From assembly GCA_902781215.1 (NCBI GenBank), contig CACZIO010000002.1:32180-96179 (forward strand): a stretch of 64,000 nucleotides of DNA, in the 5' to 3' direction. The position numbers and the translations under genes are program-made. The notes under the pieces are model-generated. The model saw only the letters and a list, made by a program, of their open reading frames with translations, was not told where the DNA came from and did no database searches. Shown here piece by piece: positions 1-64,000 of the stretch. How positions within the stretch are numbered: the first letter of the stretch is position 1; every line of letters begins with the position of its first letter. Source of the stretch: an uncultured Lachnospiraceae bacterium (GTDB taxonomy: Bacteria > Bacillota > Clostridia > Lachnospirales > Lachnospiraceae).

Positions 1-27
1 ACCTTCGTGAATTTTATCGTTTGCCAC

Positions 28-53
28 GCCTGCGCACTTCGTGCGCCGGCATG
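28..53. repeat. Small intergenic hairpin repeat, copy A
   Basis: A GC-rich inverted repeat (TGCGCAC, TTC loop, GTGCGCC) ending in GGCATG lies about 80 bases before hypD. Related copies sit before the fructokinase gene (27493-27518) and the RND gene (50989-51016). Bases 1-131 otherwise show no recognisable gene end. Confidence 0.55.
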
Positions 54-131
54 ATTGAAGGGCAGACTATTGTGCCGGAATACCCCGGCTTATAAGGAGA
101 ATGATCCAGCCTGTGAGGAGAATGAGAAAAA

Positions 132-1373
132 ATGAGTGATAAGAAAACCGATGTGATCGCCCGCGCCCGGCAGATCATCGACAGTTATCAGGGCGCGCCC
201 ATTCGGATCATGGAAGTGTGCGGAACACATACCCACGAGATCTTCCGTCTGGGAATCCGCCAGATCCTGCCGCCGACCATCCGCCTCATCTCGGGGCCGG
301 GATGTCCCGTCTGCGTGACGCCGGTGGACTTCATCGACGAGGCGATCCTGCTGGCCATGGAGCATGGTGCCACGATCTGTACTTTCGGAGACCTGGTCCG
401 CGTGCCCGGCTCAGCCGGCGTTCCCGCGGTCAGAAAAACAGGCGCAGATGCCTCTGATAACACTGCAAAAGCCGCAGAGAAAACAGCAGCAAAAGCCGCA
501 GAGAATCCGAAATCAGAGACAGAAGAGACAGAAAAAGACGCGGCATCCGCTGCCGGTCCTGCTGACTCTTCCGCAGGAAAGGGCCGCCGGATCGGCAGCC
601 TAGCGGCCGCGCGTGCCGCCGGCGCGAAAATCCAGGTGGTCTATGCCCCTCAGGACGCGGTGGCCTACGCGGAGGAACATCCGCAGGAACAGGTCGTCTT
701 TTTGTCCGTCGGATTCGAGACCACGACGCCCACCGCATGTCTGGCGGTCCAGGAGGCGCAGCAGAAGGGACTGACCAATTTTTCCATTCTCACGGCCAAC
801 AAGACCATGCCCTCCGCCTACGCGGCCATGAAGGACAGCACGGACGCCTTCCTCTATCCCGGACACGTCCATGCCATTACGGGGACGGGGATTTGCGAGG
901 AACTTGCCAGGAAGGGCACCAGCGGTGTCGTGGCGGGCTTCACCGCGAAGGAACTCATGACCGCCCTGGCCGTGGTCGTGAAGAAGACCCAGGAGGGGAA
1001 GCCCTTTTTTGAGAATTGCTATCCCCGTGTCGTCCGGCCGGAGGGATCCCCCGCGGCGCAGAAGCTCGTTGAAAAAATGATGGAGCCCTGCGACGCCCGC
1101 TGGCGCGGCATCGGCGTTCTGCCGGATTCCGGCATGAAGCTGCGCGCCGAATATGCCGACTACGATGCCCGCGTCAAATTTGCCCTGCCCGCCATGGAGG
1201 GACGCGAGAATCCCGCATGCCGCTGCGGCGAAGTCCTGCAGGGAAAATGCCTTCCCTCGGACTGCAAAGTCTTCGGGACCGGCTGCACGCCCGAGCACCC
1301 GGTCGGCGCCTGCATGGTCTCCGGCGAGGGCGCCTGCTCCGCCTTTTACCTCTACGGCGGCGACAGGATGTGA
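132..1373 (+). CDS. hypD: HypD, [NiFe] hydrogenase maturation Fe-S protein
   Basis: HypD works with HypC and HypE to build the Fe(CN)2CO group of [NiFe] hydrogenases in the cytoplasm. The 413-residue product has the family signature CGTHTH at residues 30-35, GPGCPVC near 56-61, and a cysteine-rich C-terminus (CRCGEVLQGKC, then DCKVFGTGC) that binds the 4Fe-4S cluster. An AGGAG about 11 bases before the ATG supports the start. HypD normally runs straight from the VPGS segment into the next helix; here about 55 Ala/Glu/Lys-rich residues (about 97-153) are inserted without breaking the frame. hypE follows after 66 bases. hypC and hypF are not in the window and may lie upstream. The family call is secure; the role of the insertion is unknown. 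Confidence 0.95.
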   Translation: MSDKKTDVIARARQIIDSYQGAPIRIMEVCGTHTHEIFRLGIRQILPPTIRLISGPGCPVCVTPVDFIDEAILLAMEHGATICTFGDLVRVPGSAGVPAVRKTGADASDNTAKAAEKTAAKAAENPKSETEETEKDAASAAGPADSSAGKGRRIGSLAAARAAGAKIQVVYAPQDAVAYAEEHPQEQVVFLSVGFETTTPTACLAVQEAQQKGLTNFSILTANKTMPSAYAAMKDSTDAFLYPGHVHAITGTGICEELARKGTSGVVAGFTAKELMTALAVVVKKTQEGKPFFENCYPRVVRPEGSPAAQKLVEKMMEPCDARWRGIGVLPDSGMKLRAEYADYDARVKFALPAMEGRENPACRCGEVLQGKCLPSDCKVFGTGCTPEHPVGACMVSGEGACSAFYLYGGDRM

Positions 1374-1439
1374 TCGATTTCCTGCATAAAAACGTAAAGA
1401 CAAGAAAACCGGGGGAATCCCCTGAAAGGAAAACCAGAT

Positions 1440-2465
1440 ATGTTACAGGACACAGTGACGCTCGCCCATGGCGCGGGCGGTAAACAGACCTCGGAACTGA
1501 TTGAAAAAGTTTTCAAAGCGCATTTCGAAAATCCGCTCTTTACACCGGATGATGCCGCCGTCCTCCAGATCGGACCGGGGGCGGACGGACAGCTGCCCAG
1601 GCTGGCCATGTCCACCGACGGCTTCATCGTCTCCCCGTCCTTTTTCCCGGGCGGCAATATCGGCAAGCTCTCCATCTGCGGCACGGTCAATGACCTGGCC
1701 TGCATGGGCGCGCAGCCCCTCTACATGACCTGCGCTTTCGTGATCGAAGAGGGCTTCCCCATGTCGAAGCTGGAGGAGATCGCCGCCGCCATGGAAAAGA
1801 CCGCCGCGGAGGCGGGCGTCTGCATCGTCGCAGGTGACACCAAGGTCGCCGGCAGGGGACAGGTGGACGGCGTCTTCATCACGACCACGGCGGTCGGCCG
1901 CATCATGGACGGCGTCACGACCGGCGGCGCCCTGGCAAAGCCCGGAGACAGCGTCATCGTCACCGGCGATATCGGCCGCCACGGCTGCACCATCCTCCTG
2001 GCCCGCGATGATTACGGCATCGAGGCGGACGTCACCAGCGACTGCGCGCCCCTGTGGAATGCCGTGCGCAATGTCCTGACCGAAGTCCCCGGCGTCCATG
2101 TCATCCGCGACGCCACCAGGGGCGGTGTCGGAACCGTCCTCTACGAAATCGCCGGACAGAGTAATGTCGGCTTTGCCCTCGACGCGGAGAACATCCCCGT
2201 CGATCCCGGCGTCCGCGGCGTCTGCGGCATGCTGGGCCTCGAGCCCCTCTACCTGGCCTGCGAGGGCCGCCTGGTCATCATCACACCCCCGGAGACCCGG
2301 GACAAAGTTCTCGACATCCTCCGCAACAGCCCTCACACCGAAGGCGCCGCCTGCATCGGAACCGTCACCGAGGACCACCCCGGCCGCGTCGTCCTCCAGA
2401 CCGAGATCGGCGCCCAGACCATCCTGCCCCAGCCCGGAAATGAATTATTGCCGAGGATCTGCTGA
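1440..2465 (+). CDS. hypE: HypE, carbamoyl-dehydrating hydrogenase maturation protein
   Basis: HypE dehydrates a carbamoyl group carried on its C-terminal cysteine to thiocyanate and donates cyanide to iron on HypC/HypD. The 341-residue protein has the AIR-synthase/PurM-like fold signature: an N-terminal AHGAGG motif, a DDAAV motif near residue 38, and a DATRGGVGT segment near 225. It ends in PRIC, the essential terminal cysteine, so it should be functional. It sits in one operon with hypD and the small TM1266-like gene, which begins 19 bases after the stop. Carbamoylation needs HypF, which is not in this window. Confidence 0.96.
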   Translation: MLQDTVTLAHGAGGKQTSELIEKVFKAHFENPLFTPDDAAVLQIGPGADGQLPRLAMSTDGFIVSPSFFPGGNIGKLSICGTVNDLACMGAQPLYMTCAFVIEEGFPMSKLEEIAAAMEKTAAEAGVCIVAGDTKVAGRGQVDGVFITTTAVGRIMDGVTTGGALAKPGDSVIVTGDIGRHGCTILLARDDYGIEADVTSDCAPLWNAVRNVLTEVPGVHVIRDATRGGVGTVLYEIAGQSNVGFALDAENIPVDPGVRGVCGMLGLEPLYLACEGRLVIITPPETRDKVLDILRNSPHTEGAACIGTVTEDHPGRVVLQTEIGAQTILPQPGNELLPRIC

Positions 2466-2484
2466 AAACAGCGAGGAGTTATCT

Positions 2485-2730
2485 ATGAAGACCCGCGTCG
2501 CCGTCATTGCCATCATCATCGAGAACCCCGAATCCGCCGAAGGCGTCAACACCATCCTGCACGCTTACAGACAGTACGTGATCGGCCGGATGGGGATTCC
2601 CTATCACGCGAAAAATGTCAATATCATCAGTGTGGCGGTCGACGCTCCGGAACCCGAGATCACGGCCCTGTCCGGTAAGATCGGACGCCTGCCCGGCGTC
2701 AGTGCCAAAACTGCCTACTCGAAAATCTGA
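2485..2730 (+). CDS. TM1266-type iron-only hydrogenase system regulator
   Basis: This 81-residue protein matches the TM1266 family, small proteins with an ACT/NikR-C-like beta-alpha-beta fold that are usually found beside [FeFe]-hydrogenase maturation genes and are thought to be regulators. The sequence shows VAVIAIIIENPE at the start, then a helix (VNTILHAYRQYVIGRMGIPY) and a second strand NVNIISVAVDA. The ATG at 2485 is preceded by GCGAGGAG, and the gene starts 19 bases after hypE. Its presence beside hypDE links this cluster to the hydF gene about 8 kb downstream. It has no DNA-binding domain of its own, and its effector is unknown. Confidence 0.82.
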   Translation: MKTRVAVIAIIIENPESAEGVNTILHAYRQYVIGRMGIPYHAKNVNIISVAVDAPEPEITALSGKIGRLPGVSAKTAYSKI

Positions 2731-2927
2731 GGGAACCGTCGCTGTCTGGAAAGCGTTCTTTTTTCCCGGAGAACTGAACAGCGCCGTGGCTTGCTCCTTG
2801 AGTACTTGATCCGTACGAATTGTGATGGTTGTGTTATCTATAGGAAATCGCCTTTCGTAATTTCATTGTGACTCAAAACAAATAGATGCAAATTCAAACG
2901 TCGGGCACATCCCGGAGGCATACAGAC

Positions 2928-3809
2928 ATGTTGAAAATAGCCTTTTATGGAAAGGGCGGGATCGGAAAAACGACCACCGTCACCAATATTTCCGCAGTTC
3001 TCGCGGAAAAAGGATATCGGGTCCTGCAGGTGGGATGCGACCCCAAGGCAGACTCCACGAGGCTTCTGCTGGCGGGCGCGCAGGCGAATACGGAAGACAA
3101 ATGTTCGGCTGCGCAGGCAAATACGGAATATAACTGTCCGGTTGCGGATGAGGGAGGAATATCCGAAATCTCCGCCATGTTCCATGACCTTCGAAACGGC
3201 GGAACCCGGACGGTCATGGACCACATCCGTGCGCGGCAGCCTTTTTCGCCGGAGGACATCGTCCGTCCCGGCTACGCGGGCGTCCTCTGTGCGGAGGCCG
3301 GCGGCCCCCTGCCCGGACAGGGCTGCGCGGGTCGGGCGGTCATCACGGCGCTCGAAAAGATGGAGGAGATCGGCGTATATGACCAGTACAAGCCGGATAT
3401 CGTCCTCTACGATGTTCTGGGCGATGTCGTCTGCGGCGGTTTTGCCATGCCTATGCGCAGAGGCTATGCCGACTATATTTACATCCTGACCTCCGGCGAG
3501 AGCATGTCGCTCTACGCTGCCGCCAATATCGGACTTGCGCTTGAGCACTTCCGGGGCCGCGGCTACGCGCAGCTTGGCGGGATCATCCTCAACCGCAGGA
3601 ACGTCCCGGAGGAAGAGGAAAGAGCGCAGGACCTTGCCGCCGAGCTTTCATCGCAGATCATCGGCACGCTGTCCCAGAGCAATGATGTGCGGCGGGCTGA
3701 GGAGATGGGACAATGCGTCATACAGGCTTTTCCGGATTCAGTCATCGCGCAGGAATACAGGGCGCTGGCGGAGACGATCGAGAAGTCGGTCGTTTTGCCG
3801 AACGGCTAA
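2928..3809 (+). CDS. NifH-like nitrogenase iron protein (ATP-dependent reductase)
   Basis: This 293-residue protein is a NifH/BchL/CfbC-type Fe protein: a homodimer that would couple ATP hydrolysis to electron transfer into a component-1 partner. It has the P-loop GKGGIGKTT (residues 8-16), GCDPKADST (36-44) and both cluster ligands, Cys133 in GCAGRAVIT and Cys169 in DVLGDVVCGGFAMP. The start at 2928 is chosen for its GGAGG at 2914-2918; the frame is open upstream to 2886. Residues 51-72 are an 11-residue tandem duplication (AQANTE...) absent from ordinary NifH, adding two cysteines. Likely partners are the component-1-like proteins at 5810-9121, separated from it by hipBA. The stop codon lies inside the first copy of the hipBA operator repeat. 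The substrate is unknown; nitrogen fixation is unlikely given no nifB/E/N. Confidence 0.88.
   Translation: MLKIAFYGKGGIGKTTTVTNISAVLAEKGYRVLQVGCDPKADSTRLLLAGAQANTEDKCSAAQANTEYNCPVADEGGISEISAMFHDLRNGGTRTVMDHIRARQPFSPEDIVRPGYAGVLCAEAGGPLPGQGCAGRAVITALEKMEEIGVYDQYKPDIVLYDVLGDVVCGGFAMPMRRGYADYIYILTSGESMSLYAAANIGLALEHFRGRGYAQLGGIILNRRNVPEEEERAQDLAAELSSQIIGTLSQSNDVRRAEEMGQCVIQAFPDSVIAQEYRALAETIEKSVVLPNG
3078..3143 (+). repeat. 33-bp tandem duplication inside the NifH-like gene
   Basis: Two in-frame 33-base copies (3078-3110 and 3111-3143) encode AQANTEDKCSA and AQANTEYNCPV. They add 22 residues after the switch-like GCDPKADST segment without breaking the frame. Confidence 0.8.
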
Positions 3810-3963
3810 GAATTACCTAATCTTGACATAATTTCGCCGAACGGCTAATATTTTGCATAAGGATATGAAATTTCGCCGAACGGCTAAATGTTATGTATAT
3901 AGACAGAGAGTTTCGCCGAACGGCTAAAATGCCTTATGAAAAAACCGTACTTCGCCGAACGGC
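3793..3963 (+). repeat. Five-copy operator-like repeat array before hipBA
   Basis: Five copies of a palindromic core, TTCGCCGAACGGCTAA or a close variant, recur with the GCCGAACGGC core starting at 3797, 3836, 3875, 3915 and 3954, a period of 39-40 bp. The spacers are unrelated 22-24 base sequences. The core is a dyad (TT-GCCG-AA-CGGC-AA), as expected for a dimeric helix-turn-helix protein. Copy 1 overlaps the NifH-like stop codon, copy 2 fills the spacer of the hipBA promoter, and copy 5 is slightly degenerate. It is not a CRISPR array: the repeat is too short and palindromic, and no cas genes are near. Confidence 0.85.
3823..3851 (+). promoter_or_regulatory. Predicted sigma-A promoter of hipBA
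   Basis: TTGACA (3823-3828) and TAATAT (3846-3851) are separated by exactly 17 bases. That spacer holds operator copy 2, so a protein bound there would block RNA polymerase. The transcript would have a leader of about 175 bases containing operator copies 3-5. Confidence 0.75.
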
Positions 3964-4032
3964 GAGATCTCTCGCATAAGTGCATTTAATTTTACTTGAC
4001 AGCGAAAAACAGAAACCGACCGGGAGAACAGT

Positions 4033-4248
4033 ATGCGTATCACAGATGCGGCTTCCTTTGGTGAAGCGCTCCGCAGAAGAAGAAAAGAGTTGGGATATAC
4101 ACAGGCCTTTCTGTCTGATTTTTCCGGTTTCAGTGTGAGTTTTATCTCGGATCTGGAAAACGGAAAAAAGACGGCGGAGCTGGAAAAGGCGATTTTTCTG
4201 GCAAATCTTCTGGGACTGGATCTGGATCTGACACCCAGGGGATGGTGA
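4033..4248 (+). CDS. hipB: HipB-like antitoxin / Xre-family repressor
   Basis: This 71-residue protein is a Cro/C1 (HTH_3) domain: SFGEALRRRRKELGYTQ, then SDFSGFSVSFISDLENGKKT, the classic recognition helix and following turn. It lies directly before a HipA kinase gene, so it should be the antitoxin that neutralises HipA and represses the operon through the repeat array upstream. GGGAG at 4022-4026 precedes the ATG. The partner gene starts 110 bases later, an unusually long gap for a hipBA pair. Confidence 0.87.
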   Translation: MRITDAASFGEALRRRRKELGYTQAFLSDFSGFSVSFISDLENGKKTAELEKAIFLANLLGLDLDLTPRGW

Positions 4249-4262
4249 CCGAAACTGTCAGA

Positions 4263-4340
4263 GCAAGAGACTGTGGCTGAGTATGATAGGACAGGCGCCG
4301 GCGATACCTGTGTGCTAACATGCTCTTGCGAGCGGCAAGA
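4263..4340 (+). promoter_or_regulatory. Competing inverted repeats in the hipB-hipA spacer
   Basis: GCAAGAG (4263-4269) can pair with CTCTTGC (4323-4329), while TCTTGC (4324-4329) can instead pair with GCAAGA (4335-4340). The two pairings exclude each other and end about 20 bases before the hipA TTG start, so they could affect hipA translation. This is a visual reading with no folding calculation. Confidence 0.35.
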
Positions 4341-4358
4341 TTATGAAAGAGTGAATCA

Positions 4359-5633
4359 TTGGAGTATCTCGTAAGTATTGAGAGAGAAGGAAAACAGGTT
4401 CTGGTGGGAACGATCGGGGGAGAGGATTCCGGCGCCGCCCGTTTTTCCTATGTGGAAAAATATCTGAATGATCCCGATGCGGCGGCAATCTCGATTCATC
4501 TTCCCCTTCAGAAGGAGGCCTTTTCGCCCGCGGACACAAAACTCTATTTTGAGGGCCTGCTCCCGGAAGGATTTACGCGCAGATCGGTCGCGCAGTGGAT
4601 GCACCTGGATGAGAACGACTATCTCTCTATTCTGCACGGCCTGGGAAGGGAATGCCTGGGGGCTGTCAGGGTATCCGCCCCGGAGGACCGGCCGGAGGAA
4701 GCATATGAGAGCGTGTCTGCGGAACAGGTGCAGGCGCTGGCGGCAGAGGGCGCGACAAGGTCAGCCGAGATGGTGACAAAGGCACATCTGTCCCTGACCG
4801 GCGCCTCGGGAAAGGTCGGTCTATATTTTGACTCAAAATCGGAAAAATGGTTTCTTCCCAAAGGCACGGCACCGAGCACCCACATCGTGAAACAGAGTCA
4901 TGTGCGCCTGGATGGCATCGTGACAAATGAACAGCTGTCACTGCTGACTGCCTCCGGATGCGGAATCGAGATCCCCGAGAGTTTCATCATTAACACAGGA
5001 AATGGCGAAGACAGCGAGATTCTGTTTGCGACCCGGCGCTACGACCGTGTTTTTCCGGATCAGGCCCGGCGGGTCGATGACCTGCCCTGCCCCTACCGCC
5101 TTCACCAGGAGGACTTCTCCCAGGCTCTTGGGATTCCGGCCTCGGAAAAATATGAACGCGAATCAGGTCAGTATATGAAAAAAATGTTTGACCTGCTGCG
5201 CGTCAGATCCGCGGATCCCGTCAAAGACCAGCTCCGGCTCTGGGACTGTATCGTATTCAGTTACCTGATCGGCAATACAGATGCCCACATCAAAAACTAT
5301 TCTCTGCTCTACAGTCCGGACCTGAAGAAGATCCGCCTGGCGCCTGCCTACGACATTATCAGTACTACTGTCTATGAGGCCAGCACCAGGGAGATGTCCT
5401 TCCACATCGGCGGCAGATATCTGATCGAAGAGATCGACAGGGAAGCCTTCCGGGAAGCAGCCGGCGCTGCCGGACTCGGTGAAAAAATGGCCATGCGCCG
5501 CTTTGACGCCATGTACGGAAACTTCCGGGAAAAACTGCGTTCCGCCGCGGAGACCCTGGAGAAAGAAGGGTACAGAAACGCCCGTGACATGGAGGAGAGG
5601 ATCCTTCGGACCGGCGGGTATGGAAGACTATAG
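4359..5633 (+). CDS. hipA: HipA-like serine/threonine kinase toxin
   Basis: HipA toxins phosphorylate a cellular target (glutamyl-tRNA synthetase in E. coli) and cause growth arrest. The 424-residue protein has the N-terminal HipA subdomain (YFEGLLPEGFTRR near 63-75), the glycine-loop/ATP region LPKGTAPSTHIVK at 166-178, the catalytic segment IGNTDAHIKN near 303-312, and a metal-binding APAYDI segment shortly after. All core kinase residues appear present. The start is TTG at 4359: the frame has a stop at 4344-4346 and no ATG between. With the weak AAAGAG ribosome site, this predicts low toxin output. The gene lies between the nitrogenase-like iron protein and its component-1 partners. Confidence 0.9.
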   Translation: MEYLVSIEREGKQVLVGTIGGEDSGAARFSYVEKYLNDPDAAAISIHLPLQKEAFSPADTKLYFEGLLPEGFTRRSVAQWMHLDENDYLSILHGLGRECLGAVRVSAPEDRPEEAYESVSAEQVQALAAEGATRSAEMVTKAHLSLTGASGKVGLYFDSKSEKWFLPKGTAPSTHIVKQSHVRLDGIVTNEQLSLLTASGCGIEIPESFIINTGNGEDSEILFATRRYDRVFPDQARRVDDLPCPYRLHQEDFSQALGIPASEKYERESGQYMKKMFDLLRVRSADPVKDQLRLWDCIVFSYLIGNTDAHIKNYSLLYSPDLKKIRLAPAYDIISTTVYEASTREMSFHIGGRYLIEEIDREAFREAAGAAGLGEKMAMRRFDAMYGNFREKLRSAAETLEKEGYRNARDMEERILRTGGYGRL

Positions 5634-5706
5634 ATAACAAGCCTGCTAGACAACGAGCCTTCGGGAGAACCTGGACAGGGAAACGCACATACCAGACGAA
5701 AAAAAC

Positions 5707-5795
5707 CAGTCTGCAGAAACCAGACTGCAGAAAAACAGACCGCAGAAAAACAGACTGCCGAAAAACAGTCTGCAGACAATCAGACTGCAGAAAGA
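5707..5795 (+). repeat. Six tandem copies of a 15-bp CAGACTGCAGAAAAA unit
   Basis: Six near-identical units, each with a CTGCAG-like core, run head to tail and end just before the ribosome site (AGGAGG) of the gene at 5810. The first unit is one base short. One frame would read QTAEK repeats, but nothing shows that it is translated. Confidence 0.85.
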
Positions 5796-5809
5796 AACAG
5801 GAGGTTTCC

Positions 5810-7459
5810 ATGCTGCGCAGAGTGGGAATTGATGGAAACATCGCGGAGAAAAACAGAAGAGACATAGACGGAACAGGGGCACATGTGCGCATCGCCGATG
5901 CCGGTTTTCCGGTCCCCTTTGCCCACAGCCTGGAATTCAACGCCCCGGTCCACGGGACCTGGAACATCGTCCACATCGGCATGCTGGTGCCCGAGTGCCA
6001 CCAGATCTACGTCTGCGCCGACAACTGTATGCGCGGCGTCGTCCTGACGGCGGCGGAAATGGATGCTGCAGACCGTTTTTCCAGTGTCCTGATCGAGGAG
6101 GACGACCTCTACGACGAAAACCTGGAGACCATCACCATTGAGGGCGTGACGGACGCCATCAACCGCCTGCCCTACCGCCCGCGGGCTGTGGCTCTCTTTC
6201 TGGTCTGTCTCCATCATTTTGTCGGCACGGACGCCGCCTATGTCTTCCGGACACTCGAGGAGCGCTTCCCGCACATCGACTTCATGCGCTGCTGGATGGA
6301 CCCCGTCATGCAGAAGACCGGCCTGACACCGGAGCAGAAGCTCAAGGAGGCCATGTTCCGGCCCGTCCGTCCTCTGCCCGCCGATCCGCGCCTGATTTGT
6401 GTCCTGGGCGATAACCAGCCCCTGGATCCGGACAGCGACCTCGCGGCCCTTGCGCGGGAACACGGCTGCAGGATCCTGCAGCTCCACGCGGGGAACCTTG
6501 CCTACAAGGGGACGCGGAGCGCAGACTCGACGGATTCTTTGTCTGGCCGCAGCCGGAACGGTGAAAGCCTGTCCCGTGCGGAGGACATTCCCACAGAAGT
6601 CATTCAAGCAGAGGACATGCCTGCAGAAAAAATGACCGACACCGTATTCGGCTGCAAAACCTACGACGACTACCTGCAGATTGGTGCCGCTTCCCTCTTT
6701 ATTACCCGCAGTCCCGCCGGGATCCATGGCGTCACCCAGCTGGCCAAGCGGCTGGGCCGCCCCTTCCTCTACCTGCCGCCCGCATCCGGCGCGGAGGAAA
6801 TCCTGGAGGAGAGAAGACAGCTGGAGGAAGCCCTGCGGCAGATCCGTCAGGGAGCATCGAATACAGAAAGCTTCCATGATGCTCCGGAAAAAGGAAGCGG
6901 AGTATTGAAAACAGACAAATTTGAATCCGGAACAAGTGGCTCCAATGCATTCGAAAACGCTGTAAATACATCCGCCGCATTTGAAGAAGGGAAGCAGAGG
7001 GCCGAAACGGCCCTGGCGCATGCACATGCCCTGATCGGCGATACGGAGATCACTCTGGACCACATCGTGACGCCCCGCCCCCTGAGCCTGGCAAGGCTCC
7101 TGCTGGAGCACGGCTTCCACGTCACCCGGGTCTATCTGGACGCCATCCTCCCGGAAGAGGAGAAAGACTTTCGCTGGTTACAGGACCACCATCCGGACCT
7201 GTGCCTGAGCGCGACCATTCACCCTAAGATGCGCGTCCTGCACGAGGCAGAGAATGCCGGCAGCATGCTGGCCCTGGGTCCCAAGGCCGCCTGGTTCGGC
7301 GGAACCGCTCACTTCGTCAACCTGGTCGAGTGCGGCGGGCAGTGGGGCCTTTCAGGCATTGAAAAGCTGGCCGGCCTCATGGAGGATGCCTTCCTGCATG
7401 AAAAGGATACACGCGCCCTGGTGCCCAGAAAGGGCTTCGGCTGTGCCTGCGTCCTGTAA
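5810..7459 (+). CDS. Nitrogenase component-1-like subunit (NifD/K superfamily), first of pair
   Basis: This 549-residue protein resembles nitrogenase component 1 / oxidoreductase subunits built of Rossmann-like domains that bind Fe-S clusters. Supporting segments are HGTWNIVHIGM (48-58) with Cys63, Cys69 and Cys73 following (PECHQIYVCADNC), a central domain with VCLHHFVGTDAAYVF, ITRSPAGIHGVTQLAKRLG, and a C-terminal domain ending GFGCACVL with Cys545 and Cys547. The cysteine spacing differs from NifD, so a standard P-cluster or FeMo-cofactor site is not evident. Two stretches (about 227-275 and 345-395) are low-complexity insertions. An AGGAGG precedes the ATG. It is followed after 93 bases by a second component-1-like gene, presumably forming a heteromer served by the NifH-like protein at 2928. 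The substrate is unknown. Confidence 0.8.
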   Translation: MLRRVGIDGNIAEKNRRDIDGTGAHVRIADAGFPVPFAHSLEFNAPVHGTWNIVHIGMLVPECHQIYVCADNCMRGVVLTAAEMDAADRFSSVLIEEDDLYDENLETITIEGVTDAINRLPYRPRAVALFLVCLHHFVGTDAAYVFRTLEERFPHIDFMRCWMDPVMQKTGLTPEQKLKEAMFRPVRPLPADPRLICVLGDNQPLDPDSDLAALAREHGCRILQLHAGNLAYKGTRSADSTDSLSGRSRNGESLSRAEDIPTEVIQAEDMPAEKMTDTVFGCKTYDDYLQIGAASLFITRSPAGIHGVTQLAKRLGRPFLYLPPASGAEEILEERRQLEEALRQIRQGASNTESFHDAPEKGSGVLKTDKFESGTSGSNAFENAVNTSAAFEEGKQRAETALAHAHALIGDTEITLDHIVTPRPLSLARLLLEHGFHVTRVYLDAILPEEEKDFRWLQDHHPDLCLSATIHPKMRVLHEAENAGSMLALGPKAAWFGGTAHFVNLVECGGQWGLSGIEKLAGLMEDAFLHEKDTRALVPRKGFGCACVL

Positions 7460-7552
7460 CAGGAGTGTGCGACAGGAGCGGCGACGCACAAACCGGGCGT
7501 TTACCTTTTACCTCAACATTATGATCGAAACCAGAAAGAGCAGGAGAATATC

Positions 7553-9121
7553 ATGCGGCAGGTCTTTCGAAAAATACCGGTCTACACAGGCGACGTCTCC
7601 GGCGTCTGCAGCGCCCTGTTTGAGCTGGGCGGCATGGTCGTCATGCACGACCCCTCCGGCTGCAATTCCACCTATAATACACACGACGAGATCCGCTGGT
7701 ACGACCACGACAGCCTGATTTTCCTGTCGGGCCTCAACGAGATGGAGGCTGTCATGGGCAGTGACGAGGCCCTGATCCGCGACATCGTGGACACCGCCCG
7801 CATCTATCACCCCGCCTTTATCGCCATCGCCAATTCGCCCATCCCCTACATCATCGGGATGGACTTCGACGCCATCTGCCGGATCGTGGAAGAAGAGGCA
7901 GGCATCCCTTCCTTCTACATCCCGACCAACGGAATGCACGACTATACCCATGGCGCCGGCCTGGCCTTTCTGCGCCTGGCGGAGCGGATGATCCCGATTC
8001 CCGAACAGCCGGAGGCGGACCGGACGATTCCTACGCAGGGAGATTTATTTGAACAAAAATCAGAGAACCTGCAGGTGGGTTATCCGGAGAAAAAGGAAGA
8101 TGACCCGAAAGAGATTTTTTCGGAAAAAACGGGAGAAAACAGAGAAAAAATCCGTTGCAACATTCTGGGTATGACGCCGCTGGACTTTGCGGCATCCTCC
8201 AGCCTGGCGACTGTGCGGGAAAAGATTGAAAAAGCCGGCCTGGAGATCCTGTCCTGCTGGGCCATGGGAGATGCCTCTGAAGATTTAACTTCCGGCAGTT
8301 CAGACGCAGGCAGCTTTCATTCGGGCAGCCACAACCATGGCAGCTTTAACCCGTGCAGCCTCGACGCGATCCGCCGCAGTGCGGAGGCAGATGTCAGTCT
8401 GGTCATTTCCTCGACAGGCTTCCCTGTCGCTCAGTACCTGTGGGATCATTTCGATATTCCCTTCGTCGTCGGGATCCCTGCGGCGGGCGTTGAAAAAGAG
8501 TACTTTGCCGCAGTGGAAAAAGCCGTCAGAGAGAAGGCCAGCCAGTTTCCTTTTCAAAACCGGGACGCGTTTTGCGAGCGCCTGAGATCGGCGGAACCTG
8601 TATCAGAACATGATTTAGATAAAAGCAAGACCTGCACATACAGGTCGGGCGGACAGGAACTCCCGGTAAGTGAAAAACAGCCGGCCGGCCATCACATCTG
8701 CCTGATCGGCGAGCCCGTCATCATGACATCCCTGGCGGCAGCAGTGGAAAAAAAGACCGGTGCGCAGACACATGTATTCGGCGCGACCGAAAACAGCGCT
8801 CCCTTCCTGGGGCCTGCCGATGCGGCACTGACCGGAGAAGAAGAGTTGGAGAGGGCGCTTGGCCGGATCGTTGAGGAGAGCCGTGTTCCGGTGGGAACAC
8901 AGGCGCAGCCGGGGACAGAGACACAGGCGGAAACAGGAGCACAAAGAGACGTCGAAGTGGGTGCCTCCACGACAGGGGCAGAACCCGTTTCCGTCGTCGC
9001 AGACCCCTGCTACGCGGATATTCTTCCCGACGGCTGTGACCTGATCCGCCTTCCTCACCTGGCCTTTTCCGGTAGGATTTTTTTGAAGGAGATCCCGGAC
9101 CTGTTGCAGTGGCCGATGTAA
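7553..9121 (+). CDS. Nitrogenase component-1-like subunit (NifD/K superfamily), second of pair
   Basis: This 522-residue protein begins like a NifK/NifD-type subunit: SGVCSALFELGG with Cys19, HDPSGCNSTY with Cys37, then LSGLNEMEAVMGSDEAL, which parallels the conserved motif before the third cluster ligand in component 1. At the expected third-cysteine position (about 93-98) it reads ANSPIP, so that ligand is missing. Later segments (IIGMDFDAICRIVEEEAGIPSFYIPTNG) fit the superfamily. The middle holds low-complexity Ser/Gly/His and Glu-rich insertions (about 160-200 and 243-275) and another near 445-480. AGCAGGAG precedes the ATG at 7553. It would pair with the protein at 5810-7459, and the two likely share a transcript. 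Confidence 0.8.
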   Translation: MRQVFRKIPVYTGDVSGVCSALFELGGMVVMHDPSGCNSTYNTHDEIRWYDHDSLIFLSGLNEMEAVMGSDEALIRDIVDTARIYHPAFIAIANSPIPYIIGMDFDAICRIVEEEAGIPSFYIPTNGMHDYTHGAGLAFLRLAERMIPIPEQPEADRTIPTQGDLFEQKSENLQVGYPEKKEDDPKEIFSEKTGENREKIRCNILGMTPLDFAASSSLATVREKIEKAGLEILSCWAMGDASEDLTSGSSDAGSFHSGSHNHGSFNPCSLDAIRRSAEADVSLVISSTGFPVAQYLWDHFDIPFVVGIPAAGVEKEYFAAVEKAVREKASQFPFQNRDAFCERLRSAEPVSEHDLDKSKTCTYRSGGQELPVSEKQPAGHHICLIGEPVIMTSLAAAVEKKTGAQTHVFGATENSAPFLGPADAALTGEEELERALGRIVEESRVPVGTQAQPGTETQAETGAQRDVEVGASTTGAEPVSVVADPCYADILPDGCDLIRLPHLAFSGRIFLKEIPDLLQWPM

Positions 9122-9264
9122 AAAGGTGAATACGGGAAGGGATGTCCCGACCGATTCCAGGCGCAAAGGAAATTCGAAAAATACTTGTTAACACTGTTTG
9201 CACACTTTCATTTTCCATATACTTTGTGGAAGATTGGCTGATAAGAAATCTTCAGAAAGGACTC

Positions 9265-10287
9265 ATGAAAATGGCTGAATATGATCTGAAACGTCTGGAA
9301 GTTGCCATCCAGTACATCAACCGCATGGTGTCGGGCAGAAATCCGGTCACGAACCGGCCCGCGCCGGAAAATGAAGTCCTGACCAATCCCAACGTGAACC
9401 GCTGCCTGCAGTTTGTCAGCGAGATCCTGCAGGAGGTCAAGAGCACCGGAGGAATCGTCGGAAAGCCTCCCAGAAAGGCCAGGGAGCCGAAGCCCTCCAT
9501 TGCGGAGACCTTCCCCTATGAGATCCTGCATGGTTTTCAGTACCGCCAGGATCAGCAGATCTCTTATTTTCTAAAACAGATCGGCGAGCTCTTTCCAGAG
9601 GACCAGGAGAATGCGCCTGGTGTGAGCGCGCCGACCATCAACAACTGGCTGCGGGCAAACGGCTATCTGGAAAAGCGCATGATGGAGGACATCGGCAAGG
9701 AGGCCTCCGTCCCCACGGAAAAGGGCGCCGGGATCGGAATTTATTCTGAGCGCGCCGGAATTGGCGGCAACGAGTACTACCGGATCTGGTACAACGAACA
9801 GGCCCAGCAGTTCCTGATCGACCATTTCCGTCAGATCCTGACCGATACCGAGGCCACACGCGCCCGCAGGCAGGAGGAGAGAAAGGCTTCCAGGAGAGAG
9901 GCGCGCAGAGAGTCCGGGACAGCCGGGCGGGCGGAGCATGCCCGTCAGGAGCCTGAAAAGCAGATGGGCGCTTTTCAGGCAGAACAGCGGCAGTCAGCCG
10001 AATCAATGCATTGGCAGGGTCAGCAGCAGTCAGCTGCAGCGGGACGGAGACAGGAGCAGCAGTCAGCTGCACCGGCACAGGGCCAGTGGCAGACAACTGC
10101 GCCCGCGCAGGCCCAGGATGATCCCGCTTTCGCGTCCCTTCTCTCCAGCGTTTCTCCGCAGGATTTCTATGGACAGGAGCAGGGGCAGGATCCTTATGGC
10201 ATGCAGGATCCGTATGCCACGGACAGTGCCGCCGCGGACTTTTTCGGCGACGGTTGGGAGAGCGCGGACAGCGATATTCCGTGGTGA
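9265..10287 (+). CDS. Unrecognised protein with Gln/Ala-rich tail
   Basis: I do not recognise a named family with confidence. From the ATG at 9265 (AGAAAGG just upstream; 9271 is an alternative, and the frame is open back to 9142) it encodes 340 residues. The first about 200 look folded: AEYDLKRLEVAIQYINRMVSGRNPVTN, then IAETFPYEILHGFQYRQDQQISYFLKQIGELF and a PTINNWLRANGYLEKR segment reminiscent of a winged-helix turn. Residues after about 205 are charged, then Gln/Ala-rich repeats, ending ESADSDIPW. It sits between the nitrogenase-like genes and hydF, all on the same strand. Its C-terminal coding end is repeated twice more after the stop codon. A role with either neighbour is only inferred from position. 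Confidence 0.7.
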   Translation: MKMAEYDLKRLEVAIQYINRMVSGRNPVTNRPAPENEVLTNPNVNRCLQFVSEILQEVKSTGGIVGKPPRKAREPKPSIAETFPYEILHGFQYRQDQQISYFLKQIGELFPEDQENAPGVSAPTINNWLRANGYLEKRMMEDIGKEASVPTEKGAGIGIYSERAGIGGNEYYRIWYNEQAQQFLIDHFRQILTDTEATRARRQEERKASRREARRESGTAGRAEHARQEPEKQMGAFQAEQRQSAESMHWQGQQQSAAAGRRQEQQSAAPAQGQWQTTAPAQAQDDPAFASLLSSVSPQDFYGQEQGQDPYGMQDPYATDSAAADFFGDGWESADSDIPW

Positions 10288-10377
10288 ATGACGGGCTGGG
10301 AGAGCGCAGACAGTGATATTCCGTGGTGAATGCCGGGATAGGAGAGCGCGGACAGTGATATTCTTTGGTGAATGCTG
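10254..10377 (+). repeat. 42-bp tandem triplication over a gene 3' end
   Basis: Three copies of a unit containing GAGAGCGCGGACAG and GATATTCCGTGGTGAATG recur every 42 bp (AGCGC at 10261, 10303 and 10345). Copy 1 encodes the last residues and stop of the upstream gene; copies 2 and 3 lie beyond the stop in the same frame, so each carries its own stop codon. The array fills the gap to hydF. Confidence 0.85.
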
Positions 10378-10407
10378 TTTACAGGATCGAGTGACAGGAG
10401 AAAGAAG

Positions 10408-11667
10408 ATGAGTTTAAATGATACCCCCTCCGGGGAGCGGATCCACATCGGATTTTTTGGCCGCAGGAACGCGGGAAAATCGAGTATTGTCAATGCAGTG
10501 ACTGGCCAGGATCTGGCCGTCGTCTCGCAGGTCGCGGGCACGACGACAGACCCCGTGCGCAAGGCCATGGAGCTGCTGCCCCTGGGGCCGGTCCTGATCA
10601 TTGATACGCCCGGCTTCGATGATGAGGGCGCGCTCGGTGAGCTCCGTGTACAGAAGACCAAGAAGATCCTGGGAGAGACGGACATCGCCATCCTCGTTGT
10701 GGACGGCAGCCGGGGGCTCTGTACCTGCGACAGGGAGCTTCTGGATCTTTTTGCCGAGAAAAAGATTCCCTGCATCCTGGCAGAGAACAAGATTGACCTG
10801 GTGAGAAGTCAGGAATCCGCTCCGGCGTCGAAGACGGAAACGGAAAGGGTTCCCGATTCCGTTCAGTTCCATGTCCGCGCCAGCGCGAAGACCGGCGAGG
10901 GGATTCAGGAACTCAAGGAGAAGATTGGAGACCTCTACCGGGCCTGGAAGGCGGGCCAGGGGGCGGAGCCCAGGCTGGTCTCAGACCTCCTGCAGCCCGG
11001 AGACCTGGTCATCCTGGTCATCCCGATCGACAAGGCGGCGCCCAAGGGACGCCTCATCCTGCCCCAGCAGCAGGTCATCCGCGATATACTGGACGCCGGC
11101 TGCAGTGTGCTCTGTACACAGACGGAGGGCGTCACCAGGACCCTGGAGGGCTTGCGCACACCGCCGGCCATGGTCATCACCGACAGCCAAGCCTTCGCGG
11201 AAGTGCAGAAGGCTGTTCCGGAGAGCATACCGCTCACGTCCTTCTCCATCCTCATGGCCCGTTACAAGGGCTTTCTGGAGACAGCGGCCCTGGGCGCGGC
11301 CCACATCGACCGCCTGCAGGACGGTGACCGGGTCCTCATCGCGGAGGGCTGCACCCACCACCGCCAGTGCGACGACATCGGGACGGTCAAGCTCCCCTGC
11401 TGGCTCCGCGCCCGAACAGGCAGGGAAATCGTGATCGAGACGTCCTCCGGTACCGGCTTTCCGGAAGACCTGACGAAATACGCGCTGGTCATCCACTGCG
11501 GTGGATGCATGCTCAACGCCCGCGAGATGCAGAGCCGGATCGGCCGGGCTGTCGCCCAGAATGTGCCTGTTACCAACTACGGCACCGCCATCGCCTTCAT
11601 GAACGGAATCCTGCAGCGCAGCGTCGCCATGTTCCCGGATTTGGCCCGGAAGCTGTCAGAGGTGTGA
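10408..11667 (+). CDS. hydF: HydF, [FeFe] hydrogenase H-cluster maturation GTPase
   Basis: HydF is the scaffold GTPase that carries the di-iron precursor made by HydE and HydG and passes it to [FeFe] hydrogenase. The 419-residue product has GTPase motifs GRRNAGKSS near the start, DTPG near 70, NKID near 130, and the cluster-binding set CTHH near 313 with HCGGC near 364. The start at 10408 follows AGGAGAAAG; the open frame extends to 10372. hydE, hydG and a hydrogenase gene are not in the window. Its position closes a cluster that begins with hypDE, bringing parts of both hydrogenase maturation systems together. Confidence 0.94.
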   Translation: MSLNDTPSGERIHIGFFGRRNAGKSSIVNAVTGQDLAVVSQVAGTTTDPVRKAMELLPLGPVLIIDTPGFDDEGALGELRVQKTKKILGETDIAILVVDGSRGLCTCDRELLDLFAEKKIPCILAENKIDLVRSQESAPASKTETERVPDSVQFHVRASAKTGEGIQELKEKIGDLYRAWKAGQGAEPRLVSDLLQPGDLVILVIPIDKAAPKGRLILPQQQVIRDILDAGCSVLCTQTEGVTRTLEGLRTPPAMVITDSQAFAEVQKAVPESIPLTSFSILMARYKGFLETAALGAAHIDRLQDGDRVLIAEGCTHHRQCDDIGTVKLPCWLRARTGREIVIETSSGTGFPEDLTKYALVIHCGGCMLNAREMQSRIGRAVAQNVPVTNYGTAIAFMNGILQRSVAMFPDLARKLSEV

Positions 11668-11692
11668 ACGAATCAGAGAATCAATGGATATA

Positions 11693-11729
11693 AGGTGCCA
11701 AAAGGACGGCCCTTTTGACACCTCTTTGT
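11693..11729 (+). terminator. Intrinsic terminator after hydF
   Basis: A stem AGGTG-CAAAAGG / CC-TTTTG-CACCT (one bulge each side) with loop ACGG is followed by CTCTTTG. It ends the hydrogenase/nitrogenase-like cluster 25 bases past hydF. Confidence 0.7.
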
Positions 11730-11808
11730 ATGAAAAGTGTTATAGAGAACCGCCCATTTCTACACTTGCAGCATAATACAGAAAAAAAGAGATTCTTACC
11801 ATCTTTAT

Positions 11809-11836
11809 CGTTACTGACCCCTTGGGGACAGTAACG
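11809..11836. repeat. Perfect hairpin CGTTACTG...CAGTAACG
   Basis: CGTTACTG-A-CCCC-TT-GGGG-A-CAGTAACG is a long, almost perfect inverted repeat with no T tract. It marks the left edge of the A+T-rich patch and resembles the other C4/G4-centred hairpins of this window. Confidence 0.6.
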
Positions 11837-11953
11837 ACATAAGCCTGGCAATGTGCACAATTTGAAGATGAATGTTTACATTCGGGAAAATGCGTATCTG
11901 TAAAAAAGAATGCACCACCGTTGAAATGAAGCGGTCATGCATTCTTTTTGATT

Positions 11954-13099
11954 TTACATCCTGTATTCCAGCAGAAGTTTTGCTCTCTTTCGAACCTGTT
12001 TCTCAATCAAGGAAATCTCGTGATCCGGCAGATTATATCGACTGTGCTTTCTGAACTTAAATGTCAGCAAATGCCGCAGCTGCTCTCTGTTTTCATCGTC
12101 CATATAAGAAGCAGCAGTTCCTATAAAATCATCGTACACACAAGGCTGTAATGTCTTTATATAGGTATCCAGCGTTTCTTCTGACTGCATAAAATCCTTG
12201 CCTGCATAATTAAACAGCGAATTTCCGTGATCGAACAGCGGGGCGGGGGCTGTGATCTGATTGGTCCTGCTGTCGATCAACAGGCCAAAATTGCCATAGT
12301 GACGATCTGTGTTGCAAATTACAGCATCAAACACCAGCATATCCCGCAATGACTTCTCAAATTCCGGCCCCAGAGAGCGGTAGTATTCCGCAACAGCCTT
12401 GATGCCGCCCTTTGTGATCAACCTTCCTACCGGTATATACGATGTGTGCTTACCGGTAAACAATTCGCAGGTAGAGCAGAGAATTCCCTTCCATTTTGCA
12501 AGTCCATAAGGAATGGCGTTGATCTTCATCGCCTGGGCAATCTGCGCAGCATAGAACTCTGCGTACGGTTCATTGCCTGCATTTGACGCGCCGCTGGTGC
12601 CCCCTTTATAGAGCATTATTCGACCGGATATCCGGCGCCAGCACTTTGGCAGCATTCCGTTCGTTGTGAACTCCGGGCTGGACGCCAGCGAATTCCTGAT
12701 ACTGCTGCCATACCCGGTGAATGCAATATATGCAAGGATCTGGCTGAACCTGTTTTCATATAAATTGTATTGATCGAACAAGCCTGTAAATCCTTCGTCT
12801 ACGATCCAGTAACTGTCATTCAGTGAAAGCCCTTTGCTCACAGAGATAATGCTTATCGGTCTGTTTGCGCTAAGTCCGCATTTGGCAAGAAAGGTCCTGA
12901 CAAAAGCTCTGTTCCTGGGAATGGTTCTTCTCTGGAGCCACTTGCTGATATGTTCTTCAGTTGGGTCACCAAGATCCAAAGGCAGCAAACTGCTCTTTTC
13001 CTGATTGAGCCACAGAATTGTAATATCGGGGTCATTTGAGTCCTCAGAAGCATGGAATCGTATCAGAGGGGTATCAAAGTGTTTAAGGATATAGTTCAT
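11954..13099 (-). CDS. Stand-alone HipA-like kinase
   Basis: The frame is open from 13540, but the ATG at 13099 has GAGGAATACT just upstream and yields MNYILKHFDTPLI, the usual beginning of this family, giving 381 residues. HipA-fold features are the LYKGGTSGASNAGNEPYAE nucleotide-loop region, the catalytic CNTDRHYGNFG and metal-binding APLFDHGNSLF. It differs clearly from the HipA at 4359 and has no recognisable HipB partner next to it; such solitary HipA-like proteins occur in Firmicutes accessory regions. The gene and its surroundings are visibly richer in A+T than the flanking genes, a sign of acquisition. The target is unknown, and whether it is a toxin is not shown. Confidence 0.82.
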   Translation of the reverse strand: MNYILKHFDTPLIRFHASEDSNDPDITILWLNQEKSSLLPLDLGDPTEEHISKWLQRRTIPRNRAFVRTFLAKCGLSANRPISIISVSKGLSLNDSYWIVDEGFTGLFDQYNLYENRFSQILAYIAFTGYGSSIRNSLASSPEFTTNGMLPKCWRRISGRIMLYKGGTSGASNAGNEPYAEFYAAQIAQAMKINAIPYGLAKWKGILCSTCELFTGKHTSYIPVGRLITKGGIKAVAEYYRSLGPEFEKSLRDMLVFDAVICNTDRHYGNFGLLIDSRTNQITAPAPLFDHGNSLFNYAGKDFMQSEETLDTYIKTLQPCVYDDFIGTAASYMDDENREQLRHLLTFKFRKHSRYNLPDHEISLIEKQVRKRAKLLLEYRM

Positions 13100-13400
13100 A
13101 GTATTCCTCGTTTCGGAGTGGCTGTCAGGCAGATATTCCCTGAAGAGCTCGGGTATGTATGCCTCTCTACGCAGCCGTTTCTTCGCCATTTTGAAGAAAA
13201 AAAACACAGTAATAGTATACTTTGGATGTGCATTATCTTCAACGAATACATTCATATGATTAAAGTATAATTTGTGTGGGGCGTCTATGGGGCACTTTTT
13301 TAACAGCATTTTGAAAAAAATGGCGGGGACCGTCTTTACAGCCAACATGTGTTTTTCTTTCTTTTTCATCTTTGTCTTTCCTTGTGCTATACTTGAGATG
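13100..13400. other. A+T-rich intergenic DNA
   Basis: Upstream of the minus-strand HipA-like gene I see no convincing gene. The minus-strand frame stays open through this stretch but its translation has no domain-like features. On the plus strand TGC followed by TATACT (13385-13393) is a possible extended -10 in front of the decayed gene that follows. Confidence 0.4.
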
Positions 13401-13712
13401 TTTCCGGATCGGTACGGCTGTTTTTCGGGACGGCTTGGCCCGTGTCGGGAAACGTATATAGTAAAAGCAGTTTCAATAAGCGGTTTCAATACCAATTCTT
13501 CGATATCAGTACTTATTGGTCTGACAGCGGCGGAGTCCATTTATGAAGAACAAATTACCGTTTTCCAAATGAGGAGGCTGAGTACGGATTTCTGGAAAGC
13601 CTGATGCAGGTATACGCTGCCTTACAGGGCGGACCGCAGGAGAGTGCTCAAAATAGGAGCATCCTTTGATTCAGCTAAACGAATACTGACAGAATGGAAG
13701 GTAGAGGAATAA
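13401..13712 (+). pseudogene. Remnant of an AAA-ATPase / PD-(D/E)XK_9 family gene
   Basis: One frame reads FQYQFFDISTYWSDSGGVHL, a TGA stop, then RTNYRFPNEEAEYGFLESL, resembling the FPN-E-V-FL motif in the middle of the AAA-ATPase-like (PF09820/PF08011, formerly DUF1703) proteins. A second frame supplies KIGASFDSAKRILTEWKVEE and a stop at 13710-13712, very like the family's C-terminus. Most of the family's roughly 500 residues is missing, and the pieces are joined across a stop and a frame change. It is a decayed, internally deleted copy in the A+T-rich patch. The family assignment rests on motif memory, not a search. Confidence 0.55.
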
Positions 13713-13721
13713 TTTGATTCT

Positions 13722-14708
13722 ATGCAATATAAAACATCAAATACGGTTTTTGTTGAAAAAAAGGTCCCGCTGCCGGACGGAAGCAGCTTCCCCGTCCTGA
13801 CATTTGCGGACTGGGAGGATCTGCCCGGTCAGCGGCACTGCTTTACGACCCGGGCGGGAGGGGTCTCGGAGGATTATCTGGCCAGCCTGAATTTCCGTCG
13901 TGATCCACCCGACTTGATAGAAACGGAAGCGAATCTGCTTGAAAATTACCGGAGGGCCGCGGGCTTTTTTGATGTCGCGCCGGACCGGATCGTCTGCGCG
14001 CAGCAGACTCACACCGCCAATGTCCGGATTGTGACGGAGGCGGATGCCGGCAAGGGCGTGACCCGCGAACGCGATTACACAGACGTCGACGGGATCATCA
14101 CGGACATCCCGGGGCTGGTGCTCTTCACCTCGCACGCGGACTGTACGCCGCTCTATTTCTATGACCCCGTCCGCAGGGTCATCGCCCTGGCCCACAGCGG
14201 CTGGAAGGGGACCGTGGCCAGGATCGGCGCCGTCACCATCCGCAGGATGCAGGAGGTCTTCGGCTGCAGGCCGCAGGACATCCATGCCGCCATCGGCCCG
14301 TCCATCTGCGTCGACTGCTACGAGGTCTCTGAGGATGTGGCGGAAGCCTTCCGAGAATGTTTTGGAAGTGGGTCTGTAAACGGCTCTGTAAATGGCCCTG
14401 TTAACGGCCCTGTGACTGCCCCTGGAAATCCATCTGATCTCTCCGGAAGTTCGGCGAAAGGGGAGCTTTCCGGGCCGGAACCGGTGAAGACCACCATCCC
14501 CCGCATCCTGTCGCGGGGAAGGGCACCCGGCAAGTACCAGCTGGACCTCTGGGAGGCCAACGCGTGGATCCTGCGGGAGGCCGGGATTACCCGGGATCAC
14601 CTGACCGTGACCAATCTCTGCACCTGCTGCAACAGCGGTGAGCTCTTTTCCCACCGGGCGACCGGCGGGAAGCGGGGCAATCAGGGGGCCTTTCTCATGA
14701 TGGAGTAA
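13722..14708 (+). CDS. pgeF: PgeF, peptidoglycan editing factor (YfiH/laccase-domain)
   Basis: PgeF (formerly annotated polyphenol oxidase or laccase) removes wrongly incorporated L-serine-type precursors from peptidoglycan synthesis; some homologues act on purine nucleosides. The 328-residue protein has all family signatures: CAQQTHTANV, the metal ligand motif HADCTPLYF, AHSGWKGT, IGPSICVDCYEV and the C-terminal CTCCNSGELFSHR. Between the third and last motifs, residues about 212-250 are a repeat insertion (GSVNGSVNGPVNGPVT) followed by a Ser/Gly-rich stretch, encoded by near-identical 12-base units at about 14370-14420. The ATG at 13722 has GAGG about 14 bases upstream. It stands alone after the A+T-rich patch. 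Confidence 0.92.
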   Translation: MQYKTSNTVFVEKKVPLPDGSSFPVLTFADWEDLPGQRHCFTTRAGGVSEDYLASLNFRRDPPDLIETEANLLENYRRAAGFFDVAPDRIVCAQQTHTANVRIVTEADAGKGVTRERDYTDVDGIITDIPGLVLFTSHADCTPLYFYDPVRRVIALAHSGWKGTVARIGAVTIRRMQEVFGCRPQDIHAAIGPSICVDCYEVSEDVAEAFRECFGSGSVNGSVNGPVNGPVTAPGNPSDLSGSSAKGELSGPEPVKTTIPRILSRGRAPGKYQLDLWEANAWILREAGITRDHLTVTNLCTCCNSGELFSHRATGGKRGNQGAFLMME

Positions 14709-14725
14709 TGACGGAGCAGCTGTTG

Positions 14726-14753
14726 TGTGATCCCACACAGGCGCGGGATCACA
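14726..14753 (+). repeat. Stem-loop after pgeF
   Basis: TGTGATCCC (14726-14734) and GGGATCACA (14745-14753) form a 9-bp stem. No T tract follows, so it is not a classical terminator, though it could protect the pgeF transcript end. Confidence 0.5.
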
Positions 14754-15095
14754 ATAAGGCGCAAAACATGCCTCCATAAATTACGCCCTTCCTCTCTTTT
14801 ATTTTCCGGGGAAATGCGTTACTATAGTAAAGGATGCCTGCTGAGAAACCCATGGAATGTTTCCGAAAGCAGGAGACTGATCACATAGGAAGGCCGGTTT
14901 GATTCGGAATGCCCGGTCATGAACTGATGAAACCATGAAGGGATCCGATCATCATTCTTTCAGAGATGCCGACCGCGTTCAAGTAAGGAACTGCAGCGTC
15001 ATCAATTGCATGGTCTGTGCAGAATCTGCGTATTCTGCCAGGCAGAATGTACAGATGATTTCGCGACAGTCCCTAAGCAGGAATGGAGGAACAAA
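14754..15095 (+). other. Long leader with alternating hairpins before the acidic membrane protein
   Basis: A TATAGT-type -10 near 14823-14828 would start a leader of about 260 bases. It includes the stem CCTGCT...AGCAGG (about 14838-14873) and a set of three half-sites, GCAGAAT (15019-15025), ATTCTGC (15032-15038), GCAGAAT (15042-15048), where the middle can pair with either flank. ATTCTGCC-A-GGCAGAAT is itself a perfect 17-bp palindrome. It could be an operator or an RNA switch; no known riboswitch consensus is recognised. Confidence 0.4.
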
Positions 15096-15833
15096 ATGAG
15101 CAAACTGGGCAGATTGTTACTGGGCAGCACAATTCTTGGCGTTGCGGCGGCAACCGTCTACTATTACCTGGAGGAGACTTCCAAGGACTCGATCTGCGAT
15201 GCGGACGAGGATATCTTTTCGGACGAATATGAAGAAGACGAAGACGAGGCAGTGACGAGATCCATCGAGGAGGAGATCGCGCAGGATGAGGCGAAGAAGG
15301 CCGACTACGAAGAGACGGCCGCTCGTGTGAAGGCTGCTGCTTCCAGAACCTACACGACCATCAAAGAGGGCTCCAGCGAGGCCTATACCCGCATCAAGGA
15401 GGCGATCGGCCCCCGGGGCGAGACTGTGCTCGAGGTCGTCGGAGAGACCGCCGGCAGGATGAAGGACGTCTTCGCGGACGGCGCCGTCAAGGTGAAGGAA
15501 GCCCTGCAGGAAGAGGAGCCCGAGGAGGACATCTTCGCAGAGGACTATGTGGAGCCCGCAGAGGACGCTGACCTGGACGAGGCCGAGGCTGAGGCCATCG
15601 ACGAGGCTGTGACCGAGGAGCTGGCGGAGGCACCCGAAGCCCCCGAGGCTGCGGAAGCCGCTGAAAAGGCGGAGGAGCCCGCAGCCGCTGAGGAAACACC
15701 TGCAGCGGCAGTTGAGGAAGCTGCCGCAGAGGTCAAAGAGGAGGCCGCCGAGACCGCCGGAGAGATCGCGGAGAAGTTCGAGCAGGCGCCCGACAAGGTC
15801 GAGGAACTCTTCAGCGAGGACAAGCCCGAATAA
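15096..15833 (+). CDS. Acidic protein with N-terminal membrane anchor
   Basis: No named family is recognised. The 245-residue product starts at an ATG preceded by GGAGG (15083-15087). A hydrophobic segment at about residues 5-22 (GRLLLGSTILGVAAATVYYYL) should anchor it in the membrane. It is followed by a strongly acidic region, a helical segment with regularly spaced charges (about 65-135), and an Ala/Glu-rich tail to the end with PEAPEAAEAAEK-like repeats. This resembles YtxH-like or apolipoprotein-like amphipathic helix proteins only in general composition. It is monocistronic, with a strong terminator about 130 bases downstream. Confidence 0.72.
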   Translation: MSKLGRLLLGSTILGVAAATVYYYLEETSKDSICDADEDIFSDEYEEDEDEAVTRSIEEEIAQDEAKKADYEETAARVKAAASRTYTTIKEGSSEAYTRIKEAIGPRGETVLEVVGETAGRMKDVFADGAVKVKEALQEEEPEEDIFAEDYVEPAEDADLDEAEAEAIDEAVTEELAEAPEAPEAAEAAEKAEEPAAAEETPAAAVEEAAAEVKEEAAETAGEIAEKFEQAPDKVEELFSEDKPE

Positions 15834-15960
15834 GCCGAATAAGAATGAAGCGCTGAAGCCTGGCTTGACGGAAGATCGTTGAACAGGCCGGGGCTGAATC
15901 GGCATTATGCTGAACAGACCGCCGCGCGCGCAGCGCAGGAAAATATTGAAGTCGGAAATG

Positions 15961-16010
15961 AAAAAACTGTATCCGGAACCCGTGAGGGAGCCGGATACAG
16001 TTTTTTGTTT
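15961..16010. terminator. Strong bidirectional terminator
   Basis: AAAAAACTGTATCCGG (15961-15976) and CCGGATACAGTTTTTT (15991-16006) form a 16-bp stem, A-rich on the left and T-rich on the right. It can end transcripts from the plus-strand gene at 15096 and the minus-strand gltA. Confidence 0.88.
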
Positions 16011-16044
16011 CGTCGGGACAGGTTTTCTGCTTAGGGAACCACTT

Positions 16045-16108
16045 GGGACGGTTCTCACCGGTTCTTTTTAAACAAATCGGGACCGTTGAAATCGGCGAGA
16101 ACCGTCCC
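16045..16108. repeat. GGGACGGTTCTC / GAGAACCGTCCC element, copy 1
   Basis: GGGACGGTTCTC (16045-16056) and its complement GAGAACCGTCCC (16097-16108) frame about 40 bases just downstream of gltA and are followed by TGGTGGTTTT. The same pair recurs before the gene at 17941 and, as direct repeats, at 55127-55175. Confidence 0.75.
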
Positions 16109-16128
16109 TGGTGGTTTTCTGGTGTTTT

Positions 16129-17484
16129 TTATCGTCTCTGGTTCATGGGCACGAATTCCTGCGTGCTGCCAACGTACTTGGTGGCGGGACGCATGATGCG
16201 GCCGTCGTAGAGCTTGTTCTCCAGGTTGTGGGCGACCCAGCCCGCGACGCGCGCCGTGGCGAAGAGGGGGGTGTAGAGCTCCTCGGGGATGCCCAGCATG
16301 CTGTAGGCAAAGCCGGAGTAGAGGTCGACGTTGGACGGGATCGCGGTGCCCTTGCGCTCCCGGACGACCTCCTTGACCGTGTCCTCAAAGAGCTTGTAGA
16401 AGCTGAACTTGTACATGCAGTTCTTCTCCTCAGCCAGGTTCCGGCAGAGCTTGCGCAGGATCTCCGCGCGGGGATCGCTGAGGGTGTAGACCGCGTGGCC
16501 GAAGCCGTAGACCAGACCGCTGTGGTCATAGTAGTCGTGATCCAGGATCCGGTTGACGATCGAGCGGATTTTGTCCTTGTCCTGGGTGTAGTCCGTATCG
16601 GCGATGACCTGGCGCATCATCTTGGCGACGGAGATATTGGCGCCGCCGTGCTTGGGGCCCTTGAGGGAGCCGATGGAGGCGCTCAGGGCGGAGTAGATAT
16701 CTGTTCCCGTGGAACCGACCACGACGTTTGTGAAGGTGGAGTTGTTACCGCCGCCGTGGTCCGCGTGGATGAGCAGAATGGCATCGAGGAGATTGGCCTC
16801 GTGGTTCGTGAACTTTCCGTCCGGCCGCAGCATGTAGAGGATGTTCTCGGCCATGGAATAGTCCGGGCGGGGGTAGTGGATGATCAGCGAACTCCGGTCA
16901 AAGGAGTGGACCTTGGTGTAGTAGGCATAGCAGCCTAGGGCCGGGAACTTGGCGATCAGGTTGATCCCCTTGAGGAGATTCTCGTATACCTCGGTCTCAT
17001 CCGGCGATTCGTCGTAGTTATAGAGGGACAGGACGGCGGACTGCAGCTTGTTCATCAGGTTGCGGGCGGGCTTGAGCAGGAGCTCGTTGGCCAGGAAGCT
17101 CTCCGGCAGCTCGTAGCGCATGGCCAGGCAGTTCTTGAAATTTTCAAACTCCTCCCGATCGGGCAGGTAGCCGAAGAGAAGCAGGAAACAGGTCTCCTCG
17201 AAGCCATAGTTTCCCTGCCGGTTCTGGATGAGATCTTTGATCGAATAACCGCGGTAGAGCAGATCGCCGTCGCAGGGGATGACGTTCCCCTTTTCATCCT
17301 TTGTATAGCCCACGACATCCGAGATCCGGGTGAGGCCGATCCTGACACCGGTCCCGTCGTCGTTCCGCAGGCCTTTTTTGACATTGTATTCGGAAAAAAG
17401 CTGATTGGGGATATCTGTATAATTGGATGAGCGGCCGAAATAGCGCGCGAGGATACTGTCATCGTTGAAGCGCACATTACTCAT
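16129..17484 (-). CDS. gltA: Citrate synthase
   Basis: Condenses acetyl-CoA and oxaloacetate to citrate in the cytoplasm. The 451-residue protein has the family motifs: the first catalytic region HADHGGGNNSTFT, GSLKGPKHGGAN with its histidine, and GFGHAVYTLSDPRAEIL. Its length and N-terminal extension fit the Clostridia/Gram-positive large type rather than the about 370-residue short type. The start at 17484 gives MSNVRFNDD with AGGAGGT just before it; the frame stays open upstream but that sequence is not protein-like. No aconitase or isocitrate dehydrogenase gene adjoins it. With the pyruvate carboxylase downstream it suggests an oxidative half-TCA route to 2-oxoglutarate. Confidence 0.95.
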   Translation of the reverse strand: MSNVRFNDDSILARYFGRSSNYTDIPNQLFSEYNVKKGLRNDDGTGVRIGLTRISDVVGYTKDEKGNVIPCDGDLLYRGYSIKDLIQNRQGNYGFEETCFLLLFGYLPDREEFENFKNCLAMRYELPESFLANELLLKPARNLMNKLQSAVLSLYNYDESPDETEVYENLLKGINLIAKFPALGCYAYYTKVHSFDRSSLIIHYPRPDYSMAENILYMLRPDGKFTNHEANLLDAILLIHADHGGGNNSTFTNVVVGSTGTDIYSALSASIGSLKGPKHGGANISVAKMMRQVIADTDYTQDKDKIRSIVNRILDHDYYDHSGLVYGFGHAVYTLSDPRAEILRKLCRNLAEEKNCMYKFSFYKLFEDTVKEVVRERKGTAIPSNVDLYSGFAYSMLGIPEELYTPLFATARVAGWVAHNLENKLYDGRIMRPATKYVGSTQEFVPMNQRR

Positions 17485-17940
17485 GGGTTGACCTCCTGTT
17501 CCACACCTGCACATGCACTGCAGACCGTGACCTGTTTGCCGGGACAGCCAAAAAGGCATGACCGGGTCTCCTGTTGAAAGACTTGGAACAGGTCTTCGTA
17601 CAATGGTCCTGCTGTGATCAGACAGGTGTTGTCTGCACATGCGGGCATTTCGCACACATGTATACAAAAATGCATTTGATTGTTCGATTATACCATTTTC
17701 ATGGAAAAAGTCTACTATAAATATGCGAAAAAATGATAAGGCTGCAAGTGAAAACAATTGGGACGGGAACCAATTGAGACGGTTCTCCCGGTATAAAAGA
17801 CCAGGGAGAACCGTCCCTGGTGGTTTCGCGCCCCTCTGGCGCCGACATCATGCTATAATAAGTACAGTGTAGACTTCATACGAACGATGCGCGCATGAGC
17901 CCGTCGTCAAATCTGTGGGAAAAAGACCGGGAGGTATGTG
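17485..17940. other. Divergent intergenic region with gltA promoter and repeat element copy 2
   Basis: On the minus strand TGG-TATAAT gives an extended -10 (17688-17693) with only a weak -35 near 17709-17714, a likely gltA promoter with a roughly 200-base leader. ACGGTTCTCCC (17780-17790) and GGGAGAACCGTCCC (17805-17818), followed by TGGTGGTTT, repeat the element seen after gltA. A TATAAT-like TATAATAAG occurs near 17853 on the plus strand, ahead of the gene at 17941. No gene is seen. Confidence 0.55.
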
Positions 17941-19998
17941 ATGAAGATTTGCTACAACTGCTTCCATAAGAATAAAAATGATGCATCCTTCTGCGAGGAG
18001 TGCGGATATCCGCTCTCCTTTGTGAACGCCGCCGGCGCCGCAGCGGAGCCTGTTCCGGATCCGGATGCCATGCCCTGCGGGGAGACGCTGTACGGGCGCT
18101 ATATGACAGGCCGCGTCCTGCAGCGGGACGTAGGAGGCTTTTTCTATACGGCGCAGGATTCCCGGTCCGGGGAGACGGTCGTCCTCAGGGAATATTTCCC
18201 GAAAGAAACTGCCGCTCGCAGTTCCATGCGGACCGTTTCGGTGCAGGATGATCAGCGGAATCAGTTTCAGGAGGGAAAAGAGGCTTTCCTGGACAGGGCG
18301 GAGGCGCTTCTGGACCGGGAGGAGGAAGCTGCGGAGGGCGGCGCGCCCTCTGTCAGGCTCCAGTCCTTTTTCAGCCAGAACAACACCGCCTATATGGTCT
18401 TTGAATACGACACGCCGGACCATCTGCAGGCCTTCCTGACCGACCAGCTTGACCTCGGGACAGAGCTGTGGAAGGATCTTCCCGTCCATGAACGGATTCC
18501 GGTTGTGGAGGAAGACGCGTCAGAGGCGGAAGAGCTCATTTCGAATATTTCGGAGGAGGTTCAGCGGGACATTGAAGACACCCCTGATGTGGATGACGTG
18601 GACTTTACAACCGATGAAGGCTCGGATGAGGATCCGGATCCGTCCACAGCCGGCACGGTTCTGCTGCGGGATGAGACCGGACCGGAGTCGGGCATGCGGC
18701 CGGAAGGAAGCACAGGAGATGCCGATCCGGATCTATTGCATGACGGGAAGGGAGCGAATACGGGCAGTGGGAGCGCCCCGGAAACAGTCCCGGCAGCGGA
18801 TCCCGACCGGCCTCAGATCCGGCCAAATCGTAAACCCATTCCCCTGGCGGCGGTCCTGGGCATCTTCGGTGTCATCATCGTGCTCCTGGGCCTTCTGGTC
18901 TTCATGGTCGGCCGCCTTTTGACCGGGCTTTCTCAATCGGGATTGGGATACGGAACGAGTCCCCTCTGGATCAAGAGGATCATCTGGGAGATGAAGCGGA
19001 GGCAGTCGGATGACACCGGAACAGACCGGAAGAAGGAAGATGAGAAGGAAGATGAGAAGGATGGGAAAAAAGATACGGAATGGGACATGAGCATGAAGGC
19101 GGAGGGAATCTCTGCAGGCAATTTCTATAACCGGGGGCGCTTTGTCCTGTATGGGGATGACTACTATTATTCCTCCTACGACGGAGTTCTTCACGAGGAG
19201 GACCTGACAAAGGAGGGCGGAGATTCCGCCGTGGACAGCATCACCGAATACATGAATCTCTACGGGAATCATATCTATTATCCCGATGAGGTGGAAGGAA
19301 CCATTGTCCGCTACGACCCGGAGACGGAGGAATCTGCGGTCGTCTATAACGCCAGTACTGATTTCAATTATGCCCCGGAGACGCTGTACATGTACGGGGG
19401 CTGGTGCTATTTTTCCAGAAACAGCAACCTGTACAGGCTGTCTGTCGAATCCCTGGACGATATTGTACCGGCAGACCCGAATGACGTGGAACTGGTGACA
19501 GACCGCTTTAACGGGCCGGGATACGTCTATGAAAGCCTGTGCTTTGTCGGGGACCGGATGGTCTATAACGGCAATAGAGGCCTGGTCTGTGCGGCCCTGG
19601 ATGGAAGCGACGCGGAGACCCTGGCAGATGTGCAGGGCGCCCTCGTCACGGACGGAGAATTCATCTACTGCTGGCACGGGACCAGGTGGGTCGACAGGAT
19701 CAGCCTCATGGGGGACGTCGACCGGGTCCTGGAGATGGATGTCGGAGATTTCATTGCGACAGCCAACTTCTGCGACGGATATCTGTATATTGTTCTGGAG
19801 AAGGACGAGGGATATCAACTGTGCCGGTTTAATCCGGGCACAGAGGAGGTGGACGAGATCGGTTACTTCGGGCAGGAGGGAGACCTTCTGGTCAGTCTGA
19901 CTATGTTTCCCGATGCGGAAAACGCCTATGCCTATCTCTACCGCAGGGAAAATGATGACTTCCTGCCCGTATATGAGGAGATTCCGGTCAATCCGTGA
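17941..19998 (+). CDS. Zinc-ribbon, kinase-like membrane protein with extracytoplasmic propeller-like domain
   Basis: This 685-residue protein starts with a zinc ribbon (CYNC at about 4-7, CEEC at about 18-21). Next comes LYGRYMTGRVLQRDVGGFFY and then VVLREYFPKE, which mirrors the nucleotide-loop and lysine strand of Ser/Thr kinases, but the chain then shifts to acidic linker sequence: no HRD or DFG motif follows, so it is a truncated, presumably inactive kinase lobe. A single membrane helix lies at about 300-325. The outer part (about 380-685) is rich in Tyr/Gly/Asp with repeated NHIYYPDE, GGWCYFSRNSNLYRL and GEFIYCWHGTRW segments like the DUF5050/beta-propeller domains of clostridial surface proteins. 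GGGAGG precedes the start. A sensory role is plausible but unproven. Confidence 0.75.
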   Translation: MKICYNCFHKNKNDASFCEECGYPLSFVNAAGAAAEPVPDPDAMPCGETLYGRYMTGRVLQRDVGGFFYTAQDSRSGETVVLREYFPKETAARSSMRTVSVQDDQRNQFQEGKEAFLDRAEALLDREEEAAEGGAPSVRLQSFFSQNNTAYMVFEYDTPDHLQAFLTDQLDLGTELWKDLPVHERIPVVEEDASEAEELISNISEEVQRDIEDTPDVDDVDFTTDEGSDEDPDPSTAGTVLLRDETGPESGMRPEGSTGDADPDLLHDGKGANTGSGSAPETVPAADPDRPQIRPNRKPIPLAAVLGIFGVIIVLLGLLVFMVGRLLTGLSQSGLGYGTSPLWIKRIIWEMKRRQSDDTGTDRKKEDEKEDEKDGKKDTEWDMSMKAEGISAGNFYNRGRFVLYGDDYYYSSYDGVLHEEDLTKEGGDSAVDSITEYMNLYGNHIYYPDEVEGTIVRYDPETEESAVVYNASTDFNYAPETLYMYGGWCYFSRNSNLYRLSVESLDDIVPADPNDVELVTDRFNGPGYVYESLCFVGDRMVYNGNRGLVCAALDGSDAETLADVQGALVTDGEFIYCWHGTRWVDRISLMGDVDRVLEMDVGDFIATANFCDGYLYIVLEKDEGYQLCRFNPGTEEVDEIGYFGQEGDLLVSLTMFPDAENAYAYLYRRENDDFLPVYEEIPVNP

Positions 19999-20346
19999 CA
20001 AAAAGGGGATGGAGGGAAACACTCTGTCTGCAGAGGAATTGACCGGCGGACGCCCCTGTCATCGGAGCGGTGCTGTCTGTGGGCGCTGCCGGACAGGTTC
20101 CGGACATGTTTCGGACAGGGCACGCTCTGCGGGCCGGTCATAAGCCGGGAACAGACCCCGGACCTGCCGCCGATGTTGACTGGAAAAGGCATCTCCCGTA
20201 GAATAGGCACTGGACTAAAACGATGATGATCAGGGTCCGCAGCTTAGCCGCATCACACTTGCAGAGGCTTTACTGCAGTGAATGCGCAGTGGGGCAGACG
20301 GGGATCCGGGAGCCTGTGTGAGTACTTCCGGAAGCGGAGGACAGCG
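19999..20346 (+). other. Intergenic region with 11-bp direct repeats and promoter
   Basis: CGGACAGGTTC, CGGACATGTTT and CGGACAGGGC follow each other at 11-bp steps (20090-20121), about 55 bases upstream of a good promoter. No gene is seen here. A faint hairpin-like GC stretch follows the promoter. Confidence 0.5.
20176..20204 (+). promoter_or_regulatory. Predicted sigma-A promoter for the zinc-finger gene and polA
   Basis: TTGACT (20176-20181), a 17-base spacer and TAGAAT (20199-20204) closely match consensus and lie 142 bases before the start at 20347. Confidence 0.65.
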
Positions 20347-20667
20347 ATGACCTGTAAGGATTTTTCCGGGATGATTCCCGATTTTTTCAATGACCGGCTG
20401 GACAATGCCTCTCTTAAGGCCTTCCTCGACCACCACAGAACCTGCAAGGGCTGCAGGGAGGAGCTTGAGATCCAGTATCTGGTCGGCAGAGCCTTCGAAC
20501 AGATGGAGGCGGGAGAGGAGGTCAACCTCGCAAAGGACCTCCCCGATTATATCGAAAAGGAAGAACACCGCCTGGAGGGGCGCGCCCGGATTTTCCGCAC
20601 CGCCGTGATCCTGGAAGCCGCGGCGGTCGCCCTCGCTGTTCTGACAGCGGTCATTTATATGATGTGA
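20347..20667 (+). CDS. Small zinc-finger membrane protein (anti-sigma-like)
   Basis: From the ATG at 20347 (GGAGG upstream) this encodes 106 residues. The N-terminus has the zf-HC2/anti-sigma pattern: a cysteine in MTCKDF, then LDHHRTCKGCREEL with H-x3-C-x2-C. The C-terminus is one membrane helix (about 83-104, VILEAAAVALAVLTAVIYMM). The layout is that of short anti-sigma or zinc-finger membrane proteins, yet no sigma factor gene adjoins it; the next gene is polA. The partner is unknown. Alternative upstream starts to 20278 lack a ribosome site. Confidence 0.72.
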   Translation: MTCKDFSGMIPDFFNDRLDNASLKAFLDHHRTCKGCREELEIQYLVGRAFEQMEAGEEVNLAKDLPDYIEKEEHRLEGRARIFRTAVILEAAAVALAVLTAVIYMM

Positions 20668-20755
20668 ACCACCGGGGAGGTATCTCCCGGTTTCGCCGGA
20701 AGGAACAATTGAACCACCGGGGACGTATCTCCCGGTTTCGCCGGAAGGAACGATT
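20666..20755 (+). repeat. 45-bp direct duplication between zinc-finger gene and polA
   Basis: Two nearly identical 45-base units begin at 20666 (inside the stop codon) and 20711. Each holds GAACCACCGGGGA, GTATCTCCCGG and TTTCGCCGGAAGGAAC. The second unit ends in the ribosome site of polA (GGAAGGAAC), and the first unit carries the same ribosome-site-like sequence with no gene after it. Confidence 0.85.
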
Positions 20756-23590
20756 ATGTCGAACGATAAGAAGAAACTGATGCTGGTCGACGGACACAGC
20801 ATCCTCAACAGGGCATTTTACGGGATGCCGGACCTGACCAACGCAAAGGGCGTGCACACGGGGGCTGTCTACGGCTTTCTGAACATCCTCTTCAGCCAGC
20901 TGGATGAGGAGAAGCCGGACTACCTGACGGTCGCCTTCGATGTCCATGCGCCGACCTTCCGGCACGAGGCCTACGCCGACTACAAGGGGACGAGGAGCGC
21001 CATGCCCGAGGAACTCCGGGAGCAGGTGCCCCTGATCAAAAAGATGCTGACAGCTATGGGAATCGTCATCTGTGAGCAGGCCGGCCTGGAGGCGGACGAT
21101 ATCCTGGGGACCCTGGCCAGGAAGGCGGAGGCCCAGGACATGGACGTGGTCCTGATCTCCGGCGACAGGGACCTGCTGCAGATCGCGACGGACCGCATCT
21201 GCATCCGGATCCCCCGCACCCGCCAGGGGCGGACCACCATCGATGATTTCCGGGCCCCGCAGGTCGTGGAGACCTACGGCGTCACCCCGCTTCAGTTCAT
21301 CGAGGTCAAAGCCCTCATGGGCGATTCCTCCGACAACGTGCCCGGCGTGCCCAAGGTCGGGGAGAAGACGGCGACCCAGCTGATCCGGGAGTACAAGTCC
21401 GTGGACGGCGTCTATGAAAATCTGGACAAGATCAAAAAGCCGGCCCTGCACAGGAACCTGGCCGAAAATGAGGACAAGGCCCGGCTGAGCCTCTTTCTGG
21501 TGACCATCAGGACCGACTGCGACGTGGAGCTTGACACGGACCACGCCGCCACGGGCGGATATTATACAAAGGAGGCCTTCGACCTCTGCACGGAGCTGGG
21601 CTTTAAAAACCTCCTGCCCCGTTTTGACCGGGAGGTCATCGAGGATCAGTCGGAGGAGTTCGACGTCCGGCAGATCCGGGACCGCGCCTCTCTGCAGAAG
21701 CTGGAGGAGGAAGCCACGGGCAGGATCGCGCAGGAGGAAGGCTTTGTGATCGGTGTATGGCCCCTGCTGGACCGGGCGGGTTACGGGATGGAGACGCCTT
21801 CCGTCCTGACCGGCGCCGCGGTCTCCTTCGCTGGAACCGGCGCTGATAATAAAAAGACGACACAGAATCTGTTCATCCACTGCGTTTCCTCTGACGGGAC
21901 GGAAAAAACCTCTCCGGATGCCGGCATGGACGCCGCTCTTAAAGATGCAGTGACAGAATCAGACCTTACGGCCTTTTTCAAAAAGATCCGCACCGCCGTG
22001 CTGGAGAGCGCGTCGGAGCGGGGCGAGGACAGAGGTGCCTGGCTGGCCCTCTTTGCCCAGAAGGAACAGATGCCTCTGTGGGGGATCGACGGCCGGGAGG
22101 AATTCCGGGACGGCATCCGCATGGAGGGCATCGAGGACATGCTGGTCTGTTGCTACCTTGTCAATCCGCTCAAAAACGATTACGAGATCGAGGATGCGGC
22201 CAACGAGTACCTGGGAATCTCTCTGCAGAGCAGAAAACAGCTCTTCGGCAAGTCCTCCTGGGCCCAGGCCATGCGGGAGAATCCCGATGAAGTTGTCAAC
22301 TATGCCTGCCGCGCCGCGGATGCCCTGCGCAGGATCGCGCCCCTGGTCCGGGAAAAACTGGCGGACCAGGACATGTGGCAGCTCTACACTAAGATCGAGC
22401 GGCCCCTGACCTTTATCCTGGCCGATATGGAACGGCTGGGTGTCCGTATTCAGCCGGAGGCCCTGCGCGCCTACAGTGAGCGCCTGGGTGGCCGGATCGA
22501 GGAGCTGGAGCAGCAGATCTACCAGGAGACGGGGACGACCTTCAACATCGCCTCCCCCAAACAGCTGGGCGAAGTCCTCTTTGAAAAAATGGGCCTGCCC
22601 GGCGGCAAGAAGACCAAGACCGGTTATTCCACGGCGGCGGGCGTCCTGGAGAAGCTGGCGCCCGACTACCCGGTGGTCAATGATATCCTGGAGTACCGGG
22701 GCCTGACCAAGCTCCGCTCGACCTATGCCGACGGCCTCATGGCCTATGTGGCGCAGGACAGCCGGATCCACACGACCCTGACCCAGACGATCACGGCGAC
22801 CGGCCGGATCAGCTCCACGGACCCCAACCTCCAGAACATCCCCATGAAGACCGACCTGGGCCGGCAGATCCGCAAGGCCTTTATCCCCCGGGACGGCTAC
22901 AGCTTCACCGATGCTGACTACTCTCAGATCGAGCTCAGGATCCTGGCCCACATGTCCGGGGATCCCGGCCTCATCGAAGCCTATCAGGAAAACGAGGACA
23001 TCCACCGCATCACGGCCTCCAGGGTCTTCCACACCCCCTTCGACGAGGTGACGCCCCTGCAGCGCCGCAATGCCAAGGCCGTCAATTTCGGCATCGTCTA
23101 CGGCATCAGCTCCTTCGGCCTCTCGCAGGGACTCTCCATCACCCGCGCCGAGGCGGCGGAGTATATCAAGGCCTATTTCAAGACCTATCCCGGCATCAAG
23201 ATCTTCCTGGACCGGCTGGTCTCGGACGCAAAGAAAAAAGGCTACGCGAAGACCATGTACGGCCGCCGCAGGCCCGTGCCGGAGCTGTCCTCCAGCAATT
23301 TCATGCAGCGGTCCTTCGGCGAGCGCGTCGCCATGAATTCGCCCATCCAGGGGTCTGCCGCCGACATCATGAAGATCGCCATGATCCGGGTCTGGGAGCG
23401 GATCCACCGCGAACATCTCAAGTCCGAACTGATCCTGCAGATCCACGACGAGCTCCTGATCGAGACTGCCCCCGGCGAGGAAGAGCGGGTCCGCCGGATC
23501 CTGGAGGAGGAGATGGAGCAGGCGGCAGACCTGGCGGTACGCCTGGAGACGGATATCCACAGCGGCAGCGACTGGTACGTTGCGAAATAA
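20756..23590 (+). CDS. polA: DNA polymerase I
   Basis: Repair and Okazaki-fragment polymerase, 944 residues. The N-terminal 5' nuclease (1-300) has LMLVDGHSILNRAFYG, FRHEAYADYKGTR and the acidic EADDILGTL. The middle (about 310-550) is a 3'-5' exonuclease-like domain without obvious catalytic acids and with a low-complexity stretch near 350-400, so proofreading is doubtful. The polymerase domain has motif A DADYSQIELR (about 718-727), motif B RRNAKAVNFGIVYG and motif C QIHDELLIE. The ATG follows GGAAGGAAC. coaE and a walJ-like gene follow on the same strand. Confidence 0.97.
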   Translation: MSNDKKKLMLVDGHSILNRAFYGMPDLTNAKGVHTGAVYGFLNILFSQLDEEKPDYLTVAFDVHAPTFRHEAYADYKGTRSAMPEELREQVPLIKKMLTAMGIVICEQAGLEADDILGTLARKAEAQDMDVVLISGDRDLLQIATDRICIRIPRTRQGRTTIDDFRAPQVVETYGVTPLQFIEVKALMGDSSDNVPGVPKVGEKTATQLIREYKSVDGVYENLDKIKKPALHRNLAENEDKARLSLFLVTIRTDCDVELDTDHAATGGYYTKEAFDLCTELGFKNLLPRFDREVIEDQSEEFDVRQIRDRASLQKLEEEATGRIAQEEGFVIGVWPLLDRAGYGMETPSVLTGAAVSFAGTGADNKKTTQNLFIHCVSSDGTEKTSPDAGMDAALKDAVTESDLTAFFKKIRTAVLESASERGEDRGAWLALFAQKEQMPLWGIDGREEFRDGIRMEGIEDMLVCCYLVNPLKNDYEIEDAANEYLGISLQSRKQLFGKSSWAQAMRENPDEVVNYACRAADALRRIAPLVREKLADQDMWQLYTKIERPLTFILADMERLGVRIQPEALRAYSERLGGRIEELEQQIYQETGTTFNIASPKQLGEVLFEKMGLPGGKKTKTGYSTAAGVLEKLAPDYPVVNDILEYRGLTKLRSTYADGLMAYVAQDSRIHTTLTQTITATGRISSTDPNLQNIPMKTDLGRQIRKAFIPRDGYSFTDADYSQIELRILAHMSGDPGLIEAYQENEDIHRITASRVFHTPFDEVTPLQRRNAKAVNFGIVYGISSFGLSQGLSITRAEAAEYIKAYFKTYPGIKIFLDRLVSDAKKKGYAKTMYGRRRPVPELSSSNFMQRSFGERVAMNSPIQGSAADIMKIAMIRVWERIHREHLKSELILQIHDELLIETAPGEEERVRRILEEEMEQAADLAVRLETDIHSGSDWYVAK

Positions 23591-23736
23591 ACAGCTTACG
23601 GCCCAATCATGCCAGATGATCAGGACTGGTGGCAGAGGATATCGGAATGCTTCGATTCCGGACATCAGACACTAAGTAAAAACATGCAATCCTGACAATA
23701 AATGTTCGGGATATCAATACGGGAGAGAAAACACAA

Positions 23737-24435
23737 GTGAAAATCATAGGCGTGACCGGCGGTGTTGGAGCCGGCAAATCGGAAATCCTGCACTATATAG
23801 AGACCCATTACAATGCCCGCGTTCTGCTTGCAGACGAGGCGGCCCACGCGATCGAAGCCCCCGGGGGCGCGATCTATGAGTCCCTCATTCAGCTCCTGGA
23901 GAGGTATCCCGTTCCGGTGACAGACGCTGCCGGAACGATCGGCGGGAATACCGATGATGCGGCGGGCGGTGATACCGGCGGAGCAGCCGGCTCTGCGCCG
24001 GTGATGCCCCCGATCACCCTTCCCGACGGCAGGATCAACAAGCCGGAGATGGCCAGACGGATCTTCTCCGTGCCTGAACTGCTGGAGCAGGTCAATCAGC
24101 TCGTGCATCCCGCGGTCAAAATCTATATACTGGATGAGTCGGCCCGGGAGAAGAAGGCGGGCAGACTGGACTTTTTTATCGTCGAAGCGGCTCTCCTGAT
24201 CGAGGCCGGCTACAAGGAGCACCTGGACGAGCTCTGGTACATCTACTGCGACGAGAACGAGCGCCGCAGGCGCCTGCGCGCCTCCCGCGGCTATAGCGAC
24301 GAAAAAATCGACAACATCCTCCGCAGCCAGCTGTCCGAGCAGGAATTCCGCGACAATGCGGACGTCGTCATCGACAACAGCGGCACCATCGAGGCCGCCT
24401 GTGCCCAGGTGGACGCGGCGCTGAGCAGGGGCTGA
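23737..24435 (+). CDS. coaE: Dephospho-CoA kinase
   Basis: Phosphorylates dephospho-CoA in the last step of coenzyme A synthesis. The 232-residue protein has the P-loop GVTGGVGAGKS, the DEAAHAIE segment, HPAVK near 128, VEAALLIEAGY near 150 and the lid RRRRLRASRGYS. It starts at GTG with GGGAGAG upstream. Residues about 63-92 hold a Gly/Ala/Asp-rich insertion (GGNTDDAAGGDTGGAAGS) not found in usual CoaE. It follows polA, a common neighbour in Firmicutes. Confidence 0.94.
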   Translation: MKIIGVTGGVGAGKSEILHYIETHYNARVLLADEAAHAIEAPGGAIYESLIQLLERYPVPVTDAAGTIGGNTDDAAGGDTGGAAGSAPVMPPITLPDGRINKPEMARRIFSVPELLEQVNQLVHPAVKIYILDESAREKKAGRLDFFIVEAALLIEAGYKEHLDELWYIYCDENERRRRLRASRGYSDEKIDNILRSQLSEQEFRDNADVVIDNSGTIEAACAQVDAALSRG

Positions 24436-24671
24436 GCTGTAGAAAAACTGATGAGCATTTTTGCCATACGCCGGTTATCTGCAGTCTCTATGGACTTTGC
24501 CGGGACCGTGCAGGGACCATGCCTCCATACAGGGGACGTTGACAGCAAAAAGCTTTTACAGTAAAAAAGGAAGTATTCATCAGAAAGAATTCATCAGAAA
24601 AGAATCCATCAGGAAAAAGAAACAGTAAGAAAAACAGTAATAGAAGTAAAAACAGAAAGCGAAACATTTTT

Positions 24672-25469
24672 ATGCGATTTCAGAGTATTGCCAGCGGAAG
24701 CAGCGGCAATTGTATTTATGCGGGTTCCGACAACACACATCTGCTGATGGACGTCGGGATCAGCCGGAAAAGGACCAATGAAGCCCTTCACGGGATCGGC
24801 CTGGACCTCAAGGAGATCGACGGCATTTTCATCACGCACGAGCACAGCGACCATATATCAGGCCTGCCCGTCATCGCGAAGTATTCCTCCATGCCGATCT
24901 ATGCGACGAGGGGGACGATCGACGCGATCCGCAGGACCCCCAAGGGCGCGGCCATCGATCCGGACAGGTTTGTGTGCGTCCGCGCGGACGAGCCGGTCAC
25001 GGTCGGGGACCTCAGGGTTGACCCCATGCGCATCTCCCACGACGCGGCGGAGCCGGTGGGCTACAGGATCTATGACGGTGAGAAGAAGGCCTGCGTCTGC
25101 ACGGACCTGGGCTGCTACACGGACTACACCCTGCAGTGCCTGCAGGACTCCGACGTCCTCCTGATCGAGTCCAACCACGACATCAACATGCTCCAGGTCG
25201 GGCCCTATCCCTACCGCCTCAAACAGCGGATCCTGGGGGACCGGGGTCACCTGTCCAACGCCAGCAGCGGCCAGCTCCTGAGCAGGATCCTCAACAGCCA
25301 CCTGAAGGGGATCTTCCTGGGCCATCTGAGCCAGGAGAACAACCTGCCCGAGCTCGCCTTTGAGACCGTCCGCGTGGAGATCATGTTCTCGGAATCCGGC
25401 TACCATCCGGAGGACCTGCCCATCCAGGTCGCCCGCCGCAGCGCGCCGTCGGCCCTGGTGGAGTTCTGA
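24672..25469 (+). CDS. walJ: WalJ/YycJ-like metallo-beta-lactamase-fold hydrolase
   Basis: The 265-residue protein has FQSIASGSSGNC at the start and the metal-binding THEHSDHISG, followed by ISHDAAEPVGYRI, CTDLG and ESNHDINML, as in YycJ/WalJ proteins. In other Firmicutes these belong to the WalKR regulon and have been linked to nuclease activity and coordination of replication with cell division; no walKR genes are near here. The start has no strong ribosome site (GAAAGCGAAAC). The upstream 230 bases hold A-rich short repeats (CATCAGAAA, AACAGTAA) and no gene. The exact substrate is uncertain. Confidence 0.85.
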   Translation: MRFQSIASGSSGNCIYAGSDNTHLLMDVGISRKRTNEALHGIGLDLKEIDGIFITHEHSDHISGLPVIAKYSSMPIYATRGTIDAIRRTPKGAAIDPDRFVCVRADEPVTVGDLRVDPMRISHDAAEPVGYRIYDGEKKACVCTDLGCYTDYTLQCLQDSDVLLIESNHDINMLQVGPYPYRLKQRILGDRGHLSNASSGQLLSRILNSHLKGIFLGHLSQENNLPELAFETVRVEIMFSESGYHPEDLPIQVARRSAPSALVEF

Positions 25470-25555
25470 AACGGAAATGAGTCAGCCCGATGCGGACTGC
25501 ATCCGTATGTTTCCGGAATAAATCCCGGCATCATCGCAAACAGCCTGCAGATAAG

Positions 25556-25603
25556 GCAGGAAACAGTATACAGCCTTTGTAAGAGCAGAAAACAGTATAC
25601 AGC
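25556..25603 (+). repeat. 19-bp direct repeat before the ACT gene
   Basis: GCAGGAAACAGTATACAGC (25556-25574) and GCAGAAAACAGTATACAGC (25585-25603) differ at one base, repeat at 29 bp, and share a GTATAC palindrome. They end about 40 bases before the ACT gene start. Confidence 0.7.
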
Positions 25604-25644
25604 AGCCTATATAAGTACGAGAGACAGGAGGTTGAACTGATATT

Positions 25645-25920
25645 ATGAAAAGAGCTATCGTCACCGTTGTGGGAAAAGATACTGTCGGCATCATCGCTGC
25701 CGTCTGCACCTATCTGGCGGATAACAAGATCAATATCCTCGATATCTCCCAGACCATCGTCCAGGGATATTTCAACATGATGATGATCATTGACGTCACC
25801 GAGCCTGAGAAGCCCTTCGGCGTGATCGCGGACGAACTGGCCAGGATCGGTGAGGAGAAGATCGGCGTCCAGATCCGCTGCCAGAAGGAGGAGATCTTCA
25901 ACCTCATGCACCGTATCTGA
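25645..25920 (+). CDS. ACT-domain protein (UPF0237 family)
   Basis: A 91-residue single ACT domain: [24 protein letters not shown] at the start, then [21 protein letters not shown], the ligand-binding turn and second strand of GcvR-like ACT proteins. These small proteins nearly always sit before a UPF0210 gene, as here (34 bases to the next start). They are presumed to sense an amino acid and regulate the partner. AGGAGG lies about 13 bases before the ATG, a long but AT-rich spacing seen at other genes here. Confidence 0.9.
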
Positions 25921-25954
25921 CACGCAGACCCGCGCTGAAATCTGGAGGAAAAAC

Positions 25955-27319
25955 ATGATCAATTTTGCTGAAGTTGCGGAAACCAACGCGATGATCGAAC
26001 GGGAAAACCTGGACGTGCGCACCATTACCATGGGCATCAGCCTGCTGGACTGCGCTGACAGCGACCTCGGCCGTTTCCGCACGAAAATATACGATAAGAT
26101 CACGACCAGCGCCGCCAACCTGGTCAGGACGGGAGAGGAGATCACAAAGGAATACGGGATCCCGATCGTCAACAAGCGGATCTCCATCACTCCCATCGCC
26201 ATTGCCGGCGGCAGTGCCTGCCGCTGCAGCGACGACTTTGTCACCATCGCAAAGACCCTCGACCGGGCGGCAAAGGAGGTCGGCGTCAACTTCCTGGGCG
26301 GCTACTCAGCTCTGGTCTCCAAGGGCATGACGGAGGCGGACCGGATGCTGATCGAGTCGATTCCGGATGCCCTGGCGCAGACCGACGTCGTCTGCTCCAG
26401 CGTCAATGTGGGCTCGACCAAGACCGGCATCGATATGGACGCGGTGCGCCTGATGGGCGCCGTGATCAAACGGACGGCGGAGCGCACGGCTGACCGCGAT
26501 TCCTTCGGCTGCGCCAAGCTGGTCGTCTTCTGCAACGCGCCGGACGACAACCCCTTCATGGCGGGCGCTTTCCACGGCGTCACCGAGGCCGACCGGATCC
26601 TCAATATCGGCGTCAGCGGCCCCGGCGTTGTCAAGCGGGCTCTGGAGAAGGTCCACGGCGAGGATTTTGAAGTCTTGTGCGAAACGGTCAAAAAGACAGC
26701 TTTCAAGGTTACCCGTGTCGGTCAACTGGTTGCCCGTGAGGCCTCCCGCAGACTCGGTGTTCCCTTCGGCATCATTGACCTGTCCCTGGCACCCACGCCC
26801 GCAGTCGGCGACAGCGTGGCGGATATCCTTTGCGAGATGGGCCTTGAATCTGCCGGCGCACCCGGCACGACGGCTGCCCTCGCCCTGTTGAACGACCAGG
26901 TCAAAAAAGGCGGTGTCATGGCGTCCTCCTATGTCGGCGGCCTCTCCGGCGCCTTTATCCCGGTCAGCGAGGACCGCGGCATGATCCACGCCGCGCAGAT
27001 CGGCGCCCTGACCCTGGAGAAGCTCGAGGCCATGACCTGCGTCTGCTCCGTCGGCCTGGATATGATCGCCATCCCCGGCGACACGAAGGAAACCACCATT
27101 GCCGGCATCATTGCGGACGAAATGGCCATCGGCATGATCAACCAGAAGACCACCGCTGTCCGCCTGATCCCCGTGATCGGCAAGGGCGTCGGCGAGATGG
27201 TCGACTTCGGCGGCCTTCTGGGCTACGCGCCGATCATTCCGGTCAACCGGTTCGGCTGCGATGAATTCGTCAACCGCCGCGGCCGCATCCCGGCACCCGT
27301 CCACAGTTTCAAGAACTGA
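25955..27319 (+). CDS. UPF0210 / DUF711 family protein
   Basis: A 454-residue protein of the UPF0210 (DUF711, PFL-fold) family. It starts [30 protein letters not shown], then has [30 protein letters not shown], a [13 protein letters not shown] segment and the C-terminal [23 protein letters not shown] that characterise it. The fold resembles glycyl-radical enzymes, but no radical glycine motif is seen and no activity is established. The start at 25955 is set by TCTGGAGG; the frame is open further upstream through the ACT gene. It forms a two-gene unit with the ACT protein. Confidence 0.93.
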
Positions 27320-27492
27320 GGCCCGCGGATGGTGATTTTGCACAATCTCTCCTTTTCTTTTTCGGCTCTTTGAATATGTTTTCGGAACTTTTTATACGAT
27401 ATAATCGTTCATGGATGTTTGCCTGTTTCAGGCTTTCAGAAGGATGACGGATGACCTGACGGCTGTCCGGCGCATGGGGTAATAAAAGGGAT

Positions 27493-27518
27493 ACCTGCGC
27501 ACTCCGTGCTTCGGCATG
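27493..27518. repeat. Small intergenic hairpin repeat, copy B
   Basis: ACCTGCGCACTCCGTGCTTCGGCATG matches copy A in length and ends in GGCATG; the next start is 52 bases downstream. The rest of 27320-27569 shows no gene. Confidence 0.55.
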
Positions 27519-27569
27519 GGGGATAAAGGAAACTATCGTGATCATGATTCAAGAAAGGCGGACGTACAC

Positions 27570-28553
27570 ATGGGTATGGAAAAAAAGTATGATGTGACTG
27601 CACTTGGCGAGCTGCTGATTGACTTCACCCAGAACGGAATCAGCGACCAGGGAAACAATCTCTTTGAGGCAAACCCGGGCGGAGCACCCTGCAATGTCCT
27701 TGCCATGCTGACAAAGGCGGGACGTAAGACCGCTTTCATCGGCAAGGTCGGCAATGACATGTTCGGCCGTATGCTCAAGGAGCGCGCGGCGGGAGAGGGC
27801 ATTGATATGACCGGTCTCGAGATGGACAACGATGTCCACACGACCCTGGCTTTTGTCGAGAAGCTCCCCAACGGCGACCGCGACTTTTCCTTCTACCGCA
27901 AGCCCGGTGCTGACATCATGCTGACAAAGGACGAAGTGGAAAAACACGCCGACCTGATCGAGGGCGCAAAGATCTTCCACATCGGCACCCTGTCCATGAC
28001 TGATGACGAGGTCGAGAAGGCAACGAAGGAAGCCATCAAGATCGCGAAGAAGGCCGGCTGCATCATCTCCTTTGATCCCAACCTTCGTCCCCCTCTCTGG
28101 TCCAGCGAAGAGAAGGCCAAGGAGAAGATCGCATGGGGACTGTCCCAGTGCGATGTACTCAAAATCTCGGACAATGAGATCACCTTTATGACCGGTGAGG
28201 AGGACCTCGACAAGGGCATTCAGATGATCATCGACGAATACAAGATTCCGCTTGTCTTCGCCACCTACGGCCCCGACGGCTCCAAGGCCTATTTCAAGGG
28301 CATCGAGGCTTTTGAACCCGGCTTCCTGAACCCGAATACCATCGAGACCACCGGTGCGGGCGACACCTTCTGTGCCAGTGCCCTCCACCACGTCCTCAAA
28401 TACGGCCTCGACGGCTTCGATGAGGCAAAGCTCCACGAGCTCCTCACCTTCGCCAATGCAGCCGCCTCCCTGGTCACCACCAAGAAGGGCGCCCTCTGCG
28501 TCATGCCGACCGTGGACGAAGTGCAGGCTTACATCAAGGAATCCGGCAGGTAA
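27570..28553 (+). CDS. PfkB-family carbohydrate kinase, probable fructokinase
   Basis: Phosphorylates a sugar, most likely fructose to fructose-6-phosphate. The 327-residue protein has ALGELLIDFT at the start, the PfkB signature GGAPCNVLAMLTKAG, GKVGNDMFGR, DPNLRPPLWSS typical of fructokinases, and the C-terminal catalytic signature TTGAGDTFCASAL with the base aspartate. The ATG at 27570 follows AGAAAGGCGG; 27576 is a possible second start. No sugar transporter is adjacent and a terminator follows, so it is a single-gene unit. Substrate specificity is inferred from resemblance. Confidence 0.9.
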   Translation: MGMEKKYDVTALGELLIDFTQNGISDQGNNLFEANPGGAPCNVLAMLTKAGRKTAFIGKVGNDMFGRMLKERAAGEGIDMTGLEMDNDVHTTLAFVEKLPNGDRDFSFYRKPGADIMLTKDEVEKHADLIEGAKIFHIGTLSMTDDEVEKATKEAIKIAKKAGCIISFDPNLRPPLWSSEEKAKEKIAWGLSQCDVLKISDNEITFMTGEEDLDKGIQMIIDEYKIPLVFATYGPDGSKAYFKGIEAFEPGFLNPNTIETTGAGDTFCASALHHVLKYGLDGFDEAKLHELLTFANAAASLVTTKKGALCVMPTVDEVQAYIKESGR

Positions 28554-28592
28554 GATTCGGCAGTTCAGACCGGAAACAATTTGTAACACAAC

Positions 28593-28627
28593 GAGGCCGG
28601 AGCCCATAGGGCTCCGGCCTCTTGCCG
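28593..28627. terminator. Intrinsic terminator between fructokinase and pycA
   Basis: GAGGCCGGAGCCC, loop ATA, GGGCTCCGGCCTC: a perfect 13-bp stem followed by TTGCCGTTT. It lies in the convergent gap and may serve both genes. Confidence 0.85.
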
Positions 28628-28681
28628 TTTACGTATATCGTCACATGTGTGATCCATCGGGACATACGTCCCGGTCGATGA

Positions 28682-31600
28682 TTACTCGATCCGCATCAAC
28701 AGTTGTCCGCCCTTGACGGTGTCGCCCTCGGAGACCAGGATCTCCTTGACGGTACCGGCCATGCGGGCGCTGGTCGCGGTCTCCATCTTCATGGCCTCGA
28801 TGGTGATGACGGTCTGGCCTTCTTCGACGGTATCGCCGACCTTGACGTTGATCTGGGCGACGGCACCGGGGATGGAGGCGCCGATCTCACCCTTGTTCTC
28901 GGGATCAGCCATGGCGACCTTGACGATGTGCTTCTGGGCCTCGGGATCCGGAACCTTGACCTCGCGGCGGATGCCGTTGAGCTCAAAGGAGACGGTCCGC
29001 ATGCCGTCCTTGTCTACTTCACCGGGCCCCAGGTACTTGATGACCAGGGTCTGGCCGTCGGCGATGTTGACCTTGTTGGTCTCACCGATGGTCATGCCGT
29101 GGAAAAAGACGTGGCTGCCCAGACGCATGATGTAGCCGTACTGCTCGCGGTTCTTGCAGAACTCCTTGTAGACCTTGGGATAGAGGCCGTAGGAGAGAAC
29201 GGAACGCCAGGTCTGGTCGGGATGGAACTCGGAAATCTCCTGGCGGAGCTTGTCGAAGTCGACGGGCTCGAGCAGTTCGCCGGGACGGCAGGTGATGGCC
29301 TCCTTGCCCTTAAGGACGACTTCCTGGAGGTCCTTGGGGAAGCCCCAGGCGGGCTGGCCCATCATGCCGGAGAAGTAGGTGATGGCGGAATCCGGGAATG
29401 CCAGATCTTTGCCCTTCTCTATGATATTCTCGGGGGTCAGGTCGTTCTGGGTCATGAAGATCGCCATGTCGCCCACCATCTTGGAGGAAGGGGTGACCTT
29501 GGTGATGCCGCCCAGCATCTGGTCGACCTTGCGGTAGTTTTCCTTGACTTCGGTGAAGCGCTGGCCCAGGCCCATGCTCTCAACCTGCGGCTTGAGGTTG
29601 GTGTACTGCCCGCCGGGGATCTCATAGCGGTAGATATCCGTGGCGGGACTCTTGATGCCGCCCTCAAAAGCATTGTAGCGCAGGCGGACATCTGCCCAGT
29701 AGTCGGTCAGATACTGGAGCTGATCGAGGTCGAGACCCGTGTCTCTGGGCTGGCCCTGGAGCGCGGCGACGACCGCGTTCATGGACGGATTGGAGGTCAG
29801 AGACGACATGGAGGAGATCGCGCAGTCGACGACGTCGACGCCGGCCTCGGCCGCCATCAGGTAGGTTGCCACCTGGTTGCCGGAGGTGTCGTGGGTGTGC
29901 AGGTGGATCGGAATGCCGATCTCCTGCTTGAGGGTGGAGACCAGCTTCCTGGCCGCGTAGGGCTTGAGCAGGCCTGCCATGTCCTTGATTGCCAGCATGT
30001 GGGCGCCGCGGCGCTCCAGTTCCTTGGCCATGTCGACATAGTATTTCAGCGTGTACTTGTCGTTCTTGGGATCCAGGATGTCGCCGGTATAGCAGACCGT
30101 GGCCTCCAGGATCTTGTTCTGGTTGAGGACCTCGTCCATTGCGACGGACATGCCCTCGATCCAGTTGAGGGAGTCGAACACGCGGAAGACGTCGATGCCG
30201 CTCTTGGCGGAGGCCTTGATGAACTCGCGGATCAGGTTGTCTGGATAGTTGGTGTAGCCGACCGCGTTGGAGCCGCGCAGCAGCATCTGCAGGAGGAGGT
30301 TGGGAGCCTTCTCACGGATGATGTCCAGGCGCTCCCAGGGTGACTCATGCAGGAATCGGTAGGCTACGTCGAAGGTCGCGCCGCCCCAGCACTCCAGGGA
30401 GAAGGCGTCGGCCAGGATCTCGGAGGTGCCGTCCATGCCCTTGACGATGTCGCGGGTGCGGACACGGGTGCCCAGCAGGGACTGGTGGGCGTCGCGGCAG
30501 GTGGTGTCGGTGATCAGAAGCTTCTGCTGCTTCTTGACCCACTTGGCGACTTCCTCGGGTCCCTTGGCGTCCAGCATCTGCTTGAGGCCCATCCGGCGGT
30601 TGCCGGTGACGGGAGGGAATCTCGGAGGCTCATAGACGAAGTTGGCGCTGTTCTCGGCGATCGAGCGCTCCGCGATGTAGGTGAGCATCTTGGTCGCGCG
30701 GTCCTCGCCGCCCTGGATCTCAAAGAGGGAGGGCGTCTCGTCGATGAACTTGGTGTAGCACTTGCCCTCCTGGAAGGTCTCGTTGCGCAGGACGTTGGTG
30801 ATGAAGGCGATGTTGGTCTTGACGCCGCGCACGTGGACTTCGCGGATGGCGCGCAGGGCCTTGCGGCAGACACCCTTGAAGGTGCGGTCCCAGGAGGTGA
30901 CCTTGACCAGCAGGGAGTCGTAGTAAGGGGAGATGATGGCGCCTGTGCCGGCAGTCGCCTCGTCCATGCGGATACCGAAGCCGCCGGAGACGCGGTAGCC
31001 GGTGATCCGGCCCGTGTCGGGCGCGAAGTTATTGGTGGGATCCTCGGTCGTCACGCGGCACTGGATGGCGAAGCCGTCCAGCTTGAGGTCGGACTGCTTT
31101 TTGATGCCGATACGGTCATCGGAGAGCGGAGCACCCTCGGCGACCAGGATCTGGGCGCGCACGAGGTCGACGCCCGTGACCATCTCGGTGACGGTGTGCT
31201 CGACCTGGATGCGGGGATTCATTTCAATAAAGTAGTAGTTCTCGTCCTTGTCGACCAGGAACTCCAGGGTACCGGCGTTGGTGTAGCCGACGTGCTTTGT
31301 GATCGCGACGGCATCGCGGTAGAGCTTTTCCTTGACCTCCTGGGAGACGGAGAAGGCGGGCGTGAACTCGACGACCTTCTGATAGCGGCGCTGCAGGGAG
31401 CAGTCGCGCTCGAAGAGGTGGGCGACATTGCCGTGCTCGTCGGCCAGGACCTGGACCTCGATGTGCTTGGGGTTGACCAGGAATTTCTCCATAAAGATGT
31501 CGTCATTGCCGAAAGCCTTGATGGCCTCTGCCTTGACCAGGTCGAAGTTGATGCCGACTTCCTCGACATTGTCGCAGCGGCGCATACCGCGTCCGCCGCC

Positions 31601-32095
31601 GCCGGCTGCTGCCTTGAGGATGACCGGGAAACCGAATTCCATGGCCAGCTTCTGGGCCTCTTCGCGGCTCGCGAGCGGCTCTTTGGTGCCGGGTGTCGTG
31701 GGCACGTTGCAGTCGATGGCCATCTGCTTGGCGCTCAGCTTGTCGCCCATCATGTCCAGGATCTCGGACTTGGGACCGATGAACTTGATGCCGGCCTGCT
31801 CGCAGGCGCGGGCGAACTCACCGTTTTCGGACAGGAAGCCGTAGCCGGGGTGGATCGCGTCGCAGTCATGCATGCGCGCCAGCTCGATGATCCTGGGAAT
31901 ATTGAGATAGGCACCCAGCGGGCTCTCGTTCTCACCGATCAGATAGGACTCATCCGCTGCGGTACGGAATGCCGAGTAGGTGTCCTCGTTGGAATAGATC
32001 GCAACTGTCTGCAGTCCCAGATCGTGACAGGCGCGGAAGATTCGCATGGCGATCTCGCCGCGGTTGGCGACCAGGACTTTTTTGAATTTAGCCAT
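28682..32095 (-). CDS. pyc: Pyruvate carboxylase
   Basis: Biotin-dependent, ATP-driven carboxylation of pyruvate to oxaloacetate. The 1137-residue chain has the full single-polypeptide order: biotin carboxylase (ANRGEIAMRIFRACHDLG at the start; ATP-grasp loop KAAAGGGGRGMR; FIEMNPRIQVEHTVTE), carboxyltransferase (DTTCRDAHQSLLGTRVR, VFRVFDSLNW, THDTSGNQ), and a C-terminal biotinyl domain with EAMKMET. AAGGAGG precedes the ATG at 32095. It is transcribed alone. Together with citrate synthase it supplies the oxaloacetate branch. Confidence 0.97.
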   Translation of the reverse strand: MAKFKKVLVANRGEIAMRIFRACHDLGLQTVAIYSNEDTYSAFRTAADESYLIGENESPLGAYLNIPRIIELARMHDCDAIHPGYGFLSENGEFARACEQAGIKFIGPKSEILDMMGDKLSAKQMAIDCNVPTTPGTKEPLASREEAQKLAMEFGFPVILKAAAGGGGRGMRRCDNVEEVGINFDLVKAEAIKAFGNDDIFMEKFLVNPKHIEVQVLADEHGNVAHLFERDCSLQRRYQKVVEFTPAFSVSQEVKEKLYRDAVAITKHVGYTNAGTLEFLVDKDENYYFIEMNPRIQVEHTVTEMVTGVDLVRAQILVAEGAPLSDDRIGIKKQSDLKLDGFAIQCRVTTEDPTNNFAPDTGRITGYRVSGGFGIRMDEATAGTGAIISPYYDSLLVKVTSWDRTFKGVCRKALRAIREVHVRGVKTNIAFITNVLRNETFQEGKCYTKFIDETPSLFEIQGGEDRATKMLTYIAERSIAENSANFVYEPPRFPPVTGNRRMGLKQMLDAKGPEEVAKWVKKQQKLLITDTTCRDAHQSLLGTRVRTRDIVKGMDGTSEILADAFSLECWGGATFDVAYRFLHESPWERLDIIREKAPNLLLQMLLRGSNAVGYTNYPDNLIREFIKASAKSGIDVFRVFDSLNWIEGMSVAMDEVLNQNKILEATVCYTGDILDPKNDKYTLKYYVDMAKELERRGAHMLAIKDMAGLLKPYAARKLVSTLKQEIGIPIHLHTHDTSGNQVATYLMAAEAGVDVVDCAISSMSSLTSNPSMNAVVAALQGQPRDTGLDLDQLQYLTDYWADVRLRYNAFEGGIKSPATDIYRYEIPGGQYTNLKPQVESMGLGQRFTEVKENYRKVDQMLGGITKVTPSSKMVGDMAIFMTQNDLTPENIIEKGKDLAFPDSAITYFSGMMGQPAWGFPKDLQEVVLKGKEAITCRPGELLEPVDFDKLRQEISEFHPDQTWRSVLSYGLYPKVYKEFCKNREQYGYIMRLGSHVFFHGMTIGETNKVNIADGQTLVIKYLGPGEVDKDGMRTVSFELNGIRREVKVPDPEAQKHIVKVAMADPENKGEIGASIPGAVAQINVKVGDTVEEGQTVITIEAMKMETATSARMAGTVKEILVSEGDTVKGGQLLMRIE

Positions 32096-32807
32096 TCATC
32101 CCTCCTTACTAAAAAAGCATTATTGTTCCCGTGGAAAAGTATTAAGATATACGCCTGTATGAAACGTCAGCGTTCTCCGATACTTTTCCATATGTCCGCG
32201 AAAATACAGAATCAACAGAACCTGCCTGCGGATCCTGCGCGCCGGCATCTTCAGCCCCCGATGAAGGTCCCGCCGCCGGGTCCCGGGAACGCACAGTACA
32301 GCACCTGTAAATGCGTATCGGAAACCGGTTTTTACGCACAAAAAAATTAACTACATAATTTATTATAGCTTGTTAAATTTCAAATAAAATCCGAAAACTG
32401 CCTGTATTTAGTACAAAAAAACAGACAGACTGAAAAATGGCGGAAAAGACGGCCTGTAATTTGAGATTTCGAATTTACTGTTTCACATTGATGGTTTCAA
32501 AGCGGCCGGCTGTCGGGGCTGATTGTGCGCTTTTTCAGAGGATCAGGCGGATTTCCCATAAAAAGTGTGCAGATTGCAATATAAATTGGGGCTGCGGCTG
32601 TAAGTATTGCCATAAAAAATGCGGATTCAGACAAAAAACTTGTGCAAAAAAGATGGCGATTCACACATTTATACATATTTAACAGACATGATTCTATTCA
32701 TTCTTCCCTATTTTCATTTTACCATGTTTTTGTTATCAACGGCTTCGTGTCCAGACGGAGCGGAATTGTTCCGCAGTGCTTCGCACTGCAGAAAAGGAGG
32801 AAGTTTT
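32096..32807. other. Divergent promoter region of pyc and the sugar transporter
   Basis: A 712-base A+T-rich gap without a convincing gene. A TATAAT on the minus strand (32362-32367) with a weak -35 could start pyc with a long leader. Immediately before the ribosome site of the binding-protein gene, GCAGTGC (32773-32779), loop TTC, GCACTGC (32783-32789) forms a hairpin. No riboswitch consensus is recognised. Confidence 0.45.
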
Positions 32808-34148
32808 ATGAAAATGAAGAAAGTAGCGGCTCTTGCGCTCGCGGCAGTCATGGCACTTTCCCTGGCGGCCTGCGGCGGTGGCAGCTCATCCGGCGGCAGC
32901 TCTTCGGGCGGCGATTCCGGTTCCTCGTCCGGTGGCTCCAACGCGCTGACGATCAACATCTGGGATTCCAACCAGCAGGCCGGCCTGCAGCAGATCGTGG
33001 ATGAGTGGTCGGCCGAGTCCGGCGTCTCTGCCAAGATCGAAGTTGTCGACTGGGACAACTACTGGACCCTGCTCGAGGCAGGCGCCTCCGGCGGCACCAT
33101 GCCCGATGTCTTCTGGATGCACTCCAACACAGCCCAGATGTACATGGAAAACGATATCCTGCTCGACCTCGATCCCTATATCGAGAAGGATGAGACCATG
33201 GATCTGAGCAAGTACTATCAGGGTATTGTCGATCTGTACACCAGAAGCGACGGCAAGCACTTCGCGATCCCGAAGGACCACGACACCATCGCTCTTCTCT
33301 ACAACAAGGCCATCTTTGATCAGTACGGTGTCGACTATCCGACCGCTGACTGGACATGGGAGGATATGTACGAGGCAGCCAAGAAGATCACCGAGGGTTC
33401 CAACGGCGATGTCTACGGCCTGGCCATGAATACCTCCAACAACCAGGACGGCTGGTACAACCTGGTCTATGATTACGGCGGAACCATCGTCGGCGAGGAC
33501 CACAAGACCTCCACCATCGGCTCCGCGGAAGGCAAGGCCGGCATGGAAATGGTCCGCAAGCTCCTCTCTGTCGGCGCTCCCCAGTCTGTCGTTGCCGAGA
33601 CCGGCACCGACTCCCTGTTCCAGTCCGGCAAGTGCGCAATGATCACACAGGGCTCCTGGATGATCAACAGCTTCTACAAGGCTGAGAATCACGCTGATTA
33701 CTACTGGGCACTTCTTCCCTACGCGGATGTCAACGGCAACGGCCAGTGCGACGACGGCGAGCGTCAGTCCTGCTACAACGGCCTCGGCTGGGCAGCCAGC
33801 GCAGGCACCGCCAATCCCGATGCATGCTACAGCTTGATCTCCTACCTCTGCTCCGAGGAAGCGCAGAAGAAGCAGGCCGAGCTCGGTGTCACCATGGCCG
33901 GTATGGAAGGCATGTCCGAGGCATTCGGCAATGCGTTCGAAGGCATGGATGTCTCCCCCTTCATCGAGATGGAGGACTTCAAGCTCTACTTCCGCCCTTA
34001 CTCCAGAAATACCACTGTCTGGGAGGACAAGATCCAGCAGGCAGGCGCTTTCCTGGATGCATGGCAGAATCCGGATGACCCGGCAGTCATGGAGAAGGCC
34101 TGCGACAATGCGCAGAAGATCATCGACGACGCGATCGCTCAGGAATAA
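32808..34148 (+). CDS. Sugar ABC transporter substrate-binding lipoprotein (CUT1)
   Basis: A 446-residue extracellular solute-binding protein family 1. It has a lipoprotein signal ending LSLAACGGG (lipidated Cys near residue 23), a Ser/Gly linker, then LTINIWDSNQQAGLQQIVDEW and later AIPKDHDTIALLYNKAIFDQYG and MITQGSWMINSF, typical of carbohydrate-binding members. AAAAGGAGG precedes the ATG at 32808. Two permease genes follow, with no ATPase gene, as is usual in Firmicutes that share an MsmK-type ATPase. The sugar is not predictable from sequence alone. Confidence 0.93.
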   Translation: MKMKKVAALALAAVMALSLAACGGGSSSGGSSSGGDSGSSSGGSNALTINIWDSNQQAGLQQIVDEWSAESGVSAKIEVVDWDNYWTLLEAGASGGTMPDVFWMHSNTAQMYMENDILLDLDPYIEKDETMDLSKYYQGIVDLYTRSDGKHFAIPKDHDTIALLYNKAIFDQYGVDYPTADWTWEDMYEAAKKITEGSNGDVYGLAMNTSNNQDGWYNLVYDYGGTIVGEDHKTSTIGSAEGKAGMEMVRKLLSVGAPQSVVAETGTDSLFQSGKCAMITQGSWMINSFYKAENHADYYWALLPYADVNGNGQCDDGERQSCYNGLGWAASAGTANPDACYSLISYLCSEEAQKKQAELGVTMAGMEGMSEAFGNAFEGMDVSPFIEMEDFKLYFRPYSRNTTVWEDKIQQAGAFLDAWQNPDDPAVMEKACDNAQKIIDDAIAQE

Positions 34149-34309
34149 TTCTCTACTTCCTGCAGAATGCTTCGTTGAAAAATCTTCAGACACATGCAGG
34201 ACAGGTGCTGCAGCCCCTGCGGACAGCATGGTCTGAAAAGACTTGGAAGGACGGAGCAGAGAAATGAAACGCTCTGCTGCAGTTCCTGATCACTTTGGGA
34301 TGTACCCCC

Positions 34310-34339
34310 GCGCCGCACCGGCTCCGCCAGGTGCGGCGC
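34310..34339 (+). promoter_or_regulatory. Intercistronic hairpin between binding protein and permease
   Basis: GCGCCGCACC (34310-34319) and GGTGCGGCGC (34330-34339) form a perfect 10-bp stem with no T tract, just before the permease ribosome site. Such stems commonly stabilise the abundant binding-protein part of the transcript or reduce read-through. Confidence 0.6.
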
Positions 34340-34364
34340 AGGGATATTCCTGACAGGAGGGAGC

Positions 34365-35255
34365 ATGAAAAAACAGAAAATGACAGCACGGGCCAGGGAA
34401 GAGGCCATCTGGGGCTGGGCGTTTATCCTGCCCACCATGCTTGGTCTCATCATCCTCAACTTCTACCCCGTGTTCAACACGATCTACCAGTCGTTCTGCA
34501 AGACCGGTGACTTCGGCAAGGGCAATATCTTTGTCGGACCCGCCAACTACGCGGCGGTCCTGCGGGCGCCCGAGACCTGGCAGTCTCTGCTGAACACCAT
34601 CAAGTACGCGATCATCGAGGTGCCCTTCGGCGTCGTCATCGCGCTTGTCCTGGCGGTGTTCCTAAACCAGAAGCTGAAAGGTACATCCATCTACAGAACC
34701 ATCTTCTTCCTGCCCATGGTCTGCGCGCCTGCAGCGGTCGCCATGGTCTGGAAGTGGCTCTACAACCAGCAGTTCGGTCTGTTCAACAACATCCTGCACG
34801 CCAACATCGCCTGGATCTCCGATCCCAGGATCGCCTGGATCTCCATCGGTATCATCGGTGTATGGTCCGTCATCGGCTACAACATGGTCCTCTTTATCTC
34901 GGGCCTGCAGGAGATTCCCGGAGACTACTATGAAGCGGCCTCCATCGACGGCGCGACCGGCATCAATCAGTTCTTCAACATCACGGTGCCGCTCCTTTCC
35001 CCGACGACCTTCTTCATCGTTCAGACCAGACTGATCGGCGCGCTGACCGTCTTCGATCTGATGTTCATGGTCATGGACAAGACCAACGTCGCTCTGGAAA
35101 AGGTCCAGTCCATCGTCTACGTCTTCTATACCTATGCTTTTACGAACGGCAACAAGGGCTACGGCGCCACCATCGTCATTGTCCTCGTTATCTTCATCAT
35201 GATCGTGACCTTTATCATGCAGAGGGCGGAGAAGACACTCGTCTACCACAACTAA
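34365..35255 (+). CDS. Sugar ABC transporter permease, MalF/UgpA type
   Basis: A 296-residue inner-membrane permease with six predicted helices: AIWGWAFILPTMLGLIILNF at the start, then GVVIALVLAVFLNQ, and the EAA-type loop YYEAASIDGATGINQFFNITVPLL that contacts the ATPase. AGGAGGGAGC precedes the ATG. It partners with the permease starting 20 bases after its stop to form a heterodimeric CUT1 channel fed by the lipoprotein at 32808. Confidence 0.94.
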   Translation: MKKQKMTARAREEAIWGWAFILPTMLGLIILNFYPVFNTIYQSFCKTGDFGKGNIFVGPANYAAVLRAPETWQSLLNTIKYAIIEVPFGVVIALVLAVFLNQKLKGTSIYRTIFFLPMVCAPAAVAMVWKWLYNQQFGLFNNILHANIAWISDPRIAWISIGIIGVWSVIGYNMVLFISGLQEIPGDYYEAASIDGATGINQFFNITVPLLSPTTFFIVQTRLIGALTVFDLMFMVMDKTNVALEKVQSIVYVFYTYAFTNGNKGYGATIVIVLVIFIMIVTFIMQRAEKTLVYHN

Positions 35256-35274
35256 GGAAAGGGGAAGGTGAAAT

Positions 35275-36114
35275 ATGGATATTCAGACCAGAGACCGCCT
35301 CAACAAGGTGATCATGTACGTGATCCTCACGATCATGGCCTTTATCATGCTTGTCCCCTTCGCATGGATGATCCTGACCGCGGTCAAGACCAACCAGGAA
35401 GCCATCTCCGTGGCGCCGTTCTATATTTTCCCTCAGAACGGCTGGCACTGGGAGAACTTCGCCGAGGTGTGGAAGAGCTACAACTTCGTTGTTCTGTATA
35501 AGAACACACTGCTGATGATCTTCTTCCGCGTAGTCTGCGCCTGCCTGACGGCGACCATGGCCGGCTATGCCTTCGGAAGACTTCATTTCCCGGGCAAGAA
35601 CATCATGTTCTCGCTCGTCCTGATCCAGATGATGATCCCGTCTCAGATCTTCATCATCCCCCAGTACCTGATGGTCTCCAAGCTCGGCTGGCTCAACACG
35701 ACCGCCGGTCTGGTCTTCCCCGGTATCGTCACCGCTTTCGGTACCTACCTGCTCAAGACCGGATACGAGGGACTGCCCATGGACCTGGAGGAAGCAGCGG
35801 GACTGGACGGCTGCAACATCGGCCAGAAGTTCCTCAAGATCATGATGCCCCTGACGAGATCCTCCATGGTCTCCCTGGGTATCTTCACAGCCCTGTTCGC
35901 ATTCAAGGACCTGATGTGGCCCATGATCGTCTGCACCAACTCCGCGACGACCACCCTGTCCGCAGGTCTTGCCAAGATGCAGGGACAGTACGGCAGTGAT
36001 TATCCGACCATGATGGCATCGGCCGTTCTCGCGGTCATCCCCATGATCGTTATCTACGTGATATTCCAGAAGCAGTTCGTCGAAGGTATTGCGACTTCCG
36101 GCGGTAAGCTGTAA
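35275..36114 (+). CDS. Sugar ABC transporter permease, MalG/UgpE type
   Basis: A 279-residue permease with six helices and the EAA loop LEEAAGLDGCNIGQKFLKIMMPL; the C-terminus ends FVEGIATSGGKL, the EGI-G-KG-like tail common to MalG-type permeases. GGAAGG lies just before the start. It is the last gene of the core transporter operon; a strong terminator is 85 bases downstream. Confidence 0.94.
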   Translation: MDIQTRDRLNKVIMYVILTIMAFIMLVPFAWMILTAVKTNQEAISVAPFYIFPQNGWHWENFAEVWKSYNFVVLYKNTLLMIFFRVVCACLTATMAGYAFGRLHFPGKNIMFSLVLIQMMIPSQIFIIPQYLMVSKLGWLNTTAGLVFPGIVTAFGTYLLKTGYEGLPMDLEEAAGLDGCNIGQKFLKIMMPLTRSSMVSLGIFTALFAFKDLMWPMIVCTNSATTTLSAGLAKMQGQYGSDYPTMMASAVLAVIPMIVIYVIFQKQFVEGIATSGGKL

Positions 36115-36197
36115 TCTCTTGTTGATCGATCGTTACAGTTCAGGCCCGCCTGAAAACGCGATGGGTTTGATCTGCAGGGTATAATATGGAAAGAGAC

Positions 36198-36237
36198 TGA
36201 AACCGGAACCGGATCAGGCGGGTTCCGGTTTCATTTT
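36198..36237 (+). terminator. Intrinsic terminator after the transporter permeases
   Basis: TGAAACCGGAACC (36198-36210) and GGTTCCGGTTTCA (36221-36233) form a 13-bp stem followed by TTTTCC. A TATAAT at about 36180-36185 just upstream could start the next transcript. Confidence 0.8.
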
Positions 36238-36269
36238 CCGTTAAATAAGAACAGGCGGCGGGGAGTTGT

Positions 36270-36959
36270 ATGATAGAGAGATTCCGCAGTTTCTGGAAAA
36301 ATGAATCGGACAAGCTGGAGGGCAAGACGGCCCGCCAGAAGGCAGAGTATGTCTGGGAGTATTACTGGCTGTGGATCGTGGGGATCAGCTTCGCGGTCTT
36401 CATGATCATTTTCACGGTCTACCGGGCGACGACGGCCGTCAAGGACCACTGGTTCTATCTCATGCTGGCCGACACCAGGGCCGAAGTCGGCAACGACACG
36501 GAGCTCTGGGACGGCTATGTGGCGTACAGCGGCTATGACCCGGCGGAAAAAAACGTCGAGTTCAATGACGAGGCCTATTTTGACTACAGCAAAAACCATG
36601 CCGCCGGCAACCAGTATTACAATATGTTCGTCGGTTTTACCGACGCCGGCGTCCTGGACGCGGTGACCATGGAACCCGACAAGCTCTCGTCGCTGGGAGA
36701 GAGCGGGCGTCTGATGGACCTGCGGGACGAGCGGTGCGCGCGGATCTATGAGAAGTACAAAGACCGTCTGATCTATTCGATCCCCTACGACAAGGAATAC
36801 AGCACGGATCCCGTCCCGATCGGGATCGATATCAGTGACAGCATCCTGATCAGCAGATATCACATCTACGAGAACGGCTGTGCCCTGGGGATCGGGGTCC
36901 AGAGCGGCCGGATCGAGGCCGTAGAGAAATTCCTGGACTATGTCTGCGGCGGAAACTGA
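36270..36959 (+). CDS. Unrecognised single-pass membrane protein
   Basis: A 229-residue protein with no named family that I recognise. The N-terminus is charged (ERFRSFWKNESDKLEGKTARQKAEYVWEYY); one membrane helix follows at about 32-52 (LWIVGISFAVFMIIFTVY), and the remainder is likely outside the cell. GGGGAG precedes the ATG. It lies between the sugar transporter and a YesL/DUF624 gene 36 bases downstream. Proteins of this layout next to clostridial CUT1 systems are common; an accessory role is inferred from position only. Confidence 0.7.
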   Translation: MIERFRSFWKNESDKLEGKTARQKAEYVWEYYWLWIVGISFAVFMIIFTVYRATTAVKDHWFYLMLADTRAEVGNDTELWDGYVAYSGYDPAEKNVEFNDEAYFDYSKNHAAGNQYYNMFVGFTDAGVLDAVTMEPDKLSSLGESGRLMDLRDERCARIYEKYKDRLIYSIPYDKEYSTDPVPIGIDISDSILISRYHIYENGCALGIGVQSGRIEAVEKFLDYVCGGN

Positions 36960-36995
36960 CAGGCGGACAAGAGCGCTTTGGAATGAGGAAGACCG

Positions 36996-37787
36996 ATGAG
37001 AGAATTACTGGGAAGCTTTCTGAGCAATGACAGTGCTTTCGGCAGGGCCATGACGCACTGCGGCGTCGCCATCGGCGCCAACCTGATGTTTGTTCTGTTC
37101 AGCCTGCCTGTCATCACGACCGGCGCGGCCTGGACAGCACTGGAATATACCATGCTGCGGGCGGAGCGCGGAGACGGCGTCATCAATCCCTTCAAGGAGT
37201 TCTGGAAGGGCTTTAAGACCAACTGGAAGCAGTCCACGATCACCGGCTTTCTGGCGGCGGCCCTGGGTCTCTTTCTGCTGGCCGACATCCGGATCACCTC
37301 GCAGGCGGACGGTGTCGTCGCCATGCTGCGGATCCCGCTGACAGCCCTGCTGATCGCCGAGGTCCTGATGCTGATCTGGCTCTTCCCGGTCATGGCTGCC
37401 TTCGCGGACAGCCTGCCCCGCCTGTTCAGGAACAGCTTCTACTTTGCCCTGAAGCGCGCCTGGACCCTGCCCATCCTGCTCTTTTTCCACGTGTTTCCCT
37501 TTTATCTGACCTATACGGATGCGCAGATGCAGCCCCTCTACGCGTTTATATGGGCCTTTTTCGGCTTCAGTCTCCTGGCCAGGCTGGACGCGAAGCTGAT
37601 GCTGCCGGTCTTTGTGCCCTACCTGCCCCGTGTCGACGAGTACGGCGACATGATCCTGGAGCCGGAGGGAGAGAGCGCCTGGGAGCTGCCGGAGGAGGCA
37701 GAGACCGCCGGGACGACTGCCGCGCCTGCCCATGCGCAGAAGTCTGAGAAGGAGATCCTGGAGGAGATGCAGAAGCTGGGGATGTGA
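36996..37787 (+). CDS. YesL/DUF624 family membrane protein
   Basis: A 263-residue membrane protein with the DUF624 features: an N-terminal LMFVLFSLPVITTGAAWTAL segment, MLRAERGDGVINPFKEFWKGFKTN, and four or five hydrophobic helices, followed by an acidic cytoplasmic tail. In Firmicutes these genes (yesL in Bacillus) sit beside CUT1 transporters for plant oligosaccharides; their function is unknown. GAGGAAG precedes the ATG. The neighbourhood here fits that pattern. Confidence 0.85.
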   Translation: MRELLGSFLSNDSAFGRAMTHCGVAIGANLMFVLFSLPVITTGAAWTALEYTMLRAERGDGVINPFKEFWKGFKTNWKQSTITGFLAAALGLFLLADIRITSQADGVVAMLRIPLTALLIAEVLMLIWLFPVMAAFADSLPRLFRNSFYFALKRAWTLPILLFFHVFPFYLTYTDAQMQPLYAFIWAFFGFSLLARLDAKLMLPVFVPYLPRVDEYGDMILEPEGESAWELPEEAETAGTTAAPAHAQKSEKEILEEMQKLGM

Positions 37788-37893
37788 TCGTCACACATAT
37801 ATAATAAGAAGGCGGTTAAAAGAAGACGAGCGGAGCCTGAAAAACAGGAGAAAAGCGGATTAAAAAATAATTTCATTTTTTTAAAAAAAGTGC

Positions 37894-37922
37894 TTGCAAT
37901 TGCCCGGAAGGTCTGATAATAT
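37894..37922 (+). promoter_or_regulatory. Predicted promoter of tRNA-Glu
   Basis: TTGCAA (37894-37899), 17 bases, TAATAT (37917-37922), placed 34 bases before the tRNA. Confidence 0.75.
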
Positions 37923-37956
37923 ATGTCTTGCGTTGAGCGAACAACGCATCATAAAT

Positions 37957-38028
37957 GGCTCGTTGGTCAAGGGGTTAAGACGCTGCCCTCTCACGGCAGA
38001 ATCATGGGTTCGATTCCCGTACGAGCTG
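37957..38028 (+). tRNA. tRNA-Glu (anticodon CTC)
   Basis: Cloverleaf of 72 bases: acceptor GGCTCGT / ACGAGCT, D arm with AGGGGTTA loop, anticodon stem CTGCC/GGCAG with loop CTCTCAC (anticodon CTC), and TTCGATT loop with stem ATGGG/CCCGT. The CCA end is not encoded. It stands alone with its own promoter and terminator. Confidence 0.93.
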
Positions 38029-38034
38029 CGGATT

Positions 38035-38061
38035 GGAGACAGGTGACTGTCTCCTTTTTTT
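38035..38061 (+). terminator. Terminator of tRNA-Glu
   Basis: GGAGACAG, loop GTGA, CTGTCTCC, then seven T residues. Confidence 0.92.
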
Positions 38062-38334
38062 GCTTTACCGGTTTTTCCGCTTTTGGCTTCAGTGTCTGGC
38101 CGGAAAAAAGTATTCTCTCAGGTGCAGTTCACATTTCGACATGAAAGTTCTACCTTTTTCCATGCAACAGGACAGTCGGAACGCATAAAATAAGTTAATT
38201 GGGTGCTATTGGTTTGTGCGCAGAATGAATGATCTGACATTCGAAGAGGCAGAGGGCCTGTGGGCTCCACACAGCCGGCATCCCGGGACGGAATTGCAAC
38301 TTTTTCATCGCTATGAACAGGAAAGGCCTGGGGA
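38062..38334. other. Intergenic region upstream of AraC regulator
   Basis: No gene, tRNA-derived attachment repeat or strong promoter recognised. The A+T content is moderate and there are no long repeats. Confidence 0.4.
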
Positions 38335-39255
38335 ATGCAGAAGAGAGAGGATACATCTGTTGCCGGATATACGGTATCGGACAATTTTATCTGTCTGGAA
38401 AATCTGAGAAGAACATCCTCGGAGATGTACATCACATATTGCGGGTGGGAGATCAATGAGCCGCGGCAGTTATACTCCTGTTCCAACCGCAGGAATCATG
38501 TCCTGCATTTTGTCCTGAGTGGAAAGGGGACCTTCAGGGCCGGAGATATCGTGCGGGAACTCGGCAGGGGAAGCATTTTCTACATTCCGGCGGGAACTGA
38601 CGCGGAGTATGTGGCGGACGAGCAGGATCCCTGGTGCTATTTCTGGATCGGATACAACGGGATCCGGGCAGAGGAGTATTCCACGATGGCCGGACTATCC
38701 GCGGAGGAACCGGTCGGACAATGTGAAGAGATCGACAGGATCCACGAGATGGTGGATGAGATCCTGCACGCGCCGCAGCCGCTGGCTTCCAATGAGCTGC
38801 ACCGCGCCGCGGTCCTGATGGAGATCTTTTCCATACTGATCCGTGAAAAAGAAAAAATGAAGGAACCGGGCTCCGCTTCGGTGGAGGAACCGGATTTTGT
38901 CCGGATGGCGATCAGATATATTTCCCAGAATTATGACAAGAACATCCGGATCCATGATCTGGCCTCGCAGCTCGGTGTCAGCAGGAGCTATCTGAGCAGC
39001 TGCTTCCGAAAATCTGTCGGATGCTCGCCGCAGACCTTTATCCTGAACCTGCGCATGGAGCGGGCGGGGAGCCTTTTGCGCACGACGACCCTGCCTGTCA
39101 ATATCATCTCGGCGGCGGTCGGCTATCAGGATCAGCTGGCTTTTTCCAAGATCTTCAAGCAGTTCTACGGCGTGAGCCCCCGCGATTTCCGCAAGAGCGG
39201 GCAGGAGGTGAAGGTCTTCGACAAAAAAGGAGACTTCATCTACCAGGGCCTTTAA
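38335..39255 (+). CDS. AraC-family transcriptional regulator with cupin sensor
   Basis: A 306-residue regulator. The N-terminal half is an AraC-type arabinose-binding/cupin domain (NHVLHFVLSGKGTF, GSIFYIPAGTDAEY). The C-terminal 100 residues hold two helix-turn-helix motifs (IRIHDLASQLGVSRSYLSSCFRK and LPVNIISAAVGYQDQLAFSKIFKQFYG). The start overlaps a GGGGA-type site with AGGAAAGG further upstream. It lies past the sugar transporter/YesL genes and tRNA-Glu and probably controls that uptake unit. The ligand is unknown. Confidence 0.9.
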   Translation: MQKREDTSVAGYTVSDNFICLENLRRTSSEMYITYCGWEINEPRQLYSCSNRRNHVLHFVLSGKGTFRAGDIVRELGRGSIFYIPAGTDAEYVADEQDPWCYFWIGYNGIRAEEYSTMAGLSAEEPVGQCEEIDRIHEMVDEILHAPQPLASNELHRAAVLMEIFSILIREKEKMKEPGSASVEEPDFVRMAIRYISQNYDKNIRIHDLASQLGVSRSYLSSCFRKSVGCSPQTFILNLRMERAGSLLRTTTLPVNIISAAVGYQDQLAFSKIFKQFYGVSPRDFRKSGQEVKVFDKKGDFIYQGL

Positions 39256-39289
39256 TAACATTTTTTATGTTGAAATGTTCTGGAATTCC

Positions 39290-39318
39290 TTGCACAGGCA
39301 TAGCGGTTGTGATAATAT
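39290..39318 (+). promoter_or_regulatory. Predicted secG promoter
   Basis: TTGCAC (39290-39295), a 17-base spacer and TAATAT (39313-39318), 90 bases before secG. Confidence 0.75.
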
Positions 39319-39407
39319 CTTAATGTTTGGCACCGGATCAATGTGGGTGCCGCAGCATCTGGAGCATTACTCCGCACCTGCAGGCGGAGGCAGAAAGGAT
39401 AATAATA

Positions 39408-39650
39408 ATGAGTATTTTGAGGATTGTTCTGACAGTAATCATGATTATCATCAGTGTGGTCATGACCGTGATCATCCTGATGCAGGAGGGTAAAAACCAG
39501 GGTCTCGGAGCACTTGCGGGATCATCAAACGATACCTACTGGGGCAAGAACAGGGGCAGATCCATGGAGGGCTTCATGGTCAGGTTTACAGCCGGCCTGG
39601 TGGTTGTATTCTTTGTGCTGGCGATCCTGCTCAACATGAACCTGTTCTGA
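39408..39650 (+). CDS. secG: SecG preprotein translocase subunit
   Basis: An 80-residue inner-membrane protein with two helices: MSILRIVLTVIMIIISVVMTVIILMQEG, the conserved NQGLGALAGSS cytoplasmic loop with the NRG segment, and VRFTAGLVVVFFVLAILL. The start at 39408 follows AGAAAGG; the open frame extends to 39327 without a site. Firmicutes usually have rnr (RNase R) between secG and smpB; here only about 190 bases with a terminator separate them. Confidence 0.93.
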   Translation: MSILRIVLTVIMIIISVVMTVIILMQEGKNQGLGALAGSSNDTYWGKNRGRSMEGFMVRFTAGLVVVFFVLAILLNMNLF

Positions 39651-39674
39651 GAAAGCTGAATGCATGAATGCTTG

Positions 39675-39703
39675 CGGCACCCGGAAGGGTGCCGTTTGTT
39701 GTT
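39675..39703 (+). terminator. Terminator after secG
   Basis: CGGCACCC, loop GGAA, GGGTGCCG, then TTTGTTGTT. Confidence 0.85.
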
Positions 39704-39836
39704 CGACAAAAAGCCTGCGCGGTGTCAGGAGACTGTTGAGGCCGTGTGCGGGCCGGCCGGCAGCATACCATTCAGGTCTGCGGCTGTGAGGCCCGGCGGG
39801 CAGGCGGGTTTTGGAATATGCGGAAGGTGAAGAGTT

Positions 39837-40307
39837 ATGGCGGAGAAGAGCGCGGTCAGACTGGTGGCCAATAACAAAAAGGCCTACCACGACTACTTTA
39901 TTGAAGAGAAATATGAGTGCGGGATCGAGCTGTTCGGGACGGAAGTCAAGTCGATCCGCATGGGCAAGGTCAGTATCAAGGAGGCCTATGTGGCCGTCTC
40001 CGGCGGGGAGGCCTGGATCGAGGGCATGAACATCAGCCCCTATGAGAAGGGCAATATCTTCAACCGGGAGCCCCTGCGCAGGCGGCGCCTGTTGCTGCAC
40101 AAGCGGGAGATCCTGCGCCTGCAGGGCCAGGTCCAGACCAAGGGCTATACGATCATGCCGCTCCAGGTCTATTTTAAGAAGGGACTGGTGAAGCTGGAGA
40201 TCGGCCTGGCCAGGGGCAAGAAACTCTATGACAAGCGGGATGACCTGCGGACAAAAGCCATCCGGCGCGAAGCGGAGCGGGATTACCGCAATCAGCTGAA
40301 GCTGTAA
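39837..40307 (+). CDS. smpB: SmpB, tmRNA-binding protein
   Basis: Binds tmRNA and brings it to stalled ribosomes for trans-translation. The 156-residue protein has NNKKAYHDYFIEEKYECGIEL, GTEVKSIR, AYV...GEAWI and the C-terminal GKKLYDKRDDL...RRE tail that mimics the codon-anticodon helix. GGAAGGTGAAG precedes the start. No tmRNA gene is seen in the window. Confidence 0.96.
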   Translation: MAEKSAVRLVANNKKAYHDYFIEEKYECGIELFGTEVKSIRMGKVSIKEAYVAVSGGEAWIEGMNISPYEKGNIFNREPLRRRRLLLHKREILRLQGQVQTKGYTIMPLQVYFKKGLVKLEIGLARGKKLYDKRDDLRTKAIRREAERDYRNQLKL

Positions 40308-40314
40308 AAAAGAA

Positions 40315-40343
40315 ACCGCCTCTTTCCGGTGGAAAGAGGCGGT
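40315..40343. terminator. Stem-loop between smpB and tRNA-Gly
   Basis: ACCGCCTCTTTCC, loop GGT, GGAAAGAGGCGGT: a perfect 13-bp stem. The T tract is weak on the plus strand; on the minus strand it is followed by TTTCTTTTTT, so it is a good terminator for the minus-strand tRNA. Confidence 0.8.
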
Positions 40344-40349
40344 ATAAAG

Positions 40350-40420
40350 AGCAGGTGGCGGGAATCGAACCCGTCTCCCCAGCTTGGGAAGCTGGTATTC
40401 TACCGATGAACTACACCTGC
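40350..40420 (-). tRNA. tRNA-Gly (anticodon CCC)
   Basis: Read on the minus strand: acceptor GCAGGTG / CACCTGC with discriminator T, D arm with TTCATCGGTAGAA, anticodon stem CCAGC/GCTGG with loop TTCCCAA (anticodon CCC), and a GGTTCGATTCC T loop. CCA is not encoded. Confidence 0.93.
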
Positions 40421-40456
40421 GGATCCCTGTGCGGGCGTGCGCTCTGCACAAATGAT

Positions 40457-40484
40457 ATTATAGCAGATAAAGAAGACTTTGCAA
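40457..40484 (-). promoter_or_regulatory. Predicted promoter of tRNA-Gly
   Basis: On the minus strand TTGCAA (40479-40484), 16 bases, TATAAT (40457-40462), 37 bases before the tRNA. Confidence 0.75.
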
Positions 40485-40670
40485 GTGGAAACTTTTCACC
40501 CTGGCCGGCGGCGGGGCTGCGCCATGTCAGGCGAAGCCGGGTGAAGACGGCCGGCAGGACCTGACCGGGCGTTGCGGCGGACAGCTGCCTGCATGATCAC
40601 CTGCGCGGCGGATGGCTCTGAATACAGAACATGAGCGCGACAAGACACAAAAGGAACAGGGTTTATACGA

Positions 40671-43118
40671 ATGCCGGAGAAGAGCAAGAAGGAAAAAACA
40701 GAAAAGAGCAGCAGAAATCAGAGCGGGAAGACCGGCAGTCGCAAAAGACTGCGGATCCGGATCACCAGGAACCGCATCATTGCCGGGATCACTGTGCTGC
40801 TGACCGGGATCTCGGCCCTGCTGGTCTTCAGTGAGATCTGGGCCTTTACCACCTGGGCGGGACTCAAGATGGATGAGATCCTGTTTCACCTGCGGGCGCC
40901 CCTGGAGGGGACGGGCGGCGGTATGTTGGAAAAATATGCCACGCGCTGCATCCTGCCCGCTGTCCTGATCATGGTGTCTGTCTTCATCATGATCGTCCAC
41001 ACGCGGAACATATCGAAGACGCGCACGACTTTTGTGCGGCGGTCCTTTATCGGCGCGGGCATTGCGCTGGTCCTGTCCCTGATCGTGGGAACCGTGAAGC
41101 TGGATCTGATCCGGTTTGCCAGGGACCAGATGGAGGACTCCTCTTTTATCGAGGACAATTACAGCGACCCGAAAAAAACGGCGGTCAACTTCCCTGAGAA
41201 GAAGCGCAACCTGATCTACATCTACCTGGAATCCATGGAGATGACCTATACGGATGAGGAGAGCGGCGGCGCCTTCCCGGAGAATGTGATCCCCGAGCTG
41301 ACGGAGCTGTCGATGGAGGGCGAGAACTTCAGCGGCAGCAGCGGCAAGCTCAACGGCGGCCATGTCCTGCCCGGCTCCACCTACACCATGGCGGGCATGT
41401 TTACCCAGGCCTCGGGCCTTCCGCTCAAGGTGGACCTGGGGGAGCAGTTTACCGATGCCCGCGGATCCTTCAACAAGATGAACACGCAGGACTCCTTTTT
41501 TTCGGGCGTGACGACGATCGGAGATATTCTGCATCAGGAGGGTTACAATCAGGCCTTCATGATGGGGTCGGACGCCACCTTCGGCGGGCGCAGGCTCTAT
41601 CTGACCGAGCACGGAGACTTTGAGATCTGTGATTACAAATGGGCCATCGAGCAGGGACTGATCCCGCGCGACTACTATGTCTTCTGGGGCTACGAGGATG
41701 AGAAGCTTTTTTCCTATGCGAAGAAAAAAGTCGCGGAGATGGCGAAGGAGGACGAGCCCTTTAACTTTTCCATGCTGACGGTGGACACGCACTTCGAGGA
41801 CGGCTACCGCTGCGATCTGTGCAGGGATGATTTCGAGGGAAATCAGTACGCCAACAGCATGGCCTGCTCCAGCCGGCAGGTCGCCGAGTTCATCCGCTGG
41901 GTCCAGGAACAGGATTTCTATGAGAATACGACGATCGTCCTCAACGGGGACCATCTGACCATGGACAGTGATTTCTGCATCAATGTACCGGCCTCCTACG
42001 ACCGCCGGACCTACACGGCCTATATCAATCCGGCCTGCAGTCCCGAGAATCCCTCCAGGACGAGGGAATATTCGACCCTGGACAATTTCCCGACGACCCT
42101 GGCGGCGCTGGGCGCCGAGATCGAGGGGGACCGGCTGGGCCTCGGCACAAACCTGTTCGGGACGGAGGACACTCTGCTGGAGCAGTACGGCATGAAGGAG
42201 CTTTCCAATCTGCTGAGCAAAAAGAGCGACTTTATGCAGGAACTGGCCGACATCGATATCTATGACGAGGACCTCCTGCGGGCCCAGGGACTTGCTCCCA
42301 AATCGACCGTCCGGATCACGGAGACAGGAGAAAACGGAGATCCCGTTTCGTTTACCGTTTCCGAGATCAAGAATGTCAGTGAGAAGATCCGGTCTGTGGA
42401 GGCGGAGGCCTGGGACAATGACCATCCCGACCGTAAACAGAAGCTGACCCTTGAGGAGAGCGAAGAAGAGGACGGTGCCTACACAGGCATTCTGCCGGTA
42501 TCTCAGGCAGGCGGGACAGACGAAGCCTTCAATATACGGTCCTGCAGCCTCTACATCTATGCCAACGGGAAATCGGGCCGGCGCTACGAGATCGGCCGCG
42601 TGACCGGAGACCTCACGCTCAAGACAGTCGATATCCGCGAGTATCTGGAAAGGCTGGAAGCGCTTCGGGAGGATCCTGATTACAGTATCCTGATCGCGAT
42701 CCGGGACGACGGAACCCGGGAGATCACATCGGACATTCAGAAGAGCCTGTGGAAGCTGGGTCTGCAGGAGACCCTGCCTGGCCATTACCGCTGGAGCTAC
42801 TACGCGGTCCTCAACCCCGGGGAGGAAGTGGCCGAGGAGATCAGTCAGGAGGAACTGAGCCGCACGGGAACCCTTCCGGACGGATCCGCCTACTCGATCA
42901 TCAGCCAGGGAGGACTTTCCGGTGCCGGCGGCGGTGCCGGCCGCTACCTCACCTGCTCCATCAAGATCAACGATGTGGAATACGCTGTGCAGAGGATCGG
43001 TCTCAACTTTGTCGTCTATGACAACGAGCACGGGACCGTGGCGGACAGTGTCGAGTTCAATACCTACGACGGGCTCGGCGCCGTGCGCAAGGATCCCTCG
43101 CTGGCAGCTGAAAATTAG
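40671..43118 (+). CDS. LTA-synthase-like membrane sulfatase-fold protein
   Basis: An 815-residue protein of the LtaS/MdoB phosphoglycerol transferase family. A lysine/arginine-rich cytoplasmic start is followed by three hydrophobic segments (about 37-55, 93-110, 125-142), then an extracellular sulfatase-fold domain. Metal-site motifs are YIYLESMEMTY (Glu near 187), the nucleophile region GSTYTMAGMFTQASGLP (Thr near 237-239), VDTHFEDGYR and LNGDHLTMDSD. Typical LtaS ends near residue 650; here about 250 further residues (from about 545) contain beta-rich segments of no recognised family. It may make lipoteichoic acid-like polymers or modify another polymer. Confidence 0.85.
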   Translation: MPEKSKKEKTEKSSRNQSGKTGSRKRLRIRITRNRIIAGITVLLTGISALLVFSEIWAFTTWAGLKMDEILFHLRAPLEGTGGGMLEKYATRCILPAVLIMVSVFIMIVHTRNISKTRTTFVRRSFIGAGIALVLSLIVGTVKLDLIRFARDQMEDSSFIEDNYSDPKKTAVNFPEKKRNLIYIYLESMEMTYTDEESGGAFPENVIPELTELSMEGENFSGSSGKLNGGHVLPGSTYTMAGMFTQASGLPLKVDLGEQFTDARGSFNKMNTQDSFFSGVTTIGDILHQEGYNQAFMMGSDATFGGRRLYLTEHGDFEICDYKWAIEQGLIPRDYYVFWGYEDEKLFSYAKKKVAEMAKEDEPFNFSMLTVDTHFEDGYRCDLCRDDFEGNQYANSMACSSRQVAEFIRWVQEQDFYENTTIVLNGDHLTMDSDFCINVPASYDRRTYTAYINPACSPENPSRTREYSTLDNFPTTLAALGAEIEGDRLGLGTNLFGTEDTLLEQYGMKELSNLLSKKSDFMQELADIDIYDEDLLRAQGLAPKSTVRITETGENGDPVSFTVSEIKNVSEKIRSVEAEAWDNDHPDRKQKLTLEESEEEDGAYTGILPVSQAGGTDEAFNIRSCSLYIYANGKSGRRYEIGRVTGDLTLKTVDIREYLERLEALREDPDYSILIAIRDDGTREITSDIQKSLWKLGLQETLPGHYRWSYYAVLNPGEEVAEEISQEELSRTGTLPDGSAYSIISQGGLSGAGGGAGRYLTCSIKINDVEYAVQRIGLNFVVYDNEHGTVADSVEFNTYDGLGAVRKDPSLAAEN

Positions 43119-43486
43119 GACGAATGCCGCTCACAGAAACGGCGGGGTCCCGGAAAGGCGTATGGATGAAAACGCGGGGGAAAACTCCGGCCATGCGCCT
43201 TTTCTTTATTCCGGGTGCTGAACAGATACTGTTTTTGTTCAAAAAATACCCAAAGTACATACCGCTTGTGACGCTTTTTGTGACTCAAACGGTCTTAAAA
43301 CGACTCGAACGGAAGAAAATGCTTGCGTCTTCTGCGCTATAATGAAATTGTCAGAAAAGGCCATGAGAGTAATGACATAGACTCGGTTATTACTTTTCAA
43401 TCGCTTTTTCAGTCGATTGAGTACTCGCATGAGTATTTGCGTAACATTCTCAGTCACATCCCCGGAGAAGGGAAGAGGAGACGGCC
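43119..43486 (+). other. Regulatory region of the SARP/BTAD gene
   Basis: GACTCAAACGG (43282-43292) and GACTCGAACGG (43302-43312) are direct repeats 20 bp apart, ending 25 bases before a TATAAT (43338-43343) that has no good -35. The leader then has TCAATCG...CGATTGA (43397-43420) and ACTC-GCAT-GAGT (43423-43434) hairpins. SARP-type activators bind such direct repeats in place of a -35, so autoregulation by the next gene is plausible. Confidence 0.5.
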
Positions 43487-44722
43487 ATGACAGCCATTGC
43501 AGAAAAGCGCAGCGATGTTTTATACGTCAAGATGCTGGGCGGATTTTCCATGAGCTATAACGGGAAGACGATCGCGGGTTCATCCAAGTCCTCGATCTCC
43601 CAGAATAATGCCCTTCTGCAGATCCTCATCCACGCGAGGGAGAAGGGTGTTACACGCGACCGCCTGGAGGAGCTTCTCTTCGGCGACCGCGACGTCGACA
43701 ATGCGCACCATTCCCTGCGCAGCGTTATTTATAATGCAAAGAAGTATCTCGAGAAGGCAGGACTGCCCAAGGTCAACTACATCGTCTCGGAAAAGGACGT
43801 CTTCTACTGGACGGACGAGATCGAGGTCGTGGAGGACGCCTGCGAGTTCGAGAAGCTCCACCGCGACGCGGAGGCGCAGAGCGATCCGGAGAAACAGCTG
43901 GACAGCTATCTGAAGGCCAGTTATGAGTACGGCGGTGAGTTTCTTCCCATGCAGTCCGGCAATGTCTGGGCAGTGCGCGAGTCCATGCGCTACGAGAAGC
44001 TCTTCGCCGACTGTGTGGAGCACGCCGGCAGTCTGCTGCGTGAGAAGCAGGATTACGAACGCATGAAGGACCTCGGCCAGTACGCGGCAGCGATCGCGCC
44101 GCTGTCTGACTGGGAGTCCCTGACCATGGAGGCTCTGGTCCGCCTGCGCAAATACGACGAGGCAGTCCGCTTCTATGAGTGCACGGTCAATTACTACCTG
44201 GATGAGCTCGGGATCCATCCCTCCGGCAAGATCATGGAGTGGTTCGAGCATCTCGGCAGGGGAATGAGCCACGAGCACACCGTGCTGGAGGACATCAAGG
44301 AGGTCCTGGACAGCGGCGACGGACAGGCCAACGGTGGATATCTGTGCAGCTATCCGGTCTTCCAGGGGATCTACCGGTCCAACAGAAGACTCATCGACAG
44401 GACCGGGACATCCTCCTACCTGATGCTGTGCACGATCCTGGACGGCAAGGGCAATCCGATGAAGAGCGGCAGCGTTCTGGACCGCCTCTCCGAGCGCCTG
44501 GTGGAGAGCACCTGCGCGAGCGTGCGGCGCGGCGACACTGTATGTTCCTACGGCAAGGGACAATGTCTGATCCTCCTGGTCAACACGACCCGGGAGGACT
44601 GCAGCATCGTCCAGCAGAGGATCAACCGCAGCTTTATCGTCGGACGCCAGAGGATCAGCCTGCAGTATGATGTCAGCAGTGTGAATCCGGATGAGCAGGC
44701 CACCTTCCGCAAGAGCAGCTGA
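43487..44722 (+). CDS. SARP/BTAD-type transcriptional regulator
   Basis: A 411-residue regulator. Residues about 10-105 form an OmpR/SARP-like winged helix (YVKMLGGFSMSYNGKTI, then ARE-KGVTRDRLEELLFG and NAHHSLRSVIYNAKKYLEKAGL), followed by a helical bacterial transcriptional activation (BTAD) repeat domain to about 255 (EYGGEFLP, then DEAVRFYECTVNYYLDELGI). The C-terminal 130 residues (YLMLCTILDGKGN through GDTVCSYGKGQCLILL) resemble a degenerate GGDEF-type domain. GAGGAG precedes the ATG. A LytTR regulator and an AgrC-like kinase gene follow on the same strand. The targets are unknown. Confidence 0.82.
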   Translation: MTAIAEKRSDVLYVKMLGGFSMSYNGKTIAGSSKSSISQNNALLQILIHAREKGVTRDRLEELLFGDRDVDNAHHSLRSVIYNAKKYLEKAGLPKVNYIVSEKDVFYWTDEIEVVEDACEFEKLHRDAEAQSDPEKQLDSYLKASYEYGGEFLPMQSGNVWAVRESMRYEKLFADCVEHAGSLLREKQDYERMKDLGQYAAAIAPLSDWESLTMEALVRLRKYDEAVRFYECTVNYYLDELGIHPSGKIMEWFEHLGRGMSHEHTVLEDIKEVLDSGDGQANGGYLCSYPVFQGIYRSNRRLIDRTGTSSYLMLCTILDGKGNPMKSGSVLDRLSERLVESTCASVRRGDTVCSYGKGQCLILLVNTTREDCSIVQQRINRSFIVGRQRISLQYDVSSVNPDEQATFRKSS

Positions 44723-44833
44723 GATAGTCCCAGGCTGCAGGACCGCGGAGTTATGAACAGGTTTCATCGCGTGTTGAGCGGCTGACAGCCGCAAGACCGC
44801 AGGACCGCAATACCATAAGGAGATCGGAACGGC

Positions 44834-45547
44834 ATGCGGGCAGCAATCATCGATGACCGTGAGGACGACCGCGCAGTGCTTTTCAGGGAACTGGATTCCG
44901 TACTGCGCGAAAAGGGATATACGGTTGAGAATATCGACACCTTCACAGGCGGGGAGGAATTCCTGGAGTCCTATGAGAAGGGAAAGTATGACCTGATCTT
45001 TTTTGACATCTATATGGAAGGAATGAACGGGATCCAGGCGGCGTCCGAGGTCCGGAAATCGGACAGGGATGTGCGCCTGGTTTTTGTGACCACCAGCAAT
45101 GATTTTGCGGCCGAGTCCTATTCCCTCAGGGCGGACTATTATCTGCTCAAGCCCTTTGTCCACGACGATATTGTCAAGGCGCTGACCATCATTGACCTGG
45201 CGGACTATGAGAGGCAGAGGGCCGTCACCTTCGCGGACGGGAGCACCTGCCTGCTGCACGATATCCTCTACACGGAGTATTTCAACCACAAGGTCATTGT
45301 CTACCTGAAGGGGGCGCGCAAGAAGAAGGTCCGCGCCAGCCAGGCGGCCATGGAGAAGCTCCTGTGCTCGAATGAGGGCTTTATGACCTGCACCAAGGGG
45401 ATGATCGTGAATCTGGAGTATGTGCGCCGGATCGAGGACGGCATGATCCAGCTGGAGGAGAAGAAACAGGTGCCCGTGAGCCGCCGGAGGATGGCGGACA
45501 TCCGCAGGGCGCATGCGGAATATCTCTTCCGGCAGGTGCGGCAGTGA
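44834..45547 (+). CDS. LytTR-family response regulator
   Basis: A 237-residue response regulator: a receiver domain with IIDDREDD (acidic pocket), the phospho-acceptor aspartate in LIFFDIYMEGMNGI, and the KPF switch lysine, then a C-terminal LytTR DNA-binding domain (about 135-235, with the LCSNEGFMTCTKGMIVNLEYV core). Its kinase is probably the GHKL protein encoded 163 bases downstream behind its own promoter. AAGGAG lies 14 bases before the start. This is the architecture of AgrA/VirR-like peptide-sensing systems, though no signal peptide gene is seen. Confidence 0.92.
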   Translation: MRAAIIDDREDDRAVLFRELDSVLREKGYTVENIDTFTGGEEFLESYEKGKYDLIFFDIYMEGMNGIQAASEVRKSDRDVRLVFVTTSNDFAAESYSLRADYYLLKPFVHDDIVKALTIIDLADYERQRAVTFADGSTCLLHDILYTEYFNHKVIVYLKGARKKKVRASQAAMEKLLCSNEGFMTCTKGMIVNLEYVRRIEDGMIQLEEKKQVPVSRRRMADIRRAHAEYLFRQVRQ

Positions 45548-45569
45548 TCGGAAAGGGAGGCCTTTTTTC

Positions 45570-45588
45570 GACCGGATCGGTCTTTTTT
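45570..45588 (+). terminator. Short terminator after the LytTR gene
   Basis: GACCG, loop GAT, CGGTC, then six T residues, 23 bases past the stop. Confidence 0.7.
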
Positions 45589-45623
45589 GCATATAGAACA
45601 GGCCCGAAGGTGTTTTTCTGCAC

Positions 45624-45652
45624 TTGCGTGAGAAGGTAAATCTCTGTATACT
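45624..45652 (+). promoter_or_regulatory. Predicted promoter of the GHKL kinase gene
   Basis: TTGCGT (45624-45629), 17 bases, TATACT (45647-45652), 59 bases before the start. Confidence 0.65.
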
Positions 45653-45710
45653 GTAGGCAGATTTGTCATGCTGGTTTTAACATCTGTCTATATGTTTTTC
45701 AGGGGGAGCT

Positions 45711-47039
45711 ATGCAGCCATTTTCTTTGATGGAGGCAGCAGTCTATAACCTTCTTAGGGCGATACCGCTGATTATGCTCGCCTTTTATCCCTTCCAGGAT
45801 AAAAGGCGTTTTTCTGCTGAGATCACAGCTTTCATTTATGAGGTGATTCTGGTCGTCTGGCTGGCCCTGAGTCTCTTCAATGCCTTTTTCTACACAGGGA
45901 GCACACTGGTCAGTGCCGGCGTGGAGATCACGGCCTTTATCGTGATCGCGGCCCTCTATGTGTTCGCGCTCAAAGGGCATCCGGGCAAGATGCTCTTTAA
46001 CTGCTTCATGCTGGTCAATGTGGGCTATATGACGACCGTCACCTCCAAGTGTCTGGAAGGCTATCTCTTCCCGCAGATGGTCCTGGACCGCTACCGGTGG
46101 TCGGCCTCCCTGTGCCTGTGCATCGTCTCGCCCCTGATCATGTACCCTGTCTACCGCTTCATGAAATGGGAGAAGGAGAACCTCACCCAGGACATCCAGC
46201 AGACCTATATCTGGCGCTACAGCTGGCTGGTGCCAGTGACCTTTTACCTGATCTGGTCCCACGCCTTCTACGGGAGCGGCAGTCCTGTCACCTGGGCTAT
46301 AAACATCTATAATGTCATTTTCCTGGGTATCGTGAACATGGCCTCCTTCCTGATCTACTATCTGCTCATGCAGATGGTCAAGGACAATGCCAGCTACCTG
46401 AAGCTGCGCGAGGAGAACCACACCATGGCCGTCCAGCTCATGCAGTACGACGACCTCAACCAGCGTATCGCCCTGGCCCGCCAGGGCCGCCACGACCTGC
46501 GCCACCATATCCTGAGCCTGGAGGCCATGGCCAATGAAGGGAATATCGACGGAATCCGCAAATATCTGAAGGAAGTCGGGGAGAAATACCAGCTCGAGGG
46601 CTCCCTTTCCTACTGCAGCAATATGACGGTCAACGCCGTCCTGACCTTCTTTTCCATAGAGGCCCAGAAGGCAGATATCCAGTATGACGTCAGCATCGGC
46701 GTCCCGGAGGACATCAAGATCACCAAGGCGGACCTCAGCATCCTGTTCGGCAATCTGCTGGAGAACGCCGTGGAGGCCTGCCAGCGCCAGACTGCCGGAG
46801 GGCGGCGGATCCAGGTGCGGGGCCAGACGACCCAGAGCACCCTGGCCGTGACCATCGACAACACCTATGAGACAGCGCCCGAGAAGGACCGGCGGGGGAG
46901 GTTCCGCTCCATGAAGCATTCAGGCCCCGGCATCGGGACGGAGTCTGTCAAGAACATCGTTGCCAGATACAACGGCGTCATCAATTTCGAGACCAAGGGG
47001 GACCTCTTCTGTGTCTCGGTCATGCTGTATCTGCACTGA
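45711..47039 (+). CDS. AgrC-like GHKL sensor histidine kinase
   Basis: A 442-residue kinase with six or so hydrophobic N-terminal segments (to about residue 220), then a coiled region and the HPK10-type phosphorylation site RQGRHDLRHHILSLEAMAN. The GHKL ATPase domain has the N box FGNLLENAVEAC near 345 and the G-box region GPGIGTESVKNIVARYNG. It matches AgrC/NatK-type partners of LytTR regulators, here encoded just upstream. The ribosome site is GGGGGAG. The signal is unknown. Confidence 0.9.
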   Translation: MQPFSLMEAAVYNLLRAIPLIMLAFYPFQDKRRFSAEITAFIYEVILVVWLALSLFNAFFYTGSTLVSAGVEITAFIVIAALYVFALKGHPGKMLFNCFMLVNVGYMTTVTSKCLEGYLFPQMVLDRYRWSASLCLCIVSPLIMYPVYRFMKWEKENLTQDIQQTYIWRYSWLVPVTFYLIWSHAFYGSGSPVTWAINIYNVIFLGIVNMASFLIYYLLMQMVKDNASYLKLREENHTMAVQLMQYDDLNQRIALARQGRHDLRHHILSLEAMANEGNIDGIRKYLKEVGEKYQLEGSLSYCSNMTVNAVLTFFSIEAQKADIQYDVSIGVPEDIKITKADLSILFGNLLENAVEACQRQTAGGRRIQVRGQTTQSTLAVTIDNTYETAPEKDRRGRFRSMKHSGPGIGTESVKNIVARYNGVINFETKGDLFCVSVMLYLH

Positions 47040-47091
47040 TCGAGGAAGATACAGCCGGTGCGGCATTCATGAGGATGAGGCCACGATAGAG

Positions 47092-48222
47092 ATGAATGCA
47101 AGAAAAAACAAGACGGGACACGGCCCCTGCATTGGGACCGCCGTAGCCCTGCTCCTCCTGACAGCGGTGCTGATGAGCGGCTGCGTCAGGAAATATACCC
47201 GCGGGGATATCGGATCCTATGCAAAAAAAATCAGCAGAAAGGGGTCTGTGACAGTCTCGGATGGCTACCGGGAGATCCAGGAGGACGAAGAAGGTTATCT
47301 GGACCACCTGTGGACCGTGACCGAGGACGAGAGCGGGATCAAATTCCATGTGCTCGACGACTATTACTGGGCCCTGGAGGAGGTTGAAAACCAGCTCCTT
47401 AACGACTATGCCAGCTGTGTATTCCTGTCTCTTCTGGAGCGGCAGCAGCTGCCCATGGACAACGACCTCTCTCTGAAAAAGACAGAGGATTCCGGCCTGG
47501 TGAAGGCGGAGGTCGTCTGCAGCTTTACCGATGCGGCGGGGTTGGAAAAGTGCTATCAGGAGCTTCTGAGTCTGCGCAAAGCCATTGACGGGGCGGGCTA
47601 TCCGGACCTGGAGGTCCCTTATAAGGTCCAGTACCAGAATCCTCTGCGCGGGGCAGTGGACTATGACATCGACGAGGGCGATACCTCCGGGGACCTGGGG
47701 AGCTTGGATGAAAAAGCGTATGCGCAGATGCGCAGGAACTATCTGACCTGTGCCCTGGACTTCCGCTTCGAGGATGTCCTCGCGCAGTTCTCGCAGGAGG
47801 AGATCCGCGAGGTCGTGGACGCGCCGGAAACGGTCCGGATCTACCGGGCGGAAGGGGCTGACAGCAGTGAGCCCGATTACTACGACGGGGTCATCGGCAG
47901 TCCCAAATATGCCGGGATCAGCTTCGGGACCCTCTATGAGCTGCTCAGCATCGAGGGCAGGAAGCCGGAAGGAAACGCCTGGCACTACAGCTTCAAGGCG
48001 CCGGACGGAGCCCGGATCGAGATCTCCTATGACTTTGACGACCTGAGCGGCTTCAACGACAAACGCGGCAAGCTCCAGAAGGGCTACTACTACCTGCGGG
48101 ACGACCGCAAGGTCCGGATGAGCGCCTATTACGCCAATCATTTTGAGGCGTCCGAGATCGAGGCCCTGACCGGTCTCAAGGTCGGTGAGGACCGGCCTTA
48201 TCTGACAGAGGAAAAAGAGTGA
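47092..48222 (+). CDS. Unrecognised lipoprotein
   Basis: A 376-residue lipoprotein: a signal segment TAVALLLLTAVLMSGC with the lipidated cysteine near residue 31, then about 345 extracellular residues of no recognised family. The sequence is rich in Asp/Glu/Tyr (DYYWALEEVENQLLNDYAS, DYDIDEGDTSGD). The ATG at 47092 has GAGG about 11 bases upstream. It starts 52 bases after the GHKL kinase gene and likely shares its transcript, so a role in sensing or response is possible by position. Confidence 0.72.
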   Translation: MNARKNKTGHGPCIGTAVALLLLTAVLMSGCVRKYTRGDIGSYAKKISRKGSVTVSDGYREIQEDEEGYLDHLWTVTEDESGIKFHVLDDYYWALEEVENQLLNDYASCVFLSLLERQQLPMDNDLSLKKTEDSGLVKAEVVCSFTDAAGLEKCYQELLSLRKAIDGAGYPDLEVPYKVQYQNPLRGAVDYDIDEGDTSGDLGSLDEKAYAQMRRNYLTCALDFRFEDVLAQFSQEEIREVVDAPETVRIYRAEGADSSEPDYYDGVIGSPKYAGISFGTLYELLSIEGRKPEGNAWHYSFKAPDGARIEISYDFDDLSGFNDKRGKLQKGYYYLRDDRKVRMSAYYANHFEASEIEALTGLKVGEDRPYLTEEKE

Positions 48223-48252
48223 AAAATCTTGTTGATACAAGATTTTTCACTC
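48217..48252 (+). terminator. Terminator overlapping the lipoprotein stop
   Basis: GAGTGAAAAATCTTG (48217-48231) and CAAGATTTTTCACTC (48238-48252) form a 15-bp stem that includes the stop codon. Confidence 0.75.
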
Positions 48253-48335
48253 CGGAGGTTTGTGCTGTCGCAATGCTTTTCCGAACAGGACTGCCTGTGT
48301 ATTACTGAATAGCGGAACAACCTGAAATATCTGGG

Positions 48336-48359
48336 GACGGTGCTGAAACCGTCCCCTCT
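48336..48359. repeat. GGGGACGGT...ACCGTCCCC hairpin
   Basis: A 9-bp perfect stem around GCTGAA, followed by TCTTTCG. It shares the GGGACGG core with the elements at 16045, 17780, 55127 and 62282. The remaining sequence to 48551 holds the marR promoter and leader. Confidence 0.65.
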
Positions 48360-48363
48360 TTCG

Positions 48364-48406
48364 TTGACATTAAAACGAAAAGCGGTATAATTATCCCGGT
48401 ATAATT
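48364..48406 (+). promoter_or_regulatory. marR promoter with dyad operator
   Basis: TTGACA (48364-48369), 16 bases, TATAAT (48386-48391). AATTAT-CCCGGT-ATAATT (48389-48406) is a perfect dyad overlapping the -10, and CGGTATAATT occurs twice. This is a typical place for an autoregulating MarR dimer. Confidence 0.65.
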
Positions 48407-48551
48407 GCTACGGTTCCGAACGAGATGGAACCGGATCTTCGGCCTTCCGGATCGACCGGGCCGAATCCTCCGGCTTCCCCTCATGGAGAGACTCATCAGA
48501 GAGCGGAGCCGCGGTCTATGGCAGAAAACATGAAAAGGAGAGTGTGGACAG

Positions 48552-49043
48552 ATGGAGACAGACAGGAACTTCCTGCTGCTCGACCGGTTCCGACAGGTCG
48601 CCAGACTGATGCGGATGGGGTGGACCCCGGATGATATCCCCACCGTAAAGGAAAAGATGATCCGGACCAGTACAGCTTCCTCAGGGGACAGCTGTGTGCG
48701 CCTCTTTAAGCGGGAGATGATCCTGGGCGTCCTGATGCTCAGCGAGGACGGCATGAACCAGAGGGAGATCGCGGAGGAGATGGGCGTCAGTCCGTCCACA
48801 CTCTCCGAGATGATCAACCGGCTGGTGGAGGACGGCTACGTGGAGCGCAAGGCGGATCCCGGGGACCGGCGCGCCAGGCTCCTGAGTCTGACGGAGGCGG
48901 GACGGATCCAGGGACAGGAGATCCTGGAGGAATGCGCCTGTGTCCTCGCCTTTCTCTTCCGGAATCTGGAGGACGGAGACAAGATGGAACTGGTCCGCCT
49001 GCTCGATAAGCTTCTGGGAAGGACGGAGGAGCAGGGGACATAA
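48552..49043 (+). CDS. MarR-family transcriptional regulator
   Basis: A 163-residue winged-helix repressor: MILGVLMLSEDGMNQREIAEEMGVSPSTLSEMINRLVEDGYVERKADPGDRRARLLSLTEAG holds the recognition helix and wing of the MarR fold. AAAAGGAGAG precedes the ATG. It lies ahead of an MFP/RND efflux pair (204 bases to the next start) and probably represses it, itself, or both. Confidence 0.9.
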   Translation: METDRNFLLLDRFRQVARLMRMGWTPDDIPTVKEKMIRTSTASSGDSCVRLFKREMILGVLMLSEDGMNQREIAEEMGVSPSTLSEMINRLVEDGYVERKADPGDRRARLLSLTEAGRIQGQEILEECACVLAFLFRNLEDGDKMELVRLLDKLLGRTEEQGT

Positions 49044-49247
49044 GGCATACTTTTTTTGACGGATCATTCATACGCTGTATAAAAAAGGACGGGGATGCCC
49101 GGACATTCTGTAATTGTTTTGCGCAGAGGCGCGGATTTCATCCGCAGCAGACCAGAGGTCTGCCGGAGTCCTGCGAAAAGCCTGCGGCGCGAAGCAGTAC
49201 GTAGTTTTGATTTACGAGTCAGTAAGCAGGAGGTCATAACCAATATT

Positions 49248-50975
49248 ATGAAAGCAGGAAGACGAATTGCGGGCGTATGCATCGCACTGGCTATGACGGC
49301 ATCGATTTTCGCGGGCTGCAGCAAAAAGGATCAGAAGACAGAGATCCAGGCGACCAAGGTGGAGACGCAGACTGCGGAGCGGGGAAATCTCGACATCACC
49401 GGAACCTATATCGGGACGGTCGCGCCCCACACCTCCGTCAACGTGACGCCCCTGGTAACCGGGACGGTCAAGACCGTCAACGTCAAGGTCGGGGACAAGG
49501 TCAAGGCCGGCGATGTCCTGTGCACCTTTGACGACACGGCGGCGGAGCTCCAGCTCAAGAGCGCGCAGAATGCCGTGGAGAGTGCCCAGGCCGGCAAGGA
49601 GGCCGCCAAGGACCAGATCCACGCCGCCAAAAAGCAGGCGGAGGCCAGCGTCACCTCCATGGAGGGCCAGATCAAGACCCTGCGCGCCCAGAAAAAATCC
49701 TCCGAAAAGCAGCTCGAGCAGGTGAAGGGCAGCCTGGACCAGCTCAAGGCGGCATCGGAGGCGGCTGCAGAGGCCTACGGCGCGGCCAAGGGCAGGTATG
49801 ACGGCGCCAGCCAGCTCTACCTGAGCGCCCAGGCCTTCCTGACTGCCAATCCGGACTGTAAGACAAGCGGGGGGCTGGCTGCGGCAGCGAGCTATGTTGC
49901 GCCCCCGGCGCCTGTGGCGGTGCCCTCGGGAGACAGCACCCAGGCGGCGGCCGTTCCGGAGCCCTCCAAAGAGGAGCAGGCGGCTGTGAAAGCAGCCCTG
50001 GCCAAGAAGGAACAGGCACTGGCACTCCAGAAAGCCCTGGGGGAGATCGGGATCACCGTCGAAAACCTCGACGAGACGAGCATCAACACCCTCAAGGACC
50101 AGATGGAGCAGGCCCAGAAGGCCAGCGAGGCGGCATCGACCGGCTACACGCAGGCGGCGGCTTCCGTCGGCCAGCTGGAGGCCGCGATCGCCCAGGTCAA
50201 GGCCCAGATCGAGGCCCTGGAGGACAATATCGACGCCGCGGAGGACGCGGCCAATGCGGGCGGTGGCACCAAGGCCTATGACGCCCAGATCAAGGCGGCC
50301 CAGACCGGTGTCGAGTCCGCCCAGTACCAGAAGGACCTCTATACGGTGACGGCGCCCATCGGCGGCGTCATTGAGTCGGTCAATGTGACGGCGGACGAGG
50401 TCTCGGCCCAGGGCATGCCCGCCTTTATCATCTCGGACAAGGAGGCGATGGAGGTCTCCTTCTACGTGCCGGAGGAGGTGCGGGACTTTCTGAAAAACGG
50501 TGACGAGGTCAAGGTGGAAGCCTCCGACGGGGAGGTGAAGGGCCGGGTCTCCCTCATCGGGACGGCTGTGGACCAGCAGAAGGGCCTGTTTGAGATCGTC
50601 GCGGAGATCACGGGCGTAACGGACAAGAGCCTGCTCTCCAACACCAGCGTGAGCCTGTCCCTGGTGACCAATTCCGTCAAGGGTGAGATCCTGATTCCCT
50701 TTGACGCGGTCTACTATGACAATGACCAGGCCTATGTCTTCATCGCCAAAAAGGGGTCTGATGCCACGCGCGCGGAGCGCAGGGATGTCAAGACCGGCGT
50801 CTACAACAACGAGCAGATCTCCATCGTGGAGGGCCTGACCGGCGGCGAGGAGGTCATCACCACCTGGGGCGCGGGCCTCAAGGACGGCGCAGTGGTCGAG
50901 ATCCTGCATCCGGCGGCGGAAAATAAGACCGGGAACACGACCGGAAATACAAGCGGAAATAAGACAGCGGAATAA
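49248..50975 (+). CDS. Efflux RND periplasmic-adaptor-like lipoprotein (MFP/HlyD family)
   Basis: A 575-residue membrane fusion protein. It has a lipoprotein signal (ALAMTASIFAGCSKK), a biotinyl-lipoyl half (TGTVKTVNVKVGDKVKAGDVL), a long Ala/Gln/Lys-rich coiled-coil hairpin (about 100-375) interrupted by a Pro/Ala linker near 210-240, the second lipoyl half (YTVTAPIGGVIESVNV), a beta-barrel domain and a terminal low-complexity TGNTTGNTSGNKTAE tail. AGGAGG is about 14 bases before the ATG at 49248. The pair with the RND gene is 73 bases downstream. Because no outer membrane exists in this lineage, it must bridge to the cell surface rather than to a TolC. Confidence 0.9.
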   Translation: MKAGRRIAGVCIALAMTASIFAGCSKKDQKTEIQATKVETQTAERGNLDITGTYIGTVAPHTSVNVTPLVTGTVKTVNVKVGDKVKAGDVLCTFDDTAAELQLKSAQNAVESAQAGKEAAKDQIHAAKKQAEASVTSMEGQIKTLRAQKKSSEKQLEQVKGSLDQLKAASEAAAEAYGAAKGRYDGASQLYLSAQAFLTANPDCKTSGGLAAAASYVAPPAPVAVPSGDSTQAAAVPEPSKEEQAAVKAALAKKEQALALQKALGEIGITVENLDETSINTLKDQMEQAQKASEAASTGYTQAAASVGQLEAAIAQVKAQIEALEDNIDAAEDAANAGGGTKAYDAQIKAAQTGVESAQYQKDLYTVTAPIGGVIESVNVTADEVSAQGMPAFIISDKEAMEVSFYVPEEVRDFLKNGDEVKVEASDGEVKGRVSLIGTAVDQQKGLFEIVAEITGVTDKSLLSNTSVSLSLVTNSVKGEILIPFDAVYYDNDQAYVFIAKKGSDATRAERRDVKTGVYNNEQISIVEGLTGGEEVITTWGAGLKDGAVVEILHPAAENKTGNTTGNTSGNKTAE

Positions 50976-50988
50976 TAAAGCCGCGCGA

Positions 50989-51016
50989 TGCCTGCGCACT
51001 GACGTGCTCCGGCATG
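50989..51016. repeat. Small intergenic hairpin repeat, copy C
   Basis: ATGCCTGCGCAC, TGAC, GTGCTCCGGCAT: the copy with the longest stem, 33 bases before the RND gene. Confidence 0.6.
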
Positions 51017-51048
51017 GTCAGAGAAGCATGCGATAAAAGGATTTTTCT

Positions 51049-54000
51049 ATGAACATCACCAAACTGGTCCTGAGGCGCCCGGTGTCGACGGCGCTGGTCA
51101 TCCTGGGCATTTTTGTCTTCGGTATTTTTTCCATTCCGCAGTTTGATATGGAGCTGATCCCGAACATCGACCTGCCCATGTATGTCGTGATGACCGTCTA
51201 TCCCGGCGCGAGTCCGACCGATATCGATGACCTGGTCACGAGCAAGATCGAGGATTCGGCGGAGACCCTCAGCGGCGTCGACAGCGTCATATCCTATTCC
51301 TACAACAATTACTGCATGGTCGCGCTCACCTACGACTACGGCAAGAACATGAATGACGCCTATACGTCCCTGTCGGCCGCGCTCGACCAGCTGAGCCTGC
51401 CGGACGACTGCCAGGACCCGACCATCATCGAGCTGGATGTCAACCAGGCGCCGACGGTCATGATCTCGGCGACCGCGGACGGGTCCTCGGACATGATGGC
51501 CTACATCAACGAGACCGTGGTGCCCACCCTGGAGGGTGTCAACAATGTGGCGCGCGTGGAGGTGTCGGGCGGCCGGACCAATTATGTGCGGGTCCGTCTC
51601 AATGAGGACCGCATGCGTCAGTACGGGCTCAATATTTCGGGGATCTCCCAGCAGCTGGGAGCGGCGGACTACAATGTGCCCGCCGGCAGGATCAAGGCGG
51701 GATCCCAGGAGATCAGCCTGTCGACCAGCGCGGAATTTTTGTCCCTGCAGGACCTGGAGAACACGACCCTGACGACGGGGACAGGCGCCCAGATCCGCCT
51801 GGCGGATATCGCCGACATCAGCATGGGCGTGCAGGATCCGTCCTCCGTCAGCCGTTACAACGGCCAGGAGAATGTCAGCATCCAGGTCTCCAAGGTCCAG
51901 AGCGCCTCGACCGTCCGGGTTGCCTCCAGTGTGCGGAGGGCGGTTGAAGACCTGGAGAAGCAGGACGCGGGTGTCACATACGACCTGGTCTATGACTCCG
52001 GCGCGGAGATCCTCTCCGCCCTGAAATCCGTCGCGGAGACCCTGGCCCTGGGCGTCGTGTTCGCCATGCTGGTACTCTTCATCTTTTTCGGAGACATCCG
52101 TGCCTCCCTCATCGTCGGCAGCTCCATGCCGATCTCGGTCTTTGCGACCCTGGTCATCATGTTCCTGCTGGGCTTCGATCTCAATATCATCACGACCGGC
52201 GCCCTGGTCATCGCGATCGGCATGATCGTGGACAACTCCATCGTCGTCATCGAGAGCTGTTTCCGTGCGACGGAGGAGGGGGATGACCTGCGAGAGGCGG
52301 CGGTCCGCGGCGCGGGGACGGTCATGATGAGTATCGTGGCCTCGACGATCACGACCTGCGTCGTCTACCTGCCCCTGACCATGATCAAGGGCCTGGCCGG
52401 CCAGATGTTCTCCCAGCTGGGCGTCATCATCGTCGTTGCCATGATCGCCTCCCTGGTCAGTGCCCTGTGTATTGTGCCCCTCCTGTACGTCTATGTGCAG
52501 CCCAGGGAGAAGAAGGTCAGCCGTATCAACGGCGCTCTGGACCGGGTGCGCGGCGGCTACGACGGGCTCCTGCGCAGGCTCCTCTACAGGAAAAAGACGA
52601 CCCTGCTGGTCAGCGTCCTGCTCCTGATCCTGTCCTTTGTCATCGCGTCCACGCTCAACTTCGAGCTGATCCCCGCCGACTATGACGGCAGCATCACGAT
52701 CACGGCCGATTTCCGGCCCGGGACCCGTCTGGAGATCATGGACCGGGAGATGACCCGGATCGAGGAGATGGTCCGCGACGATGAATTGTTTGAAAATTAC
52801 AGTCTGACCATTTCCGGCAGTCAGGCGACCGTCACGGCCTATGCGGTGGACGACTGCCCCAGGACCAGTGAGTCGGCGGTGGAGGAATACACCAACGCCC
52901 TGGCAGATATGACGGGCGCGGATATCGCGGTCGGCCCCTCCGGCGGCTCCAGCAGCGCCATGTCCGCCAATTATTCGTCGGATACCATCGACGTGGTCGT
53001 CCAGAGTGAGGACATGGATGCCCTGGCGGATGCCTGTGAGCAGATCGAGGAGGAGATGGCTGTCCTGCCGGGCGTCATCCACGTCAAGTCGGACGCCTCC
53101 ACGAGGCAGACTGCAGGCCATGTGGTCGTGGACCCTCAGAAGGCCGCGGCGGCGGGGCTGGCCCCGGCCCAGGTGGCCATGGACCTCTATCAGACCATGA
53201 ACGGCGTCACGGCCGCCCACATGGATATCGACGGGAACCAGTACGACATCATCCTCAACTATGCCGACGGGGCCTACGAAGATATCAACCAGCTCATGGA
53301 CAAGACCCTGGCCGGCGCCATGGGCAATCAGGTCGTCCTGCACGACATCGCGGAGGTGTCCTACGACCAGCAGCTGCAGATGATCCAGAAGAGCGGCGGC
53401 AAGATCCAGAATACGGTCTCCGCGACACCTGCTGACGGAGAAAAGGGCAGCGTCCAGAAGGCGGTCAACAGCCTGATGGCGGACATCGAGCTGCCGGAGG
53501 GCGTCGAACAGTCCTCCTCCATGCTGGATGATACCAGGACGGAGAACCTCTCGGCCATTTTCTACGCGATCCTGGCCGGCATCTTCCTTGTCTTCCTGGT
53601 GATGGCCATGCAGTTTGAATCGCCCCGCTTCTCGCTCATGGTCATGACCTGCATCCCCTTCTCCCTGATCGGGTCCTTCCTGCTGCTCTTTGTCATGCGC
53701 AGCAGCATGAACATGGTGTCCATGATGGGCTTCCTCATGCTCATGGGAATCGCCGTCAACAACGGTATCCTCCTTGTCGACACCGTCAACCAGGAGAAGG
53801 AGAGGATGTCCCTGGATGACGCCCTGGTCGAGGCGGGCAAGATCCGCCTGCGGCCCATCCTGATGACCACGCTCACCACCATCCTGGCCATGGTGCCCAT
53901 GGGATGGTTTTCGGACAACAAGATGATGTCCAGTATGGCCTTCGTCATCATCGGCGGCCTCGTCGCATCCACCGTCCTGTGCCTGCTCATGATGCCGTCC

Positions 54001-54114
54001 TACTATCTCATCATCTCCAAAAAAGACAAGACGGACCGGCCGGACAGAAGGCTCCCCTTCTGGAGGCGCCGGGCCCTGCCCGCAGGAGGAAACAATGGCG
54101 GCGAAGAAGGATGA
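51049..54114 (+). CDS. RND-family efflux permease (AcrB/HAE-like)
   Basis: A 1021-residue proton-driven exporter: MNITKLVLRRPVSTALVILGIFVFG at the start, then the large extracytoplasmic loop, the central helices with GMIVDNSIVVIESCFRA carrying the proton-relay aspartates, and the second half repeating the pattern with IGSFLLLFVMRSSMNMVSMMGFLMLMGIAVNNGILLVDT. AAAAGGA precedes the ATG. Its 3' end overlaps holA by 20 bases. With the MFP and MarR genes it forms a probable drug or lipid export unit. Confidence 0.95.
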   Translation: MNITKLVLRRPVSTALVILGIFVFGIFSIPQFDMELIPNIDLPMYVVMTVYPGASPTDIDDLVTSKIEDSAETLSGVDSVISYSYNNYCMVALTYDYGKNMNDAYTSLSAALDQLSLPDDCQDPTIIELDVNQAPTVMISATADGSSDMMAYINETVVPTLEGVNNVARVEVSGGRTNYVRVRLNEDRMRQYGLNISGISQQLGAADYNVPAGRIKAGSQEISLSTSAEFLSLQDLENTTLTTGTGAQIRLADIADISMGVQDPSSVSRYNGQENVSIQVSKVQSASTVRVASSVRRAVEDLEKQDAGVTYDLVYDSGAEILSALKSVAETLALGVVFAMLVLFIFFGDIRASLIVGSSMPISVFATLVIMFLLGFDLNIITTGALVIAIGMIVDNSIVVIESCFRATEEGDDLREAAVRGAGTVMMSIVASTITTCVVYLPLTMIKGLAGQMFSQLGVIIVVAMIASLVSALCIVPLLYVYVQPREKKVSRINGALDRVRGGYDGLLRRLLYRKKTTLLVSVLLLILSFVIASTLNFELIPADYDGSITITADFRPGTRLEIMDREMTRIEEMVRDDELFENYSLTISGSQATVTAYAVDDCPRTSESAVEEYTNALADMTGADIAVGPSGGSSSAMSANYSSDTIDVVVQSEDMDALADACEQIEEEMAVLPGVIHVKSDASTRQTAGHVVVDPQKAAAAGLAPAQVAMDLYQTMNGVTAAHMDIDGNQYDIILNYADGAYEDINQLMDKTLAGAMGNQVVLHDIAEVSYDQQLQMIQKSGGKIQNTVSATPADGEKGSVQKAVNSLMADIELPEGVEQSSSMLDDTRTENLSAIFYAILAGIFLVFLVMAMQFESPRFSLMVMTCIPFSLIGSFLLLFVMRSSMNMVSMMGFLMLMGIAVNNGILLVDTVNQEKERMSLDDALVEAGKIRLRPILMTTLTTILAMVPMGWFSDNKMMSSMAFVIIGGLVASTVLCLLMMPSYYLIISKKDKTDRPDRRLPFWRRRALPAGGNNGGEEG

Positions 54115-55120
54115 CTTTGCCCGGCAGCAGAGTCTGCTGAACAAGGAACTGAAGGAGGGGACCTTTCACCGGGTATACCTGGTCTGCGGGGATCAGGCCT
54201 ACCTGCGTCTGCAGAACCGGGACCGGCTCCGGGCTGCCCTTCTGGGGGACGGGGATGAGATGAATGTCTCGTCCTATTCCGGCATGGATGTTACGGCGCG
54301 CGAGGTCATCGACCAGGCCGAGACCCTGCCTTTTTTTGCGGACAGGCGCGTGATCCTGCTGGAAAACTCGGTCTTTTTCTCCAAAAAGGCCAGTGTGGAG
54401 TCAGACGCCCTGGCTGCCTACATTCCGGAAATCCCGGAGTCAGCTGCCCTGGTCTTCGTGGAGGAGGCCCCGGACAAGCGCAAGAAGCTCTACAAGGCCA
54501 TCCAGAAAAACGGATTTGTACTCAACTGCGAGGACCTGACGCCCCAGATGCTGGGCAGGTGGACGGCGGGGCTCTTTAAAAAGGCGGGCCTGGCCATCGA
54601 CGGCCCCACCCTCAACCGCTTCCTGGAGACCGTGGGCGAGGACATGATGAACATCGTCAGCGAGTCGGAGAAACTGATCGGCTACTGCATGGGGCGGGAG
54701 AGCGTGACCGCGGAGGACATCGCAGCCGTCTGCAGCCCTCAGCTCAGGGACCGGGTCTTTGACATGATCGGGGCGGTCTCCCGCAGACAGAAGGACCGGG
54801 CCCTGTCCATCTACATGGACCTCATCGCCCTGCGGACCCCGTCCCAGGTCATCCTGACCCTCCTGCAGAGGGAGTATTCACGCCTGCTCCAGGTGAAGGA
54901 GCTCCAGGAGGAGCGAAAATCCGAGGCGGAGATCGCCGCAAAGATCGGCCTTTCCCCCTGGATCGTCAAAAAAAACTACCTGCCTGTCACGCGGTCTCAG
55001 GATGCGGGACGCCTTGCGCGCGCCCTGCAGCTCTGCCTGCAGGCCGACCAGGACTACAAGAGCGGCCGGATCGACGCCGGCGTCGCCGCGGAGATGACCA
55101 TCATCCGCCTGTGCGGATAA
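54095..55120 (+). CDS. holA: DNA polymerase III delta subunit
   Basis: The clamp-loader delta subunit, 341 residues. HRVYLVCGDQAYLRLQNRDRL, then VILLENSVFFS, KLYKAIQKNGFVLNC, the delta-family helical stretch GEDMMNIVSESEKLIGYC, and ending with IDAGVAAEMTIIRLCG. It begins inside the RND gene (20 shared bases) with AGGAGG directly before the ATG, so translation is likely coupled. Its usual neighbour rpsT is not seen here. Confidence 0.94.
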   Translation: MAAKKDDFARQQSLLNKELKEGTFHRVYLVCGDQAYLRLQNRDRLRAALLGDGDEMNVSSYSGMDVTAREVIDQAETLPFFADRRVILLENSVFFSKKASVESDALAAYIPEIPESAALVFVEEAPDKRKKLYKAIQKNGFVLNCEDLTPQMLGRWTAGLFKKAGLAIDGPTLNRFLETVGEDMMNIVSESEKLIGYCMGRESVTAEDIAAVCSPQLRDRVFDMIGAVSRRQKDRALSIYMDLIALRTPSQVILTLLQREYSRLLQVKELQEERKSEAEIAAKIGLSPWIVKKNYLPVTRSQDAGRLARALQLCLQADQDYKSGRIDAGVAAEMTIIRLCG

Positions 55121-55196
55121 ACCGGCGAGAACCGTCCCAGGCGGATCCCGGTTGAGAGACCGCGAGAACCGTCCCTGTGATCTCGCTGTCATATCC

Positions 55197-55226
55197 TTGA
55201 CAATCGGACCGGAATTGTTCTATCAT
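55197..55226 (+). promoter_or_regulatory. Possible promoter upstream of nagB
   Basis: TTGACA (55197-55202), 18 bases, TATCAT (55221-55226). The start point would fall inside the terminator stem below, so it would escape it. Confidence 0.45.
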
Positions 55227-55263
55227 AAAGCCGTTGCACCCTCACGGGTACAGCGGCTTTTTT
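55227..55263 (+). terminator. Intrinsic terminator after holA
   Basis: AAAGCCGTTG (55227-55236) pairs with CAGCGGCTTT (55251-55260), inner stem ACCC/GGGT, then TTT. It ends the efflux-holA transcript. Confidence 0.88.
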
Positions 55264-55523
55264 GTGTAAAATCTCTCCCTGTTCAGAGGAGGAAACGGGA
55301 GATATTAGCGCCAGGGCCTTCACAGGCTGACGAGGTTTGGCAGTTATCGAAAGATTCGGCGGATGCTGTCACGGCCGGAGGAAAAACGTGCCCGCCACGT
55401 ATTTCTCATGTGGGTCGTCAGGGAAGGGGCAAAAAGCAGAATCAACACTGTAACAAAGACCTTCCTGTCACAAAAATGGAGAATTGATAAAAAACCAGAC
55501 AAATAAAGGAGTTTGTATATATT

Positions 55524-56315
55524 ATGCGAGTTGTTATTCAGGATAATTACGAGAAGATGTGCAAATGGGCTGCCGCTTATGTCGCGGGCAAGATCAACGC
55601 CCACAAGGAGGAGAGGCCTTTCGTGCTGGGTCTGCCCACAGGCTCCTCCCCCATCGGTGTATATGAGGAGCTTGTCCGTATGAACAAGGCCGGCGAGGTC
55701 TCCTTCGCCAACGTCGTGACCTTCAACATGGACGAGTATCTGGGACTTCCCCGTGAGCACGACCAGAGCTACTGGTACTTCATGCACTACTATTTCTTTG
55801 ATCACCTCGTGGACATGAAGCCCGAGAACATCAATATCCTCAACGGCATGACCGATGATCCCGAGGGTGAGTGCGCGCGCTACGAGGAAAAGATCGCCTC
55901 CTACGGCGGCATCGACCTCTTTATGGGCGGCATCGGCGTCGACGGCCACATCGCCTTCAACGAGCCCTTCACGTCCCTGACCTCCAGGACCGGTGTCCGC
56001 GACCTGACCACGGATACCCGCATCGTCAACTCCCGCTTCTTTGACAACGATATGAACAAGGTGCCCGCCCAGGCCCTGTCCGTCGGGATCGGCACGGTCA
56101 CGGATGCGAAGGAGGTCCTGATCCTGATCAACGGCCACAACAAGGCCCGCGCTCTGGCCCAGGTCGTCGAGGGCAGTGTCAGCGCACGCTGGACCTGCAG
56201 TGCCCTGCAGATGCACAACGGCGCCATCATCGCCTGCGACGAAGAGGCCTGCGGTGAGATGACCGTGGACAGCTACAAGTATTTCCTGGATATTGAAAAG
56301 AAGGAGAGACTGTAA
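55524..56315 (+). CDS. nagB: Glucosamine-6-phosphate deaminase
   Basis: Converts glucosamine-6-phosphate to fructose-6-phosphate and ammonia. The 263-residue protein has LGLPTGSSPIGVYEEL, FNMDEYLGL, the catalytic GGIGVDGHIAFNEP and GIGTVTDAKEVLI. The ribosome site is AAAGGAG. glmM, which works in the opposite, biosynthetic direction, starts 37 bases downstream, probably on one transcript; glmS lies about 4 kb further on. Confidence 0.95.
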   Translation: MRVVIQDNYEKMCKWAAAYVAGKINAHKEERPFVLGLPTGSSPIGVYEELVRMNKAGEVSFANVVTFNMDEYLGLPREHDQSYWYFMHYYFFDHLVDMKPENINILNGMTDDPEGECARYEEKIASYGGIDLFMGGIGVDGHIAFNEPFTSLTSRTGVRDLTTDTRIVNSRFFDNDMNKVPAQALSVGIGTVTDAKEVLILINGHNKARALAQVVEGSVSARWTCSALQMHNGAIIACDEEACGEMTVDSYKYFLDIEKKERL

Positions 56316-56352
56316 ACCATCCTTACAGCAATGTCCTTTGATGGAGGAATCA

Positions 56353-57699
56353 ATGGGAAAGTATTTCGGAACGGACGGCTTCCGCGGTGAAGCCAATGTT
56401 GTATTGAATTATGAGCACGCGATCAAGATCGGCCGTTTTCTGGGCTGGTACTACGGCGCGCGCCTGGACAAAAAAGCCAAGATCGTGATCGGCAAGGATA
56501 CCCGCCGGTCCAGCTACATGTTTGAGTATGCGCTCTGCACAGGCCTCATGGCCTCCGGCGCTGACGCCTATATCATGCACGTCACGACCACCCCTTCCGT
56601 GGCCTACATCACCCGCGTCGATGATTTTGACTGCGGTATCATGATCTCCGCCTCCCACAATCCCTACTACGACAACGGGATCAAGCTTCTCAACTCCAAC
56701 GGCGAGAAGATGGATGAGGAGACCATCCTCAAGGTCGAGGAGTATATCGACGGTGGTCTGGAGATCCCTGTGGCGAGCGGACACGAGATCGGCCGCACGG
56801 TGGACTATGTCGCCGGCCGCAACCGCTACATCGGCTACCTGATCTCCATGTCCAAGTTCAGCTTCAAGGACAAGAAGGTGGGTCTGGACGTCGCCAACGG
56901 CGCCGCCTGGTCCATCGCCAAGGGCGTGTTTGACGCGCTCGGCGCCAGGACCTATGTCATGAACGCGGAGCCCGACGGTTACAACATCAACACGGACTGC
57001 GGGTCCACCCACATCGAGCACCTGCAGAAATTCGTCGTGGACAACGGCCTCGATGTCGGCTTCGCCTACGACGGCGACGCGGACCGGTGCCTGTGCGTGG
57101 ACGAGAAGGGCAACGTTGTCACCGGCGACCACATCCTCTACATCTACGGCCTGTACATGAAGGAGCGCGACAAGCTGCTCAACAACAAGGTCGTCACGAC
57201 CGTCATGAGCAATTTCGGCCTCTACAAGGCCTTCGACAAGGTCGGCATCGAGTACGAGAAGACCGCTGTCGGCGACAAGTATGTCTATGAGAACATGGTC
57301 AAAAACGGACACCGCATCGGCGGCGAGCAGAGCGGCCATATCATCTTCTCCAAGTATGCCACCACCGGCGACGGCATCCTGACCTCCCTCAAGATGATGG
57401 AAGTCATGCTGGCCAAGGAGAAGCCCATGAGTGAGCTGGCGGCTCCGGTCGTCTTTTATCCCCAGGTCCTCAAGAATGTCCGCGTCAAGTCCAAGCCCGA
57501 AGCCCAGAACGACCCCGCCGTCCAGGCGCAGGTCCGGAAGGTCGCGGAGGAGCTCGGCGATGACGGCCGCATCCTGGTCCGCGAGAGCGGCACGGAGCCG
57601 GTCATCCGCGTCATGGTCGAGGCCGGATCCGACGAGATCTGCGAAAAATATGTGGATTCCGTCATCGATGTGATCAAAGAGGACGGACATCTGGCCTGA
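56353..57699 (+). CDS. glmM: Phosphoglucosamine mutase
   Basis: Interconverts glucosamine-6-phosphate and glucosamine-1-phosphate for cell-wall UDP-GlcNAc. The 448-residue protein has MGKYFGTDGFRGEAN at the start, the phosphoserine loop MISASHNPYYDNGIK, the metal loop DGDADRCL, GGEQSGHI and the C-terminal RESGTEPVIRVMVEA. The ATG at 56353 follows ATGGAGG; the frame is open to 56293. Confidence 0.95.
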   Translation: MGKYFGTDGFRGEANVVLNYEHAIKIGRFLGWYYGARLDKKAKIVIGKDTRRSSYMFEYALCTGLMASGADAYIMHVTTTPSVAYITRVDDFDCGIMISASHNPYYDNGIKLLNSNGEKMDEETILKVEEYIDGGLEIPVASGHEIGRTVDYVAGRNRYIGYLISMSKFSFKDKKVGLDVANGAAWSIAKGVFDALGARTYVMNAEPDGYNINTDCGSTHIEHLQKFVVDNGLDVGFAYDGDADRCLCVDEKGNVVTGDHILYIYGLYMKERDKLLNNKVVTTVMSNFGLYKAFDKVGIEYEKTAVGDKYVYENMVKNGHRIGGEQSGHIIFSKYATTGDGILTSLKMMEVMLAKEKPMSELAAPVVFYPQVLKNVRVKSKPEAQNDPAVQAQVRKVAEELGDDGRILVRESGTEPVIRVMVEAGSDEICEKYVDSVIDVIKEDGHLA

Positions 57700-57721
57700 C
57701 CGGTTATCATAAAGAGTCAAG

Positions 57722-57762
57722 AGGGATGCCTTCCCGGCAGCCGCCGGGCGGGCATCCCTTAT
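57722..57762 (+). terminator. Terminator after glmM
   Basis: AGGGATGCC (57722-57730) pairs with GGCATCCCT (57751-57759), with an inner CCCGGC/GCCGGG stem, then TATC. Confidence 0.75.
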
Positions 57763-57881
57763 CGTTGTATTGACGCGGGCCAAAACATGCGCCTGCACGA
57801 CAATGACAGATGCCTCCGGGGCGATATGCCTGAAAAGCATATGCTGCCGCCCCCGGGAGCGGCATCGCTGGAATAAATCGA

Positions 57882-59075
57882 ATGACAACACAACATCCGG
57901 TCTCCGCTGCCGGACAGGAGGCGGAGACAAGCGTCAGGCATCCGGCCGGACAGGAGACGGAGACCTTTGGCACACCGGCACCCGGTCTGCATGCGGCCCT
58001 GCTCGCCTGGTATGACCTGTACAGACGGCACCTGCCCTGGCGGGAGGATCCGACCGCCTATCATGTCTGGGTCTCGGAGATCATGCTCCAGCAGACCCGT
58101 GTGGAGGCGGTCAGGGGCTACTATGCCCGCTTTATGGAACGCTTTCCCGATATCAGGTCGCTGGCGGAGTCGGAGGAGGACGAGTGCCTCAAGCTCTGGG
58201 AGGGGCTGGGCTACTACAGCCGGGCCCGGAATCTGCGCCGGGCGGCGGGCGTGGTCATGGACCAGTACGGGGGAGAGATGCCCCGCACTGCCGGCGAGCT
58301 GCGAAAGCTCCCGGGAATCGGTCCCTATACGTCGGCGGCGATCGCCTCCATTGCCTTCGGTGAGAGGATCCCTGCGGTAGACGGCAACCTGCTGCGCGTA
58401 TTCGCCCGCCTGTCCCTCTATGAAAAAGAGATCAAAACGCCGGCGGCTTCAAAAGCGGCGGAAGACTTCTTCCTGCAGGCTATGCCGCAGGAGAGGCCCG
58501 GCGACTTCAACCAGGCCCTGATGGATCTGGGCGCCGGTGTCTGTATTCCGGGCGGGACTCCGGCCTGCCAGACGGACGGGGAGTGCCCCCTGCGGGATTA
58601 CTGCGGAGCCTGTCGGACCGGCCGCTGCGGAGACCTGCCCGTCATGCCCGTCAAAAAGGCCCGCAGGATCGAGCATAGGACGGTCCTGGTCATCCGGGAT
58701 GACGATCATATCCTGCTGCGCCGGCGACCTGCGAAGGGCCTGCTGGCGGGCCTCTATGAGTTTCCCAATGAAGAGGGCTGGATGACAGAGGCTGAGGCCC
58801 TGGACCGGGCTGAGTCCTACGGCTGTATGCCTGCCGGGATCAGACGGCTCCCGGATGCCAGACATGTCTTTACCCACCTGGAATGGCATATGAGGGGCTA
58901 TGAGATCCGGTCAAGGGCATTTTCGGACACATTTCCGGACAATACGCCTGCAGCAGGTCATAGTCCGGAAACAGGCGGCTGCTTTGCGGCGCCGCTCGGG
59001 AACCTTCGGGACAAATATGCCATCCCCGGAGCCCTGGCGGCCTTTTCGCCGGCAGATCCCGATAAGGACCTGTGA
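57882..59075 (+). CDS. mutY: A/G-specific adenine glycosylase
   Basis: Removes adenine mispaired with 8-oxoguanine. The 397-residue protein has LPWREDPTAYHVWVSEIMLQQTRV, the helix-hairpin-helix LRKLPGIGPYTSAAIASIAFGE with the catalytic VDGN, the 4Fe-4S loop with cysteines at GVCIPGG, PAC, GEC, YCGAC, and a C-terminal MutT-like domain (about 260-360). About 30 residues at the N-terminus and a stretch near 350-365 are non-conserved. The start ATG has only a weak site. No neighbour shares its function. Confidence 0.95.
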   Translation: MTTQHPVSAAGQEAETSVRHPAGQETETFGTPAPGLHAALLAWYDLYRRHLPWREDPTAYHVWVSEIMLQQTRVEAVRGYYARFMERFPDIRSLAESEEDECLKLWEGLGYYSRARNLRRAAGVVMDQYGGEMPRTAGELRKLPGIGPYTSAAIASIAFGERIPAVDGNLLRVFARLSLYEKEIKTPAASKAAEDFFLQAMPQERPGDFNQALMDLGAGVCIPGGTPACQTDGECPLRDYCGACRTGRCGDLPVMPVKKARRIEHRTVLVIRDDDHILLRRRPAKGLLAGLYEFPNEEGWMTEAEALDRAESYGCMPAGIRRLPDARHVFTHLEWHMRGYEIRSRAFSDTFPDNTPAAGHSPETGGCFAAPLGNLRDKYAIPGALAAFSPADPDKDL

Positions 59076-59128
59076 CCGGCGGCTGTATCACCGCGGAATC
59101 TCAGTGAAGACCTGTGACCGGCGGCTGT
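59067..59128 (+). repeat. 20-bp direct repeat over the mutY stop codon
   Basis: GACCTGTGACCGGCGGCTGT occurs at 59067-59086, overlapping the mutY stop, and at 59109-59128, a 42-bp step. Only the 20-base core is shared. 59130-59273 holds no gene. Confidence 0.7.
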
Positions 59129-59273
59129 TTTGGATGATATGCTGAGCAGTCCCGGCGGCTTATGAATTTTTTCTGAACACGGCACAAGACTATTGATTTA
59201 TGGTAAAATATTCTATCTGTTTACAGTCGCTTAACGGAAATCATTATTTTGTTACATGGAGTAAATCTTTCTG

Positions 59274-60392
59274 ATGAAACTATTATCGATCGCGGTACCC
59301 TGCTACAATTCAGAAGCTTATATGGAGAACTGCATCCGCTCACTGCTGGTGGGCGGAGACGAGGTGGAGATCCTGATTGTCGATGACGGCTCCACGGACA
59401 GGACGGCGGAGATTGCCGACCGTCTGGAGCGCAGGCATCCCGGGATCATCCGTGCCATCCACCAGCCCAACAAGGGCCACGGCGGCGCAGTCAACACCGG
59501 GATCGCCCATGCCACCGGACTTTATTTCAAGGTGGTGGACAGTGACGACAAGGTCCGCGCCAGCGCCTACAGGAGCATCCTGGATGTCCTGAGGCGGTTT
59601 TCCGGCCCCGTGGCGGAGGGCGGAGCCGGCGCAAAAGTCTCCCGGGCAGGTGCTGAGGGTAGCTCCGGGACCGGGAACGAGGCATCAGAGGGAGCGGAAC
59701 CCGCGCTGGATCTTCTCATCAGCAATTTCGTCTACAACAAGGAGGACCAGAACCGTCACACGGTCATGCAGTACCGCAAGTGTCTGCCTGTGGGCAGGGT
59801 CTTTTCCTGGGACGAGGCCAACCGCTTCCCGATCGGCAAATACATCCTGATGCACTCTGTCATCTTCCGGACACAGATGCTCAGGGAGAGCGGCCTGCAG
59901 CTGCCGGAGCACACCTTCTACGTGGACAACATCTATGTCTTCAACCCGCTCCCTTACGTGCACCGCATGTATTATCTGGATGTCAATTTCTATTATTATT
60001 TCATCGGCCGCGAGGACCAGTCCGTCCATGAGGATGTCATGATCCGTCGGCTGGACCAGCAGGCCCGCGTGAACCGCATCATGATCGACCACTTCGCCGA
60101 TCCGGCTTGCCAGGACATGATCGGGAGCCGCAGGGCCCTGCGCCAGTATATGTTCAATTACCTGGAGATCATCACGACCATCACCTCTGTCCTGGCCCTG
60201 CGGTCGGGCACACCGGACCACCTGCAGCTGCGGGACGACATATGGGCCTACCTGCAGGACAAGGACGAAAAGCTGTGGAAGAAGATGCGCAGGCGGCCTC
60301 TGGGCATGGCCATGAACGTCAACGGCAGCCTGTCCCGCAGAGTCGTGATCACGCTCTACCACATTGCGCAGCGACTGTTCAACTTTAACTGA
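59274..60392 (+). CDS. Family-2 glycosyltransferase
   Basis: A 372-residue GT-A fold glycosyltransferase. It has SIAVPCYNSEAYMENCIRSLL at the N-terminus, the nucleotide-sugar motif LIVDDGSTDRTAEIAD, NKGHGGAVNTGIAHATG and the metal-binding KVVDSDDKV (DSD). Residues about 105-140 are an Ala/Gly/Ser insertion (EGGAGAKVSRAGAEGSSGTG), after which the fold resumes. GGAG is about 12 bases before the ATG. It lies just before glmS, with a second sugar transferase further on, so it probably acts on cell-surface glycans. The donor and acceptor are unknown. Confidence 0.88.
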   Translation: MKLLSIAVPCYNSEAYMENCIRSLLVGGDEVEILIVDDGSTDRTAEIADRLERRHPGIIRAIHQPNKGHGGAVNTGIAHATGLYFKVVDSDDKVRASAYRSILDVLRRFSGPVAEGGAGAKVSRAGAEGSSGTGNEASEGAEPALDLLISNFVYNKEDQNRHTVMQYRKCLPVGRVFSWDEANRFPIGKYILMHSVIFRTQMLRESGLQLPEHTFYVDNIYVFNPLPYVHRMYYLDVNFYYYFIGREDQSVHEDVMIRRLDQQARVNRIMIDHFADPACQDMIGSRRALRQYMFNYLEIITTITSVLALRSGTPDHLQLRDDIWAYLQDKDEKLWKKMRRRPLGMAMNVNGSLSRRVVITLYHIAQRLFNFN

Positions 60393-60438
60393 AGTATTTA
60401 CCCGATCTCACTGGTTTTTTTTAACAGGAGTAATAAAT

Positions 60439-62277
60439 ATGTGTGGAATTGTCGGATATGTTGGCAATAAACAGGCAGCCCCCATTCTGCTGGACGGACT
60501 TTCGAGACTGGAATACAGGGGCTATGATTCCGCGGGCCTGGCCGTGCGCGACGGCGACGCGGAGCCCGTGATCATCAAGGCCAAGGGCAGGCTCAAGATC
60601 CTGGCCGAGAAGACAAACGAGGGCAAGTCCCTGCCCGGCAGCTGCGGCATCGGGCACACCCGCTGGGCGACCCACGGGGAGCCCTCGGAGGGGAACGCCC
60701 ACCCCCACTGCACGGACGACCGGTCCATCATCGGTGTCCACAACGGCATCATCGAAAACTACCAGGAACTGCGTGACAAGCTGATCCGCAAGGGCTACAG
60801 CTTCCACTCGCAGACCGATACCGAGGTCGCCATCAAGACGGTCGACTACTATCTCAAGAAATACAACCAGGGACCCGTCGATGCCATCGTGCGTACCATG
60901 ATGCGCGTGCGCGGCTCCTACGCCCTGGCCTTCATGTTCAAGGACTATCCCGGCGAGATGTTCGTCGCCCGCAAGGACAGCCCCATGATAATCGGCGTCG
61001 ACGCGGATGAGACCTTTGTCGCCTCCGATGTCCCGGCCCTGCTGCGCTATACCCGCAATGTCTATTACATCGGCAACAACGAGATCGCCCGCCTGGGCGC
61101 CGGCACGGCGACCTTCTACAACATCGACCAGGAGGAGATCCAGAAGGAGATCACCGAGATCAAGTGGGACGCCGAGGCGGCTGAGCGCGGCGGCTTCGAG
61201 CACTTCATGATGAAGGAGATCCACGAGCAGCCCAAGGCTGTCCAGGACACCCTCAATTCCCTAGTCGTGGACGGACATATCTCGCTCGACGCCATTTCCA
61301 TGACGGAAGAGGAGATCGCGAAGATCGGCAGCATCGTCATCGTCGCCTGCGGCAGTGCCTACCACGTAGGCGTCAGCCTCCAGTATGTGTTTGAGGACCT
61401 GGCGCGTGTTCCTGTCCGCGTGGAACTGGCCAGTGAATTCCGCTACAGGAACCCCATCCTGTCCCCGGACACCCTGGTGATCGTCATCAGCCAGTCCGGC
61501 GAGACCGCGGATTCCCTGGCGGCCCTGCGCGAGGCAAAGGACAAGGGGGCCCGGACGCTGGGCATCGTCAATGTCGTCGGCTCCTCCATCGCCAGAGAAG
61601 CGGACAATGTCATCTACACGCTGGCGGGCCCGGAGATCGCCGTCGCGACCACCAAGGCCTACTCCACCCAGCTCATCGCGGGCTATATCCTGGCCATCGA
61701 GTTCGCCATGGTGCGCGGCCTCATCACGCAGGACCAGTACGACGATTTTCTGGCCGCCCTGGAGAAGATCCCGGACCAGATCAGCCGGATCCTGGAGGAC
61801 AAGGAGCGCATCCAGTGGTTCGCGGCCAAGTTCTCCCACGCCAGGGATATCTTCTTCATCGGAAGGGGCATCGACTATGCCATCAGCCTGGAAGGCAGCC
61901 TCAAGATGAAGGAGATCAGCTACATCCACTCCGAGGCCTATGCCGCCGGCGAGCTCAAGCACGGCACCATCAGCCTGGTCGAGGACGGCACCCTGGTCAT
62001 CGGCGTCCTCACCCAGCCCGCCCTCTTTGAGAAGACCATCAGCAATATGGTCGAGGTCAAGAGCCGCGGCGCCTACCTGATGGGCCTGACCTCCTACGGC
62101 AACTACAGTGTCGAGGACACCGTGGACTTCACGGTCTACGTGCCCAGGACCGATCCCCACTTCGCCAACAGCCTGGCCATTATCTCCCTGCAGCTGATGG
62201 CCTACTACATGAGCGTCGCCAAGGGCCTGGACGTCGACAAGCCCAGAAACCTGGCCAAGAGTGTAACGGTGGAATAA
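60439..62277 (+). CDS. glmS: Glutamine-fructose-6-phosphate aminotransferase
   Basis: Makes glucosamine-6-phosphate from fructose-6-phosphate and glutamine. The 612-residue enzyme begins MCGIVGYVGN (Cys2 is the catalytic nucleophile) and has HTRWATHGEPSEGNAHPH, then two SIS domains (VIVACGSAYHVGVS, VIVISQSGETADSLAALREAK, and the terminal KPRNLAKSVTVE). The start at 60439 follows ACAGGAG. The space to the upstream gene (46 bases) is too short for a glmS ribozyme, so it is probably co-transcribed with the glycosyltransferase. Confidence 0.97.
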   Translation: MCGIVGYVGNKQAAPILLDGLSRLEYRGYDSAGLAVRDGDAEPVIIKAKGRLKILAEKTNEGKSLPGSCGIGHTRWATHGEPSEGNAHPHCTDDRSIIGVHNGIIENYQELRDKLIRKGYSFHSQTDTEVAIKTVDYYLKKYNQGPVDAIVRTMMRVRGSYALAFMFKDYPGEMFVARKDSPMIIGVDADETFVASDVPALLRYTRNVYYIGNNEIARLGAGTATFYNIDQEEIQKEITEIKWDAEAAERGGFEHFMMKEIHEQPKAVQDTLNSLVVDGHISLDAISMTEEEIAKIGSIVIVACGSAYHVGVSLQYVFEDLARVPVRVELASEFRYRNPILSPDTLVIVISQSGETADSLAALREAKDKGARTLGIVNVVGSSIAREADNVIYTLAGPEIAVATTKAYSTQLIAGYILAIEFAMVRGLITQDQYDDFLAALEKIPDQISRILEDKERIQWFAAKFSHARDIFFIGRGIDYAISLEGSLKMKEISYIHSEAYAAGELKHGTISLVEDGTLVIGVLTQPALFEKTISNMVEVKSRGAYLMGLTSYGNYSVEDTVDFTVYVPRTDPHFANSLAIISLQLMAYYMSVAKGLDVDKPRNLAKSVTVE

Positions 62278-62281
62278 GAAG

Positions 62282-62377
62282 CCGGGGGACGGCTCTCCGG
62301 TCCCTTCCGATCCTGTTGAAAATCTGTCGAACCGAAACCAGAAGACCGGCGGGGGACCACAGAGCCGTCCCCCCGGT
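62282..62377. repeat. Long inverted repeat between glmS and sugar transferase
   Basis: CCGGGGGACGGCTCT (62282-62296) and AGAGCCGTCCCCCCGG (62362-62377) flank about 65 bases; an inner GGTCCC/GGGGGACC pair adds to the stem. It shares the GGGACGG core with other elements of the window and ends near the next ribosome site. Confidence 0.75.
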
Positions 62378-62391
62378 CTCATGGAGTTCAT

Positions 62392-63849
62392 ATGTATAAA
62401 AAAGAAAAGAAAGGCTGGCTGAAGCACCTGGACTTCATGGTCCTGGACCTGATCGTGTTTCAGCTGTGCTACATAGCGAGCTACTGGATCCTGCGGGGGA
62501 TCTCCAACCCCTACAGCATCGTCCTGTACCGCTACCAGGGAATTGTATATCTGCTCTGTCAGCTGATCGTCGTGCTGTTCACGGAGAGCTACAAAAATGT
62601 TCTGCGCCGCGGCACGGCGGCGGAGATCATTTCCACCTTCCGCTATGTGGCGACGGTGGAGCTCCTGAATCTGGTCTACCTGTTTTCGGTACATCAGATC
62701 TACATGATCTCCCGACTGCTGACCGGCATCACGGCAGTCCTGTTTTTCTTTGCCTCCTTCTTTGTGCGGCAGGCCAACAAAAAGCGGGTCCTGCGGATGC
62801 GCAAGGACAGTAAGGGCCAGCGGTCCCTGATGGTCATCACCTCCAGCCACCTGGTCGACGAGGTCATCCGGAACCTGTCCGACAATTCCTTCCACGACTA
62901 TTTTATCTCCGGCATCATCCTCATGGACCAGGCGTCCGCGGACGAGAAGGAGATGAACGGGATCCCGGTCCTGGGCCGGGGGGAGAACATCCTCTTCTAT
63001 ATCGGCCGCCACTGGGTCGACGAGGTCTTCCTCTACCAGCCGGAAAACCTCCCCTATCCCACGGAGATGGTGGACAGCCTGCTCAACATGGGCATCACGG
63101 TCCACTACTGTATCTCCGCCCTCAATGAGAACCGGTGGGGGACCCAGGAGGTCGAGAAGATCGGCAACTACAAGGTCCTGACCAACAGTCTCCGCATTGT
63201 CTCCATCCGCGAGCTGGCCTTCAAGCGGGCCGTGGACATCCTGGGCGGCATCGTCGGCTGTATCCTGACCGGCATCATTTTCATCTTTGTCGCGCCGGCC
63301 ATCTACATCAAGTCCCCGGGCCCGATCTTCTTCACCCAGATGCGCATCGGCAAGAACGGCAAACAGTTCCGCATGTATAAGTTTCGCAGCATGTATATGG
63401 ACGCGGAGGAACGCAAAAAGGCCCTCATGGAACAGAACAAGATCCAGGACGGTATGATGTTCAAGATGGATGACGATCCCCGCATCATTGGCAGTGAAAA
63501 GAAGGACAAAAAAGGACGTCCCGCCGGCATCGGCAATTTCATCCGCCGGACATCCCTGGACGAATTCCCCCAGTTCTGGAACGTCCTCAAGGGCGAGATG
63601 AGCCTGGTCGGCACCCGGCCGCCCACCGTCGACGAGTGGGAAAAATATGACCTCCACCACAGGGTGCGTATGAGCATCAAGCCCGGTATCACCGGCCTGT
63701 GGCAGATCAGCGGCCGCAGCGAGATCACCGACTTCGAGGAGGTCGTCCGCCTGGACCGCGAATATATCCAGACCTGGAGTCCGGAACTGGACTTCCAGAT
63801 CCTGCTCAAGACCGTCTCCGTCGTCCTCAAGTCCGAGGGCGCGGAATAA
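62392..63849 (+). CDS. Polyprenyl-phosphate sugar-1-phosphate transferase (exopolysaccharide initiator)
   Basis: A 485-residue membrane enzyme of the bacterial sugar transferase (WbaP/CpsE) family that starts lipid-linked repeat-unit synthesis. It has four hydrophobic segments in the first 135 residues, a central nucleotide-fold-like domain (about 145-270, MVITSSHLVDEVIRNLSD), a membrane helix near 285-305 and the catalytic domain with MRIGKNGKQFRMYKFRSMYMDAE, RRTSLDEFPQFWNVLKGEMSLVGTRPP and GLWQISGRS. GGAG precedes the ATG. It probably opens a polysaccharide cluster that continues past the window, although a terminator follows. Confidence 0.93.
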   Translation: MYKKEKKGWLKHLDFMVLDLIVFQLCYIASYWILRGISNPYSIVLYRYQGIVYLLCQLIVVLFTESYKNVLRRGTAAEIISTFRYVATVELLNLVYLFSVHQIYMISRLLTGITAVLFFFASFFVRQANKKRVLRMRKDSKGQRSLMVITSSHLVDEVIRNLSDNSFHDYFISGIILMDQASADEKEMNGIPVLGRGENILFYIGRHWVDEVFLYQPENLPYPTEMVDSLLNMGITVHYCISALNENRWGTQEVEKIGNYKVLTNSLRIVSIRELAFKRAVDILGGIVGCILTGIIFIFVAPAIYIKSPGPIFFTQMRIGKNGKQFRMYKFRSMYMDAEERKKALMEQNKIQDGMMFKMDDDPRIIGSEKKDKKGRPAGIGNFIRRTSLDEFPQFWNVLKGEMSLVGTRPPTVDEWEKYDLHHRVRMSIKPGITGLWQISGRSEITDFEEVVRLDREYIQTWSPELDFQILLKTVSVVLKSEGAE

Positions 63850-63874
63850 AAAAAGACCCGCGAGGGTCTTTTTT
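63849..63874. terminator. Terminator after the sugar transferase
   Basis: AAAAAAGACCC, loop GCGA, GGGTCTTTTTT directly after the stop. 63880-64000 shows no gene. Confidence 0.9.
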
Positions 63875-64000
63875 ATTCCATGCAAATGCGGGTTGATCGC
63901 ACTGTTGGTACGGGCCTTCACGACATACATCCTTTGGAGTTCAGGATTTGTTCGCATGGAAGTACTACGGCTTGCTTGTGCTCAGAGCGGGCCGGGTCAA

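Follow-up and report, generated by a model that had tools for sequence, protein, structure and literature searches.

The locus examined here lies in a 64,000-nucleotide stretch of DNA from an uncultured Lachnospiraceae bacterium (assembly GCA_902781215.1, contig CACZIO010000002.1, positions 32,180 to 96,179; hereafter the window, whose first letter is position 1). All genes given below with coordinates are on the forward strand. The gene at 2928-3809 encodes H2, a 293-residue protein of the NifH/FrxC family (Pfam PF00142, 285.8 bits) with cysteines at positions 133 and 169, a NifH-like ATP-dependent Fe protein by sequence. Two component-1-like subunits, D2 (5810-7459) and K2 (7553-9121), follow. 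K2 passes the Pfam component-1 model (PF00148, 76.6 bits; cut-off 28.6) and carries an HDPSGCNST motif, whereas D2 only nears it (24.7 bits), but the predicted structure of D2 (pLDDT 80.7, pTM 0.83) matches nitrogenase component-1 chains in the PDB (best E 4e-14, TM-score 0.53/0.64). D2 ends in a cysteine-rich tail, here GCACVL. H2 and D2 are separated by a toxin-antitoxin insert (4033-5633), consisting of a HipB-like helix-turn-helix protein recognized by eye (4033-4248) and HipA (4359-5633; PF07804 and PF13657); four direct repeats, TTCGCCGAACGGC, start at 3833, 3872, 3912, and 3951. No HipA match was found in 18 relative stretches, and the pair is taken not to be part of the function.

These genes belong to a larger locus that reaches 7 kb upstream of the window and extends to hydF. 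Just outside the window is a second reductase set, H1 and a D1-K1 fusion, and between the two sets lie hypFCDE, for Fe(CN)2CO synthesis, and a gene for a TM1266-family protein. Within the window, HypD, the scaffold of Fe(CN)2CO assembly (132-1373; TIGR00075, 362.5 bits, cut-off 192.8), retains the motifs CGTHTH, GPGCPVC, and GFETT; HypE, which makes the cyanide group (1440-2465; TIGR02124, 400.8 bits, cut-off 251.6), retains the cysteine of its C-terminal PRIC; and the TM1266-family protein, a putative regulator of iron-only hydrogenase systems (2485-2730), scores 110.6 bits with TIGR03959 (cut-off 60.8). HypF and HypC also exceed their cut-offs. K2 is followed by an open reading frame for 381 residues (9142-10287) that has no Pfam or NCBIfam match and whose membership in the system is doubtful, and then by the gene for HydF, the H-cluster scaffold GTPase (10372-11667, although the start may be 10408; TIGR03918, 546.4 bits, cut-off 325.6), in which the CxH...HCxxC motif is kept. 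The genome has four PF00148 matches at E <= 0.001, all in this locus, so that there is no sign of nifD, nifK, nifE, or nifN elsewhere. It also encodes a group A6 HydA (815.3 bits) and HydE (572.9 bits, on contig C24 of our numbering), but no [NiFe] large subunit was found (PF00374) and no HydG over cut-off, the genome being 94.67% complete; its HydG-like protein is ThiH (510.9 bits).

A preliminary description of the window, made from the sequence alone, reported a NifH-type protein with both cluster cysteines and two adjacent NifD/K-superfamily proteins at 2928-9121, and this observation is confirmed, with the corrections that a HipB/HipA pair stands between H2 and D2 and that the stretch is part of the larger locus. 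Its interpretation, a nitrogenase-like reductase with an unassigned substrate that does not fix nitrogen, is only partly supported: the system is nitrogenase-like and two-component, by all signs not nitrogen-fixing, and outside the named clades tested, but the unassigned substrate can be narrowed. Placement inside a named clade, which had been set as a refuting outcome, was not observed for NifHDK in trees that contained no Mar or Cfb sequence, nor for Nif, Cfb, and Bch by curated score cut-offs. H2 scores 289.9 bits against 394.35 for nifH, K2 scores 20 against 427.3 for nifK, and D2 has no match to nifD; H2 scores 285 of 402 for CfbC and K2 23 of 268.4 for CfbD, and the scores for BchL and BchX are 172.5 of 345.15 and 158 of 331.2 bits. 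CfbCD, DPOR/COR, and MarHDK are likewise nitrogenase-like reductases, with other substrates. H2, D2, and K2 are outside the Nif clade in the respective trees, H2 sequences forming a clade with support of 100/99. With respect to a heteromer, only the natural D1-K1 fusion was modeled; Foldseek matched its model to single component-1 chains and to the fused NifEN chain 9i0g_A (E 1.1e-26), but the latter with a TM-score of 0.37 and an rmsd of 27.4, so that the relative placement of the halves is not confirmed.

Relatives of the system in 80 named loci fall into two layouts that were never found together, one with hyp genes (53 loci, mostly with D1-K1) and one with a FecCD-type importer (19 loci). 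HydE, HydF, or TM1266 is nearby in 60 of the 80 loci (HydF in 30, HydE in 29, and TM1266 in 51), and HydG in none. The K2 motif HDxSGCN is present in 80 of 80 loci, and residues for making cyanide are retained, the HypE C-terminal cysteine in 53 of 53 and the MC of HypC in 49 of 49. Of 50 genomes reached through the named loci, 48 have no HydG over cut-off (46 of 48 if G150 and G174, which repeat G124 and G136, are left out; G numbers designate genomes in our set), whereas HydE is over cut-off in 47 of 48 tested, the exception being G155, a Blautia. The two K2 genomes that also have HydG are those of Clostridium drakei and Oliverpabstia intestinalis.

A similar relationship is seen in a sample of 150 genomes of the same family, of which 86 have HydF. 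Among these 86, HydG is absent from 10 of 10 with K2, all of which have HydE, and present in 69 of 76 without K2 (Fisher p 5.5e-9). It should be noted that the K2-positive set was fixed after the hits had been seen (nine of the ten are in the K2 clade of the tree, and G069 was not in the tree) and that the genomes are related, so that the p value is nominal. Of the seven HydF-positive, HydG-negative genomes that lack K2, two lack HydE (G114 and G122), one has a HydG fragment (G047), and two are under 90% complete (G011 and G128), but G142 and G048 are not excused in this way. HydA-type proteins are present in 138 of the 150 genomes, so HydA alone proves no maturation route. HypF without a [NiFe] large subunit occurs in seven genomes of the sample, all with the cluster, while the 14 hypF genomes without the cluster all have a large subunit; G069 has both cluster and large subunit. 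HydE and HydF trees mix rows from genomes that have HydG and genomes that have K2, and the HydE trees suggest that the exchange is not a single event. Type-3 sets (H3-D3-K3 with an importer, in G004, G048, G059, G072, and G143) were first grouped with K2, but their K falls outside the K2 clade and they do not track HydG (G072 and G143 have it, and G004 and G059 lack HydF); they were therefore left out of the K2 count.

The genes thus lie between maturation genes of [NiFe]-hydrogenases (hypCDEF) and [FeFe]-hydrogenases (TM1266, hydF, and in relatives also hydE), and their presence tracks the absence of hydG, so that the likely function is the building of a hydrogenase cofactor rather than the reduction of a growth substrate. 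The best reading, held with moderate confidence, is that the reductases plus HypCDEF replace HydG as the source of the CO/CN- ligands of the H-cluster. What sequence and comparison establish is that two nitrogenase-like reductases are encoded with HypCDEF, TM1266, HydF, and in relatives often HydE, in genomes that mostly keep HydE and HydF but lack HydG; the chemistry, the shared H-cluster goal, and any requirement for [FeFe]-hydrogenase activity are inferred. In this view, HypF and HypE would make cyanide from carbamoyl phosphate and HypC/HypD would load it on iron as Fe(CN)2CO, while the two ATP-driven reductases would deliver very low-potential electrons to a cluster between D and K, to make the CO ligand(s), for example by reducing CO2, and/or to remodel the Fe-CN-CO unit into the kind of synthon that HydG would supply; HydE and HydF would then finish the [2Fe] unit and insert it in HydA. 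In the second layout, an imported, unidentified compound would replace HypCDEF plus H1-D1-K1, although this layout has no known cyanide source. Involvement in H-cluster building in place of HydG appears probable, but the exact chemistry, including which set makes what, is no more than tentative. A more specific possibility, which is doubtful but not excluded, is that a nitrogenase-like enzyme is the anoxic source of the CO ligand, H1 with D1-K1 making CO from CO2 or a similar donor for HypCD, and H2 with D2-K2 turning the resulting Fe-CN-CO unit into the H-cluster precursor, possibly held by the cysteine tail of D2; one pathway would then join the chemistries of nitrogenase, [NiFe]-hydrogenase, and [FeFe]-hydrogenase.

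Hydrogen turnover in the gut and in gas-fermenting acetogens rests largely on [FeFe]-hydrogenases. The H-cluster of these enzymes is held to need HydG, and the proposed substitution, which is open to direct genetic test, could explain how bacteria without HydG, apparently including many gut bacteria and acetogens, have them. Di Leonardo et al. 2022 (PMC9431212) could not explain why several industrial acetogens lack a recognizable hydG or why they have hypCDEF without hypAB, and the cluster described here would answer both, although these authors name a HydG by motif in Clostridium autoethanogenum and atypical HydG-like genes in the other acetogens. The proposal also bears on the anoxic origin of the CO ligand of [NiFe]-hydrogenases, said to remain elusive (PMC11565642), and would add cofactor ligand synthesis or assembly to the functions of nitrogenase-like enzymes. 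No link of nitrogenase-like genes with Hyp or Hyd maturation appeared in our limited literature searches, which did not cover preprints and most subscription papers, and a transposon study of C. autoethanogenum (PMC9004356) does not mention nitrogenase, HypF, HydE, or HydF in its main text. Compared with HydEFG maturation, HydE, HydF, TM1266, and HydA are present in this genome, but nitrogenase-like reductases and HypCDEF, or in other loci an importer, stand in the place of HydG. HypC, HypD, HypE, and HypF, with their catalytic motifs, are by homology able to make Fe(CN)2CO as in [NiFe]-hydrogenase maturation, but are embedded between two reductase sets. NifEN, the scaffold that with NifH assembles a metal cofactor, offers a parallel to the role inferred here, and NifE is the best PDB sequence match of both the K2 and the D profile (77.7 and 63.6 bits); however, the score for nifE is far below the cut-off (36.7 of 505.1), and the sets form a clade separate from Nif in a tree that included a NifE row but not NifN.

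Other explanations are less likely. HypCDEF and the reductases might build another Fe-CN/CO cofactor for an unknown enzyme, the loss of HydG being a side effect of lineage; HypCDEF keep their motifs without a [NiFe] large subunit and so must serve something else, and in most loci HydF and HydE are not within the stretch analyzed. However, the importer layout, without hyp, has the same reductase beside HydE and HydF, and the absence of HydG from 48 of 50 genomes and the mixed HydE tree point to the H-cluster. An equally unlikely alternative is a role in iron or tetrapyrrole supply, with reduction of an imported iron chelate or heme feeding iron to hydrogenase building. Type-3 sets and the second layout do lie with FecCD, Peripla_BP_2, and ATPase genes, also in Treponema saccharophilum, as does, in Sporomusa termitida, a set whose D and K lie on the Nif side of the trees, but importer genes were found in none of the 53 hyp-type loci, and this reading does not explain the exchange with HydG or HypCDEF without a [NiFe] client.

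Still less support exists for a divergent or ThiH-type radical SAM enzyme as the supplier of CO and cyanide, with the reductases having an unrelated or regulatory role. Di Leonardo et al. (PMC9431212) proposed atypical HydG-like proteins, and 27 of the 50 genomes have a sub-cut-off match of 170-217 bits to the HydG model, but these matches end at or before model position 394 of 470, short of the C-terminal part of HydG; in the present genome the match is ThiH, beside a gene that by eye reads like thiG, and 23 of the 50 genomes, Clostridium ljungdahlii among them, have no match above 100 bits. A nitrogenase or a methylthio-alkane reductase, which have the same Fe-protein and component-1 folds, is the least likely. 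The position outside the NifH, NifD, and NifK clades argues against the former, whereas the evidence against the latter comes only from the cysteine pattern: Mar has three P-cluster cysteines on each subunit plus Cys270 and His429 on MarD (PMC12552129), while D2 has C69, C73, and C133, of which C73 and C133 are invariant, and K2 has C37 in 38 of 38 sequences and C19 in 35 of 38, with no third N-terminal cysteine.

The three proteins given in the preliminary description as a NifH-type protein and two adjacent members of the NifD/K superfamily are real, and the observation therefore stands. H2 (2928-3809) matches the NifH family at 285.8 bits and carries C133 and C169, and K2 passes the component-1 model. 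D2 is just below the cut-off of that model, but its predicted structure (pLDDT 80.7) resembles chains of AnfK, NifEN and DPOR. It should be noted that H2 and D2 are separated by a HipB/HipA toxin-antitoxin module with four spaced direct repeats (3833-5633), and that no HipA match was found in the 18 relative stretches searched. The proteins of this locus (132-9121) are longer than those of G124, another genome of the same family: D2 has 549 residues against 442, K2 522 against 384, HypD 413 against 349, H2 293 against 255, and HypF, encoded just upstream of the window, 1008 against 797; in G083, a further genome of the family, D2 and K2 are also long (524 and 479 residues).

Examination of 17 kb upstream of the window start (stretch L005, whose own coordinates are used here) revealed a second set, consisting of H1 (9918-10673) and a 957-residue D1-K1 fusion (10761-13634), followed by HypF (13723-16749; 675.1 bits, cut-off 466.1) and HypC (16818-17030; 54 bits, cut-off 48). 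H1 and the fusion, like H2, are below the Nif, Cfb, and Bch cut-offs. The gene order is H1, D1-K1, hypF, hypC, hypD, hypE, TM1266, H2, (hipBA), D2, K2, ORF X, hydF, in which ORF X (9142-10287) encodes 381 residues without any family match. Four PF00148 matches are present in the 3.33-Mb genome, and all lie in this locus. The window corresponds to positions 32180-96179 of contig C2 of this genome. In phylogenetic trees, H1, H2, D1, D2, K1, and K2 each form one supported clade and, together with the type-3 sets, lie apart from NifH, NifD/NifE, and NifK; however, the reference rows in these trees were from one Lachnospiraceae genome and named plasmids and included no Cfb or Mar rows, and BchL and BchB are long branches.

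Among 150 genomes of the same family, including the source genome (G000), 35 have some match to K2 at E <= 0.001, but K2 proper is present in 10 (G000, G025, G069, G071, G083, G091, G117, G124, G134, and G136), nine of which are in the K2 clade, whereas G069 was not in the tree. The same order is seen in G025 and G124, where the region from G124 ends at K2, in G069 and G083, with hydF and hydE at the end but no recognized H2, and over two contigs in G136, whereas the loci in G071 and G091 are split. Two genomes have different arrangements, G117 reading HydE, H2, D2, K2, binding protein, FecCD, ATPase, HydF, TM1266, and G134 reading TM1266, FecCD, ATPase, H2, D2, K2, binding protein, HydF. A scan of one genome for each of 84,980 species with the K2 alignment gave at least 596 stretches, of which 581 were confirmed and 80 were kept, among them loci from Faecalicatena contorta, Coprococcus comes, Blautia, Roseburia faecis, Eubacterium ramulus, Clostridium ljungdahlii, C. 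carboxidivorans, C. drakei, Olsenella profusa, and uncultured Oscillospiraceae and Atopobiaceae. In these 80 loci, which span 4 to 21 kb and many of which are cut by contig ends, hyp genes occur in 53 and importer genes in 19 but never together; 8 loci have neither, and in two of these, L114 and L132, only K2 was recognized. D1 or K1 is present in 44 of the 53 hyp-type loci and in none of the 19 with an importer. HydF is found in 30, HydE in 29, TM1266 in 51, at least one of these three in 60, and HydG in none. In the importer layout, two TM1266 copies flank the FecCD and ATPase genes in L096, L106, L109, L127, L140, L144, and other loci.

HydG is over its cut-off in 73 of the 150 family genomes and HydF in 86; four HydG-positive genomes have no HydF over the cut-off. 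Among the 86 genomes with HydF, HydG is absent from 10 of 10 with K2 and present in 69 of 76 without (p = 5.5e-9, not corrected for kinship). Of the seven exceptions, G114 and G122 also lack HydE, G047 has a HydG fragment, and G011 and G128 are only 86% and 69% complete, respectively, but G048 and G142 remain unexplained. In 50 genomes of the 80 named loci, a set not restricted to genomes in which HydF had been identified, 48 have no HydG over the cut-off, whereas C. drakei and Oliverpabstia intestinalis have it. HydE is over the cut-off in 10 of 10 K2-containing family genomes, in G091 as a contig-edge fragment, and in 47 of 48 others, the exception being G155, but it is absent from the four HydF-negative genomes tested (G003, G004, G043, and G059). 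In the source genome, the HydG-like protein is ThiH (510.9 bits), encoded beside a gene that reads like thiG. The HydA of this genome is of group A6 (815.3 bits) with TSCCPGW and EIMACPGGCINGGGQP motifs, although the middle motif reads IPC rather than MPC. HydA-type proteins are present in 138 of the 150 family genomes, in contrast to the smaller numbers with HydF and HydG, and G059 has a HydA with TSCSPGW and MPCTAKKFE motifs yet none of HydE, HydF, and HydG over the cut-off.

HypF is present in 22 family genomes (21 over the cut-off plus a contig-edge fragment in G010) and [NiFe] large subunits in 16. The seven genomes with HypF and no large subunit are all cluster genomes, and the 14 HypF genomes without the cluster all have a large subunit, whereas G069 has both. 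However, it should be recognized that in 15 of the 16 the large subunit match covers only the first 69-70 model positions; because such a match lies within 2 kb of hypF in G003, G011, G049, and G082, we take these proteins to be divergent large subunits. In the named-locus set, 9 of 48 genomes have a large subunit, and 31 of 40 hyp-type genomes have none. The residues for making cyanide are conserved, with the terminal Cys of HypE in 53 of 53, the MC of HypC in 49 of 49, and the HypD motifs in 49 of 50; the cyanide group is carried on the terminal Cys of the PRIC motif of HypE (PMC12130793).

Trees of HydE (49 rows, 16 of them from the 20 HydG-having loci that were retrieved) and HydF (52 rows) both mix rows from HydG-having and K2-having genomes. 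On the HydE tree, the hyp-type label requires four changes, at least three of them on strongly supported branches, although three may be one gain and two losses; on the HydF tree, whose bootstrap had not settled, at least two changes are forced. The HydE of G124 lies inside a group of HydG-having rows (100/96). A single inherited event is therefore unlikely, and HydE seems to accept either supply.

With respect to the cluster site, D2 has C73 and C133 in 61 of 61 rows and C69 in 59, whereas K2 has C37 in 38 of 38 and C19 in 35. A P-cluster as described for Mar takes three cysteines from each subunit (PMC12552129), so that one smaller cluster is more likely here, by inference a [4Fe-4S]. D2 ends in a GC(x)C tail in 66 of 76 complete D2 ends, as compared with 0 of 41 for D1.

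The replacement of HydG in H-cluster building is supported by these comparisons, but which reductase makes what is inferred. Nitrogenase Fe protein and component 1 can reduce CO2 to CO. The anoxic pathway to the CO ligand of [NiFe] hydrogenase remains elusive (PMC11565642). Di Leonardo et al. 2022 (PMC9431212) list HydE and HydF but no HydG for C. ljungdahlii and C. carboxidivorans, and a HydG for C. drakei, in agreement with the present results where the two overlap, but they also name a HydG by motif in C. autoethanogenum and atypical HydG-like genes in the others, which argues against this reading. The same authors found HypCDEF without HypAB in C. ljungdahlii and others, and two copies of HypC, HypD, and HypE in C. 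carboxidivorans; the word nitrogenase occurs once in their text, in a reference title. A link between nitrogenase-like genes and Hyp or Hyd maturation was not found in the literature searched.

Nitrogenase-like sets also lie beside FecCD-type importers in L168 (Treponema saccharophilum plasmid pTS1), L172 (Sporomusa termitida plasmid pSPTER), and the loci L044, L045, and L047-L049, accompanied in Sporomusa by an alpha/beta hydrolase; the Sporomusa D and K group with the Nif side of the trees, but its H groups with H1/H2/H3. Further nitrogenase-like D subunits of the same bacterial family, in loci L155, L157, L158, L162, and L166, have best scores of 132-175 bits to nifE or alpha-chain models, far below the cut-offs. 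Elsewhere in the window, HlyD-type and AcrB-type genes of an efflux pump are present at 49095-54114.
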